A stretch of DNA of 37,287 nucleotides from Planctomycetota bacterium (GTDB lineage Bacteria > Planctomycetota > Planctomycetia > Planctomycetales > Planctomycetaceae): positions 1-37,287 of the forward strand of contig JAQCEJ010000051.1 of assembly GCA_027618475.1 (NCBI GenBank), given 5' to 3'. The notes under the pieces are model-generated. The model was not told the DNA's origin, did no database searches, and saw only the letters and a list, made by a program, of their open reading frames with translations. Of this stretch, positions 1 to 37,287 are shown piece after piece. Within the stretch, counting starts at the first letter, position 1. Every line of letters starts with the position of its first letter. The position numbers were made by a program, and so were the translations under genes.

Positions 1-280
1 AACGGGGGCTTCCTGCGGTGCGCCCCCGCCACCCGACCCATTGTGTTAAACCCGATCGCCCTGAAGCAAACACGCAGACCGCAGCAGTACTCGATCTGCG
101 AAGAACGCCTGATGATGAATACGATTTGTCGTTTGATATCTTCACCAAGTTGGGAATTGGTTGTTTACCCCCCTTGCGAGTACCAATGGACACGAATAAA
201 ATCAAGATTCGCAAAAATATTTATGACGGAGCAATCGAGGATCGACGGAACGATTCGGTCCCGGACAGGAATGACTGACG
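1..280. other. Left-edge region, no assignable gene
   Basis: No protein family is recognisable here. A reading frame is open from the window edge and closes at a TGA at 276-278 just before the first gene. Its last 90 or so codons could be the tail of an upstream gene, but the translation has no motif I recognise. A promoter-like pair (174-202) lies inside it. I treat the stretch as leader or intergenic DNA of the following operon, with low certainty. Confidence 0.3.
174..202 (+). promoter_or_regulatory. Predicted sigma70-type promoter of the lipoyl/terpenoid operon
   Basis: TTGCGA (174-179, 4 of 6 to TTGACA) and TAAAAT (197-202, 5 of 6 to TATAAT) are separated by exactly 17 bases. Initiation near 209 would give a leader of about 70 bases before the ATG at 281. 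An AGGA ribosome-binding site lies at about 268-271. The assignment rests only on match and spacing. Confidence 0.45.
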
Positions 281-763
281 ATGCCGATCGATCCGCAACA
301 GACCATTTACTACAAAAGAGCACGATTTACGACCCGATTGCCCGTCGATCGGCTCTATTCGCAGGCTCATTTTTGGTTATTCAAAGAGGAGGACGACGTC
401 TGGCGCGTCGGCTTAACCAAGTTCGCCACACGCATGTTAGGTGATTTCGTTGAGTTGCGGTTCGAGGTTCTTCCCGGTGAAGACTTGGAACCGGGGCAGA
501 TCGTTGGTAGCATCGAGGGATTCAAGGCCGTGTCGGATATTTATTCCGTCATGGCGGGGGAGTTTGCCGGTTCGAACCCGGATCTGGAAAGCGATCCCGT
601 TCTGGTCGATAAGGATCCTTATGATAAGGGGTGGCTGTATCGCGTACGCGGTCGGCTTCCCGAAAACGCGATGGACGTTCACGGTTATATCGGATTACTC
701 GATGCCACCGTCGAACGGATGCTTCAAGAACAACAACAGGCAACGGACGATAAAACATGTTGA
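281..763 (+). CDS. GcvH-like lipoyl carrier protein
   Basis: This is a 160-residue protein of the glycine cleavage H-protein/lipoyl-domain family. H proteins carry a lipoyl arm on a conserved lysine and shuttle intermediates between active sites. The lipoylation loop is present as FKAVSDIYS at residues 81-89, with Lys82 at the lipoyl position. The downstream PYDKGWLYRVR segment (about 113-123) is also typical of H proteins. The family is usually about 125-130 residues, so this one has extra N-terminal sequence. No GcvP, GcvT or lipoate ligase gene is in the window. It is the first gene of a run of Fe-S, radical SAM and prenyl genes and overlaps the next gene by 7 bases. I infer a dedicated carrier for that pathway rather than a glycine-cleavage part. 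A role as a general second H protein cannot be excluded. Confidence 0.85.
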   Translation: MPIDPQQTIYYKRARFTTRLPVDRLYSQAHFWLFKEEDDVWRVGLTKFATRMLGDFVELRFEVLPGEDLEPGQIVGSIEGFKAVSDIYSVMAGEFAGSNPDLESDPVLVDKDPYDKGWLYRVRGRLPENAMDVHGYIGLLDATVERMLQEQQQATDDKTC

Positions 764-1863
764 CCCCCCAATACATCATGATCGGTGGATTTCTGGGGGC
801 CGGCAAGACGACGGCCATCCTGCAATTGGCGCGGGAGTTCCGTGAACGCGGACGAAAGGTCGGGCTGATCACCAACGATCAGAGTTTCGGCCTCGTCGAC
901 ACCACCATGCTCCGTTCACACGGTTTTGCCACCGAAGAAATCACCGGCGGTTGTTTCTGCTGCCGGTTCGGTTCGCTGGTGGAAGCCGCCGGCAAACTGA
1001 CCGACGATACGCAACCGGACGTTTTTCTTGCCGAACCGGTCGGGAGTTGCACCGACCTGCGGGCGACCGTGAGTTACCCGTTACAACAAATGTACGGCGA
1101 CAACTACGCCGTCGCCCCGTTAAGCGTCGTGCTCGACCCGTTTCGCACGCGTCAGGTGCTCGGTCTCGATCAAGGCAAGACCTTCTCGGCTAAGGTCGTT
1201 TACATTTTCGAAAAGCAACTCGAAGAAGCCGACATTCTGGTCATCAACAAATGCGACCTGATGGATGAACGCCAGCAGAGTGAATTGCAGACTGCCCTCG
1301 AAACGCGGTTTCCGTCAGCAACGGTCATTCGGATTTCGGCCCGCAACGGATCGGGCATTTCCGAATGGATCGCACAAATTGAAAACAATGAACAACGCCG
1401 TAACGAATCGATGGACGTCGATTACGACACGTACGCCGAAGGAGAATCGCTGCTCGGCTGGTTGAATCTCTCGGCAACGCTCGAAGGAGAAGAGTTTGAC
1501 GGCAACGAACTTCTGATCGCACTCGGCAAGAACATCCGTTTGCGACTCGATCAACACAGCGTCGAGATTGCTCATCTCAAGATGACACTGACACCCGACA
1601 GCGGCAACGATCTTGCCGTGGGAAATCTCGTCCGCAATGAAACGAGCATCGAATTGTCTCACGAACTGGTCGAACCGCTCGATGTGGGACAATTGATTCT
1701 CAATCTGCGTGCCGAAGGGGATCCCGAACAGTTGAAACAATTCGCCGTCGAAGAATTGAAGACTCTCGTGGCGGAATCGCAACTGACGCACACGGTGGAG
1801 CATGTCGAGGCGTTTCGACCGGGGCGACCGGTTCCGACGCATCGACTGACAGGTACAACCTGA
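757..1863 (+). CDS. CobW/COG0523-type G3E GTPase
   Basis: This 368-residue P-loop GTPase belongs to the CobW/HypB/UreG (G3E) group, which are metal chaperones or insertases. The Walker A motif GGFLGAGKTT is at residues 10-19. The hallmark metal-binding CxCC motif is present as GGCFCC (Cys66, Cys68, Cys69). A guanine-specificity NKCD motif lies near residue 166. The C-terminal third matches the variable part of the family. The ATG overlaps the end of the GcvH-like gene, so the two are probably translationally coupled. Given the Fe-S, radical SAM and Zn/Mg-type enzymes downstream, I infer metal delivery to one of them. The metal cannot be told from sequence. Confidence 0.85.
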   Translation: MLTPQYIMIGGFLGAGKTTAILQLAREFRERGRKVGLITNDQSFGLVDTTMLRSHGFATEEITGGCFCCRFGSLVEAAGKLTDDTQPDVFLAEPVGSCTDLRATVSYPLQQMYGDNYAVAPLSVVLDPFRTRQVLGLDQGKTFSAKVVYIFEKQLEEADILVINKCDLMDERQQSELQTALETRFPSATVIRISARNGSGISEWIAQIENNEQRRNESMDVDYDTYAEGESLLGWLNLSATLEGEEFDGNELLIALGKNIRLRLDQHSVEIAHLKMTLTPDSGNDLAVGNLVRNETSIELSHELVEPLDVGQLILNLRAEGDPEQLKQFAVEELKTLVAESQLTHTVEHVEAFRPGRPVPTHRLTGTT

Positions 1864-1934
1864 ACCAAACGATAATGTTTTGAAATCGTAATCGACAGGG
1901 GACACCCCCCTGAGAAATGTGTTGAGTTTGATCG

Positions 1935-2348
1935 ATGACTGACCAACCGCGAATTCTGTATTGTCACTGCGCCTTTGCGCAGGTCATTCCCAAAGACGTC
2001 AAGCAGGGTGTGCTCGAACGTCTTGGGGAAGCGGGTGTCGATTTCGATTGCGTTCCCGATCTCTGCGAAATGTCGGCGAATCGCGATCCGATACTTCAGC
2101 AGATCGCCGAGAACCCGGATGTGCGTATCGCGGCGTGTTTTCCCCGTGCCGTGCGGGGTTTGTTTGTCGCAGCGGGACATCCTCTTCCCCAACCGGAACC
2201 GGAAGTCGTCAACATGCGCATGCTCAATGCCGAAGAAGCCACGGCTGCGTTGCTTCGTCCGCGTGACGAATCGCCACTCGCTCAACAAGAAGAAGCCCAG
2301 ACGGTCGAAACAACCGGCACGGGAGCCAGGGAAGGAAATCGCACATGA
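1935..2348 (+). CDS. HdrA N-terminal-domain-like cysteine protein
   Basis: This 137-residue protein resembles the N-terminal segment of the heterodisulfide reductase subunit HdrA, without the FAD-binding body. In HdrA this region opens with a CHC-type motif, then a cysteine-containing stretch, and ends with a 'VVAACSPR' strand. Here I see YCHC (Cys10, Cys12), Cys39 and Cys44 (PDLCEMSA), and IAACFPRAVRG around Cys68. The five cysteines could bind an Fe-S cluster. The last 40 residues are acidic and low in complexity. The TGA overlaps the ATG of the ferredoxin gene (2345), so the two are translationally coupled and probably form one electron-transfer unit. The homology is distant and the function is inferred. 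Confidence 0.55.
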   Translation: MTDQPRILYCHCAFAQVIPKDVKQGVLERLGEAGVDFDCVPDLCEMSANRDPILQQIAENPDVRIAACFPRAVRGLFVAAGHPLPQPEPEVVNMRMLNAEEATAALLRPRDESPLAQQEEAQTVETTGTGAREGNRT

Positions 2349-3211
2349 TCGCCACCAAAACCGGTCCTCGAGTCGTCCTCTATGAGGGAGCGGATGCTTC
2401 TCCCCTCGAGAATTCGTTTCGCGTCGAGCTGATGGCCAAGCTGCTCGAACGGGGTTTGCCGATCTCGTTGGCTCGCGGCAACGCACTGAATTCGACAGAG
2501 AATAAACAGATCGTGCTCGGCAATTTTGGAGGTCGTTTTCCCGAAGCGGATTCATCGACGGCCGAATTCCGCGATATCGCCGGGCTCGATGCCGTTGCTG
2601 TCGTGTCGCTCGTCGAAGATGTGCTCGCCGGAACGAACGATCCGTCGAACACCAAACGCTGGAAGCCGTGGTTTCCGGTCATCGATTTCGGCCGTTGTAC
2701 GAATTGCATGCAATGTTTGAGTTTCTGTTTGTTTGATGTTTACGGTGCGACGTCGGACGGAAAAATTCAGGTTCAGAACGAGAGCAACTGCAAGACCGAT
2801 TGTCCCGCCTGTTCCCGGGTCTGTCCCGAAGTTGCCATCATGTTCCCCAAATACAAGGCGGGACCGATCAACGGCGATGAAATCAGTACCGACGATGTTC
2901 GCCGCGAAGGGATGAAGGTCGATATCTCCGCACTGCTCGGCGGCGATATTTACGCCATGCTGCGCGACCGCAGTGCCAAAGCTCAATCCCGTTTTTCGAA
3001 AGAGCGTGACGACGAACGAGCCCTTAAGGAACGCCAGCGCTGTCTCAATAAATTGAAGGCTGCGGCAGGTGATATCGAAATCCCGACCGAAGTGCTTGCA
3101 AGTCTTCCGTCAATGGATCAAATTCAAAGTAAAGCAGAACAGGCACGACAACGAGCTGCACAGGCACTCGCACAACAAGCCAAATCGACTAATGCCGACT
3201 CCGGTCAATAA
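2345..3211 (+). CDS. Dicluster [4Fe-4S] ferredoxin-domain protein
   Basis: This 288-residue protein has three parts. An alpha/beta-looking N-terminal domain (about 10-95) carries no recognised motif. A bacterial-type ferredoxin domain has two cluster motifs: Cys118/121/124/128 (CxxCxxCxxxC) and Cys149/153/156/160 (CxxxCxxCxxxC). A charged Gln/Ala-rich helical tail runs from about 200 to 288. The second motif has one more residue than usual between its first two cysteines. The expected role is low-potential electron delivery. Its coupling to the HdrA-N-like gene and its position before the radical SAM gene fit electron supply for reductive SAM cleavage, which is inference. The N-terminal domain may dock to the HdrA-like partner. 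Confidence 0.8.
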   Translation: MIATKTGPRVVLYEGADASPLENSFRVELMAKLLERGLPISLARGNALNSTENKQIVLGNFGGRFPEADSSTAEFRDIAGLDAVAVVSLVEDVLAGTNDPSNTKRWKPWFPVIDFGRCTNCMQCLSFCLFDVYGATSDGKIQVQNESNCKTDCPACSRVCPEVAIMFPKYKAGPINGDEISTDDVRREGMKVDISALLGGDIYAMLRDRSAKAQSRFSKERDDERALKERQRCLNKLKAAAGDIEIPTEVLASLPSMDQIQSKAEQARQRAAQALAQQAKSTNADSGQ

Positions 3212-3254
3212 AGCATTTGCCGGTTCGGCTGATAAAGAATAAGAATTAAGAATT

Positions 3255-4451
3255 ATGTCCGTCACATTAAAAATGGGTCGCCGATTGATGATGGAACCGG
3301 ATTTCCGGTTGTTCCTGAAGTTTGCCTACAACTTCGGGTACAAGGGAATGCGGTCGGTTCAACGGTTCAAGAAACGTCTGAAAAAAGGGGTGAGCTTCCC
3401 GCCGTTTCTTTATCTGTCGATCATTAATTCGTGTCAGTTGCGATGCCAGGGGTGCTGGGTCGATGTCGCCGCCAAACGGCAGATGATCGAACTCGACGAC
3501 CTCAACCGCATCGTTCTTGACGCCAAAGAACATGGCAACAGCTTTTTCGGGATTCTCGGTGGCGAACCGTTTATGCATCCGCAGTTGCTTGAATTTCTGG
3601 CGATGCATCCCGACTGTTATTTTCAGATCTTCACGAACGGTCAGTTGATTACCCCCGAAGTCGCCAAAGAACTTCGCCGACTCGGAAACAGCACGCTCCT
3701 CGTCAGTATTGAGGGATCGGAAATCGTCAGCAATGAGCGGCGCGGCGGTAAAGACGTGCTTAATAAAACGATGGAAGGCCTTAAGAACGCGATCGCAGAA
3801 CGATTGATCGTCGGTGTGGCGACCAGCGTTTGCCAGACGAATTACGAGCTGGTCAGCGAAGAATGGCTTAAGACATTGATCGACATGGGGGTCTTATATG
3901 CCTGGTTTCATACGTACCGGGTTGTCGGCCCCGATCCTTCGGCACATCTGGCTTTAACTCCCGAGCAAATCGTGACGTTGCGCCGTTTCGTTGTCGCCAT
4001 GCGTCGCAAATTGCCGATCGGGATCGTCGATGCGTATTGGGACGATAAAGGAGAAGCGCTCTGTCCGATGGCGACGGGGATCAGTCATCATATCGGCCCC
4101 TCCGGCGCCATCGAACCCTGCCCGATCATTCAATTCGCCAACGAAACCATTTACGATGACAAGCCGTTGTATCAGTTGATCACCGAGTCGAGTTTTCTCG
4201 ACGACTTCCGGAAAACCGCCGCCGAAGCGACACGAGGCTGCATCGTGCTGGAACGTCCCGATCTGGTGCGAGAACTGGTGCAACGTCATTCCGCCCCCGA
4301 TACGACGCAGCGAGGTACGGCACTTGCCGAACTCGAAGCATTAACCCCCCGCCATAGTCAACACCTGCCGGGACAAGAAGTCCCAGAAGATCATTGGTTG
4401 TATCGATTTGCCAAGAAGCATTGGTTCTTTGGTTTTGGTGCATATACTTGA
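3255..4451 (+). CDS. Radical SAM enzyme with SPASM/twitch-like C-terminus
   Basis: This 398-residue radical SAM protein has the cluster motif CxxxCxxC as SCQLRCQGC (Cys60, Cys64, Cys67). The SAM-binding GGEP is at residues 102-105. A second cysteine set near the C-terminus (Cys270 in GEALCPMATG, Cys289 in IEPCPII, Cys329 in RGCIV) looks like a short SPASM or twitch region for an auxiliary cluster. The basic, hydrophobic N-terminus (about 1-50) could favour membrane or lipid contact. Its place between a ferredoxin and a polyprenyl synthetase suggests it modifies an isoprenoid, a lipoyl group or a protein partner. The reaction cannot be read from sequence. HpnH-type hopanoid adenosyltransferase was considered, but its usual cluster spacing and hpn neighbours are absent. 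Confidence 0.8.
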   Translation: MSVTLKMGRRLMMEPDFRLFLKFAYNFGYKGMRSVQRFKKRLKKGVSFPPFLYLSIINSCQLRCQGCWVDVAAKRQMIELDDLNRIVLDAKEHGNSFFGILGGEPFMHPQLLEFLAMHPDCYFQIFTNGQLITPEVAKELRRLGNSTLLVSIEGSEIVSNERRGGKDVLNKTMEGLKNAIAERLIVGVATSVCQTNYELVSEEWLKTLIDMGVLYAWFHTYRVVGPDPSAHLALTPEQIVTLRRFVVAMRRKLPIGIVDAYWDDKGEALCPMATGISHHIGPSGAIEPCPIIQFANETIYDDKPLYQLITESSFLDDFRKTAAEATRGCIVLERPDLVRELVQRHSAPDTTQRGTALAELEALTPRHSQHLPGQEVPEDHWLYRFAKKHWFFGFGAYT

Positions 4452-4490
4452 TGTAATAGCCACGCCTTCCTTGATTCCATAGAGGATTCC

Positions 4491-6254
4491 ATGCAACAGT
4501 TGCCAGTGGTCGGACTGCCTGTTTTGAATATGCCGCGCCCCGTTCCTGTTCAGATCGAACGGCAGCCGAAAGAAAATATTCCGCAGACGCGCCCCGAACG
4601 GGAACAAATTCGGGCAGAGATACGCGAATTCGTGAAACAGCGCAAGCCGGTTCCCCCTCTGCGGGTCGACGAATTGCGATCGCTCTCCGAAGAGTTCGTG
4701 GCCCAGTTTCAGTTGAATCCGATTTATACCGAATACGTCGTCGTTTTGATGAACAGCGAAATGTGGCGCGATTCGCTCGCCGCCGTCCCTTACGAACGCC
4801 GGCTGTTGCTGTTGCCGAAGTGTCTGCGACTCGAAGAACGCTGCCCTGCCCCGTTTGACGAATTCGGACTCTTGTGCAAGCAATGCGGCCTTTGTTCGAT
4901 TCAAGACCTTCAGGCCGAAGCCGAACGATTGGGATATGCCGTTCTCGTCGCGGAAGGTTCGGCGCTGGTGATGGCCATCATCGAAACCGGCAAAATCGAA
5001 GCGATTGTCGGCGTCAGCTGTTTGTCGGTTCTCGAAAAGGCGTTTCCGTTCATGGAAGCCGCGGCGATTCCCGGCGTGGCGATTCCCCTGTTGCAGGACG
5101 ACTGCAAAGACGTCACGGTCGACCTCGACTGGATTTGGGAAGTTATTCATCTGACGAGCGACGACCGCACCTACCGCATGAACCTCGATAAACTCCGCGA
5201 AGAAGTGCAGACCTGGTTCTCCGAAGAGGAACTCAACCGCCTGATGGGGCCGGCATCGAACGAAACCGAGCGTCTCGGCCGCGAATGGCTTGCCAAAGAT
5301 GGGAAGCGCTGGCGACCGTTTCTCAGCGTCTGCGTGTGGAAGGCGCTTCAGGACGATCCCGATGCTGAAATCCCCGATGATTTGCGCAAGATCGCCATCG
5401 CCGTCGAATGTTTTCACAAAGCATCGCTGATTCATGACGACATCGAAGACAACGACGACCTGCGGTACGGTGATGCGACATTACACGTTTCGCACGGCGT
5501 GCCGATGGCCCTGAATGTCGGCGATCTGTTGCTGGGTGAAGGGTATCGGCTGATCGGCGAATGCGAGGCCGACCCCAAGCGCGTGACGGCGATGCTTCGC
5601 GTGGCGGCGATGGGACACCGCACTTTATGCCTGGGACAAGGAGATGAACTGAGCTGGACGCGGAATCCCCTGCCGATGTCATCGATGGAGGTCATGGATA
5701 TTTTCCGCCGCAAGACCTCCCCGGCATTCGAAGTGGCGTTACAGCTGGGGGCCGTACTGGGAGGGGGAGACGAGAAGCTCGCCTCGGTGCTTTCGCGATA
5801 CAGCAGCGCTCTGGGGATCGCCTATCAGATTCGTGACGACGTCACCGATCTCACGAACGGCGACGACCCAAGCGACCTGATGATGATGCGCCCGACATTA
5901 CCGTTGGCGTTGTTATTAGAGCGAACGGTGGCCAGTCCCGATGAAAAATCGCTGGTCGAAAAGGCGTGGCGCCGGCAAACCGACGATGCCGAGCTCGAAC
6001 AGATTCGCGATGCGATGACTGCGTACGATATCCCGAATCGCTGTCACGTGCTGCAAGAGTCGTACAAAGAAGAGGCGCTGCGGGCCTTGAGCGAATTGAA
6101 GAGCCCGAATCTCAAGGGATTGTTACGTCGTGTCGTCAGCAAGATATTCAGTCTCGAATTGAAAGGTTGGTGCAGTGAGTTTGAAGCTCGAAATGGCTCA
6201 AGTAGCCCGACTGGCGCCGAAGGTGCTGGGGAGCTCGACTTCGCTCGTCGTTGA
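4491..6254 (+). CDS. DUF116-polyprenyl synthetase fusion
   Basis: This 587-residue protein has two domains. Residues about 65-225 form a cysteine-rich DUF116-like domain with Cys111, Cys118, Cys129, Cys132 and Cys135, a plausible Fe-S or metal site. Residues about 235-560 are a trans-isoprenyl diphosphate synthase. The first Asp-rich motif is DDIED (316-320), the second is DDVTD (449-453), and KT is at 408-409. The residues four and five places before the first motif are small (Ser312, Ala311). In this family that usually permits products of C20 or longer. The 3' end overlaps the next gene by up to 80 bases, so the last 30 or so residues are probably not part of the fold. It should supply the prenyl diphosphate for the cyclase-like proteins that follow. 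Confidence 0.85.
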   Translation: MQQLPVVGLPVLNMPRPVPVQIERQPKENIPQTRPEREQIRAEIREFVKQRKPVPPLRVDELRSLSEEFVAQFQLNPIYTEYVVVLMNSEMWRDSLAAVPYERRLLLLPKCLRLEERCPAPFDEFGLLCKQCGLCSIQDLQAEAERLGYAVLVAEGSALVMAIIETGKIEAIVGVSCLSVLEKAFPFMEAAAIPGVAIPLLQDDCKDVTVDLDWIWEVIHLTSDDRTYRMNLDKLREEVQTWFSEEELNRLMGPASNETERLGREWLAKDGKRWRPFLSVCVWKALQDDPDAEIPDDLRKIAIAVECFHKASLIHDDIEDNDDLRYGDATLHVSHGVPMALNVGDLLLGEGYRLIGECEADPKRVTAMLRVAAMGHRTLCLGQGDELSWTRNPLPMSSMEVMDIFRRKTSPAFEVALQLGAVLGGGDEKLASVLSRYSSALGIAYQIRDDVTDLTNGDDPSDLMMMRPTLPLALLLERTVASPDEKSLVEKAWRRQTDDAELEQIRDAMTAYDIPNRCHVLQESYKEEALRALSELKSPNLKGLLRRVVSKIFSLELKGWCSEFEARNGSSSPTGAEGAGELDFARR

Positions 6255-7062
6255 TTTCTTTCATTCGCAACAGCAACCAGACGGCGGCTTTCCTGATCGT
6301 GCCGGCCGAAGCGACTTGTATTACACCGTCTTCGGCATCGAAGGATATATCGCACTTCAGCAGCCGTTACCGACGCAAAAGATCTACGAATACGTGCGTT
6401 CTGTCGGGGATCTCTCCGATCTCGATCTGGTGCATGTCTCGTGTCTCGCACGTTGCTGGTCGGCATTACCGATGGCCCTTCGGATGGAATGCCCGCGCGA
6501 TGCCATACTCGACCGAATGAAAAGTCACCGAACTCCCGACGGCGGTTTCGAATCGGCTGTCGACCAGCCGGCAGGATCGATTTACGCTTCGTTTATGGCG
6601 GTGGGAGCCTATCAGGATTTGAACGAACCGATTCCGGAGGTTGAGCGACTGCTGGACTTCGTCGAATCGCTGCAAGATCCGGGGGCCGGATTCAAAACCA
6701 GTCTCGCGCTCCCGATGTCGGTCGTTCCAGTGACCGCCGGAGCCGTGACGATGCTGCGTCATCTGGGACGGCGCGACGTCGATCCCGCGATCGGTGAGTG
6801 GATACTTTCGTGTTTCGATCCGCAGGGAGGATTTCGCCCCGCACCGAGTGCGCCGATTCCCGATCTGTTGTCGACGGCGACCGCATTGCATGCTCTGTCC
6901 GGTCTGAAAATCGATCTCGGAAAAGCGAAAGAATTGTGTCTCGATTTCATCGACTCCCTGTGGACGAACAGCGGCGGATTTTACGGACAATGGGACGATT
7001 CGCACGTCGATTGCGAATACACCTATTATGCTCTGCTCGCCCTGGGTCATCTCGCCATTTGA
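6175..7062 (+). CDS. Prenyltransferase-beta/squalene-cyclase-repeat protein
   Basis: This 295-residue all-helical protein is built of about five repeats with GGF cores: DGGFPD, DGGFES, GAGFKT, QGGFRP and SGGFYG. This is the pattern of the alpha/alpha-barrel shared by protein prenyltransferase beta subunits and squalene cyclases. The last repeat reads DCEYTYYALLALGHL, close to the prenyltransferase-beta pattern. I cannot identify a complete Asp-Cys-His zinc triad, so protein prenylation is not shown. The start is a GTG at 6175 (AAGG eight bases upstream) or the ATG at 6193. Either lies inside the preceding gene. It may bind a polyprenyl chain or act as a partner domain for the adjacent cyclase. 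Confidence 0.75.
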   Translation: MSLKLEMAQVARLAPKVLGSSTSLVVDFFHSQQQPDGGFPDRAGRSDLYYTVFGIEGYIALQQPLPTQKIYEYVRSVGDLSDLDLVHVSCLARCWSALPMALRMECPRDAILDRMKSHRTPDGGFESAVDQPAGSIYASFMAVGAYQDLNEPIPEVERLLDFVESLQDPGAGFKTSLALPMSVVPVTAGAVTMLRHLGRRDVDPAIGEWILSCFDPQGGFRPAPSAPIPDLLSTATALHALSGLKIDLGKAKELCLDFIDSLWTNSGGFYGQWDDSHVDCEYTYYALLALGHLAI

Positions 7063-8953
7063 AAGTCCCTTTGCCGTGAACGAGTCTTTCGTCGCCGACG
7101 TTGACGAACTTCTGAGCAACACGCGACAGACGTTGCTTGGAATGCGCGGCGACCACGGCCATTGGGAGGGAGAGCTTTCGTCGAGTGCATTGTCGACGGC
7201 AACCGCAGTGATGGCGATCGGAGAGTATTTGAATGCGGGCGAACATTCACACCCGCCGGTTGAACGCGAGTTGTTGCAACGGCTCGTCGATCGCGGATTG
7301 TCCTGGCTTGCCGAAACACAACTCGACGACGGCGGTTGGGGGGATACGGTTCTCAGTATTGCCAACATCAGCACGACGGCGCTAGTATGGGGAGCGTTTT
7401 CTCAGTCGGAGTCTCGGTACCGCGATGTCGTGAGCCGATGTGAAACATGGCTGCAGCGCACCGCCGGTTCGCTCGAATCAAAGCCGCTGGCCGAGGCCAT
7501 TACCCATCGATATGGCAAAGATCGCACGTTTTCGGTACCGATTCTGACGACGCTCGCTATCCGTAATCGATTAGGAGAACCGGCGGCGGCGTGGAAACTT
7601 GTGCCGCAACTGCCGTTTGAACTGGCGGCGTGTCCGCATCAATGGTTCGCGCGACTGAAGTTGCCGGTGGTGAGTTACGCTCTTCCGGCACTGGTCGCTA
7701 TGGGACAGGTCCGGCATGACCGACGCCCTTCGGCGAATCCGCTGTTGCGAATCCTCCGAAATCGCTTGCGACGACGAACGCTCGACGTTCTGACGTCGAT
7801 TCAACCGACCAGCGGCGGCTTTCTTGAAGCGACCCCTCTGACGAGTTTTGTCATGCTGAGTTTGATTCATGCCGGACTGCACGATCACGACGTCGTGAAG
7901 AGAGGATTGGCGTTTCTGATCCGTTCCGCACGCGAGGAGGGAAGCTGGCCGATCGATACGAATCTCTCGACATGGGTGACGACGTTGTCGATCAATGCCC
8001 TTTGTGCGAGAGGAACCATCGAAAACGAACTGAACACCGCTGAGACGTCGCAAATATTGAACTGGTTGACGGGACAGCAGTACCAGGTGGAGCACCCTTA
8101 TACTCATGCGGCTCCCGGTGCCTGGGCGTGGACTGACTTAACCGGAGGCGTTCCCGATGCCGACGATACGCCTGGTGCGTTGTTGGCTTTGTATCATCTC
8201 GCCGGACCGAACGACTCGACCACGAAAGCGGCGGCGGCCGGGATCACGTGGTTACTCGATGTTCAGAACAGCGATGGGGGCATCCCGACGTTTTGCAAAG
8301 GCTGGGGCACCCTCCCCTTCGACCGCAGCAGCGCCGATTTGACAGCACACGCCCTGCGTGCCTGGAACCGCTGGCACGATCATCTTCCTCGTACTTTGCA
8401 GATCCGTATTCATCATGGCATGGCGGCGGGTTTGAAATTCCTTAAGAAAAAACAACGTCCCGATGGTGCCTGGGCACCTTTGTGGTTTGGCAATCAGTTT
8501 GCTCCTGACGAGGAAAACCTGACATACGGTACCAGTCGAGTCTTGCTCGCACTGACTCGCATCGGCCACGCAAATTCCGAAAGTCCCGATGTGGCAACGG
8601 GACGCCAATGGTTATTCGATACACAAAATGATGACGGGGGATGGGGAGGCGCACCGCAGACCCCCTCTTCCATTGAAGAAACCGCCTTGTCGCTCGAAGC
8701 TCTTGCCGCCGACTCATCTAAGGACTTCACCGAAGCTGAATCAGCGGCGATTCAGCGAGGCATCCGCTGGCTCATCGAACGGACGAACAAGGGTCGAGAA
8801 TTCCCCCCCTCCCCCATTGGTTTCTATTTCGCCAAACTTTGGTACTATGAACAGCTCTACCCCATTGTGTACACACTTGCGGCGGCGGGGCGAATCCGTG
8901 GGTGGCTCGACCAAAAGCAACTGCCTGTGATTACGACGAAAAACGTAATATGA
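7028..8953 (+). CDS. Squalene-hopene cyclase-like class II terpene cyclase
   Basis: This protein has 641 residues, the usual length of squalene-hopene cyclases. The catalytic class II acid motif DxDD is present as DADDT (Asp377, Asp379, Asp380), in nearly the same position as in characterised bacterial enzymes. Several QW-type repeats are visible: QLDDGGWG, QNSDGGIP, QRPDGAWAP and QNDDGGWGG. The C-terminal PIGFYFAKLWYYEQLYP block is also typical of the family. The reaction would be protonation-initiated cyclisation of a polyprene, in the cytosol or at the membrane face. No squalene synthase is nearby and a long-chain prenyl synthetase is, so the substrate may be a polyprenyl compound rather than squalene. 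The ATG at 7028 overlaps the previous gene by 35 bases. A GTG at 7076 would avoid the overlap. Confidence 0.85.
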   Translation: MLCSPWVISPFESPFAVNESFVADVDELLSNTRQTLLGMRGDHGHWEGELSSSALSTATAVMAIGEYLNAGEHSHPPVERELLQRLVDRGLSWLAETQLDDGGWGDTVLSIANISTTALVWGAFSQSESRYRDVVSRCETWLQRTAGSLESKPLAEAITHRYGKDRTFSVPILTTLAIRNRLGEPAAAWKLVPQLPFELAACPHQWFARLKLPVVSYALPALVAMGQVRHDRRPSANPLLRILRNRLRRRTLDVLTSIQPTSGGFLEATPLTSFVMLSLIHAGLHDHDVVKRGLAFLIRSAREEGSWPIDTNLSTWVTTLSINALCARGTIENELNTAETSQILNWLTGQQYQVEHPYTHAAPGAWAWTDLTGGVPDADDTPGALLALYHLAGPNDSTTKAAAAGITWLLDVQNSDGGIPTFCKGWGTLPFDRSSADLTAHALRAWNRWHDHLPRTLQIRIHHGMAAGLKFLKKKQRPDGAWAPLWFGNQFAPDEENLTYGTSRVLLALTRIGHANSESPDVATGRQWLFDTQNDDGGWGGAPQTPSSIEETALSLEALAADSSKDFTEAESAAIQRGIRWLIERTNKGREFPPSPIGFYFAKLWYYEQLYPIVYTLAAAGRIRGWLDQKQLPVITTKNVI

Positions 8954-10098
8954 CGATCTATCTCGACTGCAATGCCACGACGCCGATCGATCCTCGCGTT
9001 CTGGCCGAGGTACACCGGTGTTTCGTCGAAGAAATCGGAAACGCCGGTAGCCCTCACGAATACGGCCTGAGGGCCAAACAGATCGTACACACGGCACGCG
9101 ACCAGATTGCCAGAATCATTGCCGCGAAACGAAACGAGATTATTTTTACAAGCGGTGCGACCGAGGCAAACAATCTGGCGATTCTCGGCCTTTTCGACCA
9201 TGGAGTTGCGTCGGGAAAACGGCATATCGTCAGCACGCAGATTGAGCATAAAGCCGTTCTCGAACCGCTGTCATACATGAAGAATCGCGGTTTTGACGTG
9301 ACGCTCGTTCCTCCCGCATCGAACGGCCGCGTTAATGCTGACGCCATTCTCGACGCCGTTCGGCCCGACACATTGCTCGTATCGATGATGCACGTCAACA
9401 ACGAAACCGGAGTGATTCAACCGGTCGCCGACGTGGCCGAGGGCCTGGCGTCGCCCGATCTCTTTCTGCACATTGACGCGGCTCAGGGGTTCGGCAAAGA
9501 TCTCGATCCGTTACGTCATCCACGCATCGATCTGATGAGCATCAGCAGTCACAAGATCTTTGGTCCCGTGGGAATCGGAGCGTTATTCGTCCGTCGTCGA
9601 CGCGATCGTGACATCCCTCTCACGCCGTTGATGCATGGTGGCGGACAGGAACTCGGACTTCGCCCCGGCACATTGCCGGTCCCCCTCATCAGCGGTTTCG
9701 GGCTCGCGGCAGAGTTATCGGCCGCCGAAGCCGACGCACGCCGCGTCGCGTGTCAGAACATTCGCGAACAGATCATCGCAGGATTATCCCCCTTGCAGCC
9801 GATCTATCACGGCGATGAAGCCGTGTCGCTGCCGCACGTCATTTCGGTTTCATTTTCAGGAATCGACGCCGACGAAGTCATCGAACTGCTGACCGGTGTG
9901 GCAGCGGTTTCTACCGGATCGGCCTGTACTTCGGTCTGCGCAACATCAAGTCATGTCCTTTCGGCCATGGGTGTCGCACAGCCCGAACTCGACGGTGCGG
10001 TTCGCATTTCCTGGAGTCATCGAACCGAGAGCTCGGAACTGCAAACCAGCATCCCGCAGTTTGTCGACCGCCTCTCCCGCATGATGTCGCCGCAGTGA
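8950..10098 (+). CDS. Cysteine desulfurase (NifS/IscS-type)
   Basis: This 383-residue PLP enzyme of the NifS/IscS group releases sulfur from cysteine as a protein persulfide. Visible residues are the cofactor lysine in SSHK (Lys202), the His in EHKAV (His100), Asp176 in HIDAAQ, and the catalytic cysteine in TGSACTS (Cys326). I start it at the ATG at 8950, whose first bases overlap the stop of the cyclase gene (ATGA). An upstream start at 8902 would add 16 residues lacking family resemblance. No IscU/SufU scaffold follows. The position at the end of the operon suggests local sulfur supply, either for the several Fe-S proteins upstream or for a sulfur-containing product or cofactor. The last choice is inference. 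Confidence 0.9.
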   Translation: MTIYLDCNATTPIDPRVLAEVHRCFVEEIGNAGSPHEYGLRAKQIVHTARDQIARIIAAKRNEIIFTSGATEANNLAILGLFDHGVASGKRHIVSTQIEHKAVLEPLSYMKNRGFDVTLVPPASNGRVNADAILDAVRPDTLLVSMMHVNNETGVIQPVADVAEGLASPDLFLHIDAAQGFGKDLDPLRHPRIDLMSISSHKIFGPVGIGALFVRRRRDRDIPLTPLMHGGGQELGLRPGTLPVPLISGFGLAAELSAAEADARRVACQNIREQIIAGLSPLQPIYHGDEAVSLPHVISVSFSGIDADEVIELLTGVAAVSTGSACTSVCATSSHVLSAMGVAQPELDGAVRISWSHRTESSELQTSIPQFVDRLSRMMSPQ

Positions 10099-10159
10099 CT
10101 TCAACCGACACTCGTCTGACCGCGCCGTAGAATAAAATCCCCTTGAATGCCGTCTCGTA

Positions 10160-11950
10160 GTGCCCTATTATGAAACGAGGCGATTCGAACTTCGATTGCG
10201 GACGAGTCCCTCTCTTAATTCGGGCTCACTTTTACACATCTGGCTTCGAATGACTCGATCTCGCAGTTTTTATTGTGCTCGAACGGCGGCAGGGATAACG
10301 GTCCAATCTTCGCACCGATCGCGACTGGCATTTCGCCGTGCTCGGGAACTTCGCGGACAGCCTTTGAATCGCCGCGTGCACATCTGGTTTAGACAGCACC
10401 GCGATGATATTGTCGCGTGTGGCGTCAGTGCACTGGCCCAGGTTGTCTTTCTGCTCTTTCTCGGACTGATCATTTTTCGATTGGGAGATGGCCGAACGAC
10501 GATAAATTCACTTTCAGAGAATGCGATTGATGCGAAGATCGGCGACAACGAAGTGGTGGAGTTTTCGGAACCGATTGCACGGGAATTGAACGAAGCCCGA
10601 AACGATCATGCCGAGTCGAGTGAAATCGAGATCGCCCGTCAGCTCTCTGAACTCATGACCGACGTCGAGACTAAAGTCTCGTTGAATCATATTCCGATGA
10701 CGCAGGCGAAAGTGTCCGACGCAACCAAAGCAAAACAGGATCCCGCGTCAAAGAACACATCGGTTCGGACATCCCGGTCTCGAAACCAGCAGACGGATGA
10801 CGGATCCGAACGTCTCGCGGCACAATTCGCGGCTCGCCATGCCGACGCACGGGGAGCGTTCGTCGAAGCCTACGGCGGCAACGCCAAGAGCGAGGCAGCC
10901 GTCGATGCCGGACTCAAATGGCTGGCAGCCCATCAGAGTTCGAATGGGAGCTGGAGTTTCGACCACACGACGGCGGAGTGCAACGGCTCGTGCGGCGATC
11001 CGGGGATGTTGCACGATTGCCGCATCGGCGCCACAGGGATGGCGTTGCTGGCCTTTCTTGGATCGGGGCGGACGCACCGCGAAGGGGAATATCAAAAAGA
11101 AGTGGGTGAGGCGATCGACTTTCTGCTCGACAACATGAAATGGGACGCCGACGGTAACGGCCTCGATCTCCGCGACGGTTCTATGCCGATGGCGTCGTTC
11201 TACGTGCAAGGCATCGTCAGCATGGCATTGTCGGAAGCCTACGTCATGACCTCCGATCGGCGGTTACTCAAACCGGCACAGGGAGCGATCGATTTCATCG
11301 TCTGGGCGCAAGACCCGCGCGGAGGGGGATGGAGATACCGTCCGCAAATGCCCGGCGATACCTCGGTCGTCGGCTGGCAGGCCATGGCGCTGACCAGCGC
11401 CCGCGTCGCCGGGCTGAAAGTTCCTTCCAAAACGCTAACTCAATCGCTGCAGTTTTTAAAAAGCGTTGAAACCAAGCAAGGGATCGGTTACGGATACACG
11501 AATCGCGTGGCCCGGCCATCCACGACAGCGATCGGATTTCTATGCCGCATGTACCTCGAACCGAACCCTCCCCGAAAGACATTTCAGCGGGGTGCAAAAC
11601 TGCTCGGCAATTTCGGTCCTTCCTATGACGACATGTACTACAACTACTACGCGACGCAGTTCATGCATCATTACGGCGGACCGGAGTGGGACAAGTGGAA
11701 TGCATCGATGCGCGATTGGCTCATCGAAACGCAAGAAACGCGCGGACACGCGGCGGGTAGCTGGAGCCCTCGCGATCTTCATTCCCGTGCCGGAGGGAGA
11801 TTGTACATGACGACGATGGCGATTATGACGCTCGAAGTTTATTATCGCCATCTCCCTCTTTATCAACACGGGACCGAACGCCCGGAACTTCCGGATATCG
11901 AGTACGAACTCGATCGGCTGAGGGAAGCCGAGGCATCCACCGACGAGTAA
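10160..11950 (+). CDS. Membrane-anchored prenyltransferase/squalene-oxidase-repeat protein
   Basis: This protein of up to 596 residues has one transmembrane segment (about 88-107, rich in Val, Leu and Phe). An acidic linker follows (about 110-215), then a squalene-cyclase-type helical repeat region (about 225-560). Repeat cores include SSNGSWSF, DPRGGGWRYRPQ and GIGYGYT. No DxDD motif is seen, so it is probably not a cyclase. Proteins with this plan are frequent in planctomycetes and their function is not known to me. The start is uncertain: GTG at 10160 gives a long basic N-terminus, and the ATG at 10250 (Met31) is an alternative. It lies 61 bases after the cysteine desulfurase and may or may not belong to that operon. 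Confidence 0.75.
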   Translation: MPYYETRRFELRLRTSPSLNSGSLLHIWLRMTRSRSFYCARTAAGITVQSSHRSRLAFRRARELRGQPLNRRVHIWFRQHRDDIVACGVSALAQVVFLLFLGLIIFRLGDGRTTINSLSENAIDAKIGDNEVVEFSEPIARELNEARNDHAESSEIEIARQLSELMTDVETKVSLNHIPMTQAKVSDATKAKQDPASKNTSVRTSRSRNQQTDDGSERLAAQFAARHADARGAFVEAYGGNAKSEAAVDAGLKWLAAHQSSNGSWSFDHTTAECNGSCGDPGMLHDCRIGATGMALLAFLGSGRTHREGEYQKEVGEAIDFLLDNMKWDADGNGLDLRDGSMPMASFYVQGIVSMALSEAYVMTSDRRLLKPAQGAIDFIVWAQDPRGGGWRYRPQMPGDTSVVGWQAMALTSARVAGLKVPSKTLTQSLQFLKSVETKQGIGYGYTNRVARPSTTAIGFLCRMYLEPNPPRKTFQRGAKLLGNFGPSYDDMYYNYYATQFMHHYGGPEWDKWNASMRDWLIETQETRGHAAGSWSPRDLHSRAGGRLYMTTMAIMTLEVYYRHLPLYQHGTERPELPDIEYELDRLREAEASTDE

Positions 11951-12032
11951 TCGGTTTCGGAGGGGATGGGCATCGTGAGTTGAATACGTCAAGAACTCAG
12001 GCACGATTCATTCATTGTGAAGGGCCGGAACG

Positions 12033-13493
12033 ATGACATGCCATCACTCGAATTGTCGATTTCTCGTTTTCACCATCGCCGTGCTGTCTCTGACGGCGAA
12101 ATTGATCGCTGCCGAACCGCCGATGGTTGCGGAGTTTCGAGACGAGACTGGTGATTTCGGTCTCGCCCTGGGAAACGGCGCTGCCTGCTGGGCCGATCTT
12201 GACAACGACGGCTGGTCGGATCTCTGTGCGGGGGGGACGGCGTGGCGGAACGATGCCGGCCAACGTTTCACGAATCTCGCCGATGGTCTTGGGGAAGTTG
12301 TCGCCGCGGATTTCAATAACGACGGGTTTGTCGATCTGTTTTCGTGGTCGACGATGCGCGTGCTCCGCAACATCGACGGAACAGGTTTTGAGGCCCTCGA
12401 ACTTCCTGAACTCCCCGCCTGTGTTTCACGTGGTGCCTGCTGGGGCGACTTCAACACCGATGGTTTCTGCGATCTGTACGTCGCCGGTTATGAAGACTGG
12501 AATAACGGAATTACATACCCCGATTTGATTTTGATGAACCACAATGGCAACGCCTTCAAGCTGACATGGAGCGAGGTTCGCTTTCGCGCTCGTGGCGTTT
12601 CCGCCTGTGATTTTGATGAGGATGGCGACATCGATATTTACGTGTCGAACTACCGCCTTCAGCCGAATGTACTCTGGATCAACGACGGCACCGGCACATT
12701 CACCGACGAGACGGTCAAGTACAATGCCCTGGCAACGTCACCCGGATTTCAAGGAGGACATTCCATCGGAGCGGCCTGGGGAGACTTCGACAACGACGGT
12801 CGATTCGATTTGTTCGCGGGGAATTTTGCTCACGTCGACGGCCGAGGCGATCAGCCGAAATCACGTTTTCTGAGGAATACGGGGGACGCCGAGAATCCCG
12901 CTTTCGAAAATCGTGGCCCCGGGGGAGTCTTTTATCAGGAATCGTATGCCTCTCCCAGCGCCGGAGATTTCGATAACGACGGCGATCTCGACCTGTTCTT
13001 CACCACGGTTTACGAAACGGCATCATTTGGAAGAAAAAATAATCCCGTGTTGTTTCGTAACGATGGCCAATTCGAGTTTACCGATGTGACTGCTGCCGTG
13101 GGGTTGGCCGACCTCGGGGCGACATACCAGAACGCCTGGTCCGATTTCGATCAGGATGGCGATCTCGATCTGGTCACACAAGGAAAACTCTTCGTGAACC
13201 ATTCGCCTTCCGAGCATGGACATTGGCTTGGCGTACGACTCGAAGGGGATGGCAAGCATGTCAGTCGCTCGGCCATCGGCGCACAAATTCGAATTCAAAT
13301 CGGCAATAGAACCATAACGCGGCAGGTCGAAGCTGGAACCGGAGAAGGGAACCAGAATGATCTCACCCTCCACTGCGGACTGGGGCTGCAACCGGGGCAG
13401 GTGGACCTTAAAATCCGCTGGCCGAATGGTAAAAAGCAATCGCTAACGGATGTGAAACTCGACGGGGTGATCACGGCTCGATTCGAACCATAG
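12033..13493 (+). CDS. Secreted FG-GAP/VCBS and ASPIC-UnbV domain protein
   Basis: This 486-residue protein has an N-terminal signal peptide (about 1-26, ending in LIAAEP). At least six calcium-loop repeats of the type DFDNDGDLDL follow, for example DFNNDGFVDLF, DFDEDGDIDIY and DFDQDGDLDLV, as in FG-GAP/VCBS beta-propellers. The last 95 residues (HWLGVRLEG through RWPNGKKQS) match the ASPIC/UnbV domain that commonly ends these proteins. It is expected to be exported and to bind calcium. Such proteins are abundant in planctomycetes, with mostly unknown ligands. The gene stands 82 bases after its upstream neighbour and converges with the methyltransferase gene downstream. Confidence 0.85.
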   Translation: MTCHHSNCRFLVFTIAVLSLTAKLIAAEPPMVAEFRDETGDFGLALGNGAACWADLDNDGWSDLCAGGTAWRNDAGQRFTNLADGLGEVVAADFNNDGFVDLFSWSTMRVLRNIDGTGFEALELPELPACVSRGACWGDFNTDGFCDLYVAGYEDWNNGITYPDLILMNHNGNAFKLTWSEVRFRARGVSACDFDEDGDIDIYVSNYRLQPNVLWINDGTGTFTDETVKYNALATSPGFQGGHSIGAAWGDFDNDGRFDLFAGNFAHVDGRGDQPKSRFLRNTGDAENPAFENRGPGGVFYQESYASPSAGDFDNDGDLDLFFTTVYETASFGRKNNPVLFRNDGQFEFTDVTAAVGLADLGATYQNAWSDFDQDGDLDLVTQGKLFVNHSPSEHGHWLGVRLEGDGKHVSRSAIGAQIRIQIGNRTITRQVEAGTGEGNQNDLTLHCGLGLQPGQVDLKIRWPNGKKQSLTDVKLDGVITARFEP

Positions 13494-13522
13494 CCCTCAT
13501 CGATTTCACCCCCAACAACGCC

Positions 13523-14431
13523 TCACCCGTTTCGCTTCGCGGTGAGAATCGGATACGTTCCCGTCGGTTCAACGGTGCAGTCGGTGCAGCGAAATCCGGC
13601 AGATTCCAGCAGTCCGATCATATGTTCCGCCGAGCGATGTTGGTGCGTCAGGTCGAACACGCGCGTCAAAAACCGGCTGGTATTGAGCGCATCGACCATC
13701 CCGTGCGTGACAAGCACGCCGTTCGGTACCATGATGCTCGCAACCGCCTTCAGCATTGTCAGCAGTTGTTCGTCGTTCAGGTATTCAACGATGCCCACCA
13801 GCTTGGCAATATGAGCCTGAATATCGGGGAGGACATTGGAGATCTGGCGGGCATCTCCGGTTCGAAAATGAACGCATCCCTCCAGACCCAGTTGTTCAGC
13901 GACCGATTCACCAAAATCGCGTGCGTCGTCGTCGAGATCGATCAAATAGGCGGTTACTCGATCGACATCAATGCCGGAATTGACGATCGCACTTTGAATC
14001 TGCACGCCGGGGCCCGATCCGATGCCGACCACGTTGACGGGAATGCCGCGTTCGATTTCTGCAATGGCGCGTGACAGCTTTTGAATCACAATGCGGCAAC
14101 GGTTTCGAGAAGCGATCGACACCGGATTGGTGCGGAGGGCCTGATCGTCGAACCAGTCGACCGGAGGATCATTCCGATAGATGATCTGCATCGACCGCCA
14201 GCCGCCGGGACGCTGGAAGGACTCGGCAAGCAACGGACTCTTGCTGTTTTTCAGAAGCCGTCTTAGCACACCTGCCGGCAAGAGTCGGTTTTTCCACGGG
14301 TTCATCAACGCCGAGACAAACCGTTGCGACGGTGAAATCGTCTCGACATCGAGCGTTGGAATGATCGAGTTGTCGTGGGCACGATCGTCTTTCCGTAAGT
14401 TCGTTCGGGGAATTTGCGTCAGCGTCGGCAT
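13523..14431 (-). CDS. Class I SAM-dependent methyltransferase
   Basis: This 302-residue protein has a Rossmann-type methyltransferase core from about residue 130. Motif I is VVGIGSGPGVQ (134-144). The acidic end of strand 2 is YLIDLDDDA (162-170), and GDAR (192-195) is a typical adenine-side loop. The first 125 residues form a separate N-terminal region, perhaps for substrate recognition. The start at 14431 has a GAGG site 11 bases upstream. It lies 67 bases downstream of the oxygenase gene on the same strand and is probably co-transcribed. Its place next to a lipid-like biosynthetic operon suggests methylation (O-, N- or ester) of that product. The substrate is unknown. Confidence 0.8.
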   Translation of the reverse strand: MPTLTQIPRTNLRKDDRAHDNSIIPTLDVETISPSQRFVSALMNPWKNRLLPAGVLRRLLKNSKSPLLAESFQRPGGWRSMQIIYRNDPPVDWFDDQALRTNPVSIASRNRCRIVIQKLSRAIAEIERGIPVNVVGIGSGPGVQIQSAIVNSGIDVDRVTAYLIDLDDDARDFGESVAEQLGLEGCVHFRTGDARQISNVLPDIQAHIAKLVGIVEYLNDEQLLTMLKAVASIMVPNGVLVTHGMVDALNTSRFLTRVFDLTHQHRSAEHMIGLLESAGFRCTDCTVEPTGTYPILTAKRNG

Positions 14432-14498
14432 CGAACAGGTATCCTCAGATCAGGAGGTGTGAAAATCGCGAGACCATTATTGCGGTTCAGATTCCAGC

Positions 14499-15458
14499 TC
14501 ATCCCATGGCGACGAGAATCTTGCGCGGACCTTCGAACGGCATGCGGCCGTGTGCGACCATGAAGTTATCCAGCAACAGAAAGTCCCCTTGTCGCCAGGG
14601 AGAAATCACCGAGTTGTCCCACATCACCTGGCGTACTTGATCGAGATCGTCATCGTCGATCGGAGAACCGTCGCCGTAAAATGCATGCGTCGGCAAGCCG
14701 TCGATACCGCAACGGCGGATGAGCTGTTCGCGATGACGCTGGTCGACGTTGGTCACGTGCCAGAGATTCGCCTGATTGAACCAGATACGGTCGCCCGTAA
14801 GGGGATGGTCGATCACACCGGGACGGTTCGCGCTCGTTCGCAGGCTACCATCGTTCAACCATTCGAAGTCGATGTCGTTTTGAGTGAGATACGACTCGAC
14901 CACGTTACGGTCGTCGGTTTCAAAGTGATCCATCCACGATTTTCCGAGGCCGTTTTTGTCGCCATGCATGTTTTTTACGTAGCGAACCCCTTTGGTTTCA
15001 AACGCCTCTCGAATAGAAGCGGGCACATGGTGATAGATCGCACGGCAGTCGACGATCGGGGTTTCTCCTCCCTGTGTCGGTTCTACCAGGCAGAAAAACG
15101 CGATTCGCGGGGGAGGCGACTTTGCATACGACAATTCGTTGTGCAACGTAATGCTGTAACGGTCCGGGTGTTCGGTAGATGTGTAGACGTTGTCGGCAAC
15201 CTTGCTGCGCGGCGACTGACCTTTGACATACGGCTTCAGGCTCGATATCGATGCCTGTGCTGCGGCTTGAAAGGCTTCGGGACTGGTCAATGCATATCCG
15301 CGAAACAAAATGCCGCCATGCTCGGCCAGCATCTCGGCAATCCAACTCTCGCGCGTTTTCAGTTGCTCACACAGTGCCTCGACCGAATTGTCGGCATCGG
15401 ATTCATGAAGCAAAGGTAACGTACTGATTTCGCGGGAGTGAAGAGACGCAATGGCCAT
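14499..15458 (-). CDS. TauD/TfdA (SyrP-like) Fe(II)/2-oxoglutarate oxygenase
   Basis: This 319-residue protein of the TauD/TfdA superfamily has the iron-binding facial triad: His106 and Glu108 in TLHNELS, and His303 in MVAHGRMPF. Arg312 (GPRKIL) is positioned to bind 2-oxoglutarate. The HNE form of the motif and the overall layout are closest to the SyrP-type subgroup, which often acts on carrier-tethered substrates. The ATG at 15458 has an AAGGA five bases upstream. It is divergent from an acyl-AMP ligase/ACP operon, so hydroxylation, desaturation or another oxidation of an ACP-bound acyl or amino acid intermediate is a reasonable guess. A general scavenging role, as in taurine catabolism, is less likely here. 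Confidence 0.85.
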   Translation of the reverse strand: MAIASLHSREISTLPLLHESDADNSVEALCEQLKTRESWIAEMLAEHGGILFRGYALTSPEAFQAAAQASISSLKPYVKGQSPRSKVADNVYTSTEHPDRYSITLHNELSYAKSPPPRIAFFCLVEPTQGGETPIVDCRAIYHHVPASIREAFETKGVRYVKNMHGDKNGLGKSWMDHFETDDRNVVESYLTQNDIDFEWLNDGSLRTSANRPGVIDHPLTGDRIWFNQANLWHVTNVDQRHREQLIRRCGIDGLPTHAFYGDGSPIDDDDLDQVRQVMWDNSVISPWRQGDFLLLDNFMVAHGRMPFEGPRKILVAMG

Positions 15459-15824
15459 GGCTATCCTTAATGATTATCCCCCGTCGAGGGGTACGAATAA
15501 AATGAACCGTGCGAATATGAATGCGCGCTCATTCGCCGCCGATATCGCCGGATCTCAGTATGGATATCGTCCTGACGATCGAATCAGTTTCACACAGAAT
15601 GCCATTCTTTCTGAATGTCAATCTCGAAGCGATTCCCCCCAAGTCCGGTTGTGAGGCTTAGACAAAGACTCACGGTGACGACGCTTATTTATTAGCGGCA
15701 TCAACTGTAATCGTCCGTTTGAATTCAGTGGATATTTGGTTCGTACCGAAAACACCGTTGCGCAAGGAGTGTTGCACAATGCGATTCGCACACTCAACGA
15801 CGCTCACTGAGGGGCGATGTTTCC
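15459..15824. other. Divergent regulatory region of locus B
   Basis: These 366 bases separate the leftward oxygenase from the rightward acyl-AMP ligase and must hold both promoters. I see no unambiguous -35/-10 pair on the plus strand. The right end holds a small hairpin (15759-15778) and a possible leader reading frame. The rest contains nothing I can name. Confidence 0.5.
15759..15778 (+). promoter_or_regulatory. Hairpin presenting a Shine-Dalgarno sequence in its loop
   Basis: TGCGCAA (15759-15765) can pair with TTGCACA (15772-15778) using one G-U pair. This leaves a GGAGTG loop. The last base of the hairpin touches the ATG at 15779. AAGGAG is an excellent ribosome-binding site at nine bases from that ATG. 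The structure could control translation of the leader frame or simply expose the site. Pairing was judged by eye. Confidence 0.3.
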
Positions 15825-15892
15825 GTGTTTCCACATGCTACCTCCGGAATCGGCTTAATTCTGCTGGAGAATCTCGCCCCCCCTTTCAATAG
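15779..15892 (+). CDS. Possible 37-codon leader ORF overlapping the acyl-AMP ligase start
   Basis: An ATG with a strong AAGGAG site opens a 37-residue frame (MRFAHSTTLTEG...). It ends at TAG 15890-15892, about 65 bases inside the ligase gene and in another frame. The ligase has its own GTG at 15825 with GAGGGG ten bases upstream. The peptide has no recognised motif. It may be a translated regulatory uORF, or the good ribosome-binding site may be chance. Confidence 0.25.
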   Translation: MRFAHSTTLTEGRCFRVSTCYLRNRLNSAGESRPPFQ

Positions 15893-17465
15893 CGGGGAAC
15901 TTCATTCACCACGCACTGATTCCGTCGATTCGCAGAACCTGGGATTGAAGTTTTTACAAATCGCGCAGCATCGTGGATCGGCTCCGCTGGTCACCACGAA
16001 TGATGCGACCTATTCGTATTCGTCGCTAAGTGCCGCCGCCCTGAGTTTGAGCCGCCAGATTCGGCCGCCGAAGTCTTCGTTCGACACCCCCGGCGAGCGG
16101 GTGATCTTGCTCTTGCCGAATTCGCCGGAATACATCGCGGCGTTTTACGGCGTATTGCTGGCAGGCCAAGTCGTTGTTCCCGTTGCTCCGAAAATCGAAG
16201 CGGAGACGTTACGGCGAATCGTTGAAACGACAGACGCCAAATTCATTATTACGACGCCGAATATTCTCCGAACACGGCCCGATTTGCAGTCTCTTCACGC
16301 TCAGGTTTTTCAGAATACGAATGAAATCGACGGGGATGAGACTTCTGCTGTCGGCATATCGTCAAATGCAAACGACGCAAATGGCGACAGCCGTCTCGCC
16401 GCGATCTTCTTTACCGGCGGATCGTCGGGTACCCCTAAAGGAGTGATGCTCAGTCACCGAAATCTGATGTCGAATGCCCATTCAATTCGGCAATATCTCG
16501 AGATCACCGAAGCGGATAATCCGTTGTGCATCTTGCCTTTTATGCATGCCTTCGGCAATTCGGTATTGCAATCGCACGTTCTGGCAGGGGCGAGGCTGAC
16601 GATCGCGGGAAACACGGCTTTTCCGCAAACGATTGTTGCCGGCTTGAAAGATCATGCCTGCACCAGTCTGTCGGGCGTTCCCGATCTCTTCCGCATGTTG
16701 ATGTCGAGAAGTTCTCTGGGACGAATCCCACTTGGCGATTTACGTTATATGGCGGTCGCCGGTGGTGCGCTTCCTCAACAGCACGCACAGGAACTGGCTG
16801 AAAAAATTGCACCCAGCCGTTTTTTTGTCATGTACGGTCAAACTGAAGCGACGGCTCGGCTGGCGTATGTCCCTCCCGAACAGCTGCACGACCGCCCCGA
16901 CGGAGCCATTGGACAACCGGTTCCCGGCGTTACGTTGGAAATCGTCAATCAGGACGGGAACACCGTCGCGCCGGGAGAGATCGGCGAACTGAGAGCGCGT
17001 GGTCCCAACATCATGCTCGGCTACTGGTCTGATCCCGACGCAACCTCCGAGCGAATTCGTGACGGCTGGTTGTACACGGGAGATCTCGCCACTCGTGACG
17101 AACACAACAGGATCGTTTTGCGGGGACGCAGCAGTTCGTTCGTGAAAATTGCCGGTTTTCGCGTGCATCCTCAGGAACTCGAAGAATTTGCCGTTCGCCG
17201 TTTTGAAGCCGACCAGGCGGTGGCCGTACCGTTTGACGGAAGCATCGGTACCCGTCTCGGATTGTTCCTGAAATTCGTATCGGAATCGATCCCCGATCTG
17301 TCCGAAGTTATCGCGACCTGCCGCGCCGAATTACCACATTACCTGACCCCGGAAGTGATTCAAATCGTCGACGATTTTCCGTTGAACCACGCGATGAAGA
17401 TCGATCGGCCGGCATTGGAGAATCTTGCGCAGCAAACCCTCTTACAACGCCGCATTTCCGCCTGA
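15825..17465 (+). CDS. Acyl-AMP ligase (ANL superfamily adenylate-forming enzyme)
   Basis: This 546-residue adenylating enzyme activates a carboxylic acid with ATP and passes it to CoA or a carrier thiol. The P-loop is FFTGGSSGTPKG (195-206). YGQTEA is at 337-342, YTGD at 417-420, and the hinge region KIAGFRVHPQE follows at 441-451. The C-terminal catalytic lysine is in AMKIDRP near residue 533. The GTG start is supported by GAGGGG at 15809-15814, ten bases away. The ACP gene begins 34 bases after its stop, so loading of that ACP is the simplest role (fatty acyl-ACP ligase or fatty acyl-AMP ligase type). CoA ligase activity is the alternative. Confidence 0.85.
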   Translation: MFPHATSGIGLILLENLAPPFNSGELHSPRTDSVDSQNLGLKFLQIAQHRGSAPLVTTNDATYSYSSLSAAALSLSRQIRPPKSSFDTPGERVILLLPNSPEYIAAFYGVLLAGQVVVPVAPKIEAETLRRIVETTDAKFIITTPNILRTRPDLQSLHAQVFQNTNEIDGDETSAVGISSNANDANGDSRLAAIFFTGGSSGTPKGVMLSHRNLMSNAHSIRQYLEITEADNPLCILPFMHAFGNSVLQSHVLAGARLTIAGNTAFPQTIVAGLKDHACTSLSGVPDLFRMLMSRSSLGRIPLGDLRYMAVAGGALPQQHAQELAEKIAPSRFFVMYGQTEATARLAYVPPEQLHDRPDGAIGQPVPGVTLEIVNQDGNTVAPGEIGELRARGPNIMLGYWSDPDATSERIRDGWLYTGDLATRDEHNRIVLRGRSSSFVKIAGFRVHPQELEEFAVRRFEADQAVAVPFDGSIGTRLGLFLKFVSESIPDLSEVIATCRAELPHYLTPEVIQIVDDFPLNHAMKIDRPALENLAQQTLLQRRISA

Positions 17466-17499
17466 TTTCAATTTGACGTTATTGCCATGGAGTCCTCGA

Positions 17500-17763
17500 A
17501 TGAACCAATCGACCGTCGAAAACAAACTGATCGACTTTTTGAAATTGTCAACCGGCCAAACGACGATTGACGACTCGACCGACCTGCTCGAAGCGGGTCT
17601 TATCGATTCTTTAACGATGATGGATCTGATCGTCTTCGTTGAATCCGAATTTCAAACCGTCATCGAGTTCGGCGACTTGACACCCGAAACGTTTCGGACT
17701 CCATCGACGATCGCACAACTTGTCATGACACGGAACACAACTCTCGAAAAGAAGGTGGCATAA
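17500..17763 (+). CDS. Acyl carrier protein
   Basis: This small acidic helical protein has 87 residues from the ATG at 17500. The phosphopantetheine attachment motif is AGLIDSLTMMDLI, with Ser37 as the attachment site (DSL). The length, the acidic helix 2 and the LLEAG lead-in are typical of discrete ACPs of secondary pathways. It follows the acyl-AMP ligase directly, which probably loads it, and precedes an E2-type acyltransferase. It could therefore be the meeting point of two acyl sources: ligase-activated acid and 2-oxoacid-derived acyl. No phosphopantetheinyl transferase is in the window. A longer upstream start (17425) would run inside the ligase gene and lacks family support. Confidence 0.85.
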   Translation: MNQSTVENKLIDFLKLSTGQTTIDDSTDLLEAGLIDSLTMMDLIVFVESEFQTVIEFGDLTPETFRTPSTIAQLVMTRNTTLEKKVA

Positions 17764-17886
17764 CGTCACGTTTTGAAGCGACTGCTGCCGCCGCGATGCG
17801 ATCTTCATTCGGCTGGAAAACGTCGCATGCGATTGCTCTGAAACTTTTCTACAGACCTGATTGAAGTCTGCCGTTAGGGTATTTTT

Positions 17887-18786
17887 ATGTATTGGCCGAC
17901 AACTTCGACTCCTGTTCCTCTGGAAGACTTGGGGTGGATCAACGCCAGTTATCTGGGGAGCGCCACGCCGCATTCCGATCCCTATCTGATCTGGGGGACG
18001 AACGTCGACATGGAAGCGATGGAACCGTTTCTGGCCGAAATGCGCAAGACGACCCGGTCGATTGTTTCTACGGCTCATGTTCTCGTCTGTGCCGTCGCTT
18101 CGAGTTTGCGAGATCACCCGAATGTCAATCGGCGCGTGATCGGCCGTCGCGTCTATAACTATCGAAATGTGAATATCGTTATGCCCATGCTGGAAACCAG
18201 CACGGGCGAAGTCGACTCGATATATGTGCGTGCCGCCGATGAGCTGTCGTTGAAGGAGATCGCCGCCCGATTTTGGGAAGAGGCGCGTCAGCGTGCCGTA
18301 TTGAAGTCGCGTCGACAAACCGAACCGTCGAACTCGAAATGGGCTCGCTGGGATCGCCTGAAACGAGCCCTTCATCTGAGGTGGGTTCATCGGATGTCCC
18401 GTGTCGGCTTTTTTCTGGCGAATCGCTTCCGCCTTCCCGTGATGTGGGATTGGGAACAGGAATTAAATGCCGCCGGTGCTTTTGTGAATTATCTCGGTTC
18501 GCCGGGTGCCCCTCCGCTTATCAACCACAAGCTCGCCTCGCTCCCCATGAATTCGTACTCCGTCGCGGTGACATTGGGACCGATAGAACCGCGACCGGCT
18601 GTGGTCGATGGTGCCGTCGTCGTCCGTAAAGAAGCCTCGCTGTTCGTGCGTGTCGATCATCGGTTCGTCAACGGACATCAGGCCGGCGAGTTCGTCAAGA
18701 CATTGCGATCGTTTTTAGCCAATCCGCACACATTGGTTTGCTCAAGCTTCGCATGCACAAACGATGTGCAACAACGTGCCGCATGA
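17887..18786 (+). CDS. Stand-alone 2-oxoacid dehydrogenase E2 catalytic-domain acyltransferase
   Basis: This 299-residue protein resembles only the C-terminal catalytic (CAT-fold) domain of dihydrolipoamide acyltransferases. There is no N-terminal lipoyl domain and no peripheral-subunit-binding domain. The catalytic motif near the end reads DHRFVNGHQ: His258 is kept, while the usual Asp of HRxxDG is Asn262. NYRNVNIVMPML and a basic, hydrophobic insertion (about 140-190) are other visible parts. In normal complexes this domain moves an acyl group from lipoyl to CoA. The lipoyl domain that would feed it is on the 1154-residue protein downstream. I infer transfer from that lipoyl arm to the ACP or CoA. 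The Asp-to-Asn change may alter activity or substrate. Confidence 0.75.
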   Translation: MYWPTTSTPVPLEDLGWINASYLGSATPHSDPYLIWGTNVDMEAMEPFLAEMRKTTRSIVSTAHVLVCAVASSLRDHPNVNRRVIGRRVYNYRNVNIVMPMLETSTGEVDSIYVRAADELSLKEIAARFWEEARQRAVLKSRRQTEPSNSKWARWDRLKRALHLRWVHRMSRVGFFLANRFRLPVMWDWEQELNAAGAFVNYLGSPGAPPLINHKLASLPMNSYSVAVTLGPIEPRPAVVDGAVVVRKEASLFVRVDHRFVNGHQAGEFVKTLRSFLANPHTLVCSSFACTNDVQQRAA

Positions 18787-18933
18787 TACGTACGTGAATG
18801 CTCGACACACGGTTTTCGTGTACTGACCCGCTCGATCGGCGTGTAAGCCGTTCACCACCACGACATTACTTTGATAGACACCTCGAGCTGGACGTCCCAC
18901 AACCGAGCTGTCGCAACAATTAGACAGTCCAAC

Positions 18934-20178
18934 ATGACCGCAATCGCACACTCCGGTTCCTCCTGGCTGCTCAACAATAATGTGAGCGTGTTCAAAACGT
19001 ATGCCGACTTGGACGGACAGCATCGATTACGTCTTGAACAGATGGCGTTCGAATACGGGCGCTATTCCGAATCGTACCTGATCACCGAACCGAATCGATC
19101 GTATCTCTGGTCATCATGCGGCAATGGTGTCGTCGGGTTCGTCAACTATAATGGCCACATCGCTGTGGTGGGGGGACTGATTACCCCCGATGAGAACAAA
19201 CTCCGATTTCTCAATGAAATCTCTGAATTTGCGCGATTGAACAAAAAGCGCGTGATGTTCTTTCACATCGATGATCACGATGCTTGTTACTTCAACCAGG
19301 CAGGCTATCAGGTGACGAATTTCGGCGTCAACGCGCATATTCCTCTGGCGGATCACAGCTGGAATGGAAAGGCGTTTGAGTGGGTCAGGCGACAGTTCAA
19401 CTTCGTCAGCCGTCACGGTGTTGCGTTCGAAGAATGGTCGGTACAAGATTCGACACCGGCAGAGTGGGAACAGCGAATGGCGGAACTTCATGAAGTTTCG
19501 GACGAACATATCGGCGCCAAGCATTTTCGCGGCGAGATTCCATTCTTCGAAGGGCGATTGATTAACGACCATCTCCATCGCCGCAGGTGCTTCGTGGCGC
19601 GGGCTGACAACGGAGCGGGTCGTGTCGAGGGTTTTGTGCTTTGCACGCCTCTCAACGGTGGACGTCAGTGGGCCATGGAAATGTATCGACACCGAGTCGA
19701 TGCCGTGCGCGGAGTCATTCCCTTCTTGATGCACCAGACCATTGGTCGTCTGAAGGCCGAAGGATGCGACGGCGTGTCGATGTGCCCTGTTCCCGCGATC
19801 GGATGTGACATCAAGCGCCCGGGAGACTCGTTTATTGCACGCACTGCGTTGACGCTGTGGAACCGACTGGGGAGTTCGCTGTTCGATACGAACGGCCTTT
19901 ACCACTATAAGAGCCGATTCCGTCCCGAATTTTCAAATATGTATTTATGCTCGTCTTCAAATGTCAGCGTGATGAGCATCTGGGCCTACCTGCGAATTAC
20001 GGATGCGTTCAATCTGAAAATCGGTGCCTTCCTGAAAGACATGATTCACCTGTTGAATCCTCAACGGCGAACACTTGCCAAACCAGTTCTGACGCCGCAA
20101 CCAACCTTTTTATCTGAATTACCGGTATCACCGACTACGGTCCCCGCTGCTGTTCCTGCAACGTCTAAAGCAGCCTGA
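18934..20178 (+). CDS. DUF2156/LPG-synthase-C-type transferase
   Basis: This 414-residue protein (from the ATG at 18934) resembles the DUF2156 family, the tandem GNAT-fold domain also found at the C-terminus of MprF lysyl-phosphatidylglycerol synthases. The most telling part is GLYHYKSRFRPEFSNMYL (about 327-344), with the K-F-P pattern usual near the family's end. DGVSMCPVPAIG lies shortly before it. There are no transmembrane helices, so it is the soluble catalytic unit only. Such folds transfer aminoacyl or acyl groups to amines or lipids. In this operon an acyl- or aminoacyl-transfer that joins the acyl chain to an amino compound is plausible. A TTG at 18871 would add 21 residues. Confidence 0.7.
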   Translation: MTAIAHSGSSWLLNNNVSVFKTYADLDGQHRLRLEQMAFEYGRYSESYLITEPNRSYLWSSCGNGVVGFVNYNGHIAVVGGLITPDENKLRFLNEISEFARLNKKRVMFFHIDDHDACYFNQAGYQVTNFGVNAHIPLADHSWNGKAFEWVRRQFNFVSRHGVAFEEWSVQDSTPAEWEQRMAELHEVSDEHIGAKHFRGEIPFFEGRLINDHLHRRRCFVARADNGAGRVEGFVLCTPLNGGRQWAMEMYRHRVDAVRGVIPFLMHQTIGRLKAEGCDGVSMCPVPAIGCDIKRPGDSFIARTALTLWNRLGSSLFDTNGLYHYKSRFRPEFSNMYLCSSSNVSVMSIWAYLRITDAFNLKIGAFLKDMIHLLNPQRRTLAKPVLTPQPTFLSELPVSPTTVPAAVPATSKAA

Positions 20179-20271
20179 CTTTGTGTTTCGATGGCCGTGA
20201 TACGTTACCGAGATACGGCAATGCGTGCCCTTCAAACACGGCGCAACGGGGCAAAAGATGATCTGATCTGC

Positions 20272-20301
20272 TCGACTCCCATAGAATTTCGTTGCTATAA
20301 T
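20272..20301 (+). promoter_or_regulatory. Predicted extended -10 promoter before the E1-lipoyl-KAS III gene
   Basis: A perfect TATAAT (20296-20301) is preceded by TG one base upstream (extended -10). TCGACT (20272-20277) gives a partial -35 at 18 bases. Transcription would start near 20308 and leave about 110 bases before the ATG at 20420. It would let the fusion gene be expressed apart from the four genes upstream. The 241-base gap otherwise shows no gene. Confidence 0.5.
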
Positions 20302-20419
20302 GGGGCTTCAGCGAATATCGAGGCATTTTCGCCTGAACTCGACCCTGACTGTCGAGGGGATCAATCGTTGATCAAGTTCGTTGGGTGTTCGATTTTTTGC
20401 AAACGATTGTATTTTCGTA

Positions 20420-23400
20420 ATGATTAATGATTCCAAAGGCCGGAAAACACCTGTTGCACACGCAGCCGATTCTGCCGATGCCTCCCCGGTCAAGAGAAGC
20501 GCGAAGGTGATGCCGTCGCGCGACCAGTTGTCGTGCCACCTGTACCACTGGATGTCTCTCGCTCGCGAGATCGACCGGGTTGAGCAGGAACTGGTTCAAC
20601 AGGGGAAAGCGTTTTTCCACGTTTCAGGCGCAGGACACGAGGCGTCGGCGGCGCTGGCTCGACATCTCACACCTGCCGACTGGTTACACCTTCATTACCG
20701 AGACAAAGCGCTCTTGCTGGCGCGCGGTGTGCCGCTGATTGAATTGTTTCTCAGTCTGCTTGGGAAAGAAAATTCCCATTCCGCCGGACGGCAGATGAGC
20801 GCTCATCTCAGCGCGCCCGAATTGAATGTGCTGAGCATGGTCGGGCCTGTGGGTAATAATGCACTGCAGGCTGTCGGTGTCGCCGCCGCGATAAAAAATC
20901 GGCCGGGAAATCCCTTGGTCGTCTGCTCTCTGGGAGATGGCACAACGCAAGAGGGGGAATTCTTCGAAGCTGTTGCAGAAGCGGTCCGCAATCAACTTCC
21001 GGTTCTGTTCCTGATCGAAGACAATCAACTGGCGATCTCGACGAAAACGTCTCAAAAGACGTTTTTCTCTCTTCCTTCGGGAAAAGGGAGCGAGTTGTTT
21101 GGCGTCCCCGTCGAATTCATCAACGGCAGCGATCCGATCACTGCCGATACCTGCTTCGAGAAATGCGTCGACTCGATTCGAAAGACGCGAGGTCCGGTGA
21201 TCGCGGTCCTGGAAGTCGCACGCCTGGCCGATCACTCCAATGCCGACGATCAATGCCAGTATCGCGATCTCGATGAGATCGCCGATGCGTTCACCGAATA
21301 CGATCCCATCGCTAACCTGAAACAACAGCTTTTTGATGAGGGAATGACGCCGGCCGAGTTGGCACACGCCGATCGATTGGCTTCGCAAGAGGTGGCTGAA
21401 GCGGCCAAAGACGCGATGGCGGCAAACGATCCTCAGCCCATCTTTACGGCGAAATCAGAACTTCCTCAACTGCTGCGTACTCGAGCCGAATATCGCGGCA
21501 ACAACCACTCGCGAAAATCCACCATGCGCGAGGCGATGAACGCCGTCATGCGTGCGCGGCTTGAAAAAGACCCTCGCGTTTTTCTTTACGGACAAGACAT
21601 CGAAGATCCGAAAGGTGATGTCTTTGGGGTCACACGCGGACTCAGCCGGGACTATCCCGATCAGGTCAAAAATTCGCCGCTCTCCGAATCGACCATTGTG
21701 GGGACCAGCATCGGCCGAGCCATTGCCGGCGAACGGCCTGTTGCGTTTATTCAATTTGCCGACTTTCTGCCGATGGCTGCCAACCAGATATTATCTGAAC
21801 TGGGAAGCATGTTCTGGCGGACGCAAGGGGGATGGCAATGTCCGGTCATTCTCATGATCACCTGCGGAGGGTATCGCCCGGGATTGGGACCGTTTCATGC
21901 ACAGACGCTCGAAACGCTGGCGTTGCATACGCCGGGCATCGACGTCTGCATGCCCTCGTCGGCGGCCGATGCGGCGGGACTGCTCAATGCGGCGTTCGAT
22001 TCGCCGCGGCCGACGATGTTCTTCTATCCGAAGTCGAGTTTGAACTCGCTTGATGATGCGACGTCGACCGATGTGGAAGCTCAATTCGTCCCGTTTGGGA
22101 GGGCGCGCGTCATCCGCGAGGGAACCGACATCACGTTTGTTACGTGGGGAAACCCCGTAGTTCAATGTGGTCAAGCGGCCAAGACCCTTTCTGATGCCGG
22201 GTATTCGGCGGAAATTCTCGACTTGCGCTCACTCTCTCCGTGGGACGAAGAAGCCGTATTCGCCTCGGTCGAAAAGACGCGGCGGCTCGTCGTGGTTCAC
22301 GAAGATAATATCACATGCGGATTTGGTGCGGAAATTCTGGCCCGCATGGCAGAGCGATCAACCGTCGCACCGATGATGCGCCGCGTGGCGCGTCCGGACG
22401 TGTATGTCCCTTACCATTTCGAATCTCAGCTCGAATTGCTTCCCTCTTATCGTCGAATTCTGGAAACTGCCGCCGATATGCTCGATGTCGATGTCACGTG
22501 GGAACGTCCCATCCTTTGCGAATCGGGTCTGGCGGTGATACAGGCGATGGGTTCGGGGCCAGCCGACGATGCCGTGACCCTGGAGGCGATTCACGTGCGC
22601 GTCGATGAAATGGTCGAACCTGGCCAACTCGTCGCCGAAATCGAAACGACCAAATCGATTATCGAAGTCGTTTCAACCGTAGCGGGACGTATCGATGAAA
22701 TTCTGGTGACCGAAGGAGAGACGGTACGAGTCGGGCAGACGTTGATGACCGTGCAGACGTCCGAAGGGGACTCCGGTCATAACCCCGCCACCCGTGAAGA
22801 CCCCGGGATTCCCCATCTCAAACCACGTATAACTGTATCTAAAAAGCGGCCGTCTTCTCATTTATCCAAGAATCGAAATATTCAATGGACGGAATCCGAC
22901 AAGGCTCACACCGCAAACGCGACCATTGTCGGACTCAGCGGCGTGACCGGAGGACGACTCGTCACAAACGACGAATTACTGAAACATCATGCCGGTCGTA
23001 CGTCGGACGATATCTACGCACGAACGGGAATCGAGTCGCGGTTCTGGGCAGAAAAAAACGAAACCTCGTTATCGCTGGGAGTTGACGCCTGTCGGGTCTT
23101 GATCGAACGGACGGGGTTCGACCTCGATCGGCTGACGCTGGCGATCGCCTGCACCACCACGCCGACACAGATCACGCCGTCGCTTGCCTGTCGAGTGCTC
23201 GCGGCACTTTCCCCGCAGCGATCCGACGCGTGTGTTGCGGCCTACGACATCAATGCCGCGTGTTCCGGATATCTGTACGCATTACAGACCGCATGGGATC
23301 ACCTGCAACATCAGCCTGATGGTTACGTGTTGCTGGTGACTTCAGAAGTGTTGTCGCGATTGCTCGACATTCATGATTTCAGTTCGGCGTTTTTGTTCGG

Positions 23401-23884
23401 CGACGCGGCGACGGCGACGCTCATCGCTGGTCCGGCGACTGAACCGCTTCCCCGTTCAGCCGGACATGGCAAGATGTCATTCGAAAGGCCGGTCCTTTCC
23501 GGCAGAGCAGAAGATGGTTCGGTGCTGTCGGTTCCGCTAATGGATCAGGGTTGCATCAAACTCAAAGGAGAAGCCGTTTATGACGAAGCGGTTCGCTCGA
23601 TGATTCGCGTTCAGACCGAGGCGTGCGTGGCTGCGGGAATTCCACTCGAATCGCTCACGCAGATTATTCCTCACCAGGCGAACGGGCGCATCCTGAAAGC
23701 CATCGAGTATCTGACGGGACGTTCGGTCTTCAATCATATGCGCAACCTCGGCAACACGTCATCCAGTTCGATTCCATTGGCCTTACGCGCGTTCTTGAAG
23801 ACCGCACCCTCCGGTGATCGCGTCGGACTATGCTCGTTCGGCGGTGGATTCACATATGCCGCTGCTGTCGCAGAAGTCGACTGA
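20420..23884 (+). CDS. E1alpha-E1beta-lipoyl-KAS III fusion enzyme
   Basis: This 1154-residue polypeptide has four recognisable units. Residues about 35-345 are 2-oxoacid dehydrogenase E1alpha, with the thiamine diphosphate motif GDG (172-174) through Asn202. Residues about 366-690 are E1beta (SESTIVG with Glu423; FHAQTLETLALHTPG with His493 and His503). Residues about 705-782 are a lipoyl domain with Lys745 in ETTKSI. Residues about 832-1154 are ketoacyl-ACP synthase III with the Cys948, His1085 and Asn1112 triad (AACSG, IPHQANG, GNTSS). Together these predict decarboxylation of a 2-oxo acid, capture of the acyl group on the lipoyl arm, and use as a condensation starter. No E3 gene is near. 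A TTG at 20381 could extend the N-terminus by 13 residues. Confidence 0.9.
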   Translation: MINDSKGRKTPVAHAADSADASPVKRSAKVMPSRDQLSCHLYHWMSLAREIDRVEQELVQQGKAFFHVSGAGHEASAALARHLTPADWLHLHYRDKALLLARGVPLIELFLSLLGKENSHSAGRQMSAHLSAPELNVLSMVGPVGNNALQAVGVAAAIKNRPGNPLVVCSLGDGTTQEGEFFEAVAEAVRNQLPVLFLIEDNQLAISTKTSQKTFFSLPSGKGSELFGVPVEFINGSDPITADTCFEKCVDSIRKTRGPVIAVLEVARLADHSNADDQCQYRDLDEIADAFTEYDPIANLKQQLFDEGMTPAELAHADRLASQEVAEAAKDAMAANDPQPIFTAKSELPQLLRTRAEYRGNNHSRKSTMREAMNAVMRARLEKDPRVFLYGQDIEDPKGDVFGVTRGLSRDYPDQVKNSPLSESTIVGTSIGRAIAGERPVAFIQFADFLPMAANQILSELGSMFWRTQGGWQCPVILMITCGGYRPGLGPFHAQTLETLALHTPGIDVCMPSSAADAAGLLNAAFDSPRPTMFFYPKSSLNSLDDATSTDVEAQFVPFGRARVIREGTDITFVTWGNPVVQCGQAAKTLSDAGYSAEILDLRSLSPWDEEAVFASVEKTRRLVVVHEDNITCGFGAEILARMAERSTVAPMMRRVARPDVYVPYHFESQLELLPSYRRILETAADMLDVDVTWERPILCESGLAVIQAMGSGPADDAVTLEAIHVRVDEMVEPGQLVAEIETTKSIIEVVSTVAGRIDEILVTEGETVRVGQTLMTVQTSEGDSGHNPATREDPGIPHLKPRITVSKKRPSSHLSKNRNIQWTESDKAHTANATIVGLSGVTGGRLVTNDELLKHHAGRTSDDIYARTGIESRFWAEKNETSLSLGVDACRVLIERTGFDLDRLTLAIACTTTPTQITPSLACRVLAALSPQRSDACVAAYDINAACSGYLYALQTAWDHLQHQPDGYVLLVTSEVLSRLLDIHDFSSAFLFGDAATATLIAGPATEPLPRSAGHGKMSFERPVLSGRAEDGSVLSVPLMDQGCIKLKGEAVYDEAVRSMIRVQTEACVAAGIPLESLTQIIPHQANGRILKAIEYLTGRSVFNHMRNLGNTSSSSIPLALRAFLKTAPSGDRVGLCSFGGGFTYAAAVAEVD

Positions 23885-23929
23885 CGAGCGTTATGCTTCG
23901 TGCAATAACACGATTGGAAATCGTCCGTC

Positions 23930-25354
23930 TCACGCGAGAATTTCGTGGACGACATGGCCATGCACATCGGTAATTCGGCGGTCGATGCCCGAGGTGCGAA
24001 ACGTCAATCGCTCGTGATCGATCCCCAGTAGATGCAGAATCGTGGCGTGCAGGTCGTAACAGAATGTTCTTCCCTCGGCGGTCTGGTATCCCAGGTCGTC
24101 GCTTTGTCCATGGGCGACGCCTTTTTTGACACCCGCGCCGGCAAGCCATGTCACATACGTTCCACGATTATGATCGCGGCCGACGCTTCCCTGAGCAAAG
24201 GGGGTGCGGCCGAATTCGGTCGTCCAGATGAGTAATGTATCTTCGAGCAGACCCCTCGACTTGAGATCGTGAAATAATGCCGTTGTCGGTTGATCGACAT
24301 TCATCGCGATCGGGGGCAATTCCTTTTCAATGCTGCCATGATTGTCCCAGTTATTGACCGCCCCCTGCGGACCGCTCCAGACTTGCACGAATCGGGTACC
24401 ACGTTCGATCAGACGCCGGGCGAGAAGACAGCGACTGCCAAAATCTTGCGTTTCGGGCTTGTCGAGCCCGTATGCCGCGTGTGTCGTTTCGGATTCGCGT
24501 GTCAGGTCAAAAGCCTCGGGGGCACTCAACTGCATTTTTGCGGCGAGTTCTCCCGACACGATTCGGGCCTCGAGTTGTGAATCTTCGGGATGCCGTTCGG
24601 CGTGACGTCGATTGAACTCGAGCAACAGCGATTGTGTTTCCTGATCGGCCTGTCCGTCGGCAAAAGCGAACTTCTTATCGGCGACCAGGTCGGGAATCGG
24701 CGGATTTGCCGACGCGTCGACAACGGTTCCCTGATGGCGTGCCGGCAGAAAGCCGACGCTGAAATTCCCCTTCTGATTATAAGGGAGCCCCCGCGAATCG
24801 GGGAGTACGATAAACGTTGGCAGATTCTCCGAGAGACTCCCCAGGGCGTAAGAGACCCATGCGCCAAGACAGGGAAACCCCGGCAACATGAAGCCGGTAT
24901 TCATCATGTAACTTGCCGGTCCATGCACGTTCGTTTTGGTCGTCATGGCCATCAGGAAGGCGAGTTCATCAACGATCGACGCCTGATGCGGAAAAACGGA
25001 ACTGACCCACCGCCCCGATTCGCCATGCTGAGCGAATGAAAACGGACTCTTCATCACCGAACCCGCGGGACCGGTAAACCCTTCGGGTTTGACCTTGGGA
25101 CCGAGCATTTGTCCGTGCAGACGTTCGAGTTCGGGTTTGTAGTCGAAGGTATCCATCGGACTGGCGCCGCCATTCATAAAAAGCTGAATGACGCGTTTCA
25201 CCTTCGCCGGGTGATGCATTCCGCCGTTGAGGGCCGGTTCGCGATCGGAACCGGCCAGCCATTCTCCCGCCAACCATTGTGACAGCGCGATTGAACCGAA
25301 ACCGGCACCGGCCTGCTGCAAGATTTTTCGTCGCGAGAGATTCTGGTCGATCAT
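23930..25354 (-). CDS. DUF1501 family protein with Tat signal
   Basis: This 474-residue protein has a twin-arginine leader (LSRRKILQQAG near residues 7-17, then a hydrophobic stretch). The body is of the DUF1501 type, related in fold to sulfatase/alkaline phosphatase proteins. Visible landmarks are FMNGGASPMDTFDYK, WTTEFGRTPFAQG and GRDHNRGT. The WTTEFGRTP block is typical of the family. It follows the PSD1 gene by three bases on the same strand, the standard planctomycete pairing. The two are probably exported together and act in the periplasm. A part in degrading complex polymers has been proposed for such pairs, but the reaction is unknown. Confidence 0.9.
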   Translation of the reverse strand: MIDQNLSRRKILQQAGAGFGSIALSQWLAGEWLAGSDREPALNGGMHHPAKVKRVIQLFMNGGASPMDTFDYKPELERLHGQMLGPKVKPEGFTGPAGSVMKSPFSFAQHGESGRWVSSVFPHQASIVDELAFLMAMTTKTNVHGPASYMMNTGFMLPGFPCLGAWVSYALGSLSENLPTFIVLPDSRGLPYNQKGNFSVGFLPARHQGTVVDASANPPIPDLVADKKFAFADGQADQETQSLLLEFNRRHAERHPEDSQLEARIVSGELAAKMQLSAPEAFDLTRESETTHAAYGLDKPETQDFGSRCLLARRLIERGTRFVQVWSGPQGAVNNWDNHGSIEKELPPIAMNVDQPTTALFHDLKSRGLLEDTLLIWTTEFGRTPFAQGSVGRDHNRGTYVTWLAGAGVKKGVAHGQSDDLGYQTAEGRTFCYDLHATILHLLGIDHERLTFRTSGIDRRITDVHGHVVHEILA

Positions 25355-25357
25355 GTT

Positions 25358-28309
25358 TTAATCCACAAACAGAAATTCATTGCTGTTCAATAACAGTCGG
25401 CAAACCGCTTCCAGTCCCTGTCGACCGGCGAGTTCCCGCAATTGTGTCTGCTCGTCGTCGGTGGGGTCACGCTGCCAGACCCAATGTACTGCTACGCGAA
25501 CTTGATCGTCGAGCATCGGTTGGGCGGCTTGTGCACGGCTGGCCATCTGCTCTGCCTGATGCAACACAAATCGATTATTCAGCAGCGTCAACGCCTGGAG
25601 CGGTGAGGCCGAAAAACCTCGCTTCGGTGCCAGTAGTCCCAGATCGGGAAAATCGAGCGCATCGAACAAAGGATCGGGTATCCCACGCCAGACCACACGG
25701 TAAATGCTCCGTCGCCCCGCACCGGGGCCGTCCCAGTCGAAATCGTCGTAGTTGAGATAAGGAGTCAATTGCGCCCCGGGTCGGCTGCTGAAATTCGCAA
25801 TCCCCGGCCCCCCCATCGTAAAGTCGATTCGGCCACTTGCCAATAAGACGGAATCGCGAAAGCTCTCGGCGTCCATGCGCCGTCGGGACATCCGAGCCAA
25901 CAGCACATTTTCGGGATCGGCCTCCCAGAGTTCCGCAGGGCAGTCTGAGGTTTGCTGATACGTTTCACTCATGCAAATGAGGCGATGAAGAAACTTGAGC
26001 GATCCTCCCTGCTCGCGAAATTCGCAGGCCAACCAGTCAAGAAGTTCCGGATGACTCGGGGTTCCTCCCATCCGTCCGAAGTCGTTCGGCGTATCACACA
26101 ATCCCCGACCAAAATGATAATGCCATACACGATTGGCAATACTCCGCCAGGTCAGGGGATTTGTTGAGTCGGAAATCCAAACGGCCAGTGCGGCACGACG
26201 AGCCGATTCCGCGTGTGGTTCGGGAAGTTCAAAGCGGGAAGGGAGCTGGTCGATCGCCGATATCGTTCCGGGGGGGATCACAACGCCGGGACGCTCGATG
26301 TCGCCGCGTGTCAACATATGGATCTCCCGCGGGGTGTCAAAACGGACAACCCCGCGTTCGTTTTGAGCGACAGCACCGGCGGCGTACACTTTTTGTTGTT
26401 CGGGCAATTGACGCAACTCGATGTCTGCCTTTTGCTTCAAAATGGCAGCCGAGAGCGTTATCTGCTCTACTTCCGTGCGCTGTTCACGAGACTTGGCAAG
26501 AATCGCATCGGCGTCGGCGGGCAAAGCGAACAACAGGTCGGCCGGTCCATCGGTCGCCGACAATCGAAATCGCCCGATCAGATGCGACCCGCCGTGAATT
26601 TGTTTCATCAGCAGGTGCAGCGTGACCCCCGGTTCCTGGACGAGTGGTTTTTCGAGTTCGAAAACAGCAAAATGCGACAGACCGACCTGAGGATGAATTC
26701 CCCACGCGGTCGCGTCGTTGCCGTCAATCGCGTGCAGTATGGTCCACCCGTCTTGATCGAAGTCGGCCGTCGCTCGCGCAATAGCGATTCGCTCGCCTTG
26801 TTGAGAATCGGCACGAAAGGTCCGGATTTCGAATTCGCTCAGATGCAGATTGCCATTGTTCGCACGGCCCGCCCCTTTCATGGGGAGAGAATCGTCGCTG
26901 AGGACGTCGAGCCGAATCGCCGTGATGCGATGCGTGTCGATGGACGCGGTTACCGACGTGACATCTTTTTCCGGTGCCGTTCCGGACGCGAGAAACGAAC
27001 CATCTTCCTGCCGTTGCAGCGTCTGTCCGTGTGTTGAAACAAACGTCTCGATCGTCAGCGGTTGCCAGCCTGCGAATTCCCCGCGCTGTCGTTCGTATTG
27101 AGCGACGAGTTCCTGGTTCTCCGGCTGCGAGAGGATCTCAGACTGTCGCGAATCAGCCGCCGATTTTAATGCATTCCATCGCGATCGCTGGGCGCCGACT
27201 TCAGGATCGGCATCGAAGGGAATGTCTCCTTTGCCGATGCCGGCAAACACCGCCTGCAAGGCGTAGTAATCTTCCTGAGAAATCGGATCGAATTTATGGG
27301 CGTGACAGCGTGCGCAATTTGCCGTCGTACTGACGAACGCGGCTATCGTTTGCGTCACCATGTCATCGCGATCGAGGTTTTCAAACGACATCGGTGCGGT
27401 AATCGCCGCACTATGGTCGTACGTTCCCGCCCCCAGAAAACCAAGAGCGGGGACGAGCGTAAATTCTTGCGGATAGAAGACGTCCACGGCCAGTTGTTCG
27501 CGAATGAATCGATCCCACGGCGTATCGCGATTCAAACTGTCGATGACGTAGTCGCGATAGCGCCAGGCATGGGGACGAAATACGTCGTGTTCGAAACCAT
27601 GACTGTCGGCGAAGTGAATTGTATCCAACCAATGACGCGCCCAACGCTCGCCATAGCGCGGTGACGCGAGAAGTCGATCGACCAGAGCGCCGTAGGCGTC
27701 AGGAGAAGCATCGTTCACAAAGGACAATGTCTCTTCGGGGGTCGGCAACAGGCCGTGCAAGTCGATCGTCAAGCGGCGAATCAATGTCCGACGATCGGCC
27801 CTCTGCGACGGTTGAAGCCCCTCAAGTTCAAGGCGATTTCGAATAAAGGCGTCAATAGGATTCGTAGCCGCCGTGTCAGGAACGGCGGGGCGAACAAGCG
27901 GCCTCAGTGACCACCAGTCGGTCGAGATCTGCGCCGCATCGGCACTCGGCAAAACCGCACGCGGATCGTACGCTCCCTCTTTGACCCACCGTTCCAGAAT
28001 CGCGACTTCTTCATTCGACAGAGGGTCGTCGGGCATTTTCAATTCGGGGTCGGTGTAGCGAACGGCGCGAATCAGCAGGCTGGCATCGGGATCACCGGGG
28101 ACGATAGCCGGTCCGCGGCCTCCCCCTTTTTCCCAACCGCTGCGCCAATCAAGCGACAGCCCCCCTTCCATCAGCTCCGAGGCGTGCGAATGACATGCAT
28201 AGCATCGTTTTTTCAGCAACGGTTCAACATGGTCACGGAAGTAGTCGTCCCGTTCAGCAGATGGTTCGTCCTCAGCTGATGCTATGAGAACGGCCAGCGC
28301 GGCACTCAT
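25358..28309 (-). CDS. PSCyt1-DUF1549-DUF1553 (PSD1) cytochrome-type protein
   Basis: This 983-residue planctomycete protein has a c-type heme motif near the N-terminus (RCYACHSHA), in the PSCyt1 cytochrome domain (about 20-115). A DUF1549-like region follows (about 145-350, with FADSHGFEHD and CARCHAHKFDPI, the latter a second CxxCH). A discoidin-like middle and a C-terminal DUF1553 region (about 690-960, SIANRVWHYHFGRGL) complete it. It should be exported and redox active. The first in-frame ATG (28309) gives a signal peptide lacking basic residues. Upstream in-frame codons supply RRFRSPLIVLLLS, so the true start may be non-standard near 28351. It forms a pair with the DUF1501 gene. Confidence 0.9.
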   Translation of the reverse strand: MSAALAVLIASAEDEPSAERDDYFRDHVEPLLKKRCYACHSHASELMEGGLSLDWRSGWEKGGGRGPAIVPGDPDASLLIRAVRYTDPELKMPDDPLSNEEVAILERWVKEGAYDPRAVLPSADAAQISTDWWSLRPLVRPAVPDTAATNPIDAFIRNRLELEGLQPSQRADRRTLIRRLTIDLHGLLPTPEETLSFVNDASPDAYGALVDRLLASPRYGERWARHWLDTIHFADSHGFEHDVFRPHAWRYRDYVIDSLNRDTPWDRFIREQLAVDVFYPQEFTLVPALGFLGAGTYDHSAAITAPMSFENLDRDDMVTQTIAAFVSTTANCARCHAHKFDPISQEDYYALQAVFAGIGKGDIPFDADPEVGAQRSRWNALKSAADSRQSEILSQPENQELVAQYERQRGEFAGWQPLTIETFVSTHGQTLQRQEDGSFLASGTAPEKDVTSVTASIDTHRITAIRLDVLSDDSLPMKGAGRANNGNLHLSEFEIRTFRADSQQGERIAIARATADFDQDGWTILHAIDGNDATAWGIHPQVGLSHFAVFELEKPLVQEPGVTLHLLMKQIHGGSHLIGRFRLSATDGPADLLFALPADADAILAKSREQRTEVEQITLSAAILKQKADIELRQLPEQQKVYAAGAVAQNERGVVRFDTPREIHMLTRGDIERPGVVIPPGTISAIDQLPSRFELPEPHAESARRAALAVWISDSTNPLTWRSIANRVWHYHFGRGLCDTPNDFGRMGGTPSHPELLDWLACEFREQGGSLKFLHRLICMSETYQQTSDCPAELWEADPENVLLARMSRRRMDAESFRDSVLLASGRIDFTMGGPGIANFSSRPGAQLTPYLNYDDFDWDGPGAGRRSIYRVVWRGIPDPLFDALDFPDLGLLAPKRGFSASPLQALTLLNNRFVLHQAEQMASRAQAAQPMLDDQVRVAVHWVWQRDPTDDEQTQLRELAGRQGLEAVCRLLLNSNEFLFVD

Positions 28310-28348
28310 CGAAAGCAGTAGAACAATAAGTGGGGATCTGAATCGACG

Positions 28349-28364
28349 TATGACTAAAGTCTCC
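28349..28364 (-). promoter_or_regulatory. GGAG ribosome-binding site nine bases before an in-frame AUA
   Basis: On the minus strand GGAG (28364-28361) is followed by nine bases and then ATA (28351-28349), in frame with the PSD1 gene. Starting there would give a classic signal peptide with two arginines and a hydrophobic core. No in-frame ATG, GTG or TTG exists between the upstream stop codon and the ATG at 28309. AUA starts are rare in bacteria, so this is a candidate only. Confidence 0.3.
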
Positions 28365-28720
28365 GCAAAAACGATTCGTCACATTGTCTGGGCCTAACAC
28401 CTTCAACGCTGTCAACGAGCCCGACGGGTGATAGAACTACAATCGGCACAATATATTATCTCAAAATGATCGTCTTTAATGTCACGTTAACATCGTGAGG
28501 AAGGGTTTGTCAAACACCAGAAAAAGCATCCGTACGAGCGATGGTTCTGGCGTATGTAACCTGTCATTTTCGACGATCTAACCGACGTTTCTAAGAGAAC
28601 TGGAACAGGGACGAACGATTGCGACAATGGAATTACCAATGGTTGCGACTGTCGGAAAATGCCACACGCGGGATACACATCCCTGCGTTGGCGGCAATAG
28701 CCCGGTCCTTACACACCGAC
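28365..28720. other. Intergenic region without a gene
   Basis: This stretch lies between the two leftward genes PSD1 and HNH endonuclease. It must contain the PSD1 promoter. The reading frames here are short, unrelated to known families and lack ribosome-binding sites. I see no tRNA, terminator with a T run, or mobile element. Confidence 0.4.
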
Positions 28721-28779
28721 CATTTCAGACCGTGCCTCTGAAATGACACCTTCCGGACAATGTCCGGAAGGTGTTTCAG
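28721..28779. repeat. Two overlapping inverted repeats at the 3' end of the HNH gene
   Basis: A perfect 14-base inverted repeat, ACACCTTCCGGACA (28746-28759) and its complement (28761-28774), is extended by CTGAAA/TTTCAG (28738-28743 and 28774-28779). The right arm contains the HNH stop codon. A second hairpin pairs CATTTCAGA (28721-28729) with TCTGAAATG (28737-28745). The two share the TCTGAAATG arm, so they cannot both form fully. The long one probably ends or protects the HNH transcript, though there is no T run. Confidence 0.6.
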
Positions 28780-29381
28780 TCGAGTTCGACATTCCAATAA
28801 GCGGCACTGACGAATTTCGCCCAACTGTCGAACCGCAGATGGTGGCGGCCGTAAAGGGGTCGCCAGAGCGGACGAACCGGTCGACGTCCTAACAACGGCA
28901 TACGGGCCTGTTCCGGCGTGCGATTGGCTTTCATCGCGTTACAGTCGATACACGCGAGCACACAGTTTTCCCAGTTCGTTTCACCTCCCAAAGACCGGGG
29001 AACGACATGGTCGATCGTCAATTCCTCGCTTCCGGGTTGTTTTCCGCAGTACTGGCACGTGTAGCCATCACGCTTAAAGACATTTCGTCGGCTGAATGTA
29101 ACAACATTCACCGGCACGCGGTCGTAATTCGTGAGGGTCACAACTTCAGGAACCCGCAGTGCAAATCGCTGCGTTTCGATGCGCGGCTCACCCTCATCAG
29201 GTCGGAGTTTCGCCCAATCGGCCCAGGTGTATAACTGATAGTCATCGGGGTCGACGATGCGTGCGGTTTCGTTCCAGACCTTGACGAGAGCCCGTGTCAC
29301 ACTACTGACACCGACCGGCTGCCAATTGCGGTTCAAGACCAGCGTCGGTCGATTTAACATGGCGGTAGGCACGGTACACAT
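28776..29381 (-). CDS. HNH endonuclease
   Basis: This protein has 201 residues from the ATG at 29381. The HNH core carries two zinc-type CxxC pairs (CQYC and CIDC) around TIDHVVPRSLGG and the central Asn of WENCV, followed by CNAMKANRTP. The N-terminus (MLNRPTLVLNRNWQPVG) is typical of the short stand-alone HNH proteins common in planctomycetes and cyanobacteria. Their role, whether DNA repair, defence or other, is not established. Longer reading (to 29546) would run into the tRNA-Ser gene, so I chose the ATG at 29381. The ATG at 29360 is also possible. It lies 138 bases downstream of the tRNA pair on the same strand. Confidence 0.85.
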   Translation of the reverse strand: MCTVPTAMLNRPTLVLNRNWQPVGVSSVTRALVKVWNETARIVDPDDYQLYTWADWAKLRPDEGEPRIETQRFALRVPEVVTLTNYDRVPVNVVTFSRRNVFKRDGYTCQYCGKQPGSEELTIDHVVPRSLGGETNWENCVLACIDCNAMKANRTPEQARMPLLGRRPVRPLWRPLYGRHHLRFDSWAKFVSAAYWNVELD

Positions 29382-29519
29382 CCGATCCAGGAAGTTTTTC
29401 GTTGTCTGGAGGGTTATGGAACAACATATCATGGGAATCCGACCTCGCGTCGGCAACCCCAGATTGCACTGCCGAGAGACGAGAGCCGAAAAAAGATCTG
29501 ACGACTTATTCAATTCCAG

Positions 29520-29607
29520 CGGAAGGCAAGGGATTCGAACCCTCATCCCCCTTGAGGGGGAGCCGCGTTAGCAGTGCGGTCCGGCCAACCGTATCCGGCT
29601 ACCTTCC
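29520..29607 (-). tRNA. tRNA-Ser (GCU anticodon)
   Basis: This class II tRNA of 88 bases has a GGAAGGT/GCCTTCC acceptor stem. The anticodon loop is CTGCTAA (anticodon GCT, serine AGC/AGU codons). There is a long variable arm with a five-base C/G stem, and the T loop is TTCGAAT. Position 31-39 looks like an A-C mismatch. CCA is not encoded. It is 16 bases downstream of tRNA-Gly and probably shares its transcript. Confidence 0.93.
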
Positions 29608-29623
29608 TTAAACTCACATGAAA

Positions 29624-29694
29624 AGCGCCCAGCGGGAGTCGAACCCGCACTTCCGCCTTGGCAAAGCGGTACGCAGCCGCTACATCATGGGCGC
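29624..29694 (-). tRNA. tRNA-Gly (GCC anticodon)
   Basis: This 71-base tRNA has acceptor stem GCGCCCA/TGGGCGC and anticodon stem CCGCT/GGCGG around the loop TTGCCAA (anticodon GCC). The T arm is GCGGG-TTCGACT-CCCGC and the discriminator base is T. CCA is not encoded. It precedes tRNA-Ser on the same strand. Confidence 0.93.
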
Positions 29695-29721
29695 GGCGTA
29701 TTTTCGTTTTCATCTCGATAC

Positions 29722-29751
29722 GAAAAAACCCGATGCCGACAGACACCGGGT
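29722..29751 (-). terminator. Intrinsic terminator upstream of the tRNA pair
   Basis: On the minus strand ACCCGGTG and CATCGGGT form an 8-base stem (one G-U pair) with an 8-base loop, followed directly by a run of T. It would end a leftward transcript coming from the Na/Pi cotransporter gene or from a promoter in the 290 bases between, and so insulate the tRNAs. Confidence 0.65.
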
Positions 29752-30041
29752 CGTGGTTCACCGAGTGAATGCGAATCTGTTGTTATCGCCGCATGATGTT
29801 TCGACTTCGCCCTGCGAGGTGACTCTTTGCAGACGCTTCGGATAGCAATCTTAATTGATAAAAACAACGGCTCAACACGATCATTCCTCTTATCAACGCT
29901 TCGACCATTCTGCAGGATTAAAGAATCTCGGCGACACGACCTGTCGTTCGGCATACCCCCGTTAGACGCCGGAGGACTCGATGGGGTTCGCCTGTGTGCG
30001 GCGAGTTTTTGAAAATTCGCCGGATCAGTCGTTGTCCGAGG
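29752..30041. other. Non-coding stretch between Na/Pi gene and terminator
   Basis: No gene is supported in these 290 bases. On the minus strand there is a hairpin CGGCGA...TCGCCG (about 29999-30022) just after the cotransporter stop codon, and several shorter inverted repeats. The stretch ends at an intrinsic terminator, so it is either a long 3' untranslated region or contains a small RNA. I could not match it to tmRNA, RNase P, SRP RNA or a riboswitch. Confidence 0.4.
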
Positions 30042-31724
30042 TCATATTTCCTCTGAAACTTCTTCCGCAACACTATGAGCATGATCGCGGACGCGCGAAT
30101 ACGCGTTGAGCGTTGCGAGAAAGGCGATGCTCACTTCGGGAGCAATCGCCGAGTGCGACAAATCGTCGAGATGCTTACGGCGAAGCCGCTTGATCTCTTC
30201 GCGAATGCGTTTCGACATCGCTCCGGATTTGGACAATATCGCGCGATTATCTTGCGATAACGCGACGTTGATGGCTCCCAGATATTCACCGGTCAACTGA
30301 TGAAGCAGTGCGATGTTGTCGCGCTGTTCCTGTGTAAAGCGATGTCCGCCACGTCGCAGTTTTCGGTCGAATTTTTCGAGATTGGCAATGTAATCGCTGA
30401 CAGACTCGTACTCATCGGCCATGCGTAACTGACGCCGGGCCTCATCGGCGACCGAATGCGGAATATTTCCCGACAGCAGATTGGTAATAAAGACTGCGAT
30501 CTCGTCTTGCACGGTATCAAGCACCTGCTCCCGGTGAATCAGGCGATCTGCGAGAGCTTTGTCTTGCTCGTCCTGTTTTTGAAGTTCAGCCAGCCAGTCG
30601 AGCATTTTGGCGCAGCCTTCTCCCATTTTTTCGACTTCCTTTCGAGACTGTTCGATCGCCAGAGTCGGCGTCTCGAGCATGCGGATATCGAGGTCGGTTA
30701 ATTTCGGCTTTTCTTTGAACCCCTTGGAGGGAATGGCCCAGACCAGCACACGGATAATGATCGGCAGGAACGGAAAAAAGATAATCGTGTTGACGATATT
30801 AAATATACTGTGAGTCGCAGCGATCGCAGGTGTCGTATAAGGATAAATTTCGGCGCCATCCACGATGAGAGCCTGCGTGACGTCCCGCGCGACGATCCAT
30901 TGAACCAGTTGAATGTACCACGGAAAAACCAGAGTGATCCAGAAGACGCCCATCATATTGAAAAACACATGAAAGTACGCCGCACGGCGGGCATTTGTCG
31001 TGGCCCCCAATGACGCGAGAAACGCCGTGATCGTGGTGCCGATGTTTTCTCCTAGAACCAGCGCCGCCGCCGTCTGATAAGAAATAATTCCTTGAAAGGC
31101 GAGAGAAATCGTAATGCCCAGCGTCGCCGACGATGATTGCACGAGTATCGTCAACAGGCATCCCGCAAGGGCACATTTCAAAACGCCGAGATAATTGTCT
31201 GCGGTAAAGCGGCGAAACCACGCTTCGAATTCCGGCGTTTCTTTGATAATCGCACAGGCGTCTTTCATCAGTTCGAGACCGAAAAAAACCATCCCCACGC
31301 CCATGATCGCCATAGCCCAGAATCGACGACGTTCGCCATGAGAAAAGAGATACACAATCGCCGAAGCACCAAGAATCGGCAGACCATATTTGCCGATGTT
31401 GAGTACGAGTATCCAACCGGTGATCGTGGTACCGACGTTGGCTCCCATAATCACGCCGACGGCCTGCGTGAGTTGCATCACGCCGCTGTTGACGAAGCCG
31501 ATAACCATGACCGTTGTAATCGAACTCGACTGAACGACGCAGGTCACAATCGTGCCGACAATCGTCGCCGCAAATCGATTGCCGGTGACGGCACCGATCA
31601 TTTTTCTTAACCTCGACCCGGCGACCGCCTGCATGCCGTCCGACATGTTTTTCATGCCGAGCAGAAACAGTCCTAATCCACCAATGAGTTCACAGACAAG
31701 TCGCGAAAAAGCTGAAAATTCCAC
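30042..31724 (-). CDS. Na+/phosphate cotransporter with PhoU-like C-terminus
   Basis: This protein has about 560 residues from the GTG at 31724. The N-terminal membrane domain carries the paired Na/Pi cotransporter repeats: VVQSSSITTVMVIGFVNSG and, later, LVQSSSATLGITISLAF. Each has the QSSS motif, followed by GANVGTTITG or GENIGTTITA. The last 220 or so residues are helical and PhoU-like. It should import inorganic phosphate with sodium through the cytoplasmic membrane. I prefer the GTG start because it begins just before the first membrane helix and lies downstream of a Pho-box-like repeat. Longer starts up to 31880 would read through that repeat. Confidence 0.88.
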   Translation of the reverse strand: MEFSAFSRLVCELIGGLGLFLLGMKNMSDGMQAVAGSRLRKMIGAVTGNRFAATIVGTIVTCVVQSSSITTVMVIGFVNSGVMQLTQAVGVIMGANVGTTITGWILVLNIGKYGLPILGASAIVYLFSHGERRRFWAMAIMGVGMVFFGLELMKDACAIIKETPEFEAWFRRFTADNYLGVLKCALAGCLLTILVQSSSATLGITISLAFQGIISYQTAAALVLGENIGTTITAFLASLGATTNARRAAYFHVFFNMMGVFWITLVFPWYIQLVQWIVARDVTQALIVDGAEIYPYTTPAIAATHSIFNIVNTIIFFPFLPIIIRVLVWAIPSKGFKEKPKLTDLDIRMLETPTLAIEQSRKEVEKMGEGCAKMLDWLAELQKQDEQDKALADRLIHREQVLDTVQDEIAVFITNLLSGNIPHSVADEARRQLRMADEYESVSDYIANLEKFDRKLRRGGHRFTQEQRDNIALLHQLTGEYLGAINVALSQDNRAILSKSGAMSKRIREEIKRLRRKHLDDLSHSAIAPEVSIAFLATLNAYSRVRDHAHSVAEEVSEEI

Positions 31725-31754
31725 GGTTTCACCACTGACAAATTCAATACAAAT

Positions 31755-31772
31755 TGTTAAGACTTTGTTAAG
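31755..31772 (-). promoter_or_regulatory. Pho-box-like direct repeat
   Basis: On the minus strand CTTAACA is repeated exactly, with a four-base spacer: CTTAACA-AAGT-CTTAACA (11-base period). PhoB/PhoP regulators bind 7-base direct repeats with this spacing in several phyla, and the YTTAAY core resembles the cyanobacterial form. It sits about 30 bases before the start of the phosphate cotransporter gene. Phosphate-starvation control is therefore likely but inferred. Confidence 0.55.
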
Positions 31773-31881
31773 ATCGCTAATTCTAAGAGGATGGCATGGC
31801 GAATCAAAGCCCATACCACATATTATTTTATGGAGACCAGTCAGTTTGTTGACGGATCGATGCTGAATGTAAGGAGACACA

Positions 31882-32199
31882 ATGAAAACAGCAGGCTGGC
31901 AGCCTGGCGACTGGGCAATCTATCGCAAACAGAAATTCAGCACCTCACCAGGTCCAAGAGCCAAGGATGTCGTTCCCGCCACCGGCGGTGAAATGTACGT
32001 CTACTTTGTTGAAAAGTATTGGATCGTCAGTGAAGTTCTTGACGACGGTCAGCTCCTCCTCCGCACGCGACGCGGTAAAAAACATACCGTCGCGCCCGAT
32101 GATCCTGGATTACGCCGCCCCGGTTGGCTGGAACGCCTGTTTTTCGGCAACCGCTTTCGCACGATTTCGGCATCCAATGGTTCCGACTCCGGCGAGTGA
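31882..32199 (+). CDS. Small conserved-looking hypothetical protein
   Basis: This 105-residue soluble protein has no family I recognise. It has a clear AAGGAG site eight bases or less before the ATG. It begins with GWQPGDWAIYRKQKFSTSPGPRA, a compact beta-type pattern, and its centre (YVYFVEKYWIVSEVLDDGQLL) is followed by a basic segment. This layout suggests a small SH3- or KOW-like beta barrel, which is only a visual impression. It is divergent from the phosphate cotransporter, and its promoter must overlap the Pho-box region. Confidence 0.7.
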   Translation: MKTAGWQPGDWAIYRKQKFSTSPGPRAKDVVPATGGEMYVYFVEKYWIVSEVLDDGQLLLRTRRGKKHTVAPDDPGLRRPGWLERLFFGNRFRTISASNGSDSGE

Positions 32200-32385
32200 G
32201 CCGCGATGCTAACCCTGAAGTTTTGATGAAGTTGATTTTGGGGTTCGCGGTTGTACCAGCGATGTTTTCACCAGTACAATTCGTGTAGTTGCGGGGACAC
32301 GATGAAGGGATGCTTTTCATAAGCCTCATTCACACATTCGCTCGCACGAATTTCTTTTTGATCACCCGCACGACAGGAGGGTACG

Positions 32386-33375
32386 ATGACGACTCGCAAA
32401 CAACTCGAATGTCTCGACTGCAGCTCTTCCTTCAATCGACGTTCATTTATCAAAACCGTAGGAGGTGCCGCACTCGTCGGCGCGGCTGCTCCGCTGATGC
32501 TCGGCGGCCGCATCGTTCAAGGAGCACCGACCGCAGAGAGTGCAGCCGAAACAGCCGCTGCGCAGTTTTTCAATTCGCTTTCCGATGACCAGCGTCAGCG
32601 CATCGTCTTTCCCTTCGATCACGAGTTGCGTCAGAAAATCAGCGCCAACTGGCACATTACCGATCTCTCGATCCGCGACGATTTCTATAGTGACGATCAA
32701 CGCCGAATGATTGATGAGATTCTCCGTGGGGTCACCTCCGAGGAAGGATACGAAAAACTCCAGCAACAGATGGATTACGACGCGGGGGGCGTCGGTGAAT
32801 TCTCGGTTGCCTGTTTCGGTTCACCCGATTCGGGAAAATTCGAATGGGAACTCACCGGTCGGCACCTCACGCTGCGCGTCGACGGCAACAGCGTCGACAA
32901 AGCGGCCTTCGGCGGCCCGATTGTGTACGGTCACGGCGAGGAAGATCCGGCGAGCAATCTCTATCACTATCAGACACAGAAAGTGAATGAAGTCTTTAAG
33001 GCATTAGATGCGACTCAGGCCGATAAAGCTCTGGTCAAGAATGCCCCGAAAGAATCCGCTGTTCAACTTCAGGGGGGCGAGGGTTCGTTTCCCGGCATTG
33101 CCATCGGTGAATTGAGTTCCGACCAGCAACAACTTGTCGAGGGAACGTTGAAAACGCTGCTGGCCGTGTATCGCCAGGAAGACGTCGACGAAGTGATGGA
33201 GATTCTTAAAGCAGCCGGTGGACTCGATCCTGTGCACCTGGCGTTCTACCAGCAGGGTGATATCGGGAACGACCAGGAGTGGGACATCTGGCGCGTCGAA
33301 GGGCCCTCCTTCGTCTGGCATTTCCGTGGCGCACCACACGTTCATGCCTACATCAATATCGGAATGAAGTCGTAA
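32386..33375 (+). CDS. DUF3500 family protein with Tat signal
   Basis: This 329-residue protein has a twin-arginine leader (FNRRSFIKTVGGAALVG, residues about 16-32). The body resembles DUF3500: FFNSLSDDQRQRIVFPFDH near the start, GKFEWELTGRHLTLRV in the middle, and WDIWRVEGPSFVWHFRGAPHVHAYINI at the end. The family is often exported and has no established function. AGGAGG just upstream of the ATG gives a strong ribosome-binding site. The gene stands alone between the small protein gene and a 500-base region without genes. An ECLDC cysteine pair precedes the Tat motif. Confidence 0.8.
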   Translation: MTTRKQLECLDCSSSFNRRSFIKTVGGAALVGAAAPLMLGGRIVQGAPTAESAAETAAAQFFNSLSDDQRQRIVFPFDHELRQKISANWHITDLSIRDDFYSDDQRRMIDEILRGVTSEEGYEKLQQQMDYDAGGVGEFSVACFGSPDSGKFEWELTGRHLTLRVDGNSVDKAAFGGPIVYGHGEEDPASNLYHYQTQKVNEVFKALDATQADKALVKNAPKESAVQLQGGEGSFPGIAIGELSSDQQQLVEGTLKTLLAVYRQEDVDEVMEILKAAGGLDPVHLAFYQQGDIGNDQEWDIWRVEGPSFVWHFRGAPHVHAYINIGMKS

Positions 33376-33638
33376 CGTCGGTCGACTTCTCCTCCCCTGT
33401 TCCCAGGGATGACCTTGCTCGTTCGCGCTGATTTTTCACGGAGCATGTTGAGAAGGGGCAGGTCTGCGCTGGGAATATGCCTTGTGCTAAGTTGCGAAGT
33501 CGTGCTGCTTTGGAATTGACTCGTGATCTCAGGGGTTGCAGATGATTTGACAATGGCCAGAAAGTGGCGCAGACATCCCAACCTGAATGATGGCAGAATA
33601 TTGGTTCAAGTGAAACGCCCGCGAACCATCGACGCCCC

Positions 33639-33667
33639 ATAGTGTGTCGGTCTTACCGACACACTAT
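33639..33667. repeat. Perfect 12-bp inverted repeat
   Basis: ATAGTGTGTCGG (33639-33650) and its exact complement (33656-33667) enclose the five-base loop TCTTA. No T run follows on the plus strand. It may be the end of the DUF3500 transcript or separate it from the tRNA-Thr unit. Confidence 0.6.
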
Positions 33668-33694
33668 AGCCAAAAAAGCATCGGCAGGTTTCGC

Positions 33695-33723
33695 TTGGCG
33701 AAGAGATCGGGAGTCGCTAGAAT
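33695..33723 (+). promoter_or_regulatory. Predicted promoter of tRNA-Thr
   Basis: TTGGCG (33695-33700, 4 of 6) and TAGAAT (33718-33723, 5 of 6) are spaced by 17 bases. The start would lie about 145 bases before the tRNA, so a leader must be removed. The call rests on match and spacing only. Confidence 0.4.
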
Positions 33724-33875
33724 GTCCGCCAAAGCACGGTTCACCGACGAGAAAAACACCCGTTTTTGATACCTTCGCATCAGCTAACGCGACGACGATG
33801 GTTTCATGAACACAGCGATCTCGACGTGACACGATTTAGCCCGCAAGACATAACCTCTTTATGCAAAAAGAGTTA

Positions 33876-33948
33876 GCCGCCGTAGCTCAGTTGGCAGAGC
33901 GACGCTTTCGTAAAGCGTAGGTCGTCAGTTCGAATCTGACCGGCGGCT
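33876..33948 (+). tRNA. tRNA-Thr (CGU anticodon)
   Basis: This 73-base tRNA has acceptor stem GCCGCCG/CGGCGGC, D arm TAGCTCAGTTGGCAGAGC, anticodon stem ACGCT/AGCGT around TTCGTAA (anticodon CGT), a five-base variable loop, T arm TTCGAAT and discriminator T. CCA is not encoded. It reads the ACG codon. Confidence 0.95.
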
Positions 33949-34008
33949 CTTGTTGCAATCGTTTGCCGTATTCGGCATTTGTGGTGATTCTTATCGATCA
34001 CGGCGACC

Positions 34009-35718
34009 TCAACGATCCTCTTTCAACAACCCCAGCAAGTGATTGAGTATGATCGTTCCCTGCGAATCCAACGTGGGGTGGTCGAGATTTTTCTTCTCTC
34101 TCTCATCGGAGAGCAAACCAGGCATGAAGAAATACCACGGGGCGTAGATTACCTCGAAGCCGTGACCCTGAGCGAGGCCGAGGCTCACGGGCAGTCGGGT
34201 CTCGCCGTTCTCAAGTAACACGACCGGTTTGACAGGGGCCGTCGCATTCGATTTCATCACGTGGCCACCGTAAACCCGCACGTCGAAGTCTTTCAGGATG
34301 TGCAATATGGGAATGGCCTTCCCCCTCTGCTGTCCCACTGCATCGGTCAGGATCAGTTGTGTTCCCGGCATGTCCTGAGTCTTGAGCGGATAGAAGTAGT
34401 CGCTCTCCGGATTTCGGTGCATCTGATCGGTAAGCGGATCGACTGCCGCGCTGGGGTATCCGCCGATGCAGAGAATTCTACCGCCGGCTTCTCGATAGGT
34501 GTGAAGCATCTTTTCCAACCGGTCCGTTGCCAGACCATCCGCCTGACGATACGGAGGCAGGATCACGATCGGGACTTCCGCGGGGTCCAGCGATTCCGGC
34601 GGGGCTTTGAGATCGTAAGTAACATAGGGCGTCTGCTGGTCCGCAAGCGTTCTTGTGATCAGTGCCATGAAGTAGCAGAATTGCAAGTCGACGCAGCCGG
34701 AGGAGACCCAGTAAATCGGTGGGACGCCGATAAAAACACCGATGGCGGGAACAGCGTTCGATTCGCGTAACAAACCATCGTAGAGAGATACCTCGGACAG
34801 TAAGAGCGATCGGCGATGTTCTGCAATACTCGGTTGCCCTTTTTCCAAGGCCAAATCCACGTCGAAGGTCTGGTTCTGTCGTGACAACACATGGGCCGTA
34901 TAAATGGCGTCTGCGGAATCACGGGTGCAACGTGCAATAATCACGGCCATGCCGCGCAGCATCTTTTCCCGGCCTTGCTCGTCTCGGTTACCAACCCATT
35001 GTTCAAAGCCGCTGGCGATCTTAGCTTCCTGATTCAGAGCGACCAGCCAATTCTCGTGAAGCAAGAGTTGCAACCGGATCGCTGCCTCCTCGGCATTGTC
35101 TCCCAGCAGGGTCGGTTTGTAGCCCGTTAATTCTTCCCGAATGAACTGCCGGCCGAGCTCATCCTGACTGGGGCCGGCAACATCAATCCACGAAAGTTCA
35201 TCAGACAGTCTGGTGTTTGATGGTGCGACAGTCATTCCCAAGGGACCATCGGCATACGTCAGATACATCAGCAAGGGAGGATGGTTGGCTGCCGCCGCGT
35301 CGCCAATGACATGGGTCAGGCAACCTGCCCATAACGCTCCCTTATTGTTCTCGTTGGCTGCAAATGCTTCGAGAAGGAGTTTGAAGTAGACCAGTGTTGC
35401 TCGCAGACTGTGCGTTCCCTCCATGCGACGTTCGACCTGAGCATTGAGGAAATAGCCCCAGAGTTCTTCATCGCGCGGGGACGAAGTCAGGCCGCCGGCA
35501 CCCCAGTCCGGGTAATAGGAATACAGCTTGACATAATCGTCCCATTGCTGTTGGGAAAAGCGATCTCTCCCGTCTGTCAGTTTGAGCGATGAAGCCAATA
35601 CTTTTTGCACCTGATCGGCGTGATCGCGATGCTGATTCCAACCGAAGACATTCGGCAAGACAAACCCGCAAATCAGGACGACGGCAAGGGAAACGAATAC
35701 GAGCGAGCACTTACGCAT
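34009..35718 (-). CDS. Secreted protein, phospholipase/nuclease-like N-terminus and amidotransferase-like C-terminus
   Basis: This protein has 569 residues from the ATG at 35718, with a signal peptide (MRKCSLVFVSLAVVLICGFV). Residues about 25-270 are helical and carry WNQHRDHADQ near the mature start and THVIGDAAAANHPPL later. This pattern of spaced His and Asp is reminiscent of zinc-dependent phospholipase C or S1/P1 nuclease folds, but I am not certain. Residues about 320-560 look like a flavodoxin-like amidotransferase-type domain as in trimerisation domains of beta-galactosidases (EVPIVILPPYRQADG, AGGRILCIGGYPSA). The gene follows the DUF1501 gene by 13 bases on the same strand, so the two are probably one exported unit. 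The longer start at 35775 would overlap that gene. Confidence 0.6.
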   Translation of the reverse strand: MRKCSLVFVSLAVVLICGFVLPNVFGWNQHRDHADQVQKVLASSLKLTDGRDRFSQQQWDDYVKLYSYYPDWGAGGLTSSPRDEELWGYFLNAQVERRMEGTHSLRATLVYFKLLLEAFAANENNKGALWAGCLTHVIGDAAAANHPPLLMYLTYADGPLGMTVAPSNTRLSDELSWIDVAGPSQDELGRQFIREELTGYKPTLLGDNAEEAAIRLQLLLHENWLVALNQEAKIASGFEQWVGNRDEQGREKMLRGMAVIIARCTRDSADAIYTAHVLSRQNQTFDVDLALEKGQPSIAEHRRSLLLSEVSLYDGLLRESNAVPAIGVFIGVPPIYWVSSGCVDLQFCYFMALITRTLADQQTPYVTYDLKAPPESLDPAEVPIVILPPYRQADGLATDRLEKMLHTYREAGGRILCIGGYPSAAVDPLTDQMHRNPESDYFYPLKTQDMPGTQLILTDAVGQQRGKAIPILHILKDFDVRVYGGHVMKSNATAPVKPVVLLENGETRLPVSLGLAQGHGFEVIYAPWYFFMPGLLSDEREKKNLDHPTLDSQGTIILNHLLGLLKEDR

Positions 35719-35731
35719 GAAGTCTCCGGTA

Positions 35732-37219
35732 TCAGGCAAACAGATCGAGGATCGGGTCTCCGACACACAACGCATGCGGTCTCCCCTGACGATCGTGAAG
35801 TTGTTGCTCTGGGTCTACTCCGAGCGCATGGAACAAACTGGCAGCGAGCTGAGCGGGGACAACAGCCTGATGAGCCGGCTCAGCGGCAATTTTGTCCGAT
35901 GCTCCATAGACGAGGCCGCCATGAATTCCGCCGCCGGCCCAGAGTGCCGAATAGACTCGAGTCCAATGGTCGCGACCGTTGGCAGTCGCCGCCGCTTCTG
36001 TTAAACGCTGGCCGACTTTCGGGGTGCGGCCGAATTCGCCCGTTACGACGATCAGCGTCTCCGATAGTAAGCCTCGGTGATCTAAATCCTCTAATAAGGC
36101 CGAGAGACCGTGGTCGAGGTCCGGAAGCAATTTGTTTTTCAGATCGGGGAAGTTATCTTCGTGCGTGTCCCACGAAATTGAACAACCGGGACGGCGAGGT
36201 TGTTCGCTCGTGTAATTGACAGTGACCAACTGAACCCCCGCTTCCACCAATCGCCGCGATAACAACAAGCTTTGACCGAACGGTGTCCGTCCATATCGTT
36301 CGCGAACATTCACCGGTTCGGTATCTAAATGAAACGCTAAACGTGCGGTTGGTGACGAGATGAGATCGAACGCTCGCTGCTGATAATGATCCATGACTTG
36401 AGCCGCTGTTGTTGTCTCCCCATTTCTCGCGAGATTATCGATATGCCGTAATAATCCGCGCCGAGCATTCAATCGCGAGTCGGGCATCTCAGAAGAGAGA
36501 CTCAACCCTTCGATAGCAAAATTGGGATCATTTGGATCACTACGGATCGCAAGCGGATCATAAACTGCCCCCAGAAATCCCGCGTTTTGTGAGGGAAACG
36601 GAGTACCGGCGTTAACGAGGTACGCCGGCAGCGTGACCCAGGGAAGCATGGACGTTGCCGCTGGCCTCAGCCTGGCGAGCGCGGCTCCATAAGGTGGAAA
36701 ATCATTCGGAGAGGGCCCGACGATTTGCCCTTTCTGCGGATGCATTCGTCCGGTCAGGCAGGCGTAGGCAGCCGAGTTGTGTTCTACATCATCGTGCGTG
36801 CACGAGCGAATGAGAGCGTAACGATCGGCCAGCCGTGCCAGAAGAGGAAGATGCTCGCAAACGTGCGTCCCGGTCACGCTGGTCGCAATCGACTTGAACT
36901 CTCCGCGAAATTCCACGGCGGAATCCGGCTTTGGATCCAGCGAGTCCTGATGTGCCGGCCCCCCTTGAAGAAAGATGAAAATACAAGCTTTCGCTATTCC
37001 GGCAGGTCGTGATCCTTCGACCTGAGCCAACGCATGAAAGAGATCAGGCTGAGCAAATCCCAGCGTCGAAAGTCCGCCAACACTCAGCGCGCCGACTTGC
37101 AGAAAACTACGCCGGGAAAATCCCTTGCCAATGCGTTGTAGTTGTTCACCTGAAATGGCATTGTGCATGATCACATCCAACATCTGCCGATCAGTATGGC
37201 TCGCTGATTCGCTCTGCAT
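35732..37219 (-). CDS. DUF1501 family protein with Tat signal
   Basis: This protein of up to 495 residues has the Tat motif FSRRSFLQVGALSVGG (about 34-49). The body is typical of DUF1501: IFLQGGPAHQDSLDPKP, VTGEFGRTPKVG and NGRDHWTRVYSALWAGGG. The start is uncertain. ATG codons at 37219, 37183 and 37168 all precede the Tat motif and none has a strong ribosome-binding site. Unlike the first DUF1501 gene in the window, no PSD1 partner is seen within it. One could lie to the right, beyond the window edge. The secreted two-domain protein follows directly downstream. Function is unknown beyond export to the periplasm. Confidence 0.88.
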   Translation of the reverse strand: MQSESASHTDRQMLDVIMHNAISGEQLQRIGKGFSRRSFLQVGALSVGGLSTLGFAQPDLFHALAQVEGSRPAGIAKACIFIFLQGGPAHQDSLDPKPDSAVEFRGEFKSIATSVTGTHVCEHLPLLARLADRYALIRSCTHDDVEHNSAAYACLTGRMHPQKGQIVGPSPNDFPPYGAALARLRPAATSMLPWVTLPAYLVNAGTPFPSQNAGFLGAVYDPLAIRSDPNDPNFAIEGLSLSSEMPDSRLNARRGLLRHIDNLARNGETTTAAQVMDHYQQRAFDLISSPTARLAFHLDTEPVNVRERYGRTPFGQSLLLSRRLVEAGVQLVTVNYTSEQPRRPGCSISWDTHEDNFPDLKNKLLPDLDHGLSALLEDLDHRGLLSETLIVVTGEFGRTPKVGQRLTEAAATANGRDHWTRVYSALWAGGGIHGGLVYGASDKIAAEPAHQAVVPAQLAASLFHALGVDPEQQLHDRQGRPHALCVGDPILDLFA

Positions 37220-37287
37220 TGTTGACGGCGGTCCAAAATGGCGGCGCGGGGGGAGTGTTGCGGCGGTTGAAACTGGCGGCGCGCTAT

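Follow-up and report, generated by a model that had tools for sequence, protein, structure and literature searches.

A single-chain E1-lipoyl-KAS III protein that may prime ketoacyl synthesis directly from 2-oxo acids

Introduction

A 2-oxo-acid dehydrogenase normally releases its acyl group as acyl-CoA, and in the route to branched-chain fatty acids the Bkd complex and FabH are separate proteins with acyl-CoA as the intermediate. The locus described here raises the question of where the acyl group goes when both E1 units, a lipoyl domain and a KAS III (FabH-type) condensing unit are encoded as one polypeptide. It lies in the window, by which we mean the whole stretch of 37,287 nucleotides that was analyzed, contig 81 in the 218-contig assembly (5.93 Mb) of a Planctomycetota bacterium. 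Genes of the DUF1501, DUF1549, DUF1553 and "Planctomycete cytochrome C" types lie nearby and likewise suggest this phylum.

A search of the open-access literature, with subscription papers and preprints outside its scope, found no description of an E1-lipoyl-KAS III protein. The only paper returned, PMC7448341, concerns mammalian complexes according to its abstract. Stieleriacine clusters were considered as a known home of the fusion gene and were set aside, since the available portions of the two papers on them (PMC12479983; PMC7293339) contain no mention of pyruvate dehydrogenase, ketoacyl, lipoyl or fusion. The parts of the protein are known, and the arrangement, together with the lipoyl-to-ketosynthase transfer that it predicts, appears to be new.

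Results

The window encodes one intact chain with four units

The open reading frame (20381-23884, + strand) opens at a TTG codon at 20381, and from the ATG at 20420 it runs as an intact single frame of 1154 residues with no internal stops (Table 1). Pfam matches above the curated cut-offs were obtained along the whole chain, to E1_dh (2.6e-40), Transket_pyr (1.1e-24), Transketolase_C (1e-30), Biotin_lipoyl (1.9e-10), ACP_syn_III (residues 942-1003, 3.5e-17) and ACP_syn_III_C (residues 1071-1152, 1.1e-15). Residues 832-1152 also match FabH-type synthases in NCBIfam, at scores below the cut-offs (215.5 against 249 bits for NF006829, 182.4 against 292.1 bits for TIGR00747). Among solved chains, the last unit is closest to KAS III enzymes (FabHs), and the first two units are closest to subunits of Thermus 2-oxo acid dehydrogenase. 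Pfam detected no E2 acyltransferase core on this lipoyl-bearing chain and reported no E3-binding domain. The linker between the lipoyl domain and KAS III is 53 residues long in the window protein, within a range of 33-61 (median 41).

The first-pass annotation had described four units with their key residues intact, and this was borne out, as GDG172-174, Asn202, Glu423, His493, Lys745, Cys948, His1085 and Asn1112 are invariant in all 10 aligned copies, the window copy included. The lipoyl target lysine is likewise present in an alignment of 36 lipoyl domains. The accompanying proposal, that decarboxylation, swinging arm and condensation are combined in one chain, agrees with all the sequence evidence.

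Table 1. Features of the fusion gene and of the genes upstream of it in the window.
Feature	Position	Strand	Basis
AMP-dependent acyl ligase, likely same operon as fusion	15825..17465	+	Pfam, NCBIfam
Acyl carrier protein; likely start is an internal Met, residue 26 of the frame	17425..17763	+	PP-binding 3.5e-06
Lone E2-type acyltransferase without lipoyl domain	17887..18786	+	2-oxoacid_dh 3.5e-16 (Pfam)
LPG_synthase_C-like (MprF C-terminal type) protein, likely same operon	18871..20178	+	Pfam, NCBIfam
E1alpha-E1beta-lipoyl-KAS III single-chain enzyme	20420..23884	+	1154 aa; Pfam, NCBIfam, alignment
E1-alpha unit, E1_dh, aa 44-340	20549..21439	+	Pfam; GDG172-174 and Asn202, thiamine site
E1-beta unit, Transket_pyr aa 367-542 and Transketolase_C aa 560-672	21518..22435	+	Pfam; Glu423, His493
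Lipoyl domain, aa 721-777	22580..22750	+	Pfam; predicted lipoylated Lys745, codon 22652-22654
KAS III / FabH-type unit, aa 832-1152	22913..23875	+	Cys948 (23261-23263), His1085 (23672-23674), Asn1112 (23753-23755)

The fusion recurs in other genomes

A frame or assembly error that merged separate genes could also yield such a chain, and two observations speak for it: the window genome is assembled in 218 contigs, and in a relative from genome G1001 (L169) the E1 and lipoyl-KAS III parts lie in overlapping frames, a split that looks like a frameshift. Against it, the same domain order was seen in 34 single chains, which were collected with flanking sequence from 33 genomes of seven families and two classes (f67, 11; f2, 10; f1, 6; f5, 4; f120, f132 and f134, 1 each), two of the chains (L109 and L110) reaching contig ends, and four of the genomes (G993, G995, G1041 and G807) are assembled as one contig. 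In addition, dN/dS was 0.04-0.46 for every one of the four units in six close pairs, a seventh pair being saturated or failing. The two doubts attached to the original proposal, that separate genes had been joined in error and that no other genome carried the fusion, thus both fail. Given the recurrence in one-contig genomes and the low dN/dS, we reject the artefact, whose probability we regard as negligible, and consider the fusion to be real, recurrent and under selection.

Because the genome samples overlap and the thresholds differ, the following counts are not prevalences: full fusions were found in 5 of the 170 genomes from the window's family (two copies in one of them; a sixth match at threshold was E1 only), in 5 of 392 genomes of a phylum sample (12 matched, the remaining 7 belonging to family f50), in 5 of 298 genomes of the class of G503, and, by profile search, in 20 of 397 genomes of the window's class (29 matching overall), while 12 of 51 genomes of family f67 matched, 11 with long chains and one with a chain cut at a contig end. 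Genome G794, with only the E1 part at a contig end, was not counted as a fusion. A contig scan with six window-specific peptides returned 22 loci with E1-type relatives and no KAS III in the matched frame; no weight is placed on this absence. The comparisons of KAS III below use 36 lipoyl-linked proteins, namely the 34 chains plus L169 and L170, with L203 left out.

KAS III stands where related chains carry an E2 core

A tree of 53 E1 sequences united all 35 that belong to KAS III-type proteins (the 34 chains and the split L169) in one clade (100/100), whose sister among the sampled rows was the E1 of the f50 E1-lipoyl-E2 chains (99/97). In seven f50 loci an E2 core comes after E1alpha-E1beta-lipoyl; six of them are single-chain, one of these cut at a contig end, and in the other (L062) the tail lies in an overlapping frame. 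The f50 single chains (L041, L057-L061) thus have the same order as the fusion up to the lipoyl domain but, unlike it, end in a 2-oxoacid_dh core, identified by Pfam in L059 and by a hidden Markov model in the rest; the matches of five f50 loci to this E2 model are by construction, because it was built from them. When the E2-core model was run against the 36 lipoyl-linked KAS III proteins, none matched. Since the E1 clade of the fusions is sister to chains ending in an E2 core, KAS III occupies the usual place of E2, and the simplest reading of these sequences is an exchange, in either direction, of E2 core and KAS III behind one lipoyl domain.

A second lineage carries the pairing as two genes

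In family f3, genome G949 has a distant E1alpha-beta gene followed, after 3 bases, by a separate gene for a 440-residue lipoyl and KAS III protein. The pair is also present in G504 of the same family, at 61% identity to the G949 pair in E1 and 62% in lipoyl-KAS III. When the f3 lipoyl-KAS III protein was used as the query, 163 of 392 genomes matched; among the matches listed, only that in G504 covers the lipoyl part, and the remaining ones begin at residue 50 or later. In a KAS tree, from which the truncated lone KAS III L091 was left out, the KAS III of G949 grouped with the lone KAS III side, apart from the 35 others (branch 100/100), and none of the bootstrap trees (0%) united all 36. The E1 of G949 was placed outside the fused E1 clade. 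The exact placement of both G949 rows is unsure because they were flagged as long branches, and the best reading is that the pairing of E1 with lipoyl-KAS III arose twice separately.

The KAS III site keeps the triad and lacks the adenine clamp

Residue positions in the 36 lipoyl-linked KAS III domains were read against E. coli FabH, and as the sequences are related, the counts given here are not independent events. The Cys-His-Asn triad (Cys112, His244, Asn274), Thr37 and the ACP-docking Arg249 are kept in 36 of 36, and position 257 is Lys or Arg in 31, although at Lys214 of the ACP patch Lys or Arg occurs in 6 only. In FabH, Trp32 and Arg151 sandwich the adenine of CoA, according to the available portion of PMC4606726. 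Neither residue was found in any of the 36 domains: position 32 holds Asp (29), Glu (4), Met (2) or Tyr (1), or a one-residue gap depending on the alignment, and position 151 holds Phe (24), Leu (7), Pro (4) or Tyr (1). A further CoA contact, Arg36, is kept in 27. Position 87, at which a small residue accompanies long acyl groups in the known FabHs covered by the available part of PMC3734052, is Thr or Ser in 34.

As a control, the 29 lone KAS III proteins that matched the f3 protein best all contained both Trp32 and Arg151. An earlier control of 16 lone KAS III proteins from fusion-bearing and f50 genomes, which shares at least one gene (G223 C3) with the other set, had Trp32 in 13 of 15 readable sequences and Arg151 in 9 of 16. 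Arg151 alone is therefore a weak marker, being absent from 7 of these 16; the window genome's own FabH has Gln at this position. Two other candidate markers were dropped: residue 28, which depends on where the alignment places a one-residue gap, and shortened loops at the tunnel mouth, since the stretch equivalent to FabH 160-207 is 45-59 residues long in 35 of the 36 domains and 89 in one, compared with 47 in E. coli FabH.

Neighboring genes and host genomes

In the window, genes for the AMP ligase, ACP, lone E2-type acyltransferase and LPG_synthase_C-like protein precede the fusion in that order, all on the + strand. The acyltransferase, two genes upstream of the fusion, is divergent, with HRFVNG at the motif position where E2s usually carry HRxxDG, and it had no BLAST relative in the other fetched fusion neighborhoods. 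Elsewhere, the fusion is followed by a DUF433 ORF and then an AMP ligase-ACP (L049), has an ACP gene overlapping its 3' end (L050 and L051), or is accompanied by a fatty acid desaturase and, by a weak match, a methyltransferase (L048). In family f67, BLAST grouping places a FabF-like ketosynthase next to the fusion in 7 of 11 loci, and Pfam confirmed it in the two that were scanned; the six closest FabF-like ketosynthases have a Cys and two His at KS-like positions. At L155, the fusion is followed by a 114-residue ORF, a 3beta-HSD-family gene, a FabF-like KS, an ACP, two amine-oxidase-like genes, a FabA-like dehydratase and an enoyl-reductase-like SDR. L168 encodes one chain of 1942 residues, in which E1-lipoyl-KAS III is continued by a KR (1337-1518) and a PP-binding domain (1625-1683). 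No fatty-acid genes were found among the scanned neighbors, one or two each, of L153, L156, L160, L162 and L167, and no malonyl-specific gene was seen among the neighbors scanned. In four loci of genus g286, the fusion adjoins a large gene that contains DUF6537, matches POR below threshold and may encode a keto-acid ferredoxin oxidoreductase.

The window genome contains a lone FabH and further E1-type genes. With lipA and one lipoamide dehydrogenase that passes the curated cut-off, it also has the means by which the arm could be lipoylated and reoxidized. A lone FabH above the curated cut-off was found in all 9 fusion-bearing genomes searched, as well as in 3 f50 genomes, and the fusion is therefore additional, not the housekeeping enzyme.

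Discussion

The reading that we favor, with moderate confidence, is that the fusion is an E2-less ketoacyl synthase primed by a 2-oxo acid. The E1 half would decarboxylate the 2-oxo acid on thiamine diphosphate and reductively acylate the lipoyl arm (Lys745) of its own chain. The arm would then reach the KAS III unit. There Cys948 would accept the acyl group from the dihydrolipoyl thioester without an intermediate carrier, and condensation of acyl-Cys948 with a malonyl-type thioester on a carrier protein would yield a beta-ketoacyl-ACP as the start of a dedicated fatty-acid or polyketide chain. Reoxidation of the arm would occur in trans, by a lipoamide dehydrogenase (E3) encoded elsewhere. 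The sequences themselves show the domain order and its conservation, KAS III at the position of the E2 core, the loss of the CoA clamp beside a retained triad and ACP-docking Arg, and carrier, KS, KR or DH genes or domains at some of the loci; from these we infer the direct handover, the substrate, the malonyl-ACP partner and the product. At a guess, position 87 and the E1 similarity hint at a branched-chain or otherwise bulky 2-oxo acid.

Handover without free acyl-CoA, as predicted by the first-pass annotation, stays a prediction, and it is indirectly supported by the absence of an E2 core and of Trp32 and Arg151 from all 36 proteins and by the separately assembled lipoyl-KAS III elsewhere. 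Points against the favored reading are the retention of Arg36 in most of the domains, the scarcity of Lys214, the lack of Arg151 in 7 of the 16 lone KAS III of the earlier control, the KAS III scores below the NCBIfam FabH cut-offs, the lone E2-type gene in the window's operon, and the five loci whose scanned neighbors lack fatty-acid genes. The lone gene makes a detour through CoA or ACP possible: the enzyme would be fused merely for proximity, and the acyl group would reach KAS III on CoA or ACP charged by this separate acyltransferase. The frequent retention of Arg36 would fit such a detour as well. It is nonetheless rather improbable, as BLAST finds no relative of the E2-type gene in the other fusion neighborhoods fetched, both clamp residues are missing throughout, and KAS III stands in E2's own place behind the lipoyl domain. 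Slightly less improbable, though still unlikely, is that transfer from lipoyl to KAS III does occur and the partner is something other than malonyl-ACP, either a different chain bound to a carrier, such as one that the neighboring AMP ligase loads, or an ACP that simply receives the acyl group without condensation. An AMP ligase and an ACP beside the window fusion, the ligase-ACP at L049 and the lack of a malonyl-specific gene among the scanned neighbors would suit this alternative, whereas the invariant FabH-type triad speaks against it, and the in-chain KR-ACP of L168 and the KS-ACP-dehydratase-reductase cluster of L155 fit a beta-keto product entering elongation.

Compared with known systems, the fusion shares the thiamine-site residues of E1-alpha and E1-beta and the lipoyl domain with 2-oxo-acid dehydrogenase complexes (PDH/BCKDH type, E1 alpha2beta2), but it has KAS III, no E2 core in the chain and no Pfam E3-binding domain. 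With FabH it shares the Cys-His-Asn triad, Arg249 and the closest solved chains; in contrast to FabH, its KAS III unit sits behind a lipoyl domain, lacks Trp32 and Arg151 and scores below the NCBIfam cut-offs. Its presumed overall chemistry, from 2-oxo acid to beta-ketoacyl-ACP, is that of Bkd plus FabH, carried out by one chain without an E2 core and probably without CoA. More broadly, we lean, if only slightly, toward the view that these proteins represent a new way of starting a carbon chain without E2 or acyl-CoA, from lipoyl arm to ketosynthase cysteine, that the pairing was assembled at least twice (in the fused clade and in f3), and that in one lineage it expanded into a megasynthase of the order E1-lipoyl-KAS III-KR-ACP.

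If this is correct, keto-acid oxidation would be linked directly to the initiation of fatty-acid or polyketide synthesis by a condensing enzyme that stands in for E2, and the starter unit would be kept out of the CoA pool. The fusion would then be a ready-made module for starter-unit engineering. It also provides a sequence marker for further cases, namely a lipoyl domain adjoining a KAS III that lacks the FabH adenine clamp, and prompts one to ask what lipids or natural products are made with it in these bacteria.

Variants and surroundings of the fusion

In the linker that joins the lipoyl domain to KAS III, we found a short conserved, REDPGxPxL-like stretch at about residues 791-802 of the window's fusion, with linker residues Glu793 and Pro798 invariant in all ten aligned copies; the stretch might serve as a docking motif.

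An extended form of the chain was detected in one genome, where it is followed by an AbiEi/AbiEii-like toxin-antitoxin pair. The f50 genomes carried E1alpha, E1beta, lipoyl domain and E2 core on single chains (loci L057-L061 and L041), which unite E1 and E2 of a 2-oxo-acid dehydrogenase in one protein. Genome G086 contained two fusions (L049 and L052), which group apart from each other in the E1 tree. The E1-alpha fragment of G138, with 68% identity to about residues 58-215 of the window's fusion, appears to be a broken duplicate.

Features located in the window and at related loci
Feature	Location	Strand	Remark
E1-lipoyl-KAS III-KR-ACP chain, 1942 aa	L168 (G1044): 8535-14363		
E1-alpha fragment, 203 aa	L048 (G138): 6213-6824		just upstream of full fusion
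Gene row: GcvH-like lipoyl protein, CobW-type GTPase, ferredoxin-type protein, radical SAM, DUF116-polyprenyl synthetase fusion, prenyltransferase/squalene-cyclase-like proteins, cysteine desulfurase	window: 281-11950	+	unusual cluster, terpenoid in look

At four loci of genus g286 (L054, L104, L105 and L106), the fusion was directly adjoined by a large DUF6537/POR-like protein, possibly another 2-oxo-acid enzyme.
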